Positions 1-64,000 of a DNA stretch of 64,000 nucleotides are shown here, in pieces; the first letter of the stretch is position 1; every line of letters begins with the position of its first letter. Where the stretch lies: assembly GCA_022316685.1 (NCBI GenBank), contig JAKJHU010000994.1, positions 1 through 64,000 of the forward strand, read 5' to 3'. The DNA comes from Progne subis subis. Taxonomy: Eukaryota > Chordata > Aves > Passeriformes > Hirundinidae. A model generated the notes under the pieces. It was not told where the DNA came from and did no database searches. It saw only the letters and a program-made list of their open reading frames with translations. Both the position numbers and the translations under genes were made by a program.

Positions 1-701
1 TCCTTGTTTCAGCAAATTAAATCTGGAGCCATTGACCATAAGCAGCCAGTTATAATTTTGTGTCTGAGTCCCAAAGCTCATACTCATGTTAGCTCATGGT
101 CACACTGAGGCTTTTAAATCAAGGTACAGAAATTCCACAACAATAGAGCCTCCCTATATTTAAGAGTATTTAGATCTGAACCCTCTAACCTCAGCTTCTT
201 GCCACATCTTCCTTTCTGTTGCACTGCTAAAGCTTCAAGGCTTTTTTGATCTGTGAAAGAAAATTATTGTCTGCCACTGTGTCTAAAGCCACTGTCATCA
301 AAACATCACTTAAATAAACATTCAGTTTCGTTTCATTCTCTTATAGAAATAATAATGCAGAACTTTCCTTAATTGGGAGAGATTAATAGCATCATGTCTG
401 AAGTCTGTTTTTGGATGACTTGTCTTGCTAACCAGATCTGATGGTCATTTGTCATAGATGGAAACCTGTGAACTTTAAAAAATAGGTAGAGAAAATGGAA
501 AAATCTGACTGAGAATTAAGCAGCTTCATAGTATGTGCCCTAAAACTCACCAGCCCAAATCTGTGTTATTTTTTATGGCTACTCATCCCTGGTACTGGAG
601 GTGTGAAGTCAGTTGGTAATAGAGGCTCAATCTGGTTCAAAAATAAATAAAAGGGGCAGATTTCTTAGGTTGCCCAAGACATAGGCAACAGCATGTGAAA
701 A
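1..701. other. Gene-free, AT-rich stretch
   Basis: No splice-flanked open frame, RNA gene or recognisable repeat is visible here. The sequence is ordinary AT-rich avian intergenic or intronic DNA. Confidence 0.4.
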
Positions 702-885
702 AATCACAGCATCACAGACTCATTTAGGCTGGAAAGGACCTCCAAGATCATGGAGTCCAACCTTTGGCCACTTTGTCACCAGCCCAGAGCACTGAGTGCC
801 ACATCCGTCACTCTTGAATATTTCCAGGGATGGGGACTTCACCAACTCCTGGCCAGCCACTTCCAATGCTTGACAAAGGAAAGAA
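702..885 (-). mobile_element. CR1 LINE 3' fragment
   Basis: The plus strand reads as the antisense of a CR1 tail: a 'tcacagactcattta' start, then 'ggaaaggacctccaagatcatggagtccaacc' split over 730-765, then a 'tccagggatggggacttcacc' stretch. This pattern is characteristic of avian CR1 3' regions. The element is 5'-truncated, as CR1 usually is, and codes for nothing. The outer end is approximate. Confidence 0.8.
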
Positions 886-1059
886 AGGCTCTGCTTGATG
901 GCAAACACTTCACTGGCATGATCACTTGGCCAAAGATTGTTCAAAGAGCAGTGGACACAGGGAAAACATAAAAGAAAATATGGCTTCACATCTTTTCAAG
1001 ATGGAGGCAGAATTATTTCCAAACAGCAAGGAGATAACTTTGCTAACTGCAGATTCAAA

Positions 1060-1166
1060 TGGATGGATGGATGGATGGATAGATGGATGGATGGATGGAT
1101 GGATGGATGGATGGATGGGAAGGAAGGAAGGAAGGAAGGAAGGAAGGAAGGAAGGAAGGAAGGAAA
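1060..1166. repeat. Compound (GGAT)n-(GGAA)n microsatellite
   Basis: About fourteen GGAT repeats with one GATA interruption at 1,080 pass directly into about twelve GGAA repeats. Open frames across it in several phases (Met-Asp-Gly-Trp repeats on plus, Ser-Ile-His-Pro repeats on minus) are artefacts of the 4-bp period. Confidence 0.97.
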
Positions 1167-1567
1167 TTTTAAAATCAAAGATAATCACAACTAATATTCC
1201 AAAAGCAATTCCTGTGCCAACTGTAACTAATTCATAATATTCACACAAATACTTTCTTCCAAGGATGCATCATGCCTGAGGACTCCCTCTATAAATGGGC
1301 TCTGTATGATGATAAGGCTGAGGGAGGGGGCTCTCTGGGGGATGTCCTCACCACCTCTGAGAGACCAGTTCTTGTATGTAACACCAGGAAAACAGGGTTT
1401 GGAGGGGGTAAACCACCGGATTAAAACCTTCCTGAGCAGAAATTGGTGAGCAGTCAGCTGTGGAGCAGCCCAGGACGGGAGAGAGACTCATGCAAAAAAG
1501 ATCACTCAGCCTGATACAAAAAAGTTTTGTGGTATGTTTCGGCTGTGCCATTCTTCTCCCTGATGAT

Positions 1568-1722
1568 CAGTGACAGGACCTGAGGGAACAGTATGAAGCT
1601 GTGTCAGGGAAGGTTTACCTTGGACATTAGGAAGATTTTGTTCACCCAGAGTGTGGCTGGGCACCAGAACAGGCTCCCCAAGGAAGGGGTCACAACACCA
1701 GGCCTGACAGAGTTTGAAAACG
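1568..1722 (+). mobile_element. CR1 LINE internal/3' fragment
   Basis: The run 'tgagggaacagtatgaagc', then a 'ttggacattaggaagat' block, 'caccagaacaggctcccc' and 'cctgacagagtt' follow the order of the avian CR1 3' untranslated region on the plus strand. It is short, non-coding and diverged. Confidence 0.7.
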
Positions 1723-4475
1723 TGAGTTCAGGTTCAGATTCCGTTTCAAAGCAGAGAGACAAATTAAGGGGTTTTCAAAGCGTCACTACTTGCCAACCAG
1801 CATCATTGGGTACTCAAAGAGTTAAATCCTGCATCTGATTGAGTAAAATCTACGGGGGAAAGGTAATGAAACCCATGATTCCACTTGCCATCCTGCTTAG
1901 AGTCAGGGCAAAGTGCCACATGGTGGTTTGAGCTGAATAAATTGCTTTCTTCGTCAGCTCCTCTGACAGCCTGGTGAGCTAAAAGAAAAAGAGGACTTTC
2001 TCTAAAAGAGCAGGAAGAGATAGAGAGATGTTTGTCACCCAGTTTATCACCCTGAGCAGCTCTGGGATGAGGCACAACAGAGCAGGTTCAGCACAAGCAG
2101 CAGGCATCAGCCCAGCTGTGCCCCCTGACTTCATCCCCAGAGGAGTGCAGGGACACTGCTTAAAGGGTCATACCAGGGGTGTCCCCCCACAGCCTCTTAC
2201 CTGCCACAGACGTGCAGCATGGGGGTGGTCCTCACTGGTGGTTGAACCTGAAAAACCTCTCTCAGCTTGTAGAGCTGCTGATGTTGAGCAAACCCCTAAT
2301 TTACCTGCCCAAATGCAATGACCAATGATAAAGCTTCAGTGTACTCTGGCTTATTTGTTATTAGCCGTGGTGTAAATGTTCCAGGAAAACAGTGTTTAAT
2401 ACCCCCATCAGCCAACAAAGCAGCTCTTTCACACTATTTGCAGGAAAGGCTTGTTTCCCTCGAGTGAGTTTGCTTTGACATTATTGGGAGAGGTTTTTGT
2501 TGCAGATATTTACACTGGGCCGAGTGCCTGTGGCATCCTCCTGAGTGCATTTGGACACAAGCTGGGGGCCCGAGCTGCCAGAATATAAAAGAGCACTTCC
2601 CCCAGCACCTTATCGATTTGTTGTGCTGCCGAGAGGCGGGATCACTTTTCCATGGCCAGGGAAGGCTGACTAACCCTCCCCGAACCATCGGTCTTGGGAC
2701 TGCTTGAACCAAGGGAGAATTCTGTAAAAACAGACCACAAAGAATGCATCGGAGACAAGAGGCTTTGCGTCTTTTACAGCTTCTTGACCTCCTCTGGCTG
2801 GATTTTTTTACTGATGGGGAGGATTAAAGGGAGCCCCAGCACAGGCAGTGTGCACAGCTGCTTTCAGTCCATGTTTCTGAGCAGTGGGGGGTCTGCTCAG
2901 GCTGTGCCGTGAAGCACACAAAAAGAGCCTGCCTCATTGCTCTTTCAACTCACTTTCTGTCCAGTAGCTCAGAGTTTCTGCGTCTCAAACAGCCCTGATT
3001 TATGCTCATTTTTTTTTTTTTTTTTGAAGCTCTGGAACCAGGCTGGTGAAAAAAGAGAGGGAAAGGGCACGAATGGAACACCTGAGAAGAGAGATGTTTT
3101 CCTAGTGTATAACTGCTCCCTAGGTGGTGATTAGTTATGGTGGCAGGGCCACCTGGCTCCAGTAAATCACAGCTACTCGTTGCACGCAGAGTGGTGTAAC
3201 ATTCATGATAATAAAACAACTGAATGCTAACGTAACACATCCTGCAATCCCCAAAAATATGAAATGCATGGAACAATTTGCCTCAAACTAGGAATAAAAG
3301 CCTTCTACTTTTCGGCAACTGTATGTGCTATTATAAGGTTATTTATTTGTCAGATATTTTATTGATAACATAAAATAGAATTTTATATTTTTATACAAAG
3401 TAGCTTTTATTTTCTGGGAGAAATGCACTCATTTTACCAACTGAATCTCAGAAGGCTTCAAAAATTTTCAAACTGAAGTAGTAAATATTGTAGAAAAAAG
3501 GCTCTTTAATCAAGGTGAGCGCAGTAATCCAGTAAGTCTTCATCTCAGATTGCAACTAATCATATATCAGTGTCACTTCTTTCATATTCTTATACTTTTA
3601 GCTACACAATCAAATCTACTGTTAAGTGGAATGAACACATTGAGTAGTTACACCAGCTGAAATGCTTTACCAGCAAATATAAGTATTTATATATAATTTA
3701 AACACGGAGGGAATTCAAATTTTACATTCCCCTATGATTTTTGTGGGGGTAAAACCTCGTTGCTAGTGTGCTGCCTGTGTAAGGACTGGGCTGTGAAGTG
3801 AAGAAAACTACATATGCAGAACAATGTTTGGACATTGGTCCAATGGACACAGATTCAGTTATTTGGTTTGGTGAGTTTTCTGTTTGAAATGACTGTTTGG
3901 GGTAGGCAAGAACAAGGAAGTGGTCAAAATACATTTAAACATTCATTAGCTTAAATTTTGTTCCACTGGAAGCAAACCAATGCTGCAGACAAGTACTCAA
4001 GCAAAGCAACAGTAAGAAAGATATTTACCTTATCCTCAATATTATGTTTGGCTTTTTTTCTCATTTTTTCAAATTTAATTTCATTTAAAAAAAAAAAAAA
4101 AAAAAAAAAGGAACTTGGTTGGGCCTTCAGGTTTTAAACCTTTTAGCAGCCAAAGATGTTGCAGCATCACCCTTGCAATATATGGGTGCTGCTGCTAAAT
4201 TGCGAATTGAATCATGAATTGAAACCTTCCAGCCTTTAAATACAGAAGGAAAACAAGGAAAATCGATAGCAAACAAGGAAAGCAACGCCTTTCCTTTGCA
4301 GCCAGCTGCTCTGAAATTAGAATTACATCTACAGGGTTTGTAAGGAAGCCCTTTGTGGCTGTTCCAGGGGAAGCCACGTTCTTCCCCACTGCTGGGCGAT
4401 GAAACTGTGGTTCATTATCACATCTGAAGCCTGATGGGGAGAACATACATAAAATTGTCAATCCTTTCCTCAAAC
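1723..4475. other. Gene-free stretch with poly-T and poly-A tracts
   Basis: No supported gene. It includes a 17-nt T tract at 3,009-3,025 and a 23-nt A tract at 4,087-4,109. Short open frames are not splice-flanked and lack recognisable domains. Confidence 0.4.
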
Positions 4476-4566
4476 AACAACAGGAAAAAAAACAAAAAAC
4501 CAACAACAAAAAACAACAACAACAAACCACCAACAGAAAAACAACCAAAAAAAAACCCACCCAAGC
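4476..4566. repeat. A/C-rich low-complexity tract
   Basis: An imperfect run of CAA, CAAAA and CCA units without G or T for most of its length. Similar tracts recur at 6,343, 19,563 and 47,107, and in T/G orientation at 16,400 and 43,520. Confidence 0.85.
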
Positions 4567-4624
4567 ACGAAACTGCGTTGTTACCACCATCTACTGGTGG
4601 CCTTAGTAGGCTTTCAGGGAGCGC

Positions 4625-4730
4625 TTCGGGACATTTCAGGGTCGCCAAGTCCAACTCCTGGCCCTGTGCAGGACACCCCAAGAATCCCACCACGTGAGCA
4701 CTGTCCAAAAGTTCTCTTTCCTGAGAAAAT
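4625..4730 (-). mobile_element. CR1 LINE fragment
   Basis: The plus strand has 'tccaactcctggccctgtgcaggacacccc', broken over 4,650-4,680, followed by 'aagaatcccaccacgtgagcactgtccaaa'. This is the antisense of an internal CR1 3' region. Short and diverged; boundaries approximate. Confidence 0.6.
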
Positions 4731-7700
4731 CCCAACCCAACCTCAAAGCACTGGGCACTAACAGCTGTAAAATGCAAACTAAATGATACTTAATGAGGAT
4801 TGAAATAGTTTCCAAAATATGACCACTTGTAGTTTCATAAACCTTTTCATCATCTTTCCAGATATTTTTTGGTCTGGTGATCTTCTCTCTAAATATTAAA
4901 AGCTCTCAAAGACAAAATATCATGAGAGTTACTTGCATGTTGCTTGCTCATTTCAAAAATAGATTCAGGCTGTACAAAGTAACAGAATATAGCTAAGGTG
5001 GGTTGGGTGCTCATTTTTCTTTTTCTTGTAAAGCAATAAAGTGAAAAGGCGCTTTAAATAATTTTTCCCAATAATGTGCTTACAGGTGTCTCACATCTTG
5101 TTTTAATTATTATGGGCGTCAGTCGACCATTAAACAAGATATTAGACACCTGTTGGAACATTCACACCTTCCAGAGGGGCTTTGAATGTGAAAACTTATA
5201 CATCTGTGCCTTGGAAACAGGTGAGACTCTTTGACTGACAGGCACATTACAAATGTCCACATTTTCACTACAAGTTCTCTTAATCCTTCTTCTGAATCTT
5301 TACCCAGAGAAATTGACAGAGAGTTTTTACACCTGCATTTTCCGCTTCCTCCGTTTATTTCCTTCCACCTATTTATTTGCAAACACAACAATGAGACAAA
5401 TAATTGCTAAAACTGGATCAGATCCTTAATCTGCTGCTATCAGCTCAGGTAAATTTTGCTTGTGCCAGTTTTTCCAGTGCAATCTTGGGACAGCATTTCA
5501 TAAACATGGATTTCCTTGCTGTTCTTGACATAAAATTACACCCGTGCCCTGAGCACAGCTCATCTGAAGCGATCTGCAGTCCCAAAGGGCTGGATAATGA
5601 AGTCCAGATGTACAGGGATGAACACAGTGAACAGGGCAGTAACTCCTGGATGATGCTACCAGTGGAGTTTCTGCTTGGCTTTCTTGGGAAATCTGCCCTA
5701 ATGTCACACTGTGGGTCTGGATTCAGGGTCACTGAATGAGAGGAAGCTCCAAATTTTGTTACTTCCATTAAAATAGAGGCAGAGCTGAAGCAGTTCCCAC
5801 GTGCTAAGGCTGTGGTTTTTAGCTCAGTCAGTAGATGTCAGTGATACACAGGGAAAAACCACACATGGACACGTCCTGGAACCGCAATGCCTCAGAAAAC
5901 ACGGCTACGCTCTTTTTCTCTCCTTGGTGTCAAGATGTAGCTGGTGGAAAAGGGGAGAGGTGAACGTGTCTTAGAGGGGAAGTATTCCTAAGAAACACTG
6001 GAGATTCCTGTGTCCTACACACGATGAACCAGCACAATTGGGTATTGACAGATTCAGGACTGACATACATATTTTCAGTCTGAATTTTGGAAAGCTTTCA
6101 TTCATTCTTTGAGGAAAACATGCATTCTCACCTTCCCTTTCCAGACTAGTGCCCCCTACACAGCTACACAGTTAAAGAGTATAGAATGTTTAAATTGATG
6201 GGCTAATCCTAAACCTTTCTCTGCTAAAAACAAATTAAGGACACACTCATTACATTTCAGCCCAGTTTATAGTAGAGCTTATTAATAGTATGGTTTATTT
6301 CTCAGCATAGTAAATCCAGATAGGCAAAAGTGAACATCTCATTAAAAAAAAAACAACAAAAAACAAACAACAAAAAAACCACCAAACAACACAATGTGAC
6401 TTTTAAAGTTTCCAGAACTTCTATAGCTTCCCAGCTCGCTGAATTGCTACAAAGAGCTGCAAGTCTTTCCAAAAACCAGTAGGCCAGCTCAGAAAGTCTT
6501 GGGATAATCAAGACTTGACATTCCCTTTTGTGCTTGGGAGAGACCCAGTCTCAAGACTGGTCAAATGTTCCCAGCAATGGAGACAATAAAGGGGAGCTCG
6601 TGTATGAGCAATAAAAGATTAATGCAGGTAGATTAAAGAGGGAATTACTAGAGCGTGTTGGGGTTTTCTAATTTGGTCAATGCAAAGGAATTTTGTCAGA
6701 TAATCAGTATTTAAACTACCTTTGACCTGAAACTCAGTTGTAGGTCCCACCCCAAATTTAGTTGGGCACATGAATGCTACACCTCTAATCACAATTTCCT
6801 CATGCAATATTCACAGCAGAGGCACGGCATAAAAACAGTTTAGATCCTGTGAATGCTCTGGTGTGGCCATACAGGTTTAGCAGGGCTGTCTGAACGTGAC
6901 CAGTTAAATCCAGCACCTGTAACACCTCAAATGAGGGCACTTGAAATATTTGCAGGCATATTAATTCTCTCCTGACTACAAAGCTTCATACACCTGCCCT
7001 AAATGACCCAGTGCCAGGCTAGGTTTGCATTCCTTTCACAAATATTTGGGCAATGACTGCCTTTTTTTCCCTAAACCCACCAACATTCACATATGAGCAC
7101 AGATGAATAAATGAGGGGGATTTAGTATTGCTTGTTTATTATTCCTCACCTGCTTTTGTTACTTATGGACCCCTTGAGAAAAGAGACAAAGCTGAAGAAG
7201 GAAAATGCTCCTAACTAATACCAGCTGCCCCTCATCTGTAGTCAATACTAACTGGTAGAAGTGAGTGTTTTATTGTGATCATTGATACATTTTGCTTTAG
7301 GAATTGTTTCACTCTTTACTAAATGACTGCTTTGGCTGCCTGTAATTTCAGGTAACTCTGTCTCTTAATTGTACAAGGAACACAGACCCAAAAGAGAGCA
7401 TTCCTAATATTCACTTACCAGCAACTGTTGTTGAAAACCTGATGCCTGAAAATTTCTTATTTTTTTCCCCAAGTAATTTAGTAAAAGAGTAGCAAGTCTA
7501 GTGTGCCAAGTGGTGCTTCCCAGAGTATTTCAATATATACCAGGCTTTCCATGATAAGGAGGGCATCACTAGTGATTCCTTTGCACTGAATACTTCCAAA
7601 TGCTCAATACTCTAATCAAAAATGAAAAGTTGACGCAAACTTGCTGTGTAAATGCCGTACTTGCTTTGTGCTTCATCTTTCATACGTGCTTCACTCTCCT

Positions 7701-9540
7701 GCCAAAAATTCCTCAACAGCCTGAGTTCCCCTCAGAGGAAGTATGTGTGCTTATGGATTGGGACCACTGGGAAAATGGTCAACAGGGGGAAAACACAGTT
7801 ATGATTTGGCACTGTGCAGGTCTGGGATGCCTGGCTTGGAGCAAAAGGTACTTTAAACCCCTGGAGTTCTGACAGGCAGAACACAAAGCCACTTTGTTGG
7901 CAGCTGTCTGTGTACATCTCCATTAGCTCTTGCTGCACTGACTTTATCCCTATGGGACCACTCCACAAATTAATTGCCTCGCCAATTATTTTTTCTAAAA
8001 TCCTGGCCCACCTGGGAACACTTAAAGAAGCTCAGATTGGCTTAGAGCCCTTGCAACCTCTAAATGTTTCAATATGCAAGCCAGCATAAAGAGTCAGTGA
8101 AAGTATTGAATTTTCCATGAATTAGCCAACAAAACAAACCTCCTAGTGCTTGCTTTTCTTAGTTCGTGGTACACCCACATGCATACGTGCACATCCAGGT
8201 GTAGTGCCAGGGACTCCTGTTTGAAAACAGATTTTCCTGAAGGCTTTTTTTCTGAAGGCAGTCATTGTCAAATATTTCAGACATATTAAAAAAAAAAAAA
8301 AAAAAAAAAAGTGATTTTGACTACACATATTCATCAAGGAAGCTTCTTACTAATCTGAGGCAGTTTGAAAATGACTCATTCTTGCAAATAAGAATATCTA
8401 TTTCTCATATCCCTCTATCTGTTAGAGTAAATGTAGATATTAGTCAGACATACCAAGACTTTTTCTCTCTTCCAGCCTCCTCTTGCATGCTGGCCTTGCT
8501 TTTAGATGTTGTAGTATCAAAAAGCAGTGCCCCGCGGGCTGACGGAGCACAGGCTCTACAGGAGACCTTGCTGGGAGTCTTTATTTGTCTCCTTTTTTAT
8601 TTGTGCACTTAATGTGAGAACACTGTGAAATGCTTTCTGGAGTACAGACCTGTTAAACTGAGAGAGGAATATACAGGGATGGGGAATAAGGAAGTGCATT
8701 TGGAAATCTCATGCTGTAAGCTCTCTGCAGAGAGCTGTGCTGTCGGTGTTCAGCCCACTCTCCTGCCTATTTTTAAAACTAGCCTCCCTAAAACCTCCTT
8801 TCTAACTGTAGTGCAGACCAATCAGGTGGAGCACTTATGAGTCAGACTTTTATACCCTTGCCTCTTCTTCTGACAAAATTGTTTTATAGGAATTTTTTCC
8901 TTTTTAACAGGATTTCTTCTCATGGCACTCACATTTACACAGCAGCAGGACTGCAGCCAGATAAGTCACCCTGGAGAATGCTCAGGTTTGGTATATGACA
9001 CTATCATAACAAATCACCCCAAGATGGTATAAAAAGAAAAGTTTGTTTCTAGGGAAAATAGGAGAATGGAGTGTTTCCAATAGGGTTATAGAACAAGTGG
9101 TATCTGAGCATTGAAGATGCTGTAAGTCAAGGTAAACCATCCCAACAAGGCTTTTTATTTTCAGTCTTGATTATCATCTCCTGGTGTTTCAAGTCATTAA
9201 GCAGTCCACAGCTCTGGAAATAATGTCTTTTTATTAGGATTGTTTTCAGTTGTCGCCCTTAGTTCACACTTGATAAAATTTTATCTGGGCATTTAGCAGT
9301 TTTGATTCCTTTCTCTTGCAGAGGGAGGGAGGAAAAATAAAACAAAGCTTTTTATTTCAGAAGTGAAGCTGTGGCTGTCTTGTGTAGTTGGATAATTAAA
9401 AAACAAGGGGGCATGGGGGTGTTCTATAAAAATCCTTACCTAGGTTGGGAATGGCTTCATCTGGAGCAGATTTCCCTTTCCTCTTCCTTCTCTGTCATTT
9501 TATAACTCCAGATCAGCAAACTGATTTTCCTGTCAGGTTT
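4731..9540. other. Gene-free stretch
   Basis: No supported exon. It holds an A/C-rich tract at 6,343-6,390 and a 23-nt A tract at 8,288-8,310. The open frames at 5,404-5,768 (both strands), 7,600-7,872 and 8,265-8,612 have no recognisable domain, no splice context and no coding bias that I can see. Confidence 0.4.
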
Positions 9541-9757
9541 TTACTGTGAGGGTGAAGAGACCCTGGCACGGGTTTCCCAGAGGAGTTGTGGCTGCCCCAT
9601 CCTTGGAGGTGTCTAAGGCCAGGTTGGATGGGGCTCAGAGCAACCTGGAATAGTGGAAGATGTCCCTGCCCATGGCAGGAAGTGGAATGAGATGATTTTT
9701 TCAAGGTCCTTTCCAACCCAAACATTCTGGGAGTCTGGGATTCTGTGTGGGGTGTGT
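9541..9757 (+). mobile_element. CR1 LINE 3' end
   Basis: Reads in sense as a CR1 tail: 'ctgtgagggtgaagagaccctgg', 'gtttcccagaggagttgtgg', 'ccatccttggaggtgt', 'aggccaggttggatggggct', 'gtccctgcccatggcagg', ending near 'tttccaacccaaacattctgg' and the degenerate terminal 'ggattctgtg'. One of the better preserved CR1 copies here, still strongly 5'-truncated. Confidence 0.88.
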
Positions 9758-12123
9758 ATTCCTTCTTAGCCCTCACAGGTTATTGCAGTGCTAATTCTAT
9801 TACTATATATTTTCCACCTCTCTTGAATATCTTTTGCAGATATTTCATATCAATTGTACATTGCTAAACAGAGGATCCATACGGAATCAGGATCGTTGCT
9901 GCTAATAGATCACCAAATTGAAAGGTGCAGCTTTTCATCCCACAAAAACTATTTGAATCCTGCAACGTTTTACCTTCATGATTAATGATGCATTTGCCTG
10001 CTGCAGGTAATTACAGAGCAATTAATCAAAATATTTTATCTTTAACTACATCAGCTAACCAAATTTGTAAGCATTTCTATGCTGATATTACTATATCAGT
10101 GGTCTATATATTTCAGAATTCTTATGTTTTTCCGGTATTTGCTCTTTTCTCTTTATGCTGGGCCATCAGCCATGTGGATAACAAATTTTTCTTTCTGCAC
10201 ATGGAAGAGTGAATTGCTATAAAACATGTGCACTCCTTGGGCCTGAGCAGCTAAATTTTCTGTGAATTCCCCACTCCGTTTGTGATTATGGCATTCCCAC
10301 CAAGCAGAGCCAGGCCCCATGTTCACCGGAACCAGTACTGGGTTGTGTATAGGACTGATGTACTGAGCAGAGGCCAACCCAAAGCAGTTCAGAAATATTA
10401 TGTTGTCTTCTGTGGGGTTGTGTTTTGTTTTGTTTTGACCCAAAAAAAAAAAAAAATTATCTATCTATCTATCTAGCTATAGCTATAGCTGTAGATATAG
10501 ATATATCTGCAGGTTCTCTCTTTCCTTAGTAGGTTTATTTTGCCATCTGGGGGATGGCTAGATTGTGAAAGGGAGGAAAACGACACTTGACCGATTCTCA
10601 CCTGAATGTTGTCTTGCAGAGCCTTATGCCACCCTCCAAAAGCCCCTCCTCTGAAGTCAGAGTCAGTAGCAGCCAGTGCTGTCTGACTCTAGAGAAGATT
10701 TTCCTCGTGTTCCCTATGAAGGAGATTGTGTTGCCAACAGTTGGAGATGTGCTAACCCAATACAGCTCTCCACAGTCCAGTGTCCCACCAGGGAAAGGAG
10801 GATGCTGAAAGGACAGGAGCCTCTGGCATGACCACAGGTGAGGTTGCCTTTCCAGGGAAAGTTCTCCTGCTCCATCCCAGCCCACAAAATCTGCTCTAAA
10901 ATAATGATTGCCAAGAGACAACCCAAACATGAAATGGCATCAAGGTAGAACAAACTTTCTGGAGTCCAGGTTGATGGAAACATCAGATCCTGTTCTAACT
11001 ATGGGAGAAAGGCTGTCCAGCTTTAGTTTATCCATAATTCTTCATGTAACTATAGAAACATCTGGTGTTCACTCACTCCATTGTCCATTCCAATTTCCAG
11101 ACAAGCTTTCACCTTTGTCATCTGAGCCCTTCTTTATCTATTGCTGTCACCCGAAATCTTAACAAAAAGAAATCCTGTAAAAGAATGTAAATTATATGCA
11201 TTTTACTCTATTTTGACAGTTATCTTAAAAACTTTACAAAAGATGCTTTGGGGTTTCTTTCTTTCTTTTCTTTTTGCTGAAAATTGCCCAAGCTTTGTTG
11301 CCACAAAAATAAATTGTAACAGATGTCTCAGCACCCACATGGAGCTATGAGAACATCACATCCAGGCACACTCCAGAGGCTCGATGGAGGCTGGGAGCTG
11401 AGCAAGGGTTTGAGGCTCTTTTTCAGCAAATATTTGACTTGAGGTAAAATGAGGCGAGAACCCCAGCTCTTGCAGACACAGCTGCTCATTCGTGGTGCTG
11501 CTGTTTGGGGACACAGCAGATATCCAACCCAAAAATTTGCACTACAGCACCAGAAGCCAGGCTTCTCCTACTCTGTGTTGGGCAGCTAATTTTGCTGGCA
11601 GCACCAGCTAATTTTTTTCCTTCCTGTTTGTAGCATTTTTTATCTTGCAATAGGTGATATGAAGTGGCTCGGGAGGTGCTGTGAGGCACGAATAATGTGT
11701 TTGTAAAGCACTCCAAAGCAGGTAGGAAAGTGTCGCCTCTAGCTTCAAGCAGGGTCAGGATCTCCACAGCAGCCTGGCTCTGGTGGCAGTAATTTCTGCA
11801 TGATGACATGCCAGGAGTCACTTATTACCTCTCAGGGCTGCTATTTCTGCCAGGCATGTGTCCTCTTTGGAGAGACCACCTGACATCTCATTAAGGCTTC
11901 ATCAACTGAAATGGGCTGTACATAGCAATGCTTGAATGAGGGAAAAACCTTCCACTCTGAAAATGTGGGAAGTGGCCACTCTGAATGGCTCACCTGGCCT
12001 AAAATAGATCTAAAATATCCCCACTATTATTTTCATGTATGCCCAGAGCACCTATAAAGCCCTGCAGGAGTCAGGACCCCGGTGCCTCAGGAACCATCTG
12101 AAGGCAGAACAAAGCAGCAGCTT
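9758..12123. other. Gene-free stretch with A tract and TATC/TAGC microsatellite
   Basis: No supported exon. At 10,441-10,506 a poly-A run is followed by TATC, TAGCTA and GATA repeats. Open frames at 10,587-10,930 and 11,486-11,821 show no domains. Confidence 0.4.
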
Positions 12124-12240
12124 GTAATAGAATCATAGAAATGCTAAGGTTGGGGAAAGCCTCGAAGGTCATCGAGTCCAACCATTTATTTAGCACTGCC
12201 ATTCACCACTAAACCATGTCCCCAAGTGCCACACAGAGGA
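12124..12240 (-). mobile_element. CR1 LINE 3' fragment
   Basis: The plus strand begins 'aatagaatcatagaaatg', then 'ctaaggttggggaaagcc', 'aaggtcatcgagtccaacc' and 'accactaaaccatgtcccc'. This is the antisense of a CR1 3' end, of a different subtype from the copy at 9,541. Confidence 0.82.
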
Positions 12241-12618
12241 GGCAACAGATTGGGGCAGTCAAACAGAAAATGGAAGGAAATAAGGAGATGGGATCAAACA
12301 GTACAAATTATGTCACCCTGTGGCTTTAAACACATTCCAAGTTTTTGCTGGCATCCCTGCAAGAATGTCATGATTCCCATTCCCATCTCAGATGAGACAT
12401 GGGAATGGGAACTGGGGCAATGATAGTTTCTCTGGATGCTTCTCCGTGGCATCTTGCATGGAAGATGGAAAGCAAAACACACAGGGGCCACTCAGGGTGA
12501 AAGAAACTAGAAGGAGTTACACCAGTAGAGGGGAAACAATAGGAAAGCCACAAGAGACAGCAAAATTAGGAAGTAAACACTTGCTGGATAAAACTGGGAA
12601 ATTTTTTAACTAAGTTTC

Positions 12619-13019
12619 TGTCACCGAGATACACAAATCAATCACGCGCAGACATAAATAATTCATAAGCAGAGAACCCCCTGATTCCAGCTCACCACCT
12701 TGAGAACAGAGAGAGCAGGAAAAAGAAGAAGGCCTCCTTGTTTATTCTTTACTTTTTTATACATTTGTGGATCTGGCAGAAGATTGGCTTTTTGGGTTTC
12801 CACCCCTCAGCCTCAGTGGTCAGACCCACTGTCAGTTACAGTTGTTTTTCAGGTTAGAAATATGCAAAGGACAAAGAATGAGAAACAAAGGGTTTGTTTA
12901 TGTTACATCTATGGGAAAGGTAGAAAACTGCTCCTAATATTGTACAGTGACTAAAAGATCTGACTCCATTATGAATTTCAAGAAGGCTAATAAGAAAGCT
13001 CAGAAAAACCAGGGTAGCA
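12619..13019 (-). mobile_element. Solo LTR, ERVK-type, perfect 6-bp target duplication
   Basis: A 401-bp LTR in minus orientation. On the plus strand it begins TGTCACCGAG and ends GGGTAGCA, so its own ends are TG...CA. It is flanked by identical hexamers AGTTTC at 12,613-12,618 and 13,020-13,025. It has a TATA-like 'tttttatacattt' and an AATAAA-type signal (plus strand 'gtttatt') in the same places as the LTRs of the provirus at 57,982-64,000, and shares long similar stretches with them. No internal region is left, so it is a solo LTR, normally formed by recombination between the two LTRs of a provirus. Confidence 0.93.
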
Positions 13020-14825
13020 AGTTTCCAAACAATGAGAGAAAAAAATGTATCTTTCTCCCCAACTGCTGCTGTGCCCAGGTAAAAAGTCCTTTGCTATACG
13101 GCCTCTAAAAAGGAACTGTAAACCACAAATATTTGACTCTCTTACCTGTTTCTCCCTCAAAAGGAAGAGACTGATGCTCCTAAATGCTGGCTGCCTCCTT
13201 GAGCCACACACAGTATGCTCAGGCAGAGGCAGAGTGCACAGGAAGTGCTCTTCACCTCCAGCCAGGTAGAGGTGATATCATTAACCTTTCCTCAAATTTG
13301 ATCATCACAGAAAGTGCCAAACATTTAAGGAAAGTTCCTCCATTCTCACTCTGACACGAAAAACAATCAGTAAGTCTTTGTCTCTAAATTTAACTGCTGA
13401 GCCCCTGTTTGACTTCCAGCTTGGCTTTTTAGAGCACAGTAGGAACATTTGTTCTCCCTAAACTTAAGTGAGATTGTTTTCCCATGCAGTCACACAATTT
13501 GAGATGCCATGGACTTTAAGAAAAAAATCTATCCATCTGTGTATATCCTGAAAATTTTGTTGGCATCCTTGTCATTTGGAGAACCTGGACTCTTTTTCAT
13601 GTGAGGACAAAGCTTTATGGGCTTCATATTTTATTTCACTCCAAACAAAATTCCTCCTTTGTTGGTCACAGAACTGAATAACCACAGCTCCATAGAGTTC
13701 ACTATATCCTTTATTTTCCTTTTCAGGGCAGAGTCTGTTCACAAATGAGATCTTGGCTCTTACAAACAGTTCACCAAAAGCTTAAATGCAGTCTGTGCCA
13801 TGGGGAAAAAGAGTGGGAAAGACTGGAGACCTCTGCTCTGGTTATATCGGGGTACCAGCTGTCAGATCTCATCATCCTTGGGATAGCAGTATGCATTTTC
13901 CATCACAAATGCCATTAGGAGCATCAGAACAGAGCCTTTGATAACAAACAAAATAGCAATAGCCCACATGAATCACAAAACAGCTAAAGAGAAAAGGCTA
14001 TGAGAGAGAGTTACCCAGATAACCACTGGATTAAGAGCTAAAAGTGGCTACTGTTGTTCCCTCAGGAGAATCCAAAAGTTCCTATTGGGAGCAGAGTATC
14101 GAAGATTAGAAGATGGACAGTTATTGAGGGCAAAAAGACAGAGCTGTGTCCATACAACTAAAATGCGAATTATGAGCACAGGCAAAGGAGAGAGAAGCTC
14201 ATCTGTGGAGCAAATGACAACTCAAATGGGATGAACTCAGTTAAAGAACCACTCAGTTAAAGTTCTTGCAGTCACACCTGTATAGAGGTGCTTCAGCTTT
14301 CCATGCACTTTACAGACTCAGCTACTCAGCAACCTCTGCTCTCCATGTAGAGTGATTTGGAATGATGTGCCTCCATAAGGAAATCCTGCCAGAGCAATAT
14401 CTGATGTATTAGATGGTGATAGAGGGAGAAAAAAAAAATTAATTTAAACTGACTGGTTAAAGTAACTGTTCCTCTTTTCACTCATTATAATTCTTTCCAC
14501 TTGCCCCATTTTGCTTTTGCTGGTGTGGGTAACACTGTGCTGATGTTTTGATGATGACTCTTGATCAAATTTCTTCTGGAGCTGATTTCATAGGCCACCG
14601 CTGGAGCTAAGGAACTTTATGCAAAGAAAAATGCTTTGCTGAGTGCTGTTAAAACTCCTGCAGAACTGATGATGGTCACATCCAAAACTCTTCTCACTGA
14701 GCCAGAAAGGCCAGGCTTGTACTTGCCCTACTTGAGCAGCTCCCAGGAGGAGAGGGAGGAATTTCCACAACAGCCAGGCCATAACTGACACATCTCCTGA
14801 ATCTGCTTGGAAGGCATTGATAAGG
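13020..14825. other. Gene-free stretch
   Basis: I see no exon, RNA gene or clear repeat between the solo LTR and the ERVL LTR. Confidence 0.4.
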
Positions 14826-15414
14826 AGGCCTGGTTTTGACTGGGATAAAGTAAGTTTTCTTGTTAGGAGCTGGTACAGTGCTGTGTTTTGGATTTAGGGT
14901 GGGAATAATGCTGATAACACGCTGATGTGTTAGTTGCTGCTGAGCAGTGCTCACTGTAAATCAAGGGCTTTTCCATTTCCCAGGCTCTGTCAGCAGTCAG
15001 CTGGACAAAAATGATGGGGAGGACACAGCCAGAACAGCTGACCACAGCTGGCCAAAGAGATATTCCATATCATAGAACATTGTGCTCAGTATAAAGCAGG
15101 GGGAAGCTGGCTGGGAGCTGCCAGTCCCTGCTCAGGAGCAGGCTGAGCATCGATCAGCAGGTGGGGAGCAACTGTACTGTGCATCCCTTGCTTTTCTTGC
15201 CTCTGATTCCTCCCTTTCTTTTTACTATATCCCTTTTCATTACTATTAATATTATTGCATTTTAATTTTTTTCTTTCAATTACTAAAATGCTTTAACATG
15301 AACACATGGGTTTTACTTCTTTTTTTTTTTTGCCAATTCTCCTCCTCATTCCTGGGGAGGGATGAGGGAGCTGCTGCGTTTTGCTGAGCTGCCATCCGGG
15401 AGTAAACCATGGCA
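14826..15414 (+). mobile_element. ERVL-type LTR (avian), probably solo
   Basis: Recognised from the well-known avian ERVL LTR layout: 'cctggttttgactgggataaag', 'gctggtacagtgctgtgttttgg', 'gataacacgctgatgtgttag', 'gctggccaaagagatattccat', a TATA-like 'cagtataaagc' near 15,090, and an end near 'gagtaaaccatggca'. The first bases (AGGCC instead of a TG start) are mutated, so the exact left end and any target duplication are unclear. No internal ERVL sequence adjoins it. Confidence 0.82.
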
Positions 15415-17417
15415 TAAGGAAATACACTACACCCTGGCAAGAAGCATGGCCTGGGCTGGCTGTGACAGGCCACTGGAATTACTTCCTTGCAATTTATCCC
15501 ATCAAGACCAACACATCACAGAGGAGGAAATGCACAGAGAAGCTTCCAAGGACAAGGTCACTGTATCTGCCAGTAGCAAAGGCAGAAATAGAAACAACAC
15601 TTCCTTCTGTCCCAATAGCATAATTATCCTGATCAATTTTATTTTATGAGTGTCATTAGGACATTGCTGGGGAAAAAAAAAAAAAAAAGATGATTAAAAG
15701 ACGGCAACTACTGGGATAAAAAGAGGAGATGATACAGAACAAAGATTTCAGAAAAATACAAAGAAATTGCAAGTTTAACCATGACTGAAACAGGAGCCTG
15801 GGCAGAACTGATCACACCTCTGAGACCAGCATCAATGTGAAAGAAAAACCTACAAGAAGGGAAATCTTAGATCAGTGGCTGATGTACTTATTTCAGGCAG
15901 GGGAAGTGACAGGTTGCAGTGAGAACCAGTCACTTTCCTGGCTCCACAGCCGTGAATGCAGCTCAGCAGGAGCTCTCAGACTTCTGGGGAGACTTGAGGG
16001 GCTCTGAATGCAGGATTTCTGCTCTGCCCCATCCAGGACAGAGCCCCAGATGCTCAGCAGGACCACTGCAGTCTGTCTGAGCAGTGTGAAGTGAAAGTCA
16101 GGAGTGATTTGTGTGTGCATAGCTGTGAACACACAACTGAAATAAACCACCCAGCAGCAGTAAATCTGCAGTAAATAAAAGCAGAGCTAAGAGACTGTGA
16201 AAGGGGTATGTGAAAAGGGTACCCCTATCCTCCCCTGCCCTCAGGAGGAGGTCAAAGGCTGGTGCAAATCCCTTTGAAGTTAAAGGGAATAAAGGGAACA
16301 GCTTTAACTTGAGAAAGGGAGCCCCTCTGACTCCTTTGTTTCTAACTCAGCAGTGTAATTTAAGGCATATGAGGAAACCAGAAGACTTTTCATGGTTTCT
16401 TTGATTTGGGTTGTTTTGTGTGTGTGTTTTTGTGGTTTTTTTGTTGTTGTTTGTTTGTTTGGGTTTTTTGTTTTGTTTTGTTTTCTTGGGGGGGGAGTTG
16501 TTAGGTTGGGGTTTTTTTCTACCTTAGGTCACGTAGGATAATTCAGACACTGTTCACAGGAGTGCAGAAAATAGCAGAGAGGCAGCCAGTCATGGGGAGT
16601 GGAAATGTTAGACTGTTTTAATGAATGCAAATCATTCAGGTGACGGGAAAGCCCTTCAATGTAGAGGGTTAGTAATTACTAACAAATGAGTAATAAGAGC
16701 AAAATCGTTCTCTGTGGTCTGGAATGTTCAGTCCTCTCCTTCTACCCCTTCCTCACACAATTATAAATAAATTGATTGATTCCAATGTCCTCTGCTAAGA
16801 AACAAGGTAAAGGAAGAGGCAAGGCATAATCCTTCAAGTCAATGGAAAATAAACCTGGTGGGGCAAGAGGCAACTCTTCTTCACCCTGTGCTGTACTGCT
16901 AACCCTGGGATCTGAAGCCTTACAACACATGCTGTCAAAAGTAGTCACTTTGCTGTGCATGAACAGGTCCCTAAATGTACCAGGTGTCCCCTCTCCCAGT
17001 GTTTCCCTAGCAGTCTTCCCAGTTTGGAGCAGCTCCAGGTGACAAACATCAAACCCCAAATGTGATTTCTGCCCCGGATATTATTTGAAGTGATGGTGGG
17101 GTGAAATTATCTCCAGGACCCTGGGGCAGAGGGAAGGCTCAAGGGAGACAAGAATTTGGACAAAAGATTGCTGCTTTAGCCAGTCATCCTCTCTTATCTG
17201 GAATTTAGATAATATTCAACAACTGCACAAACAAAGCCATGCGACTGGTGGGGGTTTTTATTTGCTGAGAGAATCATTAGCAAGTGTCTGTCTTTCCAAG
17301 GTTTCTCTTAATTGTCAAGCTGCTTTAGGGTTGTGAGATGGGTGCATTTCTGAATCCTTCTTAACCAAATATCACCCACACACCCCACTTGGGTGGTCCA
17401 GGGCACTAAACAGGGGC
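15415..17417. other. Gene-free stretch with T/G-rich tract
   Basis: No supported exon. A 17-nt A tract lies at about 15,672 and a T/G-rich low-complexity run at 16,400-16,506. Confidence 0.4.
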
Positions 17418-17995
17418 GCAACATCGAGTTCAGCTGACAGTGTGAAGTGTTTTTATATCCACAGAGCTTTATTGCACTTAAGTTTGCACTCCTGAGCTGT
17501 GAGTTTAGTTTCAAAGGTCTGCTATTGCTGAAGAACAGACCCAATTCACGTTCTGCTATTTTTCCTGCCCTAAAACAGCCTTTTAGTTGCTTTGCCCCAG
17601 ATCCATAAGGAAATATGCTAATGTAATATTAAAATGAAATAATGGTGTGATGCTGCATCTTGTTTATCTGACATTAAAATCTAGGACTGCAGCTATAACT
17701 CCTGATTGCCTTTTTGTATAAGTGATTTAGTGCTCAAACTAAGTTCAGCAATAGAATTAAAAAACAAACAAAGAAAAACACACAAGAAGAGGAAAAAAAG
17801 AGAGGCTGCATTAGGAGAACCTTTCCTCTCTGGAAAAACTAAAGACCTTTACTTAGGGCAGTTCCTTTTGCCACCATCCTAAATGCTCCTACATTCCTAA
17901 AAAAAAGTAAATTCCAGTATCATCTACCTTGAGACATGGAAGACCAGGAAATGATACGTCTTAAATATCCACAGGGAACGGAATAGTTTTCCTGG

Positions 17996-18424
17996 GACGC
18001 AGGGTGCTGTCTCCAGCTCTGGGGCCTCCAACATGAGACGGACATGAACCTGCTGAAATGACTCCAGAGGAGCAATAAGGGCTAAAGAACCTCTCCTAGA
18101 AAGGCAAGCTGGGAGAGCTGGGGTTTTTCAGCCTGGAAAAAAGGCTTTGGCAACACTTAGGGCATCCTTCCTGCACTGAAAGGGGGTTATAAGAAGGCTG
18201 ATACAAAATATATACAAGACCTTGGAATGATAGGACACAGGGGAATGGCCTTAAATGGCAAGAGGGCAGGTTTCTATTACAGAACAGGTACAAATGCTGT
18301 ACTGTGAGGGTGGCAAGGCAGTGAGAGGGGTTTTTCAGAGAAGCTGTGGATGCCCTATCCCTGGCAGTGTTCAATGTCAGGTTAGATGAGGCTTTGTGCA
18401 ACTTGGTCTAGTGGCAGGTGCCAC
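17996..18424 (+). mobile_element. CR1 LINE 3' region (left-arm copy)
   Basis: Sense CR1 order is clear: 'gggtgctgtctccagctctgg', 'tccagaggagcaataagg', 'ggggtttttcagcctgg', 'tgataggacacaggggaatgg', 'ctgtgagggtggcaaggcag', 'tggatgccctatccctgg', 'acttggtctagtggcagg'. It abuts the integrase fragment, which it truncates. The same junction exists in the right arm, so the insertion predates the inverted duplication. CR1-like sequence may run on to about 18,470. Confidence 0.85.
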
Positions 18425-19410
18425 GACCACAAAAGGGAGGGGCTTGATGACCCTCCAGGTGCATGAGTGGAGTGCATTCAATGCCATGTTCTCTAGCCCA
18501 GGTGTTTATGAGGCTGTTCTTGGAGTGGGTCCCATTGTCTGACTCAATTCTCTCCAGGGTGCCATGTCTCCACAGGATTTGCTTTTCAAAGCCCACCATG
18601 GTGTTCTGGGCAGTAGTATGAGGCACAGGGTAGGTCTCTAACCATCCAGTGGTGGCTTCCACCATGGTCAGCAAATAGCGCTGGCCTTGGTGGGTTTGGG
18701 GAAGGGTGATGTAGTCAATCTGCCAGGCTTCCCCGCACTTATACTAGGACCTTTGCCTGCCATACCATAGCGGCTTCGCCCGCTTGGCCTGTTTGATGGC
18801 AGCACACGTCTCACAGTCATGGAGAACCTGAGGAATACTGTCCATGGTTAGATCCAGCCCTCGGTCTCATGCCCACTTATAGGTGGCATCCCTGCCCTGA
18901 TGACATGAGGCATCATGGGCCCATGGAGCTAGGAACAACTCTCCCTTGTGTTGCCAATCTAAGTCTCTCTTTGACACCTCTCTCTTTGCAGCCTGACCTA
19001 CCTGTTTGTTGTTCTGGTGCGCCTCGTTAGCCTGACTCTTGGGGACATGGGCATCTACATGGTGGACTTTGACAGGTAGCTTCTCTACCCAACTGGCAGT
19101 GCCCTACCATTCATCAGCAGCCCAGATTGGTTTCCCCCTACGCTGCCAGTTGGCCTTTTTCCACCTTTCCAGCAAAGCCCTCAGAGAACTGGCGAATGCC
19201 AATCAGTGTATCTGTGACTTGGTGTAGAGGTAGAGCTTTGGTCGCTTCTCTCTTTCAGCAATGTCCAGGGCTAGTTGAACAGCTTTGGTTTCAGTTAGTT
19301 GACTCGATCCACCCTCTCTTTCAGTGGCTTGTGCGACTTGCAGTGTGGGGCTTTATATGGCTGATTTTTCCTTCTGGTTTCTCCTTAGGATGTGGCAGGA
19401 AGTATTAGTG
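18425..19410 (-). pseudogene. ERVL-like pol fragment (RNase H to integrase), left-arm copy
   Basis: The minus strand encodes the same integrase region as the right arm: a short frame at 18,408-18,674 with 'ESDNGTHSKNS' around the second catalytic Asp, preceded by remains of the zinc-binding region and RNase H. Compared with the right arm it has an extra stop: a CGA codon there reads TGA here, on the plus strand near 18,870. The piece lacks the final catalytic Glu because CR1 interrupts it. It is a duplicated, untranslatable relic inside the inverted repeat. Confidence 0.85.
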
Positions 19411-20817
19411 GAACTAAGGCCTCAAGTCAGTCGTAGCCCATGCTAAGTGACACTTTTTCTCAGGGACAGAGGGCATTTCAGCTCAGCCTGGAAGAGACTC
19501 CCACTGGTGTTTCAGTGACAGCTGCTGTTGGGTTTCCCAGAGGTGGCTTGTTTCAGTTTGGTTTTGTGAAAAACAAAACAAAACTCACACAAAACCAAAA
19601 CCAACACAAAAATAAAAAAAACCCACCACGACACAACAACAAAAACAACAACAACAAAAAAAGCCACCACCAAACAAAACAAAAATAAACCCAACAAAAA
19701 ACTCAAACACAGGTGGAAATTATTTTCTTGCAGAGTTTTCCAAGCAAATCCATAACAAAAACATTACCTTGCTTGTCTCACTGGGAATCCTTTTTCTCAA
19801 AGTCCCTCTGCACCTGAGGATGCCAGGGTGTTCTGATGTGACAAGAGATGGAGAAAACCTAGGATGTGCAAAGCACCCAGGTGGGTTGCACGGCAGCATT
19901 CTGGAAGAAAAAAAAAAAGTTCAACGGTTAAGTACACAACACAAAAATTAACTCAACCGGCCCTGGGGAATCCAACAGTGCCTCTCTTTAAAACTCCATT
20001 GGGAATCTCCTTTGGGCAGAGCCTAAATCCCTTACTCAAATTAACCAATGTGCACGTGGAACTCTTGGTGTGGAAGAGTCAGTGCAGTTCCTGTGCCCTT
20101 ATGTACAGAGGATGAAACCAAAATCCAATTTTGCTCCACAAAATCAAAGAGAAAATAATTAGAAGAAGGATATTGTGCACTAGAAAAGATCTGCTTGCCT
20201 TTGAATGCAGTGTCCCAGAACTCAAATATTCATTCAAAAAAGAAAACACACGCAATATGAACAAAAGCACCAAGTATTAGACAAACCTTTCCACACAAGT
20301 GTCATTCTGCAAAATGGTTTCCCTGGGTCTCTTTGCCTCATCCCAAGGCCTTCTCCGTCCTCAGGGTTACTGCACTCACTCCAGGGTACTTGGCAAAAAA
20401 AGGAGCAAGTGGAGGCTTTGTGGCTTCCCTGGCATCTTCTCTCTCCACCAATCCAGGGCAAATCAGAGCCTCCAAGGGGGGCACAGATCCAGCTGCAAGG
20501 GCAAGGACTGTTCCATGTCCACAGAAGCTCTGTGGCAATAGTCAAACCCCAGCAGCAGCAGATTGACGAGTCGAGGTAGGCAAGAACACAGCATCAACCA
20601 GTGGTGCCCATTACCCATCACATCCCTGACATGCAGCTGTCCTGGCCCCCAGAGCAGATATCCACATCTGTCATGAAACCAGGGATGAGAACAACAGCAG
20701 GTCCTTTTTTGCCCCCAAAGAAGAATAAAGTGAAAATAGAAACATCAGCTTCAGGGTTTTTTTGTTGTTTTTTTTAATAGGTGGTCATAACTCCCCCACA
20801 AAGGACACAGTTATTCA
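19411..20817. other. Spacer DNA with a member of a dispersed repeat family
   Basis: An A/C-rich tract lies at 19,563-19,690. From about 19,995 to 20,400 the sequence resembles two separate places in the 35-41 kb block. 'ccattgggaatctcctttggg' matches 38,732, and the stretch from 'aatgtgcacgtgg' through 'agaactcaaatattcattcaaa' to 'actgcactcactccagggtac' matches 36,833-37,200 in the same orientation. No coding function is evident. Confidence 0.6.
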
Positions 20818-21482
20818 GTGTCTTGGTTCTGAAAGACACTTGTCTGTTAAGGGAGCTAGAGCCTCCCTTGGAATGTAAGAGAATGTAAGCCCTCTTCCCT
20901 CTGAATTATTATGATTTTGCAATTAGAGGCTTTCAGGCAAAGATTTGGGAATAGGAGTAACAGTTCTTTACTAGGAAAAGGAAAAAAAAAAGGAAAAGAC
21001 AAATATAGTAGTATTAAAAAGCCAAGCAAGGTAGCAACCAAAAATCCTAGAAAACCCTGACAGAGTCAGGGATATGACCTGGCACCCTGATGGTCAGGGT
21101 GTGGGGAGCAGTCCAAATAACTCCTCCGGGAGTAACAGATGTAGTTCTGGGGAGTAGAGATGGTCCTGTAGAAAGTCCAGTGGTGACGAGATGGGTCCAG
21201 TCTTCCTCTGGGAATCCAGTGGAAAAACTGGATACCCTCTGTTCTTCAGTCCCAGTTTTGATCTAGCTAGGAACAGTTGGCTCCTCCCCCCACTGGCTGG
21301 AGCATCTCACAATGGGATGATGGAATGTGTCATGTCACTGGTAGGCCGCATTGGCCCATAATCAGAAAACGCCCCCCTGGAGGATGGAGGGGCGTGCAGT
21401 ACACCTAAAACTGATTGCCCCAGAGGTGGAAACACAGCCCCATCCTCTGTGCTAGACTGATCCAAGCTGCACTGGGAAAGGG
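20818..21482 (-). mobile_element. LTR-like element, probably minus orientation
   Basis: It begins on the plus strand with 'tgtcttggttctgaaagac' and contains 'ggcaaagatttgggaatagg', 'cagttctttactagg', 'ccctgatggtcagggtgtgg' and 'gagcatctcacaatgggatgatgg'. I recognise this order as a songbird LTR family. The TTTACT block read in reverse is a weak poly(A)-signal position, which suggests minus orientation. The right end is not certain because another LTR-like block starts there. Confidence 0.5.
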
Positions 21483-22930
21483 TGTATCATAGGTTAGCAC
21501 AATTTTGTTTTTCTAGATATAGAGAAATGTAAATTGTTTTTTCCCTGCCCCAACTGTGGCATAGGTTGTGGGGAGGAGGACAAGGACCTATCAGAAAGCA
21601 GGCTGGTATATTGACAGCTAAGTTGACCAATGAGAAGTGTCAGTGTGACTTTGGAAGGAACATTTAAAAGTTATCTGCAGCTGACCACCCACTTTCCTGC
21701 TTCGGTGGCTTGCCATGAGGTAACGGGGTGGTCCGGGCCGGGCCCGGCCCAGGTCGGGCTCTGCTGCCTCTCTGGGCGGCCGGGCTGGGCCTGGCTGGGG
21801 GTCTGGGGGCCTCTGCCTGCACGGGGAAAGCTTGGGCCGGCTGAGCCCCTTTCCCTTGATTGCAGGCAGGGGAGAGGGGCAGCTGCAGCTCGGCAGTGTG
21901 GGGCTGTGTGCTCAGACCACAGCAGAAGGGGCCAAAACATGGCCCAGCTTAATCACCGCTGGCAGCAGAGAAAGCAAGCCTGCAGCTTCATAACCACTTT
22001 GAGGTGGACTGCCTTAGATGAGACCAAGGGGCGGAAAAAAGGACATTTGCCGGTTTCTTCTTTGCACGTGGCTTTGCAAGCCCGGGCAAAAAAATTAACC
22101 CTTTCTTAGCAATACAGAACATTTAAAGCACAATTCTTCCTTGAGAGAAAGAAGAAAACAGAAGGTATATAGAACAAACACTGCATGAAGTCAGTTAGAT
22201 GAGAAGTGAAAGAACTAATATTGGAATAGGATTGAAGAAGTGGACATTTTTAACCGGACTCTTCTAACGTAAATTATGAAGAAATGAACTGTTCCTTGCA
22301 ACATTCTTAGTATTATTTTTGGGTTGAATGCTATTCTAATCAAAATTAAGGACTGATGTAATAGAGATTTATTTGGGAACTTTGAAAACCCCAGCTCCTG
22401 GGTCAAAAAAGGAGGTCTCAGACTTTTGAGACAAAGATAATTTTAGATAAGAAGAAGTATTCATAAATAATACCCCAAATACACTGAGAAGCTCTGCGGA
22501 TAGAACATCACAGTCTGCGAAACTCTGGGCGGCAGCAGATGTGTGACAGCACTGGACTATTGTGTCTTGTAGCAAACATCTTCATGAAAGATCTTAGAAG
22601 GACTCTCCTCCTAAAATAATGTGTAGTTATATCTAAGTAGCAAGACTGACAGAAAATCCTAAATTGTGTCTTTCTATGTTGTTTAAGAAGAAAGTTAATG
22701 GTTTGTAAGGGGAAAGAAACATGTGGGTTTTTTTAAAGTTTCATTCTGTTTTAGTTTTTTTTTCCTATTCTTCTAGTGTGTGTTAATAAAACAATTTTTT
22801 TTTCATTTTTAAGCGTAAGCCTACTTTGTTTATTTTTCTCCTAATCTCTCCCTCTTACAAAAATATTAACACTAAAATCCCTACATTAATTAGTGTTTCT
22901 ACCCTGTTTTATTAAATTAAAACCACTACA
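21483..22930 (+). mobile_element. Long LTR-like element directly upstream of ERVL pol remnant
   Basis: It begins TGTATCATAGG and ends AAAACCACTACA. It has a TATA-like 'catttaaaagtt' at about 21,662, a GC-rich segment at 21,720-21,900 and an AATAAA at about 22,787, the order expected for a plus-strand LTR. It is followed at once by reverse transcriptase sequence (22,931), so the gag region and the start of pol are missing. The 159-residue open frame at 21,630-22,109 lies in the GC-rich part and has no recognisable domain. Confidence 0.5.
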
Positions 22931-24850
22931 GGGTGAGCCTCCGGAACATCTACAGTACATCAAGGACATCATTGTGTGGGGGAACACAGCTACGGAAGCG
23001 TTTGAGAAAGGAGAGAAGATCATCCACATTCTCCTGGAAGCCCGTTTTGCCATCAAGAAGAGCAAAGTCAAGGGACCTGCCCAAGAGATCCAGCTCCTGA
23101 AAGTAAAGTAGCAAGACAGACGGCGTCAGATACCTACCGAGGGCATCAATAAGACCACTGCAACATCTCCACAGACCAGCAAGAAGGAAACACAAGCTTT
23201 CCTAGGCGCCATAGGTGTTTGGAGAATGCACATCCCTGAGTACAGCCAGATTGTGAGCCCTCTCTACCTGGTCACCGGCAAGAAGAATGATTTCCACTGG
23301 GCCATGAACAGCAACAAGCCTTTGCCCAGATCAAGCAGGAGATCGCTCGTGTGGTAGCCTTTGACCCTGTCAGGATAAGACCAGAGGCAAAGAATGTGCT
23401 CTACTCTACAGCTGGGAACAATGGCCTGTGCAACAGCCTTTGGCAGAAGGTGCCTGGGGATTCTAGAGCTGAAGTCACAGAGGATCCAAAGCCAACTACA
23501 CTCCAACAGAGAAGGAAATCCTGGCCACCTAGGAAAGAGTTCAAGCCGCCTCAGAGGTGATTGGCACACAAGCACAACTCCTCCTGGCACCCTGACTACC
23601 AGTGCTGGGGTGGATGTTTAAAGGAAAGGTTCCCTCTACCCATCACACCACTGACGCCACATGCAGCAAATGGATTGCCCTCATCACTCAGCGCACCCAT
23701 ATTGGAAACCCAAATCGCCCTGAGATTTTAGAAGTAGTTACTAACTGGCCAGAAAGTCAAAACTTCAATCTCACGGATGGAGAGGAGCAGGAAGAAGTCA
23801 CACGTGCCAAAGCAACTCCACCACATCACCAACTACCAGCCAAAGAAACACGCTATGCTCTTTTCACTAATAGTTCCTGCCACATCCTAAGGAGAAACCA
23901 GAAGGAAAAAACAGCCGTATAAAGCCCCACACTACAAGTTGCACAAGCCACTGAAAGAGAGGGTGGATCAAGTCAACTAACTGAAACCAAAGCTGTTCAA
24001 CTAGCCCTGGACATTGCTGAAAGAGAGAAGCGACCAAAGCTCTACCTCTACACCAAGTCACAGATACACTGATTGGCATTTGCCAGTTCTCTGTGGGCTT
24101 TGCTGGAAAGGTGGAAAAAGGCCAACTGGCAGCGTAGGGGGAAACCAATCTGGGCTGCTGATGAATGGTAGGGCACTGCCAGTTGGGTAGAGAAGCTACC
24201 TGTCAAAGTCCACCATGTAGATGCCCATGTCCCCAAGAGTCGGGCTAATGAGGCGCACCAGAACAACAAACAGGTAGGTCAGGCTACAAAGAGAGAGGTG
24301 TCAAAGAGAGACTTAGATTGGCAACACAAGGGAGAGTTGTTCCTAGCTCCATGGGCCCATGATGCCTCATGTCATCAGGGCAGGGATGCCACCTATAAGT
24401 GGGCACGAGACCGAGGGCTGGATCTAACCATGGACAGCATTCCTCAAGTTCTCCATGACTGTGAGACGTGTGCTGCCATCAAGCAGGCCAAGCGGGTGAA
24501 GCCGCTATGGTATGGTGGGCAAAGGTCCTAGTAAAAGTGCGGGGAAGCCTGGCAGATTGACTACATCACCAATCCCCAAACCCGCCAAGGCAAGCGCTAC
24601 GTGCTGACCATGGTGGAAGCCACCACTGGATGGTTAGAGACCTACCCTGTGCCTCACGCTACTGCCTGGAACACCATGGTGGGCTTTGAAAAGCAAATCC
24701 TGTGGAGACATGGCACCCTGGAGAGAATTGAGTCAGACAATGGGACCCACTTCAAGAACAGCCTCATAAACACCTGGGCTAGAGAACATGGCATTGAATG
24801 CACTCCACTCATGCACCTGGAGGGTCATCAAGCCCCTCCCTTTTGTGGTC
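22931..24850 (+). pseudogene. ERVL-like pol remnant (RT end, RNase H, integrase)
   Basis: In order: the RT active-site region reads 'YIKDIIVWG', where the second-last position of the YxDD box is Lys, not Asp. A connection region follows, frame-disrupted. The RNase H start reads 'ALFTNSS', with Asn at the first catalytic Asp; a later box reads 'YTKS', again with the Asp lost, followed by a stop. The integrase zinc-binding part has 'AHDASCH' and 'CETC'. The core has 'QIDYI' and 'ESDNGTHFKN' with both Asp residues present, but CR1 cuts the frame off before the catalytic Glu. Several frameshifts and stops make it non-functional. From 23,865 on, it lies in the right arm and is the likely source of the left-arm copy, because here pol continues across the arm boundary. 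Confidence 0.88.
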
Positions 24851-25857
24851 ACAGCACCTGCCACTAGACCAAGTTGCACAAAGCCTCATCTAACCTGACA
24901 TTGAACACTGCCAGGGATAGGGCATCCACAACTTCTCTGAAAAACCCCTCTCCCTGCCTTGCCACCCTCACAGTACAGCATTTGTACCTGTTCTGTAATA
25001 GAAACCTGCCCTCTTGCCATTTAAGGCCATTCCCCTGTGTCCTATCATTCCAAGGTCTTGTATATATTTTGTATCAGCCTTCTTATAACCCACTTTCAGT
25101 GCAGGAAGGATGCCCTAAGTGTTGCCAAAGCCTTTTTTCCAGGCTGAAAAACCCCAGCCCTCCCAGCTTGCCTTTCTAGGAGAGGTTCTTTAGCCCTTAT
25201 TGCTCCTCTGGAGTCATTTCAGCAGGTTCATGTCCGTCTCATGTTGGAGGCCCCAGAGCTGGAGACAGCACCCTGCCTCCCAGGAAAACTATTCAGTTCC
25301 CTGTGGATATTTAAGACACGTCATTTCGTGGTCTTCCACGTCTCCAGGTAGATGATACTGGAATTTACTTTTTTTAGGAATGTAGGAGCATTTGGGATGC
25401 TGGCAAAAGGAACTGCCCTAAGTAAAGGTCTTTAGTTTTTCCAGAGAGGAAAGGTTCTCCTAATGCAGCCTCTCTTTTTTTCCCCTCTTCTTGTGTTTTT
25501 TTCTTTTTTGTTGTTTAATTCTGATTGCTGAACTTAGTTTGAGCACTAAATCACTTATACAAAAAGGCAATCAGGAGTTATAGCTGCAGTCCTAGATTTT
25601 AATGTCAGATAAACAAGATGCAGCATCACACCATTATTTCATTTTAATATTACATTAACATATTTCCTCATGGAACTGGTGAAGAGCAACTAAATGCTGT
25701 TTTAGGGCAGGAAAAATAGCAGAACGTGAATTGGGTCTGTTCTTCAGCAATAGCAGACCTTTGAAACTAAACTCACAGCTCAGGAGTGCAAACTTAAGTG
25801 CAATAAAGCTCTGTGGATATAAAAACACTTCACACTGTCAGCTGAACTCAATGTTGT
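23865..25857. repeat. Right arm of the 1,993-bp inverted repeat
   Basis: Reverse-complement partner of 17,418-19,410, collinear with it (positions sum to 43,275). Local differences are mostly single bases; the part nearest the axis (ERVL, CR1) looks more similar than the outermost 250 bp. The outer boundary falls 91 bp from the C5-like exon, so the arm includes intronic-looking DNA next to that exon but not the exon itself. Confidence 0.93.
24851..25279 (-). mobile_element. CR1 LINE 3' region (right-arm copy)
   Basis: Antisense partner of the CR1 at 17,996-18,424: 'cctgccactagaccaagttg', 'gggatagggcatccaca', 'cagtacagcatttgtacctg', 'ccagagctggagacagcaccc'. The junction with integrase sequence on its left is the same as in the left arm. 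Confidence 0.85.
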
Positions 25858-25948
25858 GCTGCATTTCAGTGCGGTCATAATTTTCTTTTCTAGTTCTATT
25901 CACATTTGCAGAAGTATTAAGAAAAATTTCAATTCAAGAGCAACTTAC

Positions 25949-26075
25949 CCATAGACTCCAACACTGATGCCACAATATAGAAATAGGACCCGTCCAGTGC
26001 TTCCAGACTGTCAAACCCTAGAGAACTTGCTGCTTTCTTACTGTTAAAACTTATCTCAGCAACTCCATTTTCAAT
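25949..26075 (-). CDS. C5: Single exon of a complement C5-like protein (MG3 domain)
   Basis: On the minus strand a 127-bp open exon lies between a strong acceptor (a pyrimidine-rich tract ending 'ttttccgtttccag', just above 26,075) and a consensus donor GTAAGT (25,943-25,948). It starts in phase 0, encodes 42 full codons and leaves one base. Visible blocks are 'IENGVAEISF', 'SLGFDSLEALDGSYFYIVAS' and 'VLESMG'. Their spacing of NG.A...F, SLE.L, Y.YI and V.ES.G matches the third macroglobulin (MG3) domain of complement C5, a secreted plasma protein whose cleavage gives C5a and C5b. From memory, roughly two fifths of the residues agree with mammalian C5; another C3/C4/C5/alpha-2-macroglobulin relative is possible. 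I found no other convincing C5 exon in the window, so this is either part of a gene with very large TE-filled introns or an isolated copy. The exon has no visible lesion. Confidence 0.6.
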
Positions 26076-26515
26076 CTGGAAACGGAAAACAGAAAGCATC
26101 ACTTGATAATCAATGATTTAGAAATAATACACAGACCACATGCAGATTCACTATGTTTCTGTTCATTGTCTGTTTTCAGAGGAACTCAAAGGTGGAGATG
26201 TGCTTCAGAAGAATTCCTTATTCCCTAAAATTATCTTCTGTTAATCCACCCGTGGCACACATTGCAAAGTTTGGGTGCAGGTTCAGCAAGAAGTAAGGAT
26301 AACACAGATATCTTCAGTAAATGAGGAAAAGGGATCATTAGTGTAGAACATCCTCCCCAGAAGAAATCAATACCACGTTGATCTGCTGGTCTCCATTTGA
26401 TTTCAGTTATTCTGTAACAGATAGCATTGAAGCTATTTCATAGAAATTTCAATCCCAGATTGAAAGGCCATTGTCTCAGATGCTGCCTTTGAATTTCATT
26501 TCCAAGAGCATTTCT

Positions 26516-27227
26516 TGTGGCTGGTTCTGTCCCCGCACCAGGCAGACGCTGACCTCCGGCTAGCTCCGGTCAGCACAGCTACAAGACGTTCCCAGTTCAG
26601 ATACGCACGCAGGTTATCTTTACCTGCTGGCTCGGCTTCTCAGCAGCAGCTGTACCAAATAGCATCGTGACAGCAGTGGCAGTAAGAATAGGTTAGCTCT
26701 CAGTTTAGCAGGTTAAAAGATGTTTATTCTGGCCAAGCTGTGGGAGTCCCACAGCTGGTCCAAACCACAGGCCAAAGAGGCCAGGGAGCGAGAGAGGAGA
26801 GCAGAGCAGAGCAGAGCGGATTTGAATCTCCCTCCTCCACCTTATAAGCGGGGGAGGGGTTCAAGGGAGGTTACAACAAGACTACAAATCAGGGGATTCA
26901 GGGGGTAACAAAGTGTGCCCACCCCCAAGCCTCGGACCACTAAAATCCAGAGCCAAAGGAATTCCCCCCAGGCTACCTATCACCTGAAGCCCTCTCCGTA
27001 TGATTGCTCAATCTTGGGGAGGGGTCCCAAAGTTATAGACAGGCTTCCCCAGAGCCGGGGGGGGCAGAGGGGATGTTCCAAGTCAGGTGAGGGGTGGGAG
27101 GACTGACACAAAACACCTTATTATACAGAAAACACAAAAGGGTTAGAGAACTGGGAATACAGTGAAATGAACTGTAACATAAACTTCCTTATAAAAACCT
27201 AATAAAACAATTCTGGCACCGCCACAA
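26516..27227 (-). mobile_element. LTR-like element with perfect inverted ends and 9-bp flanking repeats
   Basis: The 712-bp block begins TGTGGC and ends GCCACA (perfect inverted 6-mers with TG...CA) and is flanked by AGCATTTCT at 26,507-26,515 and 27,228-27,236. In minus orientation it has a TATA box (plus strand 'ccttataagcg' at about 26,840) and, about 120 bp further on, an AATAAA (plus strand 'tgtttatt' at about 26,720). That order is expected of an LTR. No internal retroviral sequence adjoins it, so it is probably a solo LTR. Confidence 0.78.
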
Positions 27228-27379
27228 GCATTTCTCTGCCCCTGATGCCAGTGTTACGCAGGAAAATTCCACACTGGGGAGCTGTGGACGCAAATCACAA
27301 CTTGAGGCCTATTCTCGCCAAATTTGATGGAAAATCTTCAGTGGGATTGGATCAGTTCAGAATTATGCACTTGCATTCT

Positions 27380-27560
27380 ACACAGACTGGACTCACTGCC
27401 CAGAGTACAGTTCAGATTTTCCCTCCATGCAGGTGACACCAATCCAGACTCCATGAGCAATCCAGCCTTGATTTTCTTTTCCCCTTTGCCGACTCCATTC
27501 CAGTTTCCAGGAGAAAGCCAGTCTGGGTTTTTCCTCCAACTGGGGCGGGTCCAGCCCAAG
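27380..27560 (-). repeat. Degenerate units of the 55-bp satellite
   Basis: Blocks such as 'actccattccagtttccagg', 'agccagtctgggtttttcc' and 'ttttccctccatgcaggtgac' are diverged reverse complements of the satellite unit tandemly repeated at 44,490-45,208. About three units can be traced. They sit just left of the NUMT junction. Confidence 0.6.
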
Positions 27561-27565
27561 GGACC

Positions 27566-27609
27566 GGTTCTAGGTACTATCTAGAACCGCGGTTCTAGGT
27601 ACTATCTAG
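27566..27609. repeat. Short direct repeat with an 18-bp perfect palindrome
   Basis: 'ggttctaggtactatctag' occurs at 27,566-27,584 and again at 27,591-27,609. Where the copies meet they form the perfect palindrome CTAGAACCGCGGTTCTAG (27,581-27,598). This lies within about 10-20 bp of where mitochondrial similarity begins. Confidence 0.9.
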
Positions 27610-27616
27610 GTCAGTG

Positions 27617-27762
27617 GAACCTGACCAAATCTCCACCCCCTCCCCCCCCCCCAGTCCTATCATGCTGACTCCTTCCTCTAATACTGATAGCAAGCCAAAA
27701 TCACCTGGAACAAGGAGCCCCCCATCCGCAAACAAATTTGTGTCACAACACTAATCGTAGTT
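27617..27762 (+). pseudogene. ND4: NUMT, left part: mitochondrial ND4 segment
   Basis: The stretch 'ctgaccaaatctccac', a C-rich run (27,636-27,651), then 'agtcctatcatgctgactcc', 'agcaagccaaaatcacctgg' and 'ccatccgcaaacaaatttg' is avian mitochondrial ND4 sequence, NADH dehydrogenase subunit 4, in sense. It uses the mitochondrial code and cannot be translated in the nucleus. It stops abruptly at the 5' LTR of an inserted retrovirus and resumes at 30,963. The expanded C run is a change from mitochondrial ND4. Confidence 0.88.
27757..27762. repeat. Left target-site duplication of the ERV
   Basis: GTAGTT immediately before the LTR; its partner ATAATT is at 30,963-30,968. The two mismatches are both G/A transitions. 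Removing the ERV plus one copy restores a continuous ND4 reading across the site. Confidence 0.78.
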
Positions 27763-28107
27763 TGTTGTAATGCGTTCACTGGGTTTCTATTGCATCAGAT
27801 TTATAACTTTTTTTCTATTTGTCCTTGCCCAGCAGTGCCCATCTCCCCCACAATGAAATGGAACCTAACTCTCTTCCCCTGCCGCTTCTCCCTTACTGGG
27901 TGCTGCCTCTGGGCCCTGCCCCCTGGGGAAAAAGCCCCAACAGGGGAGGCGCCAGCTCTCTCTGGCATTGGCCATTCATTGAGAAAGGTCACCAGCAAAG
28001 CAGGCAGGACTTGAGAATCAAAGCTGTAAAATCCCACCTGGTGCCAGAGAGCAGACTCTCTCACTTTTGCCATCAGCGGTCGTCTAGTCTCATAGGGAAA
28101 TTCTATA
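27763..28107 (+). repeat. 5' LTR of the NUMT-borne ERV
   Basis: 345 bp, beginning TGTTGTAATG and ending TTCTATA (the expected CA end has become TA). It matches the 3' LTR at 30,643-30,962 over its length but has about 25 extra bases near 27,990-28,015. The differences between the two LTRs show that the insertion is not recent. Confidence 0.92.
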
Positions 28108-28109
28108 AC

Positions 28110-28127
28110 TGGCGTGCAATGTGCGGC
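28110..28127 (+). promoter_or_regulatory. Primer-binding site, tRNA-Lys-like
   Basis: TGGCGTGCAATGTGCGGC, two bases after the 5' LTR. It agrees with the tRNA-Lys-type site used by many betaretrovirus-like elements at about 14 of 18 positions, by my reading. Confidence 0.7.
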
Positions 28128-28817
28128 TCCAAGCCACAAAAGGTTCCCAAAAAGCTGGAAGAACCACTTGTGGAGCACGTGGCCCAGGAATCTCACGCAG
28201 CTACGTGAGCCACGACACGTAGCCCAACCACACAGAGACAGACCTATCAGCCTTGGCGTTTGCTGCAGAGTCTCCCAAACACAGGATTCTACAGGCCAGG
28301 GCTACAGTTTCCTCCTTTGCACTCAAAAAACCCATCAGAATGCTGCGAAGAAGCCCCTGGAATGGCAATCTGCTCCCAGAGAAGGTGACCACACGTTTGT
28401 GGAAATATGACCCTGGGAACAGAGACGGGAAGCTCTTTTTGCACCAAAAAGGGTCAGTCTCAGGCAAAAGGAGTGATTGGGAAAGAAAGGAAAGGAACAC
28501 TGGAATTATGGCGAGTACCACTTTCAGTTTTCTAAGGGAAAATCATTTTCAGAGGTGGTGTTCCTCAGGTAAAAATGTTTTTGCTTTCAGAGAGAACCTT
28601 CCAAGTGCTTTAAGGGCACGCTTCTTTCAGCAGCCTGGGGGGGTGGAAAAGGAAACTGTTTCCCCTTTTGGCTTTTTTGTTCTCTCCAGCGAGCTTTTTT
28701 TTCCTTTCAGTTTCTCAGTCACAATAAAGAGGCCACAGAAACTCAAAATCTGAGCCAAAAATGGGTGCTAGGCTGCCTGTGTCTCACAAAATGGTCTATT
28801 AACATATTTCATATGTC
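28128..28817 (+). other. ERV leader region
   Basis: Untranslated leader between the primer-binding site and the first gag start. The 166-residue open frame at 28,253-28,753 shows no gag-like feature and is probably a chance frame. A gag splice donor was not identified. Confidence 0.6.
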
Positions 28818-29833
28818 TTGGATGACGGCAAGACCCATTATTCAAAGAAACAGCTTAAAAAATTAACTCTGTGTTTGTTTTCTTGGTTTCCACACTTATC
28901 ATTAGAGCAAATAAGCTCCCCAGAATTTTGGGAGGCTATAACAAAAAAAATAGTTGAATCTGGCTCCTCTAATAACAAAGAAGATGCGAATTTTGCTTTT
29001 TATAGCTTAAAAGCTAGGTTTTCATCGCAAAAGCAAAATAAAAAGGAAAAAAAAAGCCAGTTCTTTGTGACTTTTCCCCAGCTTGTACCTTTGCAGGCAG
29101 TCCGAGTGCTCAAACCTTCCATCTTAGTGGTCCCCAGGTGGGGAGGAGGGGTCACAAGATGGAGGGGATTCCTCTGTTCAAAGTGGCCAAAGCCATGAGC
29201 TCCCGAGGCATGAGGAGCCTCTCCCTTTGTCTGTCCCCCCTTCCCGCAATTCCTTCTTCTCCCCAGACACCTCCTTCCCTTCGGTGCTGCCCCTGGCACT
29301 GCCCTCTCCCCTCAAACCTCTACCCCCCGACTCTGCCGTGTGTGACTCAAGCCTCCAGCCCCTCCCTGCCCCTGCTTCCCATGGGTTCCCTGCCTACAGT
29401 CCCAGTTCCCACGCCCCGGAGGGAATGGGGGGAGCCAGGAACCAATCCCAGCTTTTCTGCCATCCCTTTCACATATCAACAATCAAAAAGAGGGAGTGCT
29501 GTCCACAGTAATTGGGATCCCTTCCCCCAACAAGCCATTCAGGGCTTATGCAAAGCTCAGACCAAATTTAAAGATGAAAGAGAATACTTCTGCAAACGTT
29601 TGAAAGCAAGTTTAGCAAGAAATGCTACAGTTCCCTTGGACCTCCAAAAAGATTTGCTTCCGGAGCTTTGGCAAAATCCTGAAATGGCTGTTGATAATAA
29701 GAATCTGCCAATTCAATTAGCAACCCAGCCCAATGAGTCTTTCCAACCTTACAGTAAAATAAAGCAGCTTCCATCAGAACCTTTAGGAACATTTGTGGAG
29801 CGGTTAACCCGAGCTATCGAGTTACAAGAATGA
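28818..29833 (+). pseudogene. ERV gag, matrix to capsid, frameshifted
   Basis: The first frame (28,818-29,198) starts with Met and contains a matrix-like block 'LCLFSWFPHLSLEQIS' plus 'FWEAITKKIVE', in the manner of betaretroviral matrix proteins. A second frame (29,138-29,833) begins Pro-rich and ends with capsid sequence: 'AIQGLCKAQTKFKDERE' and a major-homology-like 'PLGTFVERLTRAIELQ'. The frame change near 29,140-29,200 and the stop at 29,831 break the gene. Gag would form the virus core; this copy cannot make it intact. Confidence 0.85.
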
Positions 29834-30300
29834 AGGAGCCCAGGAAGAGGTCCAGGAGGAGATGGCTCTGGCTGATGCAGACAAACAGAGCAAGGCAGCC
29901 ATCCTCAGCCTGTCTATAGAAGCGGCTCCAACTTTACGTGACATGCTCCAGGTGTGTGCCAGGAAGATTCCCTTCAGAAAAGCTCATCCAAACCACAGCT
30001 CCAGAGTCAAGCCGCCACAAAAAGCTGCCGCTGCAGACACTGTGCTTCCTGTACTTTTGCCACGGCCACCGCCCAACAGAGGAACAACGTGTCTCCTGTG
30101 CGATCAGGCTGGACATTGGCTATCTCAATGCCCTTTAAACAAGCAATTTCTGGACTTTCGGGACAATGGGGGCAGGAGGTCTCAAAGGTCCAAAGGGAAT
30201 TTTTCAAAAACACTAGAAAATGTAAATGTTAAACTGAATAATCTTGATTTAACCAGTTCTGCCTTTCAGCAAAATCCACCGGATATGACAGTAAAGGATC
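29834..30300 (+). pseudogene. ERV gag, capsid end and nucleocapsid
   Basis: A third frame (open from 29,862) continues the capsid C-terminal part ('SIEAAPTLRDMLQVCARK') and has a complete CCHC zinc knuckle, 'CLLCDQAGHWLSQC' (C-x2-C-x4-H-x4-C, about 30,090-30,131). One knuckle is visible. It is out of frame with the preceding capsid part. Confidence 0.85.
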
Positions 30301-30629
30301 CAGCCACCAGAGAAACAAAACGTCCTCATGATCAGGTCACCTGGGGTCGTGGGTATGTCTATGTGTCCACTGCCCCAGATCTCAAGTGGGTGAAACCTTT
30401 CATCCTGAAAACTGCAAAACCACCTGCAGAGGGCCCACAAGTGGCCAGTGCTGCCTGGAGGAGGAGAAAGCGCCCAACCTTCTCCTTCTAATTATCATCA
30501 TTCCTTAACAGCGGTTTTCTAAACAGTTTGCACTAGAAGAAATTTATCTTTTGCAATGGTAAAGGTAACTCAAGGTCCAAACTCTGAGCAGCTCCCACCA
30601 ACTGAGCCTTCCTCCTTCTTAATTTAATA
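30301..30629 (+). pseudogene. ERV pol end (integrase C-terminal-like) after a deletion
   Basis: The same open frame runs into 'VTWGRGYVYVST' and 'LKWVKPFILK', which resembles the extreme C-terminal region of integrase (compare 'MGRGYACVST' in the provirus at 58,451-59,020). Everything from protease to the integrase core is missing, so a deletion joined gag to the end of pol while keeping the frame open to 30,491. Confidence 0.65.
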
Positions 30630-30642
30630 AGAAAAGGGGAAA
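30630..30642 (+). promoter_or_regulatory. Polypurine tract
   Basis: AAGAAAAGGGGAA directly before the 3' LTR start (30,643), where plus-strand DNA synthesis would be primed. Confidence 0.88.
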
Positions 30643-30962
30643 TGTTGTCATGCATTCATTGGGTTTATATTGCATTGGATTTGTAATGTTTTTTCTATCT
30701 GGCCTTGCCCAGCAGTGCCCATCCCCCCCCACACTGAAATGTCACCTAACTCTGTTCCCCTGCCGCTTCTCCCTTACTGGGTGGTGCCTCTGGGCCCGGC
30801 CCCCTCGGAAAAAGCCTCGAAAAGGGAGGGGCCAGCTCTATCTGGCATTGGCCAGTCATTGGGAAAGGTCTCCAGCAAAGCTGTAAAATCCCACCTGGTG
30901 CCAGAGAGCAGACTTTCACTTTTGCCATCGGCGGTCGTCTAGTCTCGTGGGGAAATTCTACA
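30643..30962 (+). repeat. 3' LTR of the NUMT-borne ERV
   Basis: 320 bp, beginning TGTTGTCATG and ending TTCTACA. It keeps the proper TG...CA ends and is followed by the right target-site copy (30,963-30,968) and then ND4. Confidence 0.93.
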
Positions 30963-32037
30963 ATAATTCAACCCTTCATCCTCCTAGCCTTCTCAGCCTC
31001 ACAACTAATACTCTTCTACATCGCATTTGAGGCCATCCACGTCCCGACCATGATCCTCATCACCCAGTGAGGGAACCAGCCCAAACAACGAAACACCGGC
31101 ATTTACCTCCTATTCTACACACTTGCCAGCTCATTGCCCCTGCTCATCGCCATCCTCCACCTACATAACCTAATAGGCACCCTAGACTTCCCAGTCCTCA
31201 GACTTTCACACCCAACAATCACCTCCTCCCGAATAGGCATCGCATCAAGCCTTGCCCTCCTAACAGCTTTCATAGTTAAAGCTCCCCTCTAGGGACTACA
31301 TCTAGGACTCCCCAAAGCTCATGTAGAAGCCCCTATCACAGGATCCACGCTCCTCGCCCCCCTGCTACTAAAGCTAGGAGGATACGGCATTATACGAATA
31401 ACCATCCTCGTAAACCTAACATCAAACAACCTCCACTACCCCTTCATTACCCTCGCTCTATGAGGGGCACTGAGAACCAGCACCATCTGCCTACACTAAA
31501 TTGACCTAAAATCCCTAATGGCCTACTCATCGGTCAGCCACCTAGGCCTAGGTGTCGCCGCAACCATCATTCAAACCCAATGAGCCTTCTCAGGGGCAAT
31601 AATCCTAATCATCTCACATGGACTGACCTCCTCAATACTCTTCTGCCTAGCCAACACCAACTACGAACACACCCACAGCCGAATCCTCCTACTAACACGA
31701 GGCATGCAACCTCTCCTACCTCTCATGGCCACCTGATGACTACTAGCAAACCTAACAAACATAGCACTACCCACAACAACTAACCTCAGAGCAGAGCTAA
31801 CCATCATCATCGCCTTGTTTAACTGATCTTCACTCACAACCCTCCTCACAGGGGCCGCAATCCTCCTCACTGCCTCATACACTTTAGACATACTAACAAT
31901 GACACAACGAGGCACTCTTCCAACCCACATCACACCAGTCCAAAACTCCTCCTCACGAGAATATCTCCTCAGAGCCCTACACGTAATCCCCATAATTCTC
32001 ATCTTTGAGCCTGAACTCATCTCCAGCACCCCCATAT
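30963..32037 (+). pseudogene. ND4: NUMT: mitochondrial ND4, main part
   Basis: After the duplicated ATAATT, ND4 resumes ('caacccttcatcctcctagc', 'atactcttctacatcgcattt', 'tttacctcctattctacaca') and runs to its normal end just before tRNA-His. Typical mitochondrial features are C-rich, G-poor composition and TGA where the mitochondrial code has Trp, giving stops in the nuclear code. I did not trace every codon for lesions under the mitochondrial code. No promoter or transit-peptide context is present, so this is a nuclear pseudogene. Confidence 0.95.
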
Positions 32038-32103
32038 GCAAGTAGAGTTGAACCAAAACATTGGACTGTGATTCTAAAAAGAGAAGTTAAAACCTTACCT
32101 GCC
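32038..32103 (+). pseudogene. NUMT: mitochondrial tRNA-His copy
   Basis: It starts GCAAGTA and ends TACCTGC, which can pair as the acceptor stem. The anticodon GTG lies in 'ggactGTGattct'. It sits directly after ND4, as in vertebrate mitochondria. Confidence 0.88.
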
Positions 32104-32159
32104 AAGGGGAGGTTGAACCAACAAGAACTGCTAATTCTTGCATCTGAGTCTAAAACCTT
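32104..32159 (+). pseudogene. NUMT: mitochondrial tRNA-Ser (AGY) copy
   Basis: Contains 'caagaactGCTaattcttgc' with anticodon GCT and the D-armless layout typical of this tRNA. Position between tRNA-His and tRNA-Leu agrees with vertebrate mitochondrial order. Confidence 0.85.
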
Positions 32160-32229
32160 ACTTTCAGAGGATAACAGTACTCCAATGTCCTTAGGAGATG
32201 CTCATCCCCATGCAAATCCAGGTGAAAAT
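32160..32229 (+). pseudogene. NUMT: mitochondrial tRNA-Leu (CUN) copy
   Basis: It starts ACTTTCA and ends TGAAAAT, which can form the acceptor stem with a mismatch. It contains 'aggataacagtactcc', anticodon TAG in 'tgtccTTAGgag', and 'gcaaatccaggtg'. ND5 follows immediately. Confidence 0.87.
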
Positions 32230-33395
32230 AACGGACCTGCCATTAGTCCTAAACACCCTCCTACTACTAACCCTAATAACCCTATCCACAACCCATGATC
32301 CTCCCACTCCCATCACCCAACCTTAAAAACAGCCCAGCCACCATCACAAATACAGGAAAAACCTCCTTCCTCATCAGCCTAATCCCTCTATCAAGCCACA
32401 TCTACACAGGGACGGAAAGTCTCATTTCCCTCTGAGAATGAAAATTCATCATCACCTTCAAAAGCCCAACCAGCCTAAAGACAGACTTCTACTCCCTCAC
32501 ATTCTTCCCCATCGCCCTATTCGTATCCTGCTCTAGCCTACAGTTTGCAACATGATACATAGCCTCAGATCCATACATCACAAAATTCTTCTCCTACCTC
32601 CTCCTATTCCTTATCGCTATACTAATCCTAATTGTCGCCAACAACCCCTTCGTGCTACTCTTCGGCTGAGATGGAATGAGCATTAGATCCTTCCTTCTGA
32701 TCAGCTGATGACGTGGCTGAGCAGAAGCTAATACCGCTGCCCTCCAAGCCGTCCTCTACAACCGAGTTGGCGATGTCAGACTTATTCTCTGCATAGCATG
32801 ACTAGCCTACACCTCAAACCCCTGAGAAATCCAACAACACTCCTCCCCTTCCCAAACGCCCACGCTCCCCCTCCTGGGACTCCTTCTGGCAGCAACAGGC
32901 AAATCCACCCCATTTGGCCTCCACCCATGACTCCCAGCCGCCATAGAAGGCCCAACCCCTGTCTCCGCTCTACTCCACTCCAGCATGATAGTAGTGGCCA
33001 GAATCTTCCTCCTTATCCAAACCCACCCTATATTTAACACTAACCAAACTGTCCTCCCTCTCTGTCTAGGAGCTCTTGCCACACTATTTGCCACTATATG
33101 CGCCCTCACCCAGAATGACATCAAACAAATCATTGCCTTTTCCACCTCAAGCCAACTAGGCCTCATAATAGTCACCATCAGACTCAACCTGCCACAACTA
33201 GCCTTCCTCCATATTTCAACTCACGCATTCTTCAAAGCCATACTATTCCTGTGCTCAGGCTTCATCATCCACAACCTCAATGGACAACAAGACATCCCAA
33301 AAATAGGAGAATTACAAAAAAACGTTACCAACAACTACCTCCTGCCTCAGCATTGGCAACCTAACCTTAATAGGAACTCCATTCCTTGCAGGCTT
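32230..33395 (+). pseudogene. ND5: NUMT: mitochondrial ND5, 5' part
   Basis: It begins at the normal ND5 start position after tRNA-Leu and continues through 'ttcgtatcctgctctagcc', 'ttcggctgagatggaatgag', 'aacatcattgccttttcc'-type blocks and 'tcaactcacgcattcttcaaagcc', breaking off at about 33,395 ('attccttgcaggcttct'). The rest of ND5 is absent. The nuclear-code open frame at 32,985-33,560 is ND5 read through into flanking DNA and is not a gene. Confidence 0.95.
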
Positions 33396-33871
33396 CTGGG
33401 GCAGGGGGGGGTGTGTGTCCAGAGCCCAGCAGCAGCAGAGAGTCCATGCTTGCCTACTGTCCAGGGCAGATCCATCAGCTCCAGGCCAACCTTTAAATGC
33501 CCCCCTAGAGGACTGAGGAGTGGTGAAAGAGGTAAGAAACACTGCCTCACCTGGTTTTAATGGCTGGCCCATTATCAGAAGGCATCAGTCTCCCTCTCCC
33601 CTGGAAGGATAAGAGAAGGATAAAACATGTCCCAAAAAACTGCTTTCCACAGATGAAATAGAACACACATTTTTAGGTTACATAATCCAATACATTCAGG
33701 TTCTTGCTCACAGACTCAGAGGGGCAGGGGACAGCACAGGGAGTGAGTTTTTTGCCATGCTTAAATCACTGACACCAGCTACAGGAATTTTGTCATTTAC
33801 TCAGGCTCTGAGCAAGAAGTTACAAAAGGAGAAGCTCACCATTGCACCTCAGCATTCCTACCAAAGACTGC
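33396..33871. other. Gene-free DNA between NUMT and LTR
   Basis: Begins with a G-rich run ('ggggcagggggggg') at the NUMT end. No exon or clear repeat seen. Confidence 0.4.
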
Positions 33872-35241
33872 TGTGTTGATTTGGCACAGCCTGGTTTTGT
33901 GGTAGCAGCAGGGAACCCACAGAGGTGGCTTCTGGGAGAAGCTGCTAGAAGCTTCCACCGTGTCCAACAGAGCCAGTTGCTGATAGCTCTGAAGATGGGC
34001 ATGCCTCCGGCCCAATTAGAAAGGATGGTAAGCCCTCATGGTCCCATTGACAAAGATTATCAAAGCAGCCCACGGGAAGTTTGTTCCAGGGGTTGGGAGG
34101 CACCGTGCCAGGGCCCATCCCGGCGCGGCACAGGGCAAGGCGCCGCTGCGGCCACTGCCAGCTCCGTGCGGCCACGGCAAAGCCGGCCTTCCCAGCCCTG
34201 CGGCCAGCCATGCCCCTGGCAGGAGGGCAGGGCTGGCAGTGGCAGCTTCTCCTCCAGCAACACGTACCAGGAGAGGCCTTAAACAGCGCCAGGGCCCCGG
34301 TGGCTGCAGCAAAAACACAGCCAGCAACTCCCCGACAGAGAGCCTAAACGAGATCAACTTCCTTGCGGCTGGGGGAGCCTGCAGGGATCTTTGAACTGGT
34401 GAAACATTCTAGCAGTAGCACCTACGGGCAGCAGCTATTCTTCTAGTCAGAGGAGAGGAGGAAGCGAGAATGTGCTGGAAAACAACGTGGCAGCACCAAG
34501 GTCAAAGGAAAAAAGGGGGAGAAGTGCTCCAAAGTGCTCGTCACAGCTGAGATTCCTCTGCAACCTGTAGCGAGGACTGTGATGAAACAAGTTGTGGCCC
34601 TGGCAGTTTACATCAAGTCCACAGAGGACGCAGAGATCCACTCACAGCCCGTGGGGAAAGCACTCATGCCAGAGGAGGTGGAAGCCAGAGTGCACTTTGA
34701 TCCAGTGGGAGACCTGACTAGGAAGAGAGAGAGAGAGAGCCCCTGCTTCTAGAGATAAAGAGAAGCCTTGCTTCCCAACTAGAGCAACCAAGCCCTAAAA
34801 AACCTGCACCCTGGGCATGAGGAACCCATGACACAACAGCTCTGGAAAGGCTCTTTGCCTGTGGGAGGGACCCTACAGCATACCAAAGAAAAAACTCCTC
34901 TCCCTGAGCAAACAGAAAAAACTCCTCAAATAATGAACTGACCAAAACCCCCATGCCATGTCAGTAGGAAAGAGGAAGGGGCTGGGAGAGAAAAAAAAAT
35001 ACAAGATGTTTTAAAGGCTTAATTTACTTCACACTATCATTCTCTGACTCTGATAATAAAAAATTAACTTTACACCTTTAAATTTATACCCATTTTCCCC
35101 TTAGAGTGTTTTTCTCCCAGTTCTTAACTCATGAACCCCCCATTAATTTTTTCTTTTGTCCCCCTCTCCTTAGGTCAACTAGAGCAGCAGAGAGCGAGTG
35201 AACAACTTTCATGGGTGCCTGGGTTTGGCCAATTGCCTACA
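33872..35241 (+). mobile_element. Long ERVL-type LTR
   Basis: It begins 'tgtgttgatttggcacagcc' and continues 'ggcttctgggagaagctgct', 'agcttccaccgtgtccaaca', later 'acgtggcagcaccaaggtcaa', 'cagcccgtggggaaagcac' and 'gatccagtgggagacctgac', with an AATAAA near 35,056 and an end near 'ttgcctaca'. I recognise this order as a long songbird LTR. The open frames at 34,016-34,394 on both strands come from its GC-rich middle. No target duplication was found. Confidence 0.65.
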
Positions 35242-35278
35242 TTGATTAAGATACAGCACCTGTCACAGCCTAAGGCTG

Positions 35279-35468
35279 CACCATCCTCCAGAGCCACAGC
35301 CTGCGAGCTGGGAACCCCCTGTCCCAGCCAAGCACTGGACAGCCTCTCCCACAACCGGGAATTCCCACGGGTGCGTCCACCCGCAGGCAAAGAGGCTTCC
35401 GACTGTGCTGGGACAGGGCCCAGCTTGGACAATTGGGTGCCAGCAACAGGCTGACACAACGTCCAGTG
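35279..35468. repeat. 190-bp core repeat, copy 1
   Basis: It runs from 'caccatcctccagagccac' to 'acaacgtccagtg' and matches 39,203-39,392 without length change, offset 3,924, with only about three to four differences. The neighbouring sequence (to about 35,610) is also related but clearly more diverged. Both copies keep the same open frames on both strands. Function unknown. Confidence 0.9.
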
Positions 35469-38400
35469 TGACAACAGCCGGGCTCGGCTTCCTTGTGGAT
35501 TGGGACCAAAGCCTGGCCAGGGCTCAGGGAACAACCGAGGAGCTGCCAGCGAGGCAAGAGGTCTGATTTTGTGGCTTTGTCCAGCTTTTCCGTTACAGAA
35601 AGGTCAATCCCTGTTTTGTTAGTCAGCAGATACCTAGGCCCTAACACTAACCATCCTGTGGACTTTGTTCATGAATGCGTACAAACACAGCATTAGGCTA
35701 GAAGGTTCCAGCAAGAGCTCAGCTTTGGCTCAAAGGCCTGTTGTGCAGCCCTCAGCACTTCAGCAGCCCTGAGCCATCTCTTAAGCAGAACCAGGACAGA
35801 AGAGCCCAACCACTCCTGACTTCCAGAGCAGCCTCTGCTGCCTTGGCACGCCCCTTCAGTCTTTGTCTTGAAGGTCAGGACCATCCAAGAAACACAAATC
35901 CAGGCTCCACCTACTCCTTGAAGAAGGTCCAAAAGGGCACTAAGCTATCTCAACACAACAGCAAGACCAGGATGCTCTTCCTTGGGCAAAACTCAAGCTG
36001 CTAAAATGCCAGGAACGCCAGACACTGACGGTCCACTGAAGGATATTGATCCAGCTCTACTGACAAGTGGCAGTTGGAGAGGGGAATCTGCAAGGCCTTG
36101 AGAAATCCAAACACAGCCCCAGATGACTTCCTGCTTGTATCATTCAGCTCTGCACTTACCTTGCAGAGTCTTCTGCCAAGTGGTTCCAGATGCTCTGCTG
36201 CTATCAAAAATACTGACATCAACTTATTTCTAGGTTCCAAGAAGTCCCATCCCATCATCTTTGTTCAGATATTCCACATGAGGGTTTCATGTCAAACAAG
36301 CTGTTTTCCCATCCAGATCCTTTCTTAAGCTTTAAGAAGTCCATGATCTCACAAGTACTCACAGAAACTCTCCCAACACCATTTGCTGCCTCTCTCTCTC
36401 TCTGCCAGGGTCCCAAGAAATTCTGTGTCAGTTCTTGTCTGGCATTTGCCAGGGACCTGGAGAGAGAAAGGCACAATCATTACTATTCATTATGGCCACA
36501 GGCTTTGGGCTCAGTGGTGGGTTTCAGCCTTCTGCAAGGAGAGGCAGACACTCCTCACCCCGCTGGAGCCGATTCCTCCAGTCCCCGGTTGGCTCTCGCA
36601 AACCCTTCAAGCCACTCTGCAACACTCAGCACCGCCACAGAGCTACAACACAGCAGCAGTTTATCCACAGGCAATTTCTCCTAGCACACATTTCGATTGT
36701 GTTCCCAAAGCAATCCCAGTGCTTATTTTGACACCTCCAGAAGCATGTGCCCGCATCCACCACGATACCGGATTTTCACAGTTTGCCAATAGGAACACAA
36801 ACAGATTTAACACATTATTCTTCAACCACTTAACCACTGTGCACTTGGACTGCTTCTTGTGGGAGAGTCAACAGAGGGGCACCAGCTTTAAACATGGGGC
36901 ACAAAAACAGAAACCAACTCGTCTCCACCAAATGAAATAAAACATGAGCATAAGTCACATGAAATGATATAGTGTCATAGAAAACACTGATTTGCTTAGA
37001 ACATAGTGCCCAAGAACTCAAGCATCCATTCAAACTAGAAAACACATTCCAAATGGGCCAAAGTAGCAAACGTTAGACCAACTTTTCAACACAAGTGTGA
37101 GCCTGGAAAATGGTTTCTCCAAAGCCTCCTTGTGTCATCCCAAGTGCCTCTCCAGCTTTAGGGGTCACTGCACTCACTCCAGGGCACTTGGAGTAAAGAG
37201 ATGAAAGAAACATAGCCTTGTTGTTTTACAGGTGGTGCTTCCGTCCCCAGAAAGGTCAGAGCTACTTCGGTTCTTGTTTACAAATCTCTTTGGGGCGGCT
37301 TAGAGTGAAAGACTGCAAGAGCCCTGTTTGCAAACACGTACACAGAGAGACCTACAGGCTTCATTTCAAACCATTTGGCTGCAATGAAAAGCAGCTATGC
37401 AGCCACTGGGTTCTTCCTATCTGCTGTCATACAGCAATATGAAAGGATGAAACTATTCCTTAAGGAAACACATAAGGGAAAAGAAACTTTTACAGCTGGG
37501 TCAGGTGTGTCAGGGAGGGCCATTAGCAGGAGAAATGGCTCCAGCTCCTTGCAGGATTTGCCTCTCATCCCCTCAAAGGCCCAGCTGCAGCCTCCAGGCA
37601 GCCAGAGTTCACCCCCCATCTCATGCAGATCAGCCATTCCACTCACAAACCACCTCCTCCCAGGAATGCCCACGTGGCCAGGCCCTCCACAAGCACAGTC
37701 AATGCTCATCAAGGGTCCAGTGTCCCCCAGCCGTTTGACCAAAGCCTTGCAGCACCTGCAACACCCTGGAAGAGAAACACGGCACTTTGTGGAACCAAGG
37801 AACGGAGGAGCTGCCCTGTCCCAGCTCTGCCTCCGCGGCCAGCAGCAGGGCAGAGGCAGCCCTCAACCCCCCCAGGGCTTCCCCTGCAAAGGGCAAACAC
37901 CTGCACCCAGCCAGGGACAGACGTGGCACAGCCTGAACACGCTCAAGGAGCGCCTCCAGAGGGGACAAAGGGACAGCTCCAAACAAGACTCACAAACAGG
38001 GGCTCACAGAAACTCTTCCAACACCATTTGCTGTTGCTCTTGCTGCCAGGGCCCCGAGAACTTCTGGGTCCCCTTCCTTGTCATGTGCTTGTCAGTGACT
38101 CGGAGAAGACAAGGTTACATTCACTTTCTGAGCAGGAGCTGAAACCAACAGAGAAGCACAAAATGAGACAAAAATCCTCTTCTCCCACCCTCTAGAGTGC
38201 CAAGTCAGGACAACCAACAGAACTCAACAGTTCTGGAGGAGGGCAAAAATCCAGGTAGACTTTTAGCTCAAGTAGAAGAAGAGCTTCTCCTTCCCACTCC
38301 TGGGGAAAAACTACACAAACAGGAGAGCCAAGGCACCAAATCAGCTTGGTCTGCACAGCCGGTTTTCTTCCAATGCCCCTGGCAGACAGAAGAGATGGGC

Positions 38401-39202
38401 CCTGCCCATCCCCACAGCACACTGCTCTCACTACAGTACATCACATGATCCACACCCAGCCAGCCCTTCCAAATCCAGAACCCAGCACCATTGTCAACGG
38501 GCTGCCTCACACACAACAGGTTTTTCCAACCGCTGTCACACCTGAACACCTTGGACTCCTCAGGTACTGAGGGACTAGGAGCAGAATCAAGCTCCGCAGA
38601 ATAAAAAGGGTAACACTGCTTAATTCTCTTGCCAATTCCAGTAAGAAGCTAATTTTCAACTGTTTATTATGTGAAAGCAAAGTTAAATAAACCAGCTCTG
38701 GGAAAAAAACCCAACAGCAGCTATCACAAACTCCATTGGGAAACTCCTTCAGGCTGAGCCTAAATCACCTATGTCCCCAGGCATGGAAAAGAAAAAGCCA
38801 AATAAATGAGTCCCGCCTCCAACAGTGCAGGAAGAACAAAGACTGGACAGCACAGATGCAAACAGCTGTGGGAAAACTCCGAGTTGCCACGTTCCAGTCC
38901 TGCTATCCTACAAGATTCAAAACAAAGCACGGTTTTCATCTAAAACTCACAGGATCAAATTTCTGTAAATATTCCATGCAGCACAGGTCCCAGGATGTGT
39001 ACTGGACAGTAGAAGTGTTTGGCCAGGGGGCAGGGGCAGCAGCAAAGACACAGACACCAGCTTCAGGAATGCAGCCTCATCCACCAGAGCTCAAAGCAGC
39101 AAGGAACTCCAAACAACAAAGCCCTGCAATGCCCCTCACCATTGCTACCAAAGACAGCAGCCTTGCAGGGACAGAGACGCAGCACCAGGGACCCTGAGAC
39201 TT

Positions 39203-39392
39203 CACCATCCTCCAGAGCCACAGCCTGCAAGCTGGGAACCCCCTGTCCCAGCCAAGCACTGGACAGCCTCTCCCACAACCGGGAATTCCCACGGGTGCGT
39301 CCACCCGCAGGCAAAGAGGCTTCCGACTGTACTGGGACAGGGCCCAGCTCGGACAATTGGGTGCCAGCAACAGGCTGACACAACGTCCAGTG
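39203..39392. repeat. 190-bp core repeat, copy 2
   Basis: Partner of 35,279-35,468, nearly identical and indel-free. Confidence 0.9.
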
Positions 39393-41076
39393 GGGCAACA
39401 GCCGGGCTCGGCTTCCTCATGGATTGGGCCCAAGGCCTGGCCAGGGCTTCAGGAGCAATCCAGGACTTCCCTTGGACCGTGGACTCCCCAACAAGACCAT
39501 AGGTCTGATTTCATGGTCTCGTCCAGCTTCTCAGGTACAGAAAGGACAATACTTTTCCAACTCCATTTGCTGCTTCTCCCTCTCTCTCAGGGTCCCAACA
39601 AGCTCTGCCTCAGCCCTTGTCCTACCCTTACAAGTCACCTCAAGAGAAGGAAAAAAAAAAAAAAAAAAAAAAAAGGACAATTATTACTACTTACTCTGGC
39701 CACAGACTTTTCACTTACTACACTTACTAGTGGGTTCAGCCTTCTGGAAAGAGAAGCAAAGCTCAGCCTCCTGGGGCTGATCTGTCCATTCCATGGTCTG
39801 CTCTCACAAACCCTTCAACCACTCTGCCAAAGCCTCAGAGCCACAGGAGAGCAGTCCTTAGCCACAGTCACTTCTCCTAACACACATTTCCCATTACATA
39901 TCCAGAGCAATCCAAGCACTGATTGTACACTTCCATACGTGTGACCCAAGATCCCACGCACACAAGCGCACCAAATTCCCACCGTGTGCCAAGAACCTAC
40001 AGGGCACTTTGGATGTATCCTTAAGTACAAAGCACAAGAAGAATAAACCCAATCTTGCTCTGTGAAAACAAACAGTGAAAACTGCAGGAAATTCTTCCAT
40101 AGAACAGAAGACACATACCTTTAACCCAGGCAGGTAATTAACTGCAGGAGGGGACCACCTGGCAGAAGAATGCTGACCAGCCAAACACAGAGCACAGAAC
40201 CAGGGGCTGCCTGAGTGCCTTCAGGCAAGCCTGCTGGATTGAAGGTAAAGCAGCAGGAGGAAGGAACTCTGCACAACTACTTGGTGAGAAATTCCAAGTC
40301 AGAGCTACAATTTAACAGGAAAATTACAAGAAAGACAATAGCACAGAAACACAGGCTGAAACCAGACAATGACCTGACATGCTGTTGCTCAGGGTGGTGC
40401 TTTTCTCTATCATTCACCCCACTGTGTGACCACATCACAGTGCCGAGTCACCCTTCCCTGCAAACTTTTCAGTCTGTAACTTCCATCCCTCAGGAGGAGC
40501 CTGAATTAACAAAAACACCCCAATGCTCCCTGCCCTAAGCACGGATACAGCAACACTACCTGGAAAGGGAACAAAACTTCACAGCTCCCGCCCCAAACAC
40601 AAACCCTGGCCAGAACCACAGACGCAGCAAAAATTCACCGGTTAGAGGAATTAGGGCAGGAAAGGCTCTGTCTCCCATTCCTTGCACAACAGGCTCCAAT
40701 TCCACACTGCAAGTAGGAGTCAGGGCTTTCACTGAAGCCTGAAGAGCCAACCTAATTCTGGTCTAGAAAGGAGCTTCCCAAAGCAGTTATCTGGCCCAGC
40801 AGAGAGCAAAACCCTCTGCACTCTACCAGAGCCACAGGAAACCAAAGCCAAGGGTAGAAGCTGATGCAGAAGATACAGAAAGCAGCACTTCAGCCCTATA
40901 ATGACCAGGAAAAAGCCAAGCTGCAGCAACTCTTGCCTCCTGGGGGAGGCAACAGCCCCCCAGCATTAAACACAGCTTCAGCTGGGGCCACCCAACATCG
41001 GCCCTGCACTGCACCACACACCCAAACATATTGGCTCCAACACAGTTCAAACAACTGAGTTAAAGCACACGCTTAC

Positions 41077-41109
41077 CTCGTTAAACAGCACAAGGGAGGA
41101 GAAGGCCAT
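41077..41109 (-). CDS. Possible 11-codon first coding exon of an unrecognised gene
   Basis: On the minus strand, ATG at 41,109-41,107 opens 'MAFSSLVLFNE' and then meets a consensus donor, GAG|GTAAGC (intron from 41,076 down). The exon is exactly 33 nt, so it ends in phase 0. About 70-110 bp upstream are two CCAAT boxes and a GC box in the proper orientation. That arrangement fits a real first exon, but the sequence is too short to name a family and I could not find exon 2 in the duplicated DNA below. It may instead be the first exon of a non-coding RNA, or chance. Confidence 0.3.
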
Positions 41110-41181
41110 CACACACCAAAGGCACAACCACAAACACCAACTCCCACCCAGCCCTTAGAAACACCCCCCCCCCGGCTCGTG

Positions 41182-41244
41182 ATTGGCTGATGCACAGAGG
41201 CATTCACAGCGCTGATTGGGCCGTGCACCCAGGCCCCGCCCCCC
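41182..41244 (-). promoter_or_regulatory. Promoter-like segment: two CCAAT boxes and a GC box
   Basis: ATTGG at 41,182-41,186 and 41,215-41,219 read as CCAAT on the minus strand; 'ccccgcccccc' at 41,234-41,244 is an Sp1-type GC box. The surrounding 41.2-41.95 kb is CpG-rich compared with the rest of the window. No TATA box is evident, as usual for CpG-type promoters. A start site around 41,110-41,150 on minus would suit. Confidence 0.55.
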
Positions 41245-41311
41245 ACAGGTGCACGGTGTCCCCACCCCGGAGCTCCTGGAGCCGCAGGTGGAGCTGCAGC
41301 ACCGCCTGACC

Positions 41312-41327
41312 GCCGGCAGGGGGCGCT
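41312..41327 (+). promoter_or_regulatory. CTCF-like binding site
   Basis: GCCGGCAGGGGGCGCT closely follows the known CTCF core (a CAGGGGGCGCT-type block). It lies about 70 bp upstream of the GC box, between the promoter-like segment and the YY1-motif repeat array. Binding cannot be shown from sequence. Confidence 0.55.
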
Positions 41328-41879
41328 GCCGGAACCCCAGGACAGCCCCCACACACTTGCAGGCAAAAACCCGTTTCTGCCACTCTTAACAAATCGACTG
41401 GAGCCACTGTTTCAACTCCATGATAACTACTTAAACATTGTTTCAAGAATCCCAGGGGACACCGGGCTTGGAACTCTCAGCAACTGCTCAGCTTGGCTAC
41501 TTCAAAGATTTCCCCACCCAGGAAACCGAGCGCTCCCAGCCCCTCACGGCACATCTGCTACAAAACCGATCAAACCTTGCACACACAGAGGACACGAGGC
41601 TGCTGCGAGTCCTCTATGGGCGGCAGCAGCAGCTCCCGGGGACGTGAACAGCACCATCCCCGCTCCCAGCTGGCTCAGGGTGGGAGCAGGGGGGTGAGTG
41701 GGGACGGCGGGCAGTGGCGGGGAGGGGAGGGGACGGGCGCCCGGCACAGCACCGGGACCACTCCCGGGACACCGGCTGCGGCGGGACCTTGGCCCATCGG
41801 GGTGTCCCCGCCGCTGCCTGTTGGTGCAGGCCCGGCTCCTGCCCGCCCGCAGTGCCGCTGAGCCCCCAGCCCATCCCTC

Positions 41880-42990
41880 CGCACCTCGAAACGCCGCAGA
41901 AAATCGAGCCTGGGCTGCTTCGTGGTCAGGATAGCGCACAGGCAGTCAGCTAGATGAACCTCGGGGTCCTTGACTTTTTCCCGCCCTTTCTGCCACCATC
42001 TTCAGAAGGTCAGGCATGTCGTGCTGATCCACCATCTTGGGAGTGGCATCAACGTGACTTCTGCCCTTACCCGTCACCATCTTTGTTAAGGGCAAAGTCA
42101 CTTCCGGTGGGGTGGCCATCTTTTTTTCTGGCACCCCTAAGGCCCCATAGGCTCCTATCAGAGCCGCCTGACTAAAATCGACTCCCTGAAAGTGCCCATG
42201 GCGAGTCTGAGCCCACAGCCCGTGTCCACACACCTGGAAACACCACGGAAAATTGCATCCAGGTGGCACCATAGTCAGGATAGTGCGCATGCAGTCGGCT
42301 AGACGAACCTCAGGGCCCTCGATTTTTCCCCGCCCTTTTTGCTGCCATCTTTGGAAGGTCAAGCAACTCAAACCTGGTCACCATCTTGGGAATGGCATCA
42401 TGTGACTTCCACCATTACCTGTCACCATCTTTATTAAGGGCAAAGTCACTTCCAGTCTGGCTGCCATCTTTTTTTCTGGCACCCCTAAGGCCCCCATAGG
42501 CTCCTATCAGAGCCGCCTGACTAAAATCGACTCCCTGAAAGTGCCCACAGCAAGTCTGAGCCCACAGCCCATGTCCGCACACCTAGAAGCACCACAGAAA
42601 ATTATGTCCAGGTGGAGCCGTAGTCAGGATAGCCCACAGGCAGTTGACTAGACGAACCTTGGGGTCCTTGATTTTTCCTGCCCTTTTTGCCGCCATCTTT
42701 GGAAGGTCAGCTACTCTGTAGCCAGCTGCCATCTTGAGAGTGGCACAAAACCACTAAGGCCCCCCTGGCTCGTCATTTCGGTGCCTGACTAAATCGACTG
42801 CCGAAACTTTCCATTGACATCGCTGAACCCCCAGCCCGTGCCCACGCGCCTCAAAACACCCCAGAAAATCGCACCCGGGTGGCATCGTGGTCGGGGTCGT
42901 GCGCAGGCGGCCGACTAGAAGCACTCAGAGTCCTTCCCTTTTTCCTGCCCTTTTTGCCTCCATCTTTGGAAGGTCAAGTGGCAGCACTGC
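41880..42990. repeat. Tandem repeat, 349-bp unit, with YY1-type motifs
   Basis: Four units: the marker 'gtcagga(tag)' recurs at 41,926, 42,275 and 42,624 (349 bp each) and, in changed form, at 42,891 (267 bp, so the third unit is short). CCATCTT occurs eleven times in one orientation, starting at 41,997, 42,032, 42,077, 42,116, 42,345, 42,381, 42,425, 42,464, 42,693, 42,729 and 42,960. On the minus strand these read AAGATGG, the core of the YY1 motif; the one at 42,693 reads AAGATGGCGGC, a full match. Open frames across it are unremarkable. Confidence 0.85.
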
Positions 42991-44489
42991 CCCGGGCTCA
43001 CAGGCCAGGCTCAGGGACAGGCAGAGAATGGAGGCAAAAAAGAATGTGCCCAAAAATCCCCACCCAAAAATCCTGTCAAAGAAATGCCTCAAAAGGCCCC
43101 CAAGCGCAACTACCAGAACCCTGCCACTCACCAAATTCAAACCAAAAAAGCCTTGATTGTAAGCTGTATATAAAATTTTTAGTATTTATTATATTTATAT
43201 TTATCATTACCATTTCTGTTTTATATCCATATCTATGTATATTAGAAATAATACACATAGCATGTCCTAATATAGATTGTATTTATTTATATTGCTGATA
43301 TTATTTTTTGTATTTTACATTTCACTTTTTATTAATCAGGCTTTCCTAGTTTTGTATTCATTTTAAAAAAATTGTGTTTGTTTATATTTTAAACGATACG
43401 AATTCATTAACCTAACACATCAGAGCAACAATTAATTAGAATTAAATTAGCCTGGTTTTCTAAAGTGTAGAGATTTCATTCTCATTAAAATAATATTGGC
43501 ATCTTTCCTCTTTCTGTATTTTTTTTGAGGGGGGTTGTTTGTGGGGGTTTTGTTTTGGTTTTGGGTTTTTTTTGTTTGCTTTGTTTTGGATTTCTTTGTT
43601 ACTAAACAATGAGGTTTGGAGAGTTACAGAATAAAAAAATCTACTTTCTTTTATTGCTACCTCTGAAATACACCCTGACATCAAGTTACTGCTGCTAATG
43701 CTCTGCATGGGTAGAATGAGACCTGTTAGGGGGTAAAAAGGAAAAAACGGCACCGTGGCATTTACAGCTTTCTCCGTTCGGGTTCTTCAATGGAGCAGAA
43801 AATACAGAGGTTTTGTTCTCACTCCCGATTCTATTCAGACCTTCAGTGGCCACGGCTGTCATTTTCCAACTTCTTTGTTGCCAACAGCCAGTCTGCCACG
43901 TACTCGGGGTAAGAAAGGGTAAGGGGGAAAAAAAAAAAGAAAAAAAGAAAACATGAAAAAAAAAAAACCAAAACCAAAAACAACACTTTAAAATAAAATA
44001 AAAGTAATAAAAAAAGTAAAAAATAAAAGAAAAATAAAATAAATAAAATTACCCCATTACCACTGCTTTTTCTTTCTGGACTTCCAGTAGAAGTCTTTTC
44101 AGGCTCATGTTTTCACTACCAAGTCTTGTGTTTGGAGCAATCCTGTGCCCCTTGTGCCTTTTTCTTGTCAGATCATGGATTCCTGCACTTGGAGATGTTT
44201 GAGTTAGGAAGTTTGTTACGTGGCTTGGACACTGCTGACAGTCATTTCAGAGGCAGACACAACCAGTGTATATTGGGGCAGATGTTTGCATTACATTTTA
44301 TCTCTTCTGCTTTCCTAATTTTAAAAAAAACAACACTTTTCCCTGCTGCCTTTCCTTGAAACCTTCTGTCTAGTTTCATCTTCCATCTGGGCCTCAAGCA
44401 TATTACAGCCTCACTATTAAAATTTATAAGATTTATATTTGTTAGATAAACACTTAATCTAATTTTTCTTGTTGGTGTTGTTTCTCTGG
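42991..44489. other. Gene-free AT-rich DNA
   Basis: Includes very AT-rich DNA at 43,160-43,420, a T/G-rich tract at 43,520-43,590 and an A-rich low-complexity run at about 43,925-44,050. No exon seen. Confidence 0.45.
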
Positions 44490-45208
44490 AAAACCCGGAC
44501 CGGATTCCTGGCAAAAACTGGAATGGATTCACCCAGCTGGAGGGAAAACCCGGACTGGATTCCTGGCAAAAACTGGAATGGAGTCACCCGGTTGGAGCGA
44601 AAACCCGGACCGGATTCCTGGCAAAAACTGGAATGGATTCACCCAGCTGGAGGGAAAACCTGGACTGGATTCCTGGCAAAAACTGGAATGGAGTCACCCG
44701 GTTGGAGCGAAAACCCGGACTGGATTCCTGGCAAAAACTGGAATGGATTCACCCAGCTGGAGGGAAAACCCGGACCGGATTCCTGGCAAAAACTGGAATG
44801 GAGTCACCCGGTTGGAGCGAAAACCCGGACTGGATTCCTGGCAAAAACTGGAATGGATTCACCCAGCTGGAGGGAAAACCCGGACTGGATTCCTGGCAAA
44901 AACTGGAATGGAGTCACCCGGTTGGAGTGAAAACCCGGACCGGATTCCTGGCAAAAACTGGAATGGAGTCACCCGGTTGGAGCGAAAACCTGGACCGGAT
45001 TCCTGGCAAAAACTGGAATGGATTCACCTGGTTGGAGCAAAAACCTGGACCGGATTCCTGGCAAAAACTGGAATGGATTCACCCGGTTGGAGCAAAAACC
45101 TGGACCGGATTTCTGGCAAAAACTGGAATGGATTCACCCGGTTGGAGCAAAAACCTGGACCGGATTACCCCCAGAAAACCGGACTGGAGTCGCCTGGTTG
45201 GATTCCAC
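44490..45208 (+). repeat. 55-bp satellite, 13 units, 110-bp higher-order pattern
   Basis: Units start 'aaaacccgga' at 44,490 and every 55 bp to 45,150. Two forms alternate: A ends 'attcacccagctggaggg' and B ends 'agtcacccggttggagcg'. The order is A-B four times, then another B, three C units (ending '..ggttggagca') and a broken last unit. No unit has a stop in any plus frame, so three overlapping plus-strand frames stay open; because 55 is not a multiple of three, each frame repeats every 165 bp (55 codons). I regard the frames as artefacts. Confidence 0.97.
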
Positions 45209-48200
45209 TAATTTAACTTTCCAAAAAGTACCAGACAACTTCCATCTCATCTTGAGCCACATGCCTTTCTTTGGAGCCCTCAATACCTCTCAGTATTCAC
45301 ATGCTACTGCTCCCCTGGTAACACACCAAGCGCCTCACTGCTTAAACCAGGGTCCCCCCAAATACAAGGGATGTGCCAGCCTTTCCAGTGCCAGCACTGC
45401 TGAGCTGCTGTTCTTGGGGTGCTGGAGTGAGAGGAAAGCAGCCAGCAGGCACAGCTCAGCAGGACCACACACTCCAGCTTCTACAGCAGTGGTGCTCCAG
45501 CAAGCAGCAGGTGCTGAGCTTCTGTGGGATTTGGAGCTGCAGAGCTGCCCTGCCTGTCCTGCCTGTATAACCCAATCCTGCAAACATTCTCAAAGCACAG
45601 TCTTCAGGCCGTAAAATACACCTGCGTGGTTATGGTGCTCTCTGGTAGCTCACAGCTCACACCTGGGAGTGGCAGATGCTGGTTTAGAGCTGTTGGCTGA
45701 ACTACAAAGCCCAGATATCCACTCCACCAGAAAAGTCTCCTCCAGTGTAAGCACCAAGCACAAGAAACAGAACTGCTGCCCTTTCCAGAGCATGGGAATA
45801 ATAATTTTAATCAGAAAAGCAACATTTGGATTAGGAATGAAGGTTCAGTGAGTGCAGGGACACCCAGGCAGTTTCTGGGGAGCAGCTGATGCACCCTTGT
45901 CCATGTTCTCGCAGTTACAGGGGTGCGTAGACTACAGAGCTGTTACCTGGATGTCTTACACCTTCAAACTGGCTTTTCCCCTGCTTTCCCAAAAAGGTTC
46001 TGCTGTTAAGTGTGGGGGGTACAAACTTGGGAGGTAGGTTTGTCCCTTGTAAATCAGAATGCTTGCTGTTTCTGGAGGTTTTCTCAAGGATAAGAGTGGG
46101 TCAGAAGGAAGTGACTCTTCATTTTTTTAATTACCCATCCCCCCCACCCCCCCGACATTGTAACACAGTTGTTGCTTTCAAGAATATGCATGGTCTGTTT
46201 TCTTCAGACTATTGTCTCATCTGGTAAAATAATTAGCTGTTAGGCAGACAGAGGGAAAGGATCACTTCTGCACAAGACAGGAAGATTGGGATAGTAGAAA
46301 GGGGGAAAAAAAATTCCCTGCTTGAATCACAGCTGCCCACCATGCATAGTAACAGAGCTTGCCAAGAATATTCAAACTGATTTAGGAAGAAAAGCTGAGG
46401 AAACCGTTTAACCCCAGCCTGCTTGGATCTGTGACAGTATCTCCATGGGCTGCTCTGCTCCCACTTTGGGCTGAAAGAAGGGTTTTTAAGCTGCCTGTTT
46501 CCCTAGCCAGCCTTCCTGTGTCCCCCTTCCTCTTCTGCAAGAGCAAAACAAAACACAGACTCTTTGCTGGGCATGAGGCTGTGAGCAGCTTTCCACACCA
46601 AGAAAATAACCAAAGATGGGAACATTTATTTCCTATAGATGGGATTAAGTTGTAATTAGATCATGTGATTAAAACCAAGAGTCAAGCAAGTTATTTGTGG
46701 CTAATCTGGGGCAATGGGAACCTTTTTTTGCTGCTTGCTGTATACTCTGAATTAGGCTCCTTCTCAACAGAAGTGGTCAGCATGTGCAGCATCTGCAAAC
46801 AACCTCTTCAAGTGTTCAAAGCCAAAATCACTTGCTCAGGAGTTTCCAAGCACACAAATCCTTTGCATATCATTTGCAAGCAGTTGAGAGGGTTTTACAT
46901 CAAAAAATTAATAGCAATAGTTCAGACATGTGAGTCATACAACAAACCCCTTTCCCTGCTTAAATTGGTCCGCATCTGTAAGGATACACTCGTTTAATGA
47001 TTAAAAAATGGGGCATTTGGAGTGTTTCTTCTCAGAACCTTTTATCTCCGGGACCATCTTTTTCTGCAGGAACCCCAGTCTCACTCCCAGAACTGTTTGG
47101 GATAAATCCACAAAAACCAAACCAACCCAACCCACAAAAAACCAAACCAACAACAACAACAAACCCACAAAAAAAGACAAATGTAGAACTGCACAGAATC
47201 GTATCCAAAAAATATAGAAGTGCTATAACACAGGTGTTTCAATGCTTGATTTCAGGTGCTGGTCCCACCTAAGCTGTGGGTGGGCTTTCCTTGACAGCTG
47301 GAACAGCCAACTCCAGCATTAAGCTCCTCCAAACCTCTGCTCAGCTGCAACCTCCCCTGTAAAAAGAGGCCTTTGGCACATAAGCTTTTTTCCAGTTAAA
47401 ACACAAGTTCCCTTGGTGCCTAAAATGTCTGCTGTGAGGTGAATGCAGATCTGTTGAGACCCTGACAGCACTGAGCAGCTATGTGCTGCGTCCATGCCTA
47501 AACCACAACCAGTAAAGCGTTCTCCATCAAGCTCGCCTGCAGAGGAGCCAGGCTGGAAGATGTGTGCACAAGATGTTTTTGGATCAGGTCTCTCACAAAA
47601 AACAGCTGTGGGAGGACATGGGCTTAGCAGTCAGACCATATCCACCATTAATATTCATTTATGCACAAATACTAACACAATCATAGATGACTTCTAAAGG
47701 AATGAGCCTAAATATTTCCAGGAAGAGACACCTCTGTGTTCTGGACAAATGATTTAGAGGCCACCAAAAGGAAACCCAAACCCTTTTCCTCTCTTTCGTG
47801 AGAAGTACCTCTCTTGCAGAGTTCCTGCCTGTGCATCCTGATGAGGAGGAGACATCTTCTTGCAACAGAAGATAAAGCACCTGGCTGGCCTCAAGGGCCC
47901 ACAGCTGTGTCTTCAACCTCTCTGATTTGCCAGGGTTTAGCAGCTCCTTGCCCACAGCTGATACCCTCCCAAATGCACCAGCATGGAAGAAACAGTACCT
48001 GAGAGCCCCTAGAACTGGCAGCTCCCCCAGGCTGCAGGAAAGCCACATCCATGCATAGATTCCCATCTCCAGTTGCTGTGTAGCTCCTGCTGGAGGGAGA
48101 TGATCCTCCCCTCCTGCAGCACCAAAGCACAAAGCAGGGGTTGAATATAAATGCATGTTGCAGGGAGGCTCAGCTACAGAAGTGAATCCAGCTGTACCTT

Positions 48201-48234
48201 GTAGAAATTGCTTTTCTGCTGCTGCTGTGGACTC
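45209..48234. other. Gene-free stretch
   Basis: No supported exon. A C-rich run lies at 46,138-46,153 and an A/C-rich tract at 47,107-47,180. Frames at 45,335-45,614 and 46,665-46,997 show no domain. Confidence 0.4.
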
Positions 48235-48734
48235 CAGGACGGTATAGATAAATGTAGACGAGAGAGCTCTGAAGTTAGGTTTTAGAAGATTAGGTTTATT
48301 GTAAGGGATGTGAGGCCTTGCTCTGAGCTGCCAGGCTGCAGCTCGTGGCAAGGCCTAGGAGGTGGGGGAAGGGAGAGGTAGGGAGTGGGGGGGAGTAAAA
48401 GCAAAGAGCAAAAGAGCAAAGGAGAAGAGCACACAGAGACAAGAGAGAGAAGAAACAGAAGCAGCGAGGCCCACTCTCGCAGCCCTCTGATAAGGGGTCT
48501 TGAGGTGGGCTGTAACAGGCTTGTGCCAATGGGGTTACAGATACTTGCTGCCTTGGGGGGGTGTTACATGTGTGGGATGAATCATACATTGGGGGTTGTT
48601 TTCGCAGGCATCTAGTAACTAGGACATTTTAAACATCAAAACTTACTTTCAATTCTATCTCAGTTACAGGTTTCACATTCTCAGAGTCCAAGCAATAATA
48701 TTTATAGGGCTTTCTGGCTTCATCCTTCCCAACA
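48235..48734 (-). mobile_element. LTR, minus orientation, probably solo
   Basis: In minus orientation it begins 'tgttgggaaggatgaagcc' (plus strand ends 'cttcatccttcccaaca' at 48,734), continues with 'tattattgcttggactctg', and has AATAAA (plus 'ggtttattgtaagg', about 48,292) near its far end. I recognise the start as an avian LTR family. The lower boundary is uncertain, between 48,225 and 48,260. The 230-residue minus frame at 47,659-48,351 partly overlaps it and has no domain. Confidence 0.6.
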
Positions 48735-50779
48735 TCACCTGTACTTAGGTGGAAATGTTTGAGGGGATATCTTTAATTATAGAAGGAGCAAAGAGGAGTA
48801 AAACAGAAGAGGGAAAAGAGATGACCAGGAACAGAGGGAGGGGAGACAATGAGATGGATACCACTGGCTTACTAACCAGAATAACACAGTCAAAACCACT
48901 GTGACAGAGACACTTGCTGTCCCTTGCTAGTGACCATGCAATCAGGCATAGCCCAAGGATGCAGTACAGAGGACGTAGTTTGTCACCCCTTGTTTTGTTA
49001 GAGGTGACAACAGGCAATATGCAAATGTGTCGCACTTTTCCCGAGGTGTAGAGTACAGTAGATGCTCATCCCTGGCCAGACTCCTCCTGAAGTCAATGAA
49101 ATAAGCCCTGAATGGGATCAGAGAGGCATCAAACTGAGCTCTAGGGCTCCAAGGAAAATTTTAGCTTGTTCAGCACTGCATTTTTAGTTAAAGTACTTAA
49201 TGCTTCCCTGTTGGAACCAGCTATGCCACAAGAAACACAGTAAAGATACTAGTTTGGGTTTTCCTCAAGGATGCTGCTCCATTTTGAAGGACAAAGCCTA
49301 GAAAACTGCACAAGAGGGAGAAGATACAGAAGCCTTCCTCTTCAAGATTTGCTCAGGTTCCCTGCTCACGCAGGGAAGTTATTAAAGAGTAGGAAGTGTA
49401 AACAGAATAACACCAGAAACACATTTTCTTCCAAACCAAATTCCTCTGTAAATCAATGTGAAGGAGCAAACACAGGAGACCAAATCCAACCCCCATGTCA
49501 TTGCCTTGTACAGACAGTAAAGCATCACCTTATACTGAGTGTCCATCTGACTTTCAATATATGTAAGCACAGGGCCAACTTCAAGGGAGATGTTCATGTG
49601 CACAACAGGCAGGATGAAGCTTTAAAACCACTGGTAGTTACACTTTTCCTGCCAGAGGCAACATTTAATCTAAGTATTGGCTCCTGACAAAGGCTGTATT
49701 CTGAAGCGCTCCAACATCTTTGCTCCATCTGAGTAATTGCAATTGCCTGTCTTTAATCTATTTTCAATAATTGTTTGGATTGTTTTGTTTTTGGGTTTTT
49801 TTTTTTTTTTTTATGTGCAAAAGAAAATGTTTCTGTGTGTACATTCATGGCAACAGAGCTACACAGAGGCGTAAACTGGTGGAAGGTCCACATGTTTAGA
49901 GAATATCATATGTAATGAGAACTGCTGCATTTTTGTAAAATGTAGTGGGACAGATACGCAGCAGCTGTGGGTTACTCAAGAAGCATCTAATTTAGCAAGC
50001 TGAATTCAAGGATATTTCCCAGATCTCCCAATGAATAGCAGTGTTAAGATTACCATTATGCCTTACATCCTCCTTTGACTGGAAGCAGGGGCAGAAAGCC
50101 CCTATCTGTGCTTCTGGGGCAGAAGTAAATGATTAGTGCCTAGCTATCATACGGAGTCCCAGGGGAGCAAGGGGGTCTGGACTTGAAGGAAGGAAGGAAA
50201 TTGTGTAGGATAAACAAAAAAGAACTTCGGGAAAGCAGTTGAGATGGGCAAGACTTGGTGAAACATAGAAGAGAGAAATTAAAAAGGAAGTATTGAAGGG
50301 ATTGACTTGAGTTCTAACTAGTATTGAACTTTAAAACAAACACACTGACTTCAGAAACAGCATCAGAAATTTAGCAGGTTTGTATTTTTATGCAATTAGG
50401 TTTCCTCTAAGTCAAGATATTACTCATTTCAAATACACAAACGGACGTTTTAAGGCTTGATTGCCCTTAGATTTCACTCTTCCAGGGATTTTACCTATCC
50501 TTCCCCCAATAAAAGAAAGAAGATACAGACAACCTGGATGGAGTCACAGCTCCATTTTGCTGTTCACTGAGGATACAGGGGTGTATCCTTCTCCTAAGGT
50601 GGCCAGTTTGCTTGCAGCCACCCCACACTGTCACAGAGACCCGCACAGCCCACTAGACCCAGCTGCCCTCAATTCCCACTGCAGCTGGAGCCAAATCCCT
50701 CCTACTGAAGAGGGAGATACACCAGTGGACCCTCTCCAGGTTCTGTTTATTCACATATTTCAACAGATTATACACATTG

Positions 50780-50825
<46 letters not shown>

Positions 50826-52459
50826 GAAAAGGAAAAATTCAAAATGGGGTTACTTGAAAGTCTGAGATCTTAATTTTTATGGGGAATGTCTCTGCAGTGA
50901 CTGTGCCAATGGCAGTTTCCAGCCATCCTTCCTCAGCTCAGGAGGAGGATAGGGACTCGCTAATCTGGAATAATTTGTGGGAGGATTTACACATATAAAT
51001 AAAAGTGACCAGGTCTTCTCCCAAGTAAGAGATTACCTGAGTAAATAGACTTCCTAAAGGATTTTCAGATATAGTAACTCGGTAGTAGTAAACTGCAAAG
51101 GACATTGTTGCCTTAAGATATATTGCATTTATCTGTTTCCTGGATCTGATATTAGAATTTCCTCTTTCCTATTGAGATAACCAAAACCTCTGCCTCTGTA
51201 TAAGAGAAAAATGCTTGATTTCCAAACAAATGGGATGAACTTACACAACAGAAGTATAAGGAAGATCCACTTCTCCGGGCCAAGCTCATCTGTCTGCTCC
51301 ACTGGTGGAAATCAGGAATAAATGCCTAAAACTCCAAAACTTGATGTGAACTCCTGGGGGTAGAGCAGAGCAGAGGCTCGTGCTTAACTGATGGAGTCAT
51401 TCCCACAAGCCCAGCTTTAGAAGTTCATTATAGCAACAGGCTCAAGCCAACCCTTTTGCTTAGTTACACAGAGAAGGGTTTGCTCCTGGTGAAATGAATG
51501 TTAAAACCACTGAGTGGCTTATGTAACGTAGCATTGGGCCTCCAAAGTGTTCTGTGGCAGAGGAGCACATCTGGAGTCAGCAAAAGGCTATCTTGGGCTA
51601 AGGACTTTGCTCTTTGCCATAAAACAGCTACATGTGCAAGTCTAGGTGTAACTCTGCTTCTAGAACCACAGCTGAAGTGAGAGAACACAGCTAAAAGTTT
51701 GGGAACTACTTGAAATACATACATTTTTAAGGACACATTTTTTTCTTCTTGAAAGTTTTTGAGCAGACCCTTTATATTTAGTGGTACACATACACCCTGC
51801 TCTCATATCAGAATGTGGTTCCCAGAGCAGCTCATTCCTTTGCACAAGGACAAAAGCCCAACCCATCAGCAAGAGGAGCCAGAGTTTATTCAGGAGTCCA
51901 TAGGAAACAGCTGTTGCTTTCAACCCAGCCTCTCCTTTATCTCCTTTATTGTTTATTCATGTCTCAGCTCATACTAGCCACTGCGAGCAGGTCAAGAATA
52001 TGCACTCCAAAAAGCTCCTCAGAAGCTGATGGAACTCAGCCCAGTGCCAGTAGGACTGAGGAGCTGGGTTTTATATTATTCAATTCCCAGGTGGTGACAG
52101 AGGCAAATTCCTGACTTCATTAGTTAATAGTGCAGACAACAGCCAGGCCTTTGCCCTGGATTTTTGCAGATGGGGGGCCAACGTTCAGTGAGTAGCGTGA
52201 AAGAAACCAAATGCAGCAAGCCGAAAATGGAGGGTGCCCTTGGATATTTCTCCCCTTCTCTTGGAGTTTGTTGAAAATTCCTTTGTACTGCAAAGGATGT
52301 TTGTTGGAGTCCAGGGCATTCCTTTGGTTGCCCTGGAGGGTCAGAGACCTGGGCAGGGGGGTCTGGGACCACAGCCCAGAGCTCAGAGAGACACTGGATT
52401 TGATCTCAGTCCATGGGAGAGGCTTCTTGCACTGCAGGAAACATTGCAGGCCACAAGAG
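48735..52459. other. Gene-free stretch with long poly-A
   Basis: No supported exon. T tract at about 49,796-49,812 and a 42-nt A tract at 50,782-50,823. The latter has no AATAAA or retrogene body before it and gives rise to a poly-Lys frame that is not real. Confidence 0.4.
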
Positions 52460-52950
52460 TGTGAAAGATTGTAGTTTAGCATATCACAGGGTAAGAAAAA
52501 CAGTGGTTTTGGATTTCTTGTATTGAAGTGAATGGGGACAAGATGGAGAATTTGGGGCGTTGTCTCCTTCTTCTTTCTTCTTCCCTCACTCCATTTCTGC
52601 AATGACGTTGGCACAAAGTGGTTTGTGAGGATTGGATCAAAGAGAAGATGACCTTTTTAGTAATAGTGATAGACATTGGTAATAAATAGTAAATATCGAA
52701 TACGTAGCAGTTAGTATAAAAGATAAGGACAGCCCTGGGATGGGGGGAGTCACCAGATGTCCGAGCCGCGGCAAACATCTTGCAGGACACTGAGAAAATT
52801 GTAAGATAAGAACTAATAAACACGAAGCATGCAACCTTGAAGACTCCGTCTTTTCTTGCATTTGGCTCAGAGCTTTGCAGAGGGCAAAAAAGACTCTAAA
52901 ACCACCTGAATGCCGGGGAATTTAAGCTCCAGTGAGCAGCCCCCCAACAA
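52460..52950 (+). mobile_element. ERVK-type LTR, plus orientation
   Basis: It begins 'tgtgaaagattgtagtttag', continues 'catatcacagggtaagaaaa' and 'gaatggggacaagatggag', has a TATA box 'gtataaaagataagg' (about 52,713) and AATAAA at about 52,816, and probably ends 'gcagccccccaaca'. I recognise this as a songbird LTR. No target duplication was found, so the ends are approximate. Confidence 0.65.
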
Positions 52951-55900
52951 CTGCCAAAACAGGGCAGCAACAGATGTTTACTCCCCCTCTCTTCTGTAAT
53001 GATGTAGTGAGTAGGACTGTGCTTACAAACCTGCAAATGTTTATCTGTGAAGATTGTGCTGTGGTGTAATGGCATGCAGAAGTGGTCCACAGCCTAAATA
53101 GACCAGAGGTATTTTCTGCAGAGGAGCAGGGAGTGGTGACCCCAGTACATTTGCCGGAAATTTGCTACCAGGCGGGGGAAAGACGGCAGTAATGAGCCCT
53201 GTGTGAAGAACAGGAAAGAGAAGGCAAGGCTCCCACGTCCTCCTTCTAACTGCCTTCCTTTTTCTCTGTTTCCCAGTCAAAACGTGGGTGTAATTGTTCA
53301 GGCATAGCATGAAGCTTTAAAGACTCACTGTGGACACGGCAGAGCGGGAGGACAGCATGATGTCAGCAAGAAGTGAGTTATTCTCCTCAGCAGTGAAAGA
53401 ATTAGTGAGCTAGAAATCTAGGGATGGCAGGACTTTAGTCCAAACTGGAGAGAACATTTCAGCTCACCAGACTGGCAGGAGACAGAGGGACGACCCCACG
53501 CCTCCCCTTGCAGAAAGGCTTTCCTGAGTCACAAATCCAGAGTTGTATGGGTCATTCCCACACCCTTGAAAGCTCTGCAAAACCCAAAGCAGTGTCCCCA
53601 CGGCGAGAGAAACAAGGGTTTGCTACTTGGAAGGGGAGAGGAGAGGTGAATGCCTGCTTGTGAGCAGACCTAGTTTCATTTAACAGCAGATGACAGTGCC
53701 ACTTATTTTCACAAACAGCTATTTAATATAAGGAAGCATCTTGAATAGAGAACAGCAGATAAGGCATAAATTATGCAGCTATCTCAAGACTTTAAAAGGC
53801 AGGCCAGATGTCCGAGCCGAGTCGGTGTCACAAAACCTTTCAAGCTCAGCTAACTCAAGTCACAATGTGCACTTGATTTGCTTGTTGTACGGGGAACTTC
53901 CCGAGCTGTGAGCAGGATCTATGCACAGCTGAAAATACGGTGGGAATGACTCAGTTCCTTGGAGCTTGCGTGGGAGGCAAAGACAGAACTGTGGGTGGCT
54001 TCAAAGTGTTAAACAGCCTTTTAAATTCAGGCCCGGTTTCTCAGAGGAATAAGGAAACAGATATTCACCCAGTCTGGGTTTAGTTTAATGTTTTGGGTCA
54101 GCCTTGAGAAAATTGCTCTCTGATAGTAACAGCCACTTCCCAGGCACACAGATCCACTTGCTCCCAAGGCAGTTCAGCTCCAGATGTAATTCTGTGGAGT
54201 TTAACAGCAACCCACTTAGTCCCTTCACCCACAGCAAGGCAGCAGCAGCAGCTGACCATTCTCTCTCAACATCTGCCTCCAGGGCGAGGCAGAGCCCCAG
54301 CAGCTCCAGGTCAGGCATTTCTCTGTCCATCTCTGCTCCCTGCATTTCCCCCCTTTTGCCTGGGCTGCCTGGGATGATAACTCCTCCAACACAGGCATTC
54401 CAGGTGCCCAGTCCCTGTGATGACAGAGAGCTGCTTCAATTTTTCCAGTTCTGTATTGGCAGGGAGTTTCCTCACCCTGCAATCCATCATTTCACCTCTG
54501 GTGCCAAGGACTTTGGGATGTGGTCCTACCCACAACTGGTTTGCACATAAAAGGGAAAGGGGATGCTGTAGTTAAATTACCTGGTGCGTTGGAAATTCAG
54601 GCCCCATCCAATTACCTCCTGCCAACTGTTTGCCATTCAGCCTGGTTCTCCTATAGTGCAACTGGAGTCTGGTCAGCTCTAAAGAGGATTTACTGCTTTT
54701 ACTGGATCAGGCTCACCCTTCCATTTAAGTGGATTAATGTGGGTTAGCTCCACACAGCATTAGCCAAGTCAACAGAAAGTTCCCTACTACTGGCAATGTT
54801 GTTTTTTCTCTGTCACGATCAATTTTAACGGTCTTTTTGTGCAAGAGCAGCTTTGCAGAATCTTAGACTCTTGCTTTCCAACTTAGATGATTTGGCATGT
54901 GAAGAATGCAATGAATATTTAAACCTGTAGTTTGGCATGGCCTCCACAGAGCAGCTAGAAACCTAGTCCTGGTCTTTTGGGGACCAGCCAGCAATGATGC
55001 CTGGTTCCTCCCAATGTTCCTCCCAAGCCTGGAGGAACAGCATGGGGAGCTTGTGAGGTTACATAAATCTTTGGTGCTCAACCAAAATCACTCTAACCCT
55101 ACCAATCTTTAGATTCTTTAAATGAACCTCAGGATTCATATGGAGGAGCTGTATGTGGGTGGAGTTGTGGGTTATTTGATAGATGACACCGTCATATTTT
55201 ATTCACGTGAGAGTAACTGCTGGGGGCTGTTATTTACCACTGGAACCAGGGTCCGCAGCGCAGCAGACGACGTGCGACCGTGTGGCAACAATCTCTGCCT
55301 GGAAGATCTCCCAATAAAACCAGAGTAGACAAAAAGGTCAAAAAAGAAGGCACCCCTCTTTTGCCCTCCTGGTACACATGGGTGAACCAGGGGCTCGTAC
55401 ACACATTCAAGCAGCCACCAGCTCAGGGTTTACTGTAACCTCTTTGTACCCAGCTTAGCCCACGGTGAAATCAAGGCAAATGGACTCAGCTTTATTGGCT
55501 GTAAAAGGGCGCCCAGTTCAGGAACCACTGCCAGAAATCCTCCATCATCCACTCGAACACACAAGGATAGATGCTGGAATTCAGCCAAGACAACGTGGCT
55601 TTCATCTTCTACATGAAAAGGGGCTCCCTTTGACATTTCAAGGCCAACTTTTTTAGGAGCCCTTATGCAAACTTCAGCTCACGTGAGCTCGAATAATATG
55701 TTGGTGCGAGCACGACCGAAACTTTCAGGGCAAGCAAAGTTTCTGTGTGCTCTGCAACGTGGGAACAATCCCATGGGCTGGACAACTCCAACAGCATCAG
55801 TTTGCAACCACCAGCCATAAAGGTTGGCAGTGGGAATAAATTTCTGATCTCAGCATCCCCTGAGCTGTGGTTTCAGTAGAGATACCAGCATGGAAAGATG

Positions 55901-57981
55901 CACATTTCTCCAGAAGTTGTTGCTGCTCTCTGTCTCTGTGAGGCCTTCTGGAAATCCCAGATCTAAATATTGGAGGTTCTGTGCTATTTAACTTGCAAAG
56001 CCGTCCTGTAGCCAGTGGCCTTCTTCACACACGATTATATTTAGAAGGCTCCATAGGCTGGTATGTCATTATCTCAGTGTGTTAATTGATTAAGTCTGGC
56101 CTACATATGGCCGGCTGGAGTATTCTCTTTTGGGTTGTTATTATCAGCAAGACCCAGACATTTTAAGCCTTTTGGAGCACAGGAATCTCTCTCATCATGC
56201 AAGCAGAAGCCCACAGAAGTCTCTTGGAATCACTGGCTTTCCAGCTACAATAATTTAGTTGGAAAAATACTCATATTGATGCACAAGAAAGCAGTAAAAA
56301 AAGGTGAAAGCAGACTTCAATCTGACAACAACAACAACAAATCATCCACCTATAGTCCTTCAAAGATGCAGCCAACACTTGCAGCCGAATTAACAAATTC
56401 TGAAGCAGACCCTCTAACAGCTAGAGTCAGACTGAAAAAACCGAGGGCATTACTTGACAGATTTCTTTGCCCTGATTAGGAAAACATGCCACTTTCCTCC
56501 TAGATATCACTGGTGTATGTTAAAACAAGTATTCCACAAGCGATGAAATAAACAGGGCTTGGTTTCTAAAGGATGTGTCTGAGCACAACTGGCTGTTTAA
56601 GTGAGAGGTGTGGTGAGAAAGCAAAGCTGCTCTTGTGGGGTGGCAGTTTAGTGTCCAGCAGGGCATGACTGCCAGCTGAGTTTAGCCACAGGTGAGGCAC
56701 TCGTAACAAGGGTTTTCCCACACTGTTTACCCAGTGTCTAATCAGGGATGAGCTCAGCAAGAGTACTAAGAGCTCTCTGTTTTACACAGCTGCTTATTTT
56801 TATGAAGCCCGTAGGAAATGAATGTCTAGGAGACCACAGCTTGGTTTTCCCTGGACATGTGGCTCAAGAAACATTCCTGGAGCAATGGACAGGACAAGCA
56901 GAAGATTAATGGTGCAAATAGAAATCGGTACAAAACCAAGCCAAAGATGAATTTGTGTGTGTCCTTTTACTCCAAGCTGTAATTAAATTCACTGAGGCAC
57001 AGAGCCTGAAGACCCACATCTTAGAGAGTCCTGGACCTACTATTTTCAGTGATCTGTGGCCTGGTTTCCGGAGATGCTGCTCACCTGTACTGCATGTTGA
57101 AGCAATTAAAATTCACCAAACAACCGAATTAGAGGTCTCACATTAGGATCCAAACATCAACCAGTGAGTTTCTGCAGCAGAAACACCAAGCTTTTTCTAT
57201 TTGGCTGAACTGCTCAACTGGCCAGGCCGTGTGTTAAGCAAGGCAGGTCTTTGTGTTGTTTGTGACTAAGACCAAATAAATGAACCTTAAATGGATGGCA
57301 ACCTAGGCTGCAAAATTTTCCTGTATTTCACTATAGGTTTTGGGGAAAATGCAGAGACCTTTGCACAAAGAAATAAAACCCAGAGAGGCATTCTGGTATT
57401 CTTCTGTGCATTAGCCAAGCTCTTAGAAAAATAGTTGCCAATAGTTAGTGTCCTAACCCTGTATTTTGGGGGTGATTATACTTTACTAAAGTCAGTGGGA
57501 AGTTTGCCATTGACCTCAGCGGAGCCAATTTTTGACACCTCCCAAGCTCATGGGTTTCAGAAAAAAATTAAGACATTCAACACCTCTCAGAGCAAAGCCC
57601 ATTGAGCCTAAATACAGACTTTACACCTTCCTGTCAGACACCCCGTTCATCCTAGTTAACATTCACAGCTACAGCACAGCTGCTTTGGAAAGTATCTGAG
57701 TTCTAGAAAACAAATATTATACATCCAATTCAATGTCAGCAATCTGACAAACAAACAAACCAGTAAATTGCTGTGTTTTCACTACCTGCCTTGTACCCTC
57801 AATCTGTTTTGGGTCGTTGGCAGACAGGAGGCTCCAGAGAAACTGTACAACATCACACTATCATCCCAACAATAAGGAAATGATTGTAATAGGATCCATA
57901 AAAAGAGGATTAAATTTCTTGCCAGGAGAAGGATTTGGAGGAGGAGACACTGTCATCTGCAAAATATCTGCCATAGGGCCA
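52951..57981. other. Gene-free stretch
   Basis: No supported exon. The 16-mer 'ccagatgtccgagccg' at 53,804-53,819 also occurs in the LTR at 52,753-52,768, preceded in both cases by a TATA-like element, so a diverged LTR fragment may lie near 53,780-53,850. The frame at 54,104-54,550 is Ser/Pro-rich without a domain; minus frames at 55,199-55,636 are unrecognised. Confidence 0.4.
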
Positions 57982-58371
57982 TGTTACCGAGACACACAAA
58001 GCAGTCACATGGAGAGAGAGGTTTTCCAGGGCAGAGGTTCCTCCGTTCCGACTCAAAGCTGAGACAGGGCAGAGAGAGAGCCTCCTGGTTTATTTCTTAC
58101 TTTTTATACATTTGTGGGTCTGGCCAAAGATTGGCTTTTTAGGGTTTCCACCTTTCAGCCTCAGTGGCTAGACCAGTTGTCAGTTACAATTGCTTTCAGG
58201 TCAGAAATATGCAAACAAAGGACAGAGAATGAAAAACAAAGGATTTGTTTATGTTACATATGTGGGAAAAAGGTAGAACTGCTTCTAATATTGTACAGTA
58301 ACTAAAAAGATCTGACTCCATTTTATGAAAATTCAAAAGGCCTTAAAAAACTCAGAAAAACCAGGGTAACA
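57982..58371 (-). repeat. 3' LTR of the 58-64 kb provirus
   Basis: 390 bp with TG...CA ends in minus orientation (TGTTACCCTGG start at 58,371; CGGTAACA end at 57,982). TATAAAAA (58,108-58,101) and AATAAA (58,094-58,089) lie close together. Related to the solo LTR at 12,619-13,019. The flanking hexamer GGGCCA (57,976-57,981) would be the left target copy; the other copy is outside the window. Confidence 0.93.
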
Positions 58372-58383
58372 TCTCACCCTTTT
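58372..58383 (-). promoter_or_regulatory. Polypurine tract
   Basis: AAAAGGGTGAGA on the minus strand, directly before the 3' LTR. It contains one T. Confidence 0.8.
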
Positions 58384-58450
58384 AACTTTACAGAAAAAGA
58401 AAAACAGAAAAAGAAAAATGAACAATTTTACAAAGGGAATATATACAAAT

Positions 58451-59105
58451 TCAATCACTGTCTGTGGAGGAATCAGAGTGAACACTCGAGGATTCATCCA
58501 CTTGGTGGTTTTCAAGTTGATTACGGCTTCCACCTTGCCTGTCGGCCAAATTCTGCCTCTGTGGTCGCAGGTCAGGACGGACACACTTTGAAGGTAGCCA
58601 GCGCGTCCCAGTGTCCGTGGACACACATGCATAGCCTCGCCCCATAGCAATTAGGTCATAGGGTCCTTCCCATTGCTTGGTGACTAAACTTCGGACCCGT
58701 ACCTTCGCTCGAGGTTGTTGCTCACCGTCCGAAGCCTGCAACGAGAGATAATGGTTCAAAACGACAGGATTATTTGAGTTCTGTGGCACCGTAAGGTGAT
58801 TGATGGTGTACAAAGCCTTTGCCAACCGGCTGTGTGGGGTTTCACCCTGCATTCCTCGTTTTTGTTTTTGAAGAACACACTTGAGTGTACCGTGAGTGCG
58901 TTCTACAATCGCCTGTCCCGTCGGAGAATGAGGGATGCCAAAGTTATGTGACACACCCCATGACTGTAGGAACTGCCGTACCTGCTGCGAGGCATAAGCA
59001 GGACCATTGTTGGTTTTCACAGCAGAAGGTATGCCAAGAACAGCAAAGGCCTGCCTCCAGTGGGCAATGACATCACGGGCTTTCTCTCCAGTGTGAGCTT
59101 GTGGC
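58451..59105 (-). pseudogene. Integrase remnant (core end and C-terminal domain)
   Basis: Integrase would join viral DNA to the host genome. The frame at 58,451-59,020 has 'KTNNGPAYAS', where the expected second catalytic Asp is Asn, and 'GQAIVERTH', where the catalytic Glu is kept with the usual 35-residue spacing. The C-terminal block 'WEGPYDLIAMGRGYACVST' follows, then a Ser/Asp-rich tail. About 28 further codons of this frame can be read upstream (to about 59,105, from 'HTGEKARDVIAHW'), where it meets RT sequence in another frame. The zinc-binding N-terminus and first catalytic Asp are missing. Confidence 0.9.
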
Positions 59106-60433
59106 TAGGCAGATGACAAGTGATCTGCCCTGAAAAACCCTCGAGAGCACTTTGCAGCGAAACATTGTTCGCATAGCTCCAATCAAATTCCTCCCTCTGA
59201 ACCGGGAGTATGATCTTTGAGGGATCTGCACCCATCAATTGCAAACAGCGTTGCTGGCACTTGATTATCAAGCGCGCAATCAATTCAAACAGCGCCGTTG
59301 CCATCTTACGCAGCTGATGAGGCAGGAAGACCCATTCCAAGATGGGCAGAGGATCAGTCCAATCATCATTCCATTGGCCGATGATACCTGTAGGATGTAA
59401 ATCAGGAGTGGTAATGAACACAGTGACATCAATGGAAGGTTCAATGCGGTACACCTGGCAAGCCAAAACAGCTTGCTGAACCTCCTCCAGCACTTTTCGT
59501 GCCTCAGGGGTTAATTCACGAGGTGACTTTAAATCAGTGTCCCCTTTCAACAATTCAGACAAGGGAGACAGTTGTGCTGTGGTCAGTCCCAAGTAAGGAT
59601 GTAACCAAGTGATAACACCTACCAGCTTCTGAGCATCATTCAGTGTCTTCACCGATTGCACAAATTGCACCTCCTGGTGACGGATTGTCCGTTCCAGAAT
59701 TTTGACCCCCAAATATTTCCAGGGAGGTTGTTGTTGTACCTTTTCTGGAGCTACCTGCAGTCCATGTGAATGCAGAGCATTCAACAACTGAGGCTGTATC
59801 CTCAGCAGCTCATCCTGGGTGGGCACAGCCACCAAAATGTCATCCATATAATGACAGATGTGAGCATCAGGAAAATGCTTGCGAACTCCAGACAAGGCAC
59901 GGGTTACATACCATTGGCATAACACTGGGAAATTTCGCATTCCCTGACGCAAAACTTTCCATTGATACCGCTGTGTGGGCTCTGCATTGTTTATTGTTGG
60001 TACCGTAAAGGCAAATTTTGGTCTGTCATCGGGATGCAGAGGTATCGTAAAAAAACAATCCTTCAGATCCACAATGAGGACCGGCCAGTCCGCAGGAAGC
60101 ATGGAAGGCGATGGCATACCAGCCTGCAATGTTCCCATGCCTTCCATCACGGCATTGATCTTTCGGAGGTCTTGTAGCAACCTCCATTTCCCAGACTTCT
60201 TTTTAATACAAAAGACAGGAGTGTTCCGGGGACTGGTAGATGGTTCCAAATGCCCCTGGATCTAACTGCTCCTGTACGAGTTCATGAAGGGCGTTTAGCT
60301 TGTCATGAGGGAGAGGCCACTGGTTCTCCCAGATGGGTCTGTCCACCAGCCACCGTAAAGGAGGCGTGGGACACTCTGCGCCCTTCATCACAGTGGCCCC
60401 AATCAAAAATCCATTCCCAATCGCACACCCCAC
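59106..60433 (-). pseudogene. Reverse transcriptase, frameshifted, RNase H deleted
   Basis: RT copies the RNA genome into DNA. The N-terminal part is in one frame (60,433 down to about 60,255: '[14 protein letters not shown]'), then a frameshift leads into a 410-residue frame (60,249-59,017). In that frame: motif A 'VLIVDLKDCFF' (residues 57-67), a B region reading 'LRQGM' where LPQG is usual, and an intact 'YMDD' (134-137). Thumb and connection parts follow. RNase H is absent: 'GFSGQITCHLPSHK' meets integrase sequence at about 59,105, out of frame, and the last about 30 residues are integrase DNA read in the wrong phase. Confidence 0.92.
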
Positions 60434-61145
60434 GCGGCCAAAACATCCCTCCCCCAGAGGTTCTGAGGAATCTCAGTAACATGAGGCCAAATTATGGCCG
60501 TCTGTCCCTCCAGGTTCGTGATGGCCACAGGATTCTGGCTCACGTAGCATTGCTTCATTCCTCCTAAGCCTGAGATTGATGTCTTTGCCAGGCTCAAAGG
60601 CCACTGCTGGGGCCAAGCAGCCAGGGAGAGAACGCTCATGTCAGCCCCCGTATCTAGGAGGCCACGAAGGTGAATCTCCGATGGCGTGGCACCAACCATG
60701 GACACGGTACACAGCGTCTCAGGACGGTCTTTGGTCAGGACAGCAGTCCAGCGCACTTGAGGTGGCCCTGTAGAGCCAAAGCCACCATCTCCTCGTGACC
60801 GGTCCTCGGTGCTGGAAACAGAAGACTTAAAAGGAACAAGTTGAGCAATTCGTGTGCCTTTTGGGATAGTCAGAGGGGGGGGGGTGGGTGTGGAGACCAT
60901 TGCGTGAATCTGTCCTGAAAAATCCGCATCAATCAGTCCCAGGTGCACCATGATACCCTGAATGGTGGCACTAGATCTCCCCATCAAGAAAGCACTCATG
61001 CCATCACCCAAGCGACCAAAGGCATCCAGGGGAACCTTGTGTATTTTGTCCGAATCAATCACGACAGACTCAGCTGTGCAGACATCAACACCTGCTGAAC
61101 CGCGGGTGCTGGCTGCAAGCCTGCTGAGCAGATCTCCATTGGTTG
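60403..61145 (-). pseudogene. dUTPase-protease region
   Basis: The dUTPase part (hydrolyses dUTP) shows all five family motifs: 'GSAGVDV' just upstream of the first Met (about 61,120), 'GRSS' (residues 28-31 from Met at 61,062), 'GLIDADFSG' (42-50), 'PKGTRIAQLVPF' (67-78) and a glycine-rich 'RGDGGFGSTG'. The aspartic protease follows with 'LLDTGADMSVLS' (active Asp 137) and '[11 protein letters not shown]' near the end. The frame is open to 60,403 and overlaps the RT frame by about 30 bp, as pro-pol frameshift genes do. Of the provirus, this region looks least damaged. Confidence 0.92.
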
Positions 61146-61310
61146 GGGCTGAGGCAGAGACATTTGTGTCGGCACGCGTCTCGCCTTCGCGCTCTGCGTC
61201 GCGTTTCCCGAACTGACCAACGAATGACCATTCACATGCACTGTTGCCTTAAACGCATTTGCAGCGTGATTCGGCCTTCCACATTGTGTACAATAAAACA
61301 GGACAGTCAT
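61059..61310 (-). pseudogene. Gag nucleocapsid part with a damaged zinc knuckle
   Basis: A short frame with 'CTQCGRPNHAANAF': C-x2-C-x4-H-x4, then Phe where the last Cys of the CCHC knuckle is expected. It is in the same frame as the capsid end (61,389-61,814), separated by a stop, and overlaps the dUTPase frame at its end. Confidence 0.8.
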
Positions 61311-61388
61311 AGACTTCTGTGTCTTTCCACCCTGTTTCTTCCTGGTCCGAGCACCCCACTGCTGCTATTGCACCCCCTGGGGAAAGAC

Positions 61389-62263
61389 TCAAGCAGGCTG
61401 CACAGCAGCAGCCACAGCTGGTTGCACGGCCGCAGGCACAGCCAGCTGGACCGCCATAGCCACCGTCGGTTGAACAATCGTAGCCACAGCTGGCTGCACA
61501 GCTGTAGGTATGGCAACCACCTGTTGGCTGGACGGGGATACCTTTGCACAAGCCCCAACCATGTCCGACATGGATGGTTCCCCGGGAAGCGTCTCAATTA
61601 TCCTCTTGCAAACAGCATTGCAGTTGCCCTGAGCAAGGGACTGAATCATGAGCTTCCTTGCCGCAGGATCACTCACCTGCTTCTCCACAGCAGCCGTCAT
61701 CCATCCTGCAAAGCACAGGAAGGGCTCATCAACTCCCTGGACAATTGTTGCAAAGGACTGCTGTGGAGTAGCTGTAAGGTCTGAACCAGGGGCGCCATGC
61801 CTGTTTGCTGGCACTGCTCCTGGACTAAGGGCTCATAACCAGCCTACCCTTCAGCCCTGGTATAATTGCCTATTCCCATTAGCATATCGATATAAACCAT
61901 ACACCTAGGATCATCCTGACCCAGTGTCCTATTCCATTCCACCGCTCTGACTGCCAACTGAGTCCATTTATTCTCAAAGAAGTCATATTCAACTGGTGGG
62001 AAAAGGGCTCGAGCCAAGCTCCGAATGTCAAAAGGTGTCAAAAGACTGGCATTAAAATAATGGAGAACCTGCATCACCTCAGCTGAGCCCAGACCATACT
62101 TCCCAACTGTATCACGCAGTTCTATCAAAGCCTGCCAAGCCAAGGGTTGATAGGTGTTATGAGTAGCACCCTGAAGGACAGGGAAGGCCTGAAGACCCTC
62201 AGATGAAGCAGCAGCACCTGCCTTATCCTGCCCTGTGGGCCCCACAGGGTCAGAGGCAGGCAC
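61389..62263 (-). pseudogene. Gag capsid with C-terminal 8-residue repeats, frameshifted
   Basis: The N-terminal capsid half is at 62,263-61,844 ('AFPVLQG', 'YQPLAWQALIELRDTVGKYG', 'LTPFDIRSLARALFP'), ending at a TAG. The second half continues in another frame (61,814-61,389) with a major homology region 'IVQGVDEPFLCFAGWM' and then about four and a half 24-bp repeats encoding AVQPAVAT-like octamers, ending at a TGA. Capsid forms the viral shell. The stop plus frameshift disable it. Confidence 0.9.
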
Positions 62264-63681
62264 TCAGCTGGGGACTGGCTGAACATCAGGCACTGCAGGC
62301 CCAGCACCAGCACTCAATCCTTCAACCTTAGCTTTTACCTTGTCCCAGAACTGCCCACGGTCTCTCGGCCGTACGGTCACCTGACAAGGGGGTAGTGTCC
62401 AGGCTGTTGACAAAGAGCCAGCAGCGCGGGAACTTTTGCTCCTGTCAAAGATTGGCTGCATTCCAGCCGTGTCCCCATTCGCGCTGAACTTAAACACCTC
62501 GCCGCCCATAGCCGCCGCAACACTATAGCAGCAGGAAGCAGGGGGGGCCAGACCAGCTGCAGGCGCTGGGCCCGCCACATCCTCAGCGGCGCTGGAGCCT
62601 GCGCCAGCGGCCAGAGACTGGTCCAATGGCTCCGCGGTGGACACGCATACCGGCACGGCTGTGGAGCTTGTGCTGCATTCAGGCGAAGGCGGCGACCGCG
62701 CCTCCATCACTGGCAGGGCCGCATCGGTCCTTGCAGGGAGCTCATTAGAACTGGCCATACCATAGCCTCTCCCCGCCCCATGGGCACTGCCTGCAGCCCA
62801 CGGGGCTGGCGCAGGAGGCAGAGTGTCCAGAATCCCCCTGAGAAGGGGTCCTGCGGGGGCCCAGGAGCCCGCGGCCCCCCCCACCCCAGAGCGGGGCGAA
62901 GCTGCAGCCTGTGCATGGGGGCAACGCCCACCGAGGGACTGACCAGGGCCCTGCCTTTGGCAGCGTCCCCGCCCCGCAACACCGGCGGCATGGGTGCAGA
63001 GGCAGCCAACGCAGCTGCCTCCAGGCCCGGCCCAGGCAGCAGAATGGGAAACTCCACGTCACCCAGCCCCATCGGATACGTGACGATCATGCGGCAGAAC
63101 AGACAATGCACAGTGACCGAATCTCGGCCAAAAGAAAGTGGAGCCCGCATTCCCGGGCGGCCCTCACCCACCAACGCCGGAAAGGCATGGAGAGGAAGCG
63201 GCCCCACCCCGCTCCAGCAGCTCCGTGGTGCGGATACAGGCAGGACCGGACCCGGGCTCGGTGGGGCTCTGCCCCCCCTCTGCCTGAGACCAGCGACAGA
63301 ACCCAAGGGGGGGAACCCCCCACGCAGGAATGGGGGAGGAAGGGGAAGAATCCACATCAAAAAGGAGCTGAAGTTCAGATTCTGGGTCTGACATAACGAC
63401 CACACCCCCCTCCAGCTCTCCATCCTGCTTTGGACTGGGGCTATCAGCCTGCAAGCTGGAAGGGGCCAACTTAAACACAGCTCTCTCAAAGAACCACCAC
63501 TGCAGCAACAATTCTGCAGTTTCTTCATCATATTCTATATCAAGGGTGTCTAACATATGGTCCCCCCCAGGAGGTACCATTTGCCCCATGCAAATAGACT
63601 CTGGAGTCCCTCCTGGGAGATCTGAGCATTCTTTCGCTCCAAGAGATCTCCCCAAAGTTCCAAAACTAAAAAATCCTCCAT
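62264..63681 (-). pseudogene. Gag matrix and proline/alanine-rich region, broken
   Basis: ATG at 63,681 begins 'MEDFLVLELWGDLLERKNAQ', which stays open for about 43 codons. The frame then has to shift near 63,570 to continue into the acidic 'DIEYDEETAELLLQWWFFE' part (63,655-63,164). After a stop at 63,164 and further stops, the same frame re-opens at 62,884-62,264 as an Ala/Pro-rich segment ending 'RGQFWDKVKAKVE'. Several other frames are open in the GC-rich middle (for example 62,707-63,531) and are shadows. Confidence 0.75.
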
Positions 63682-63734
63682 AATAAACACAAAACAGGGA
63701 AAAGGGAAAGGAAAAACCTCACCAAACTGCTTTC

Positions 63735-63752
63735 CAACACTCAGGGTCACCA
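63735..63752 (-). promoter_or_regulatory. Primer-binding site, tRNA-Trp-like
   Basis: On the minus strand TGGTGACCCTGAGTGTTG starts two bases after the 5' LTR end. The first nine bases fit the tRNA-Trp-type site known from avian alpharetroviruses; the rest agrees less well. Confidence 0.6.
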
Positions 63753-63754
63753 GT

Positions 63755-64000
63755 TGTCACCGAGACACACAAAGCAGTCACACGCAGACAAGAGATTTTC
63801 GCAAGGCAGAGGTCCTTCCGATCCAGCTCACAGCTGAGAGAGCCAACAGCAAGCCTCTTTGTTTATTTCTCACTTTTTATACATTTGTGGGTCTAGTAGA
63901 AGATCGGCTTTTTGGGGTTGCCAGCCCTCAGCCTCACTGGCCAGACCAATTGTCAGTTACAATTTTTTTCAGGTTAGAAATACGCAAAAAAATGATAGAG
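63755..64000 (-). repeat. 5' LTR, cut by the window end
   Basis: The 246 bp nearest gag are present (plus strand 'tgtcaccgagacacac...'), homologous to 57,982 onward and to 12,619 onward but with many differences from the 3' LTR. Confidence 0.92.

Follow-up and report, generated by a model that had tools for sequence, protein, structure and literature searches.

In the domestic cat, the Numt is a 7.9-kb mtDNA segment repeated 38-76 times in tandem (work of Lopez et al., 1994, as described in PMC2820518), and NUMTs are also known to have been duplicated within segmental duplications (review PMC2820518). Among proviruses, K111 and K222 of HERV-K (HML-2) have spread through human pericentromeres (PMC4425911). 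The locus described here, from Progne subis subis, is a NUMT that is interrupted by an LTR provirus and repeated in the genome. No description of this case was found in literature titles and abstracts, with subscription journals mostly outside the coverage, and the available passages of PMC9883250 hold nothing on this repeated unit.

The NUMT occupies approximately positions 27,622-33,399 of the window, as we call the whole 64,000-nucleotide stretch of DNA that was analysed, and comprises part of ND4, the genes for tRNA-His, tRNA-Ser and tRNA-Leu, and part of ND5, of songbird origin and split by the provirus. On the forward strand, an upstream ND4 piece (27,622-27,762, left limit approximate) shares its frame, in the vertebrate mitochondrial code (code 2), with a downstream piece (30,969-32,045, right limit approximate) on the far side of the insert. 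These are followed by a decayed cluster of tRNA-His, tRNA-Ser(GCT) and tRNA-Leu(TAG) (32,046-32,245, limits approximate) and by the 5' part of ND5 (32,246-33,399, start approximate), which is recognised by its translation, ND5 protein matches and genome repeats. The mitochondrial gene order ND4 - tRNA-His/Ser/Leu - ND5 is thereby kept and readable in code 2. An earlier note on this DNA had the mitochondrial sequence start at 27,617; the NUMT is present, and its match starts near 27,622 (other copies match from 27,622 or later).

This NUMT is nuclear, as it sits within a 100.9-kb contig alongside other repeats, and it decays as non-coding DNA, with 6 in-frame stops in the downstream ND4 piece of the window copy. 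The frame of the upstream piece is broken by a poly-C run (27,642-27,652), and the ND5 piece carries frameshifts and in-frame AGA codons. Across 20 copies, 86 of 177 Arg-codon cells have changed versus 534 of 4,199 at other invariant codons, and 83 of these 86 have become CAN or TGN, which matches the expectation for CpG decay. When the window cluster is scanned with a mitochondrial tRNA model, tRNA-Ser alone is detected; in copy C2680a, tRNA-His, Ser and Leu are all detected. A bacterial-code tRNA scan of the window found no tRNA, and an Rfam scan of the window at gathering scores gave no match. A COX1 search found no mitochondrial contig in the assembly, returning two fragments with stop codons on C1.

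When translated with stops as X, the window ND4 is 79-82% identical to passerine ND4 with 98-100% of the query covered, a range that applies to all of the best 120 of 7,999 scored proteins; the closest among the matches listed comes from Hirundo rustica gutturalis (82%). A tree built from 20 NUMT copies and 10 mitochondrial proteins places the copies in one clade (100/99). An origin from swallows was considered and set aside: swallows are the top ND4 matches, yet the protein tree does not place the NUMT clade within the three swallows it includes, and the claim is therefore restricted to "songbird." The ND5 protein search limited candidate length to 1.75 times the query, which dropped typical bird ND5 (about 605 residues); it was left out of the placement.

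ND4 is interrupted after 27,762 by an internally deleted LTR provirus of 3,200 bp (27,763-30,962). Its 5' LTR (27,763-28,107) is a direct repeat of its 3' LTR (30,643-30,962), which does not have a 23-bp segment of the former. A primer-binding-site-like sequence (TGGCG..., 28,110-28,130), read in 19 copies, lies 3' of the 5' LTR and presumably resembles a tRNA-Lys site with mismatches, and the polypurine tract AAGAAAAGGGGAAA (30,629-30,642) stands directly before the 3' LTR in 28 copies with few changes. Together with a 6-bp target-site duplication, the LTR hallmarks are all present, each on the forward strand. The 2.5 kb of internal sequence has no full gag-pol-env and gives sub-threshold gag and integrase-tail matches only. 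A putative gag capsid remnant (29,564-29,830; Gag_p24_C, E 0.0016), which had no match among solved structures, a nucleocapsid zinc-knuckle remnant (30,081-30,230; zf-CCHC_2, E 1.6e-4) and a possible integrase C-terminal remnant (30,300-30,488; IN_DBD_C, E 0.011) all lie on the forward strand and fall below the Pfam cut-off. The integrase-tail remnant follows gag so closely that the rest of pol or env would not fit. The element may be betaretrovirus-like (Class II), to judge by these sub-threshold domain matches. The earlier note had described TG...CA LTRs; the retroviral LTR pair is borne out, and the window 5' LTR ends in TA. Of 19 copies listed at this end of the LTR, 17 have the terminal CA, and the window and C2891b do not.

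Excising the insert restores continuous ND4, as the earlier note proposed. Positions 27,601-27,762 and 30,969 onward form a single code 2 frame, with QAKITWNKEPPIRKQICVTTLIV and VQPFILLAFSASQ meeting at the join, and the discontinuity that had been set in advance as counting against the proposal did not occur. The flanking hexamers had also been read correctly as GTAGTT (27,757-27,762) and ATAATT (30,963-30,968), both on the forward strand. Elsewhere in this genome, the NUMT copies C2287 and C269, both with flanking sequence of the same locus, have an uninterrupted site (TAATC-ATAGTT-CAACCC), and the ancestral target is thus ATAGTT. Each window hexamer is one transition away from it and arose later, so that the unoccupied target polarises both changes of the proposed 6-bp duplication with two transitions. 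ATAGTT flanks the provirus on both sides in ten other copies, whereas GTAGTT is limited to the window and C2276a among copies with the 5' junction read, and ATAATT to the same two among 32 LTR-bearing junctions. Among the 34 copies that keep the LTR/ND4 junction, 32 have it at the identical base, which excludes chance; the remaining two are the empty copies. In C2287 and C269, the same ERV family has hit ND4 elsewhere, in antisense orientation.

The earlier note took this to be a single locus. The NUMT and ERV instead belong to a repeated unit, and its ND4 segment is found at least 37 times across 13 contigs, many of the copies being arrayed at about 24-40-kb spacing in several clusters. Several of these contigs are short (34-119 kb). 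Twenty-eight of the 37 carry the provirus, four are solo LTRs, two are empty and three have the junction deleted. A single transfer gave rise to dozens of nuclear NUMT copies that stand in tandem. As mapped from one C252 unit, the repeated unit is seen in the window at 19,408-44,051, broken by window-specific segments. The C252 unit is about 26 kb (about 4 kb without a match in the window) and mostly non-mitochondrial, and the repeat unit is therefore not the mitochondrial segment itself. A later insertion (26,516-27,226) is found at this place only in the window and C2276a when 20 other copies are mapped; the others jump from 26,515 to 27,227 or fall outside this region. In C2442m, a nearby antisense segment is 68% similar to this insertion. 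Of the 20 other mapped copies, 15 skip segment 33,645-33,988, C2276a and C2642f run through it without a break, and the matches of the remaining three do not span it. A search with the ERV internal DNA gave 805 first-look candidates, of which 40 were scored: 24 lie at unit copies with 89-100% identity and 16 lie elsewhere with 81-86%. The unit copies thus descend from one insertion.

These observations are very probably explained by one NUMT entry, duplication, ERV insertion into one duplicate, amplification, and later conversion and loss. A songbird mtDNA fragment reaching from ND4 to ND5 would have entered the nuclear genome a single time, and its locus would have been duplicated before the ERV arrived. 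A betaretrovirus-like, internally deleted LTR element would then have integrated at ATAGTT in the ND4 of one duplicate, doubling 6 bp. The ERV-bearing version would have been amplified with a segment of roughly 24-40 kb, presumably by unequal exchange or segmental duplication, giving copies both in tandem and dispersed; no fewer than two ERV-free copies persisted. Afterwards the copies would have diverged and exchanged sequence by gene conversion, and some probably lost the provirus body through LTR-LTR recombination. Of this history, the split of ND4, the target duplication, the empty sites, the number of copies, the solo LTRs, the common stop codon and the mosaic ND4 are directly demonstrated, whereas the way in which the unit was amplified, the duplication ahead of the ERV and every age are inferred.

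The order of NUMT first and ERV second, claimed in the earlier note, is upheld by the empty-site copies with their unoccupied target in the same genome. Alternatively, the ERV could have entered before any duplication, and both empty copies could have shed it without a trace, either by exact excision or through conversion by another, unseen copy with an empty site; we regard this as unlikely. At ND4 codon 276, the mitochondrial proteins compared (the best 120 of 7,999) all have M, as do both empty copies, and all 33 scorable copies of the 35 non-empty ones have a stop. Codons 110 and 337 carry further stops that neither the empty copies with data nor the solo-LTR copies C1712 and C2442m have, so that the three stops are distributed in a nested pattern. 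Other codons are at odds with simple nesting and lend the clean-loss alternative some weight, as codons 169, 220 and 267 are common to empty copies and some ERV-lineage copies. The codon 220 stop occurs in groups C1 and C2, one group-D copy and the empty C2287 (none in groups A and B), the codon 267 stop in C269, C1712 and C2442x/y/z, and the last three share P at codon 169 with both empty copies. Such conflicts would follow from recurrent mutation or from conversion, and if conversion moved these codons, codon 276 could likewise have been moved. Sequence exchange among copies does occur, and the unrooted DNA tree groups the empty copies with the solo-LTR copy C1712 (91/79). In the protein tree the empty copies are basal with weak support (57/39). 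In favour of the preferred order, mean ND4 distances to the other groups are largest for the empty pair (0.079-0.106). Conversion itself would require an empty donor, however, and four copies here left solo LTRs rather than clean sites. Loss of an LTR element usually leaves a solo LTR rather than a clean site. A duplication preceding the ERV insertion thus remains the preferred reading.

LTR-LTR divergence is a standard method for dating endogenous retroviruses, and the earlier note expected two clean independent clocks at this locus. The window LTRs can indeed be compared, differing at 33 of 319 aligned sites (K2P 0.112), or at 26 of 299 without CpG sites (0.093). The expectation nevertheless fails, since 26 copies of one insertion give distances between 0.040 and 0.128, with the window at 0.109. 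Bootstrap ranges of individual LTR pairs are wide and overlap in part, and this spread probably reflects partly sampling noise and partly gene conversion; a clade of the LTR tree (99/98), in which 5' and 3' LTRs of copies C1335/C2885/C2587 come together, is a sign of conversion over and above noise. The window ND4 is itself a mosaic, in which about 600 bp resemble C2891b, 40 kb away, and not the positional twin C2276a: over 599 sites of a probable gene-conversion tract (31,203-31,802, forward strand), the window differs from C2891b at 4 and from C2276a at 31. NUMT divergence in the window is 0.073 (0.048-0.099) versus about 0.055 for the ERV, the expected order. Single copies give 0.053-0.080, straddling the ERV value, and the empty copies 0.053-0.062, not above it; clocks alone thus cannot separate the two events. 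A single-copy NUMT with a nested ERV holding two independent clocks would agree with the local anatomy and with the order of the window divergences, and is very improbable given at least 37 copies, the LTR range of one insertion and the mosaic ND4, while mean between-group ND4 distances of 0.06-0.11 oppose the copies being assembly artefacts. That several NUMT copies were hit independently at one hexamer, by a family that is multicopy (805 first-look candidates) and that struck ND4 elsewhere, is scarcely credible against the identical base in 32 of 34 junctions, a stop codon common to the ERV-lineage copies, and internal identities to the window of 89-100% in unit copies versus at most 86% in other scored members.

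The olfactory-receptor-rich migration block MARB of Phylloscopus, as presented in the available part of PMC13347281, was considered as the home of the unit and is unsupported: none of 138 scored olfactory-receptor matches (3,796 first-look candidates) lies on the 13 unit contigs. One such match lies on C2, a contig with two ND5 fragments. In a check for the W chromosome, a CHD1-like domain search gave three matches, none on unit contigs. A search for a host gene among eight ORFs from 33,812-41,858 gave no Pfam match for any of them at E 0.1, and spliced genes could escape such a search.

The amplified unit of NUMT and ERV is likely to serve as a replicated dating experiment, in which one insertion is dated 26 times with distances about three-fold apart, and in which empty copies and known mitochondrial codons settle which event came first with no need for another species. 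With one true age for all copies, the spread of LTR distances gauges the error of LTR dating, and the mitochondrial passenger provides known ancestral residues. There is also a practical warning, as ND4 primers could amplify any of the 37 or more nuclear copies in this bird.

Internally deleted avian class II LTR elements have TG...CA ends, a 6-bp duplication, a Lys-like primer site and gag remnants, and the element described here would be like them in those features, its putative class resting on sub-threshold domain matches. As in the cat, the nuclear genome has dozens of NUMT copies in tandem (PMC2820518). Unlike the cat Numt as described there, in which the repeat is the mtDNA segment itself, the NUMT here is a passenger in a 24-40-kb unit, with a nested ERV and ERV-free copies in the same genome. 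It resembles NUMTs of segmental duplications in having been duplicated after insertion within a larger segment (PMC2820518), and differs from those covered in that source in its far higher copy number, its arrays and its nested second insertion. As with K111 and K222, a single provirus has been copied together with the repeat around it through recombination or conversion, and the target sequence can still be recognised, alongside solo LTRs and recombinant LTRs (PMC4425911). The flank is centromeric in those proviruses and a NUMT here, the ERV lineages differ, and, in contrast to K111 and K222 as that source presents them, empty target copies can be read here in the same genome. Ultimately, amplified NUMTs and duplicated proviruses are known kinds, and their nested combination is an unusually good test bed for dating.

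ND4 in the window stops at 27,762 and resumes after 30,962, with a 3,200-bp LTR element in between, and one vertebrate-mitochondrial reading frame is regained when the flanks are joined. This continuity confirms the claim of the earlier note that ND4 is split by such an element; its claim of a single locus is not borne out, at least 37 ND4 copies being present on 13 contigs. With stops written as X, the ND4 translation of this nuclear mitochondrial insertion (NUMT) shows 79-82% identity to passerine ND4 across the 120 proteins listed, the best match among them being that of Hirundo rustica gutturalis. Beyond ND4, the NUMT crosses a tRNA cluster and reaches ND5, its end lying near 33,399; tRNASer was detected in the window, and His, Ser and Leu tRNAs in copy C2680a (a letter suffix marks an ND4-bearing copy on a contig). 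A short repeat at the left border differs in number among copies. The nested element (ERV) has a 5' LTR at 27,763-28,107, a 3' LTR at 30,643-30,962, a primer-site-like sequence and a polypurine tract, and its interior gives weak gag and integrase-tail matches, all under Pfam cut-offs.

The 37 copies derive from 41 pieces matched by an ND4 segment search of the 1.17-Gb assembly, in which the window makes up bases 1-64,000 of contig C2891 (100,880 bp). Pieces were merged into copies by position, the count being a lower bound, and searches with the ERV and ND5 revealed further partial copies of the repeated unit. Spacing within copy clusters is ~24-40 kb. On contig C252, neighbouring units are offset by 25,976 bp and share 99.4% identity over 9.9 kb; one of them aligns to window 19,408-44,051, minus window-specific segments, and ~4 kb of it is without a match in the window. 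Window 9,000-12,000 lies outside the unit; the 40 matches scored for it (from 6,170 candidates) belong to a ~200-bp dispersed repeat, apart from one, a 98% twin on contig C2276. Thus, C2276a, which is 96.9% identical to the window copy over 9.9 kb, is its positional twin. Contig C2891 is colinear with about 2.42-2.52 Mb of C2276 at ~97-98%, as either a divergent haplotype or a segmental duplicate.

Other elements are also found. A 2-kb inverted repeat (arms 17,403-19,413 and 23,862-25,872, 96.5% identity) has an integrase-core match in its left arm and its right arm inside the repeated unit. A 55-bp tandem repeat of 13 copies (44,489-45,202) is related to NUMT-adjacent sequence in C269 and C2442x, y and z. 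Another provirus-like stretch lies on the minus strand at 57,982-64,000, featuring repeats at 57,982-58,227 and 63,755-64,000 that are 82% identical to each other and RVT_1 and RVT_thumb matches at 59,017-60,258. In the whole assembly, olfactory receptors gave 3,796 first-look candidates, 138 of them scored, mostly on small contigs.

A polypurine tract and 3' LTR are found in 28 of the 37 copies and solo LTRs in four (C2442m, C1712, C2642a and C2576c), while in three (C2442x, y and z) the junction is deleted from ~27,574 to 31,098 and in two (C2287 and C269) the ERV is absent and the site empty. Both LTRs were read in 26 of the 28 proviral copies, two of these only partly; for C2442a and C2642e the 5' LTR was not found in the fetched stretch. 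Both empty copies read TAATC-ATAGTT-CAACCC and carry flank from the same locus (window 26,100-26,477 in C2287, 27,445-27,576 in C269), and ten further copies (C2276b, C2276c, C2891b, C2642f, C2642g, C2442b, C2576a, C2442m, C1712 and C2642a) have ATAGTT at either junction. From these copies it follows that the window hexamers, 5' GTAGTT and 3' ATAATT, are each one transition off ATAGTT; among the junctions read, each is common, in its own position, only to C2276a. In other copies the 5' hexamer has changed to AGAGTT, ATAGCT or ATAATT or the 3' hexamer to ATAGTG or ATACTT, and C2576b and C2642b show a 2-bp loss. The ERVs of the unit copies most likely go back to a single insertion.

The ERV family itself is dispersed. 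Among 40 scored of 805 candidates for internal stretch 28,110-29,450, 24 matches lie at unit copies (89-100%), including C2680:1,095, a further unit copy judged by spacing, and 16 lie outside them (81-86%), two of which are close to ND5 fragments on C2276; proviral copies C2576a-b and C2642b-d are absent from these 40. Two partial copies (C2276:4,410,170-4,413,494 and 5,300,463-5,303,549) have an ND5 piece and, ~1.2 kb on, a family member in the same orientation. Antisense LTRs of the family occur elsewhere in ND4 of both empty copies, C2287 (L041) and C269 (L042), the former being LTR-sized and flanked by CACAGC/CACGGC.

The order of events can be followed in codons invariant in 120 mitochondrial proteins (the best-scoring ones, no random sample), which give the likely ancestral states. 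The two empty copies have M at codon 276, and every one of the 33 scorable copies of the other 35 (C2642e and C2442b lack data) has a stop there; 30 of the 33 retain the ERV or its LTR, and three carry the junction deletion. At codon 110, a stop occurs in 29/29 copies of copy groups A, B and C and in 0/6 of group D, and the single empty copy that could be read has Y. At codon 337, the empty copies, C1712 and C2442m have M, 30 further copies have a stop and one has R. However, three codons run counter to simple nesting: stops at codon 220 occur in the scorable copies of groups C1 and C2, one group-D copy and empty C2287, and in none of A or B; C269, C1712 and C2442x, y and z share a stop at codon 267; and codon 169 is P in C2442x, y and z and both empty copies. 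In a protein tree of 20 NUMT copies and 10 mitochondrial proteins, the NUMT copies group as a single clade (100/99), indicating one mitochondrial transfer behind these 20, and the 18 non-empty copies fall on one side of a branch with weak support (57/39). In an unrooted DNA tree, the empty pair clusters with the solo-LTR copy C1712 (91/79), and its mean ND4 distance to other groups is the greatest (0.079-0.106).

Nuclear divergence of the NUMT was estimated from the number of changes at 224 invariant codons, scaled against random mutation. The window value is 0.073 per site (95% range 0.048-0.099; 0.070-0.076 under other mutation biases). C2276a gives 0.080, C1712 and C2442m give 0.056, and the two empty copies give only 0.062 and 0.053, although one transfer date should hold for all. 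The window LTR pair differs at 33 of 319 sites (K2P 0.112; 26/299 and 0.093 without CpG) or, in a second alignment, at 32 of 317 (0.109; pair bootstrap 0.073-0.150), half of the latter being ~0.055. These window estimates fit the NUMT-then-ERV order but fail to separate the events. With a neutral rate of 2-3 per billion per year for passerines, the NUMT would be very roughly 24-36 million years old and the ERV 18-27. The NUMT age is biased upward by strong CpG decay: across 20 copies, Arg codons are changed in 86 of 177 cells (83 of the 86 to CAN or TGN) and other invariant codons in 534 of 4,199.

For one insertion, LTR-LTR K ranges over 26 pairs (two on 84 sites, two on 214) from 0.040 in C2587 to 0.128 in C2276a, with large sampling error (C2587 0.021-0.065, C1335a 0.036-0.091, C2276a 0.091-0.174). 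A tree of the LTRs places the 5' and 3' LTRs from the C1335, C2885 and C2587 copies together on a separate branch (99/98, length 0.037), a pattern that cannot arise under a simple clock. Within ND4, window 30,963-31,202 has 7 differences to its twin C2276a and 20 to its neighbour C2891b per 240 sites, 31,203-31,802 has 31 and 4, respectively, per 599 sites, and past 31,803 neither copy is clearly the closer. The window agrees with C2276a against C2891b, C2276b and C2276c at 16 sites, all of them outside 31,135-31,908. The window ND4 is a mosaic, probably formed by exchange between copies. The earlier note was right on the order, NUMT first and then ERV, and wrong in expecting two clean clocks in one locus, given this spread of LTR K and the mosaic ND4.

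No paper title or abstract that came up in literature searches reports this NUMT-plus-ERV unit. Its parts are known and their arrangement is unusually informative. Passages of one source describe a cat NUMT in tandem copies and NUMTs duplicated inside larger segments (PMC2820518), and passages of another describe the human proviruses K111 and K222, which spread together with their flanks and show a target sequence that is still recognisable as well as solo LTRs and LTR recombinants (PMC4425911). The Progne unit unites both, combining a duplicated NUMT, as in the cat, with a provirus spread along with its flanks, as in K111 and K222.
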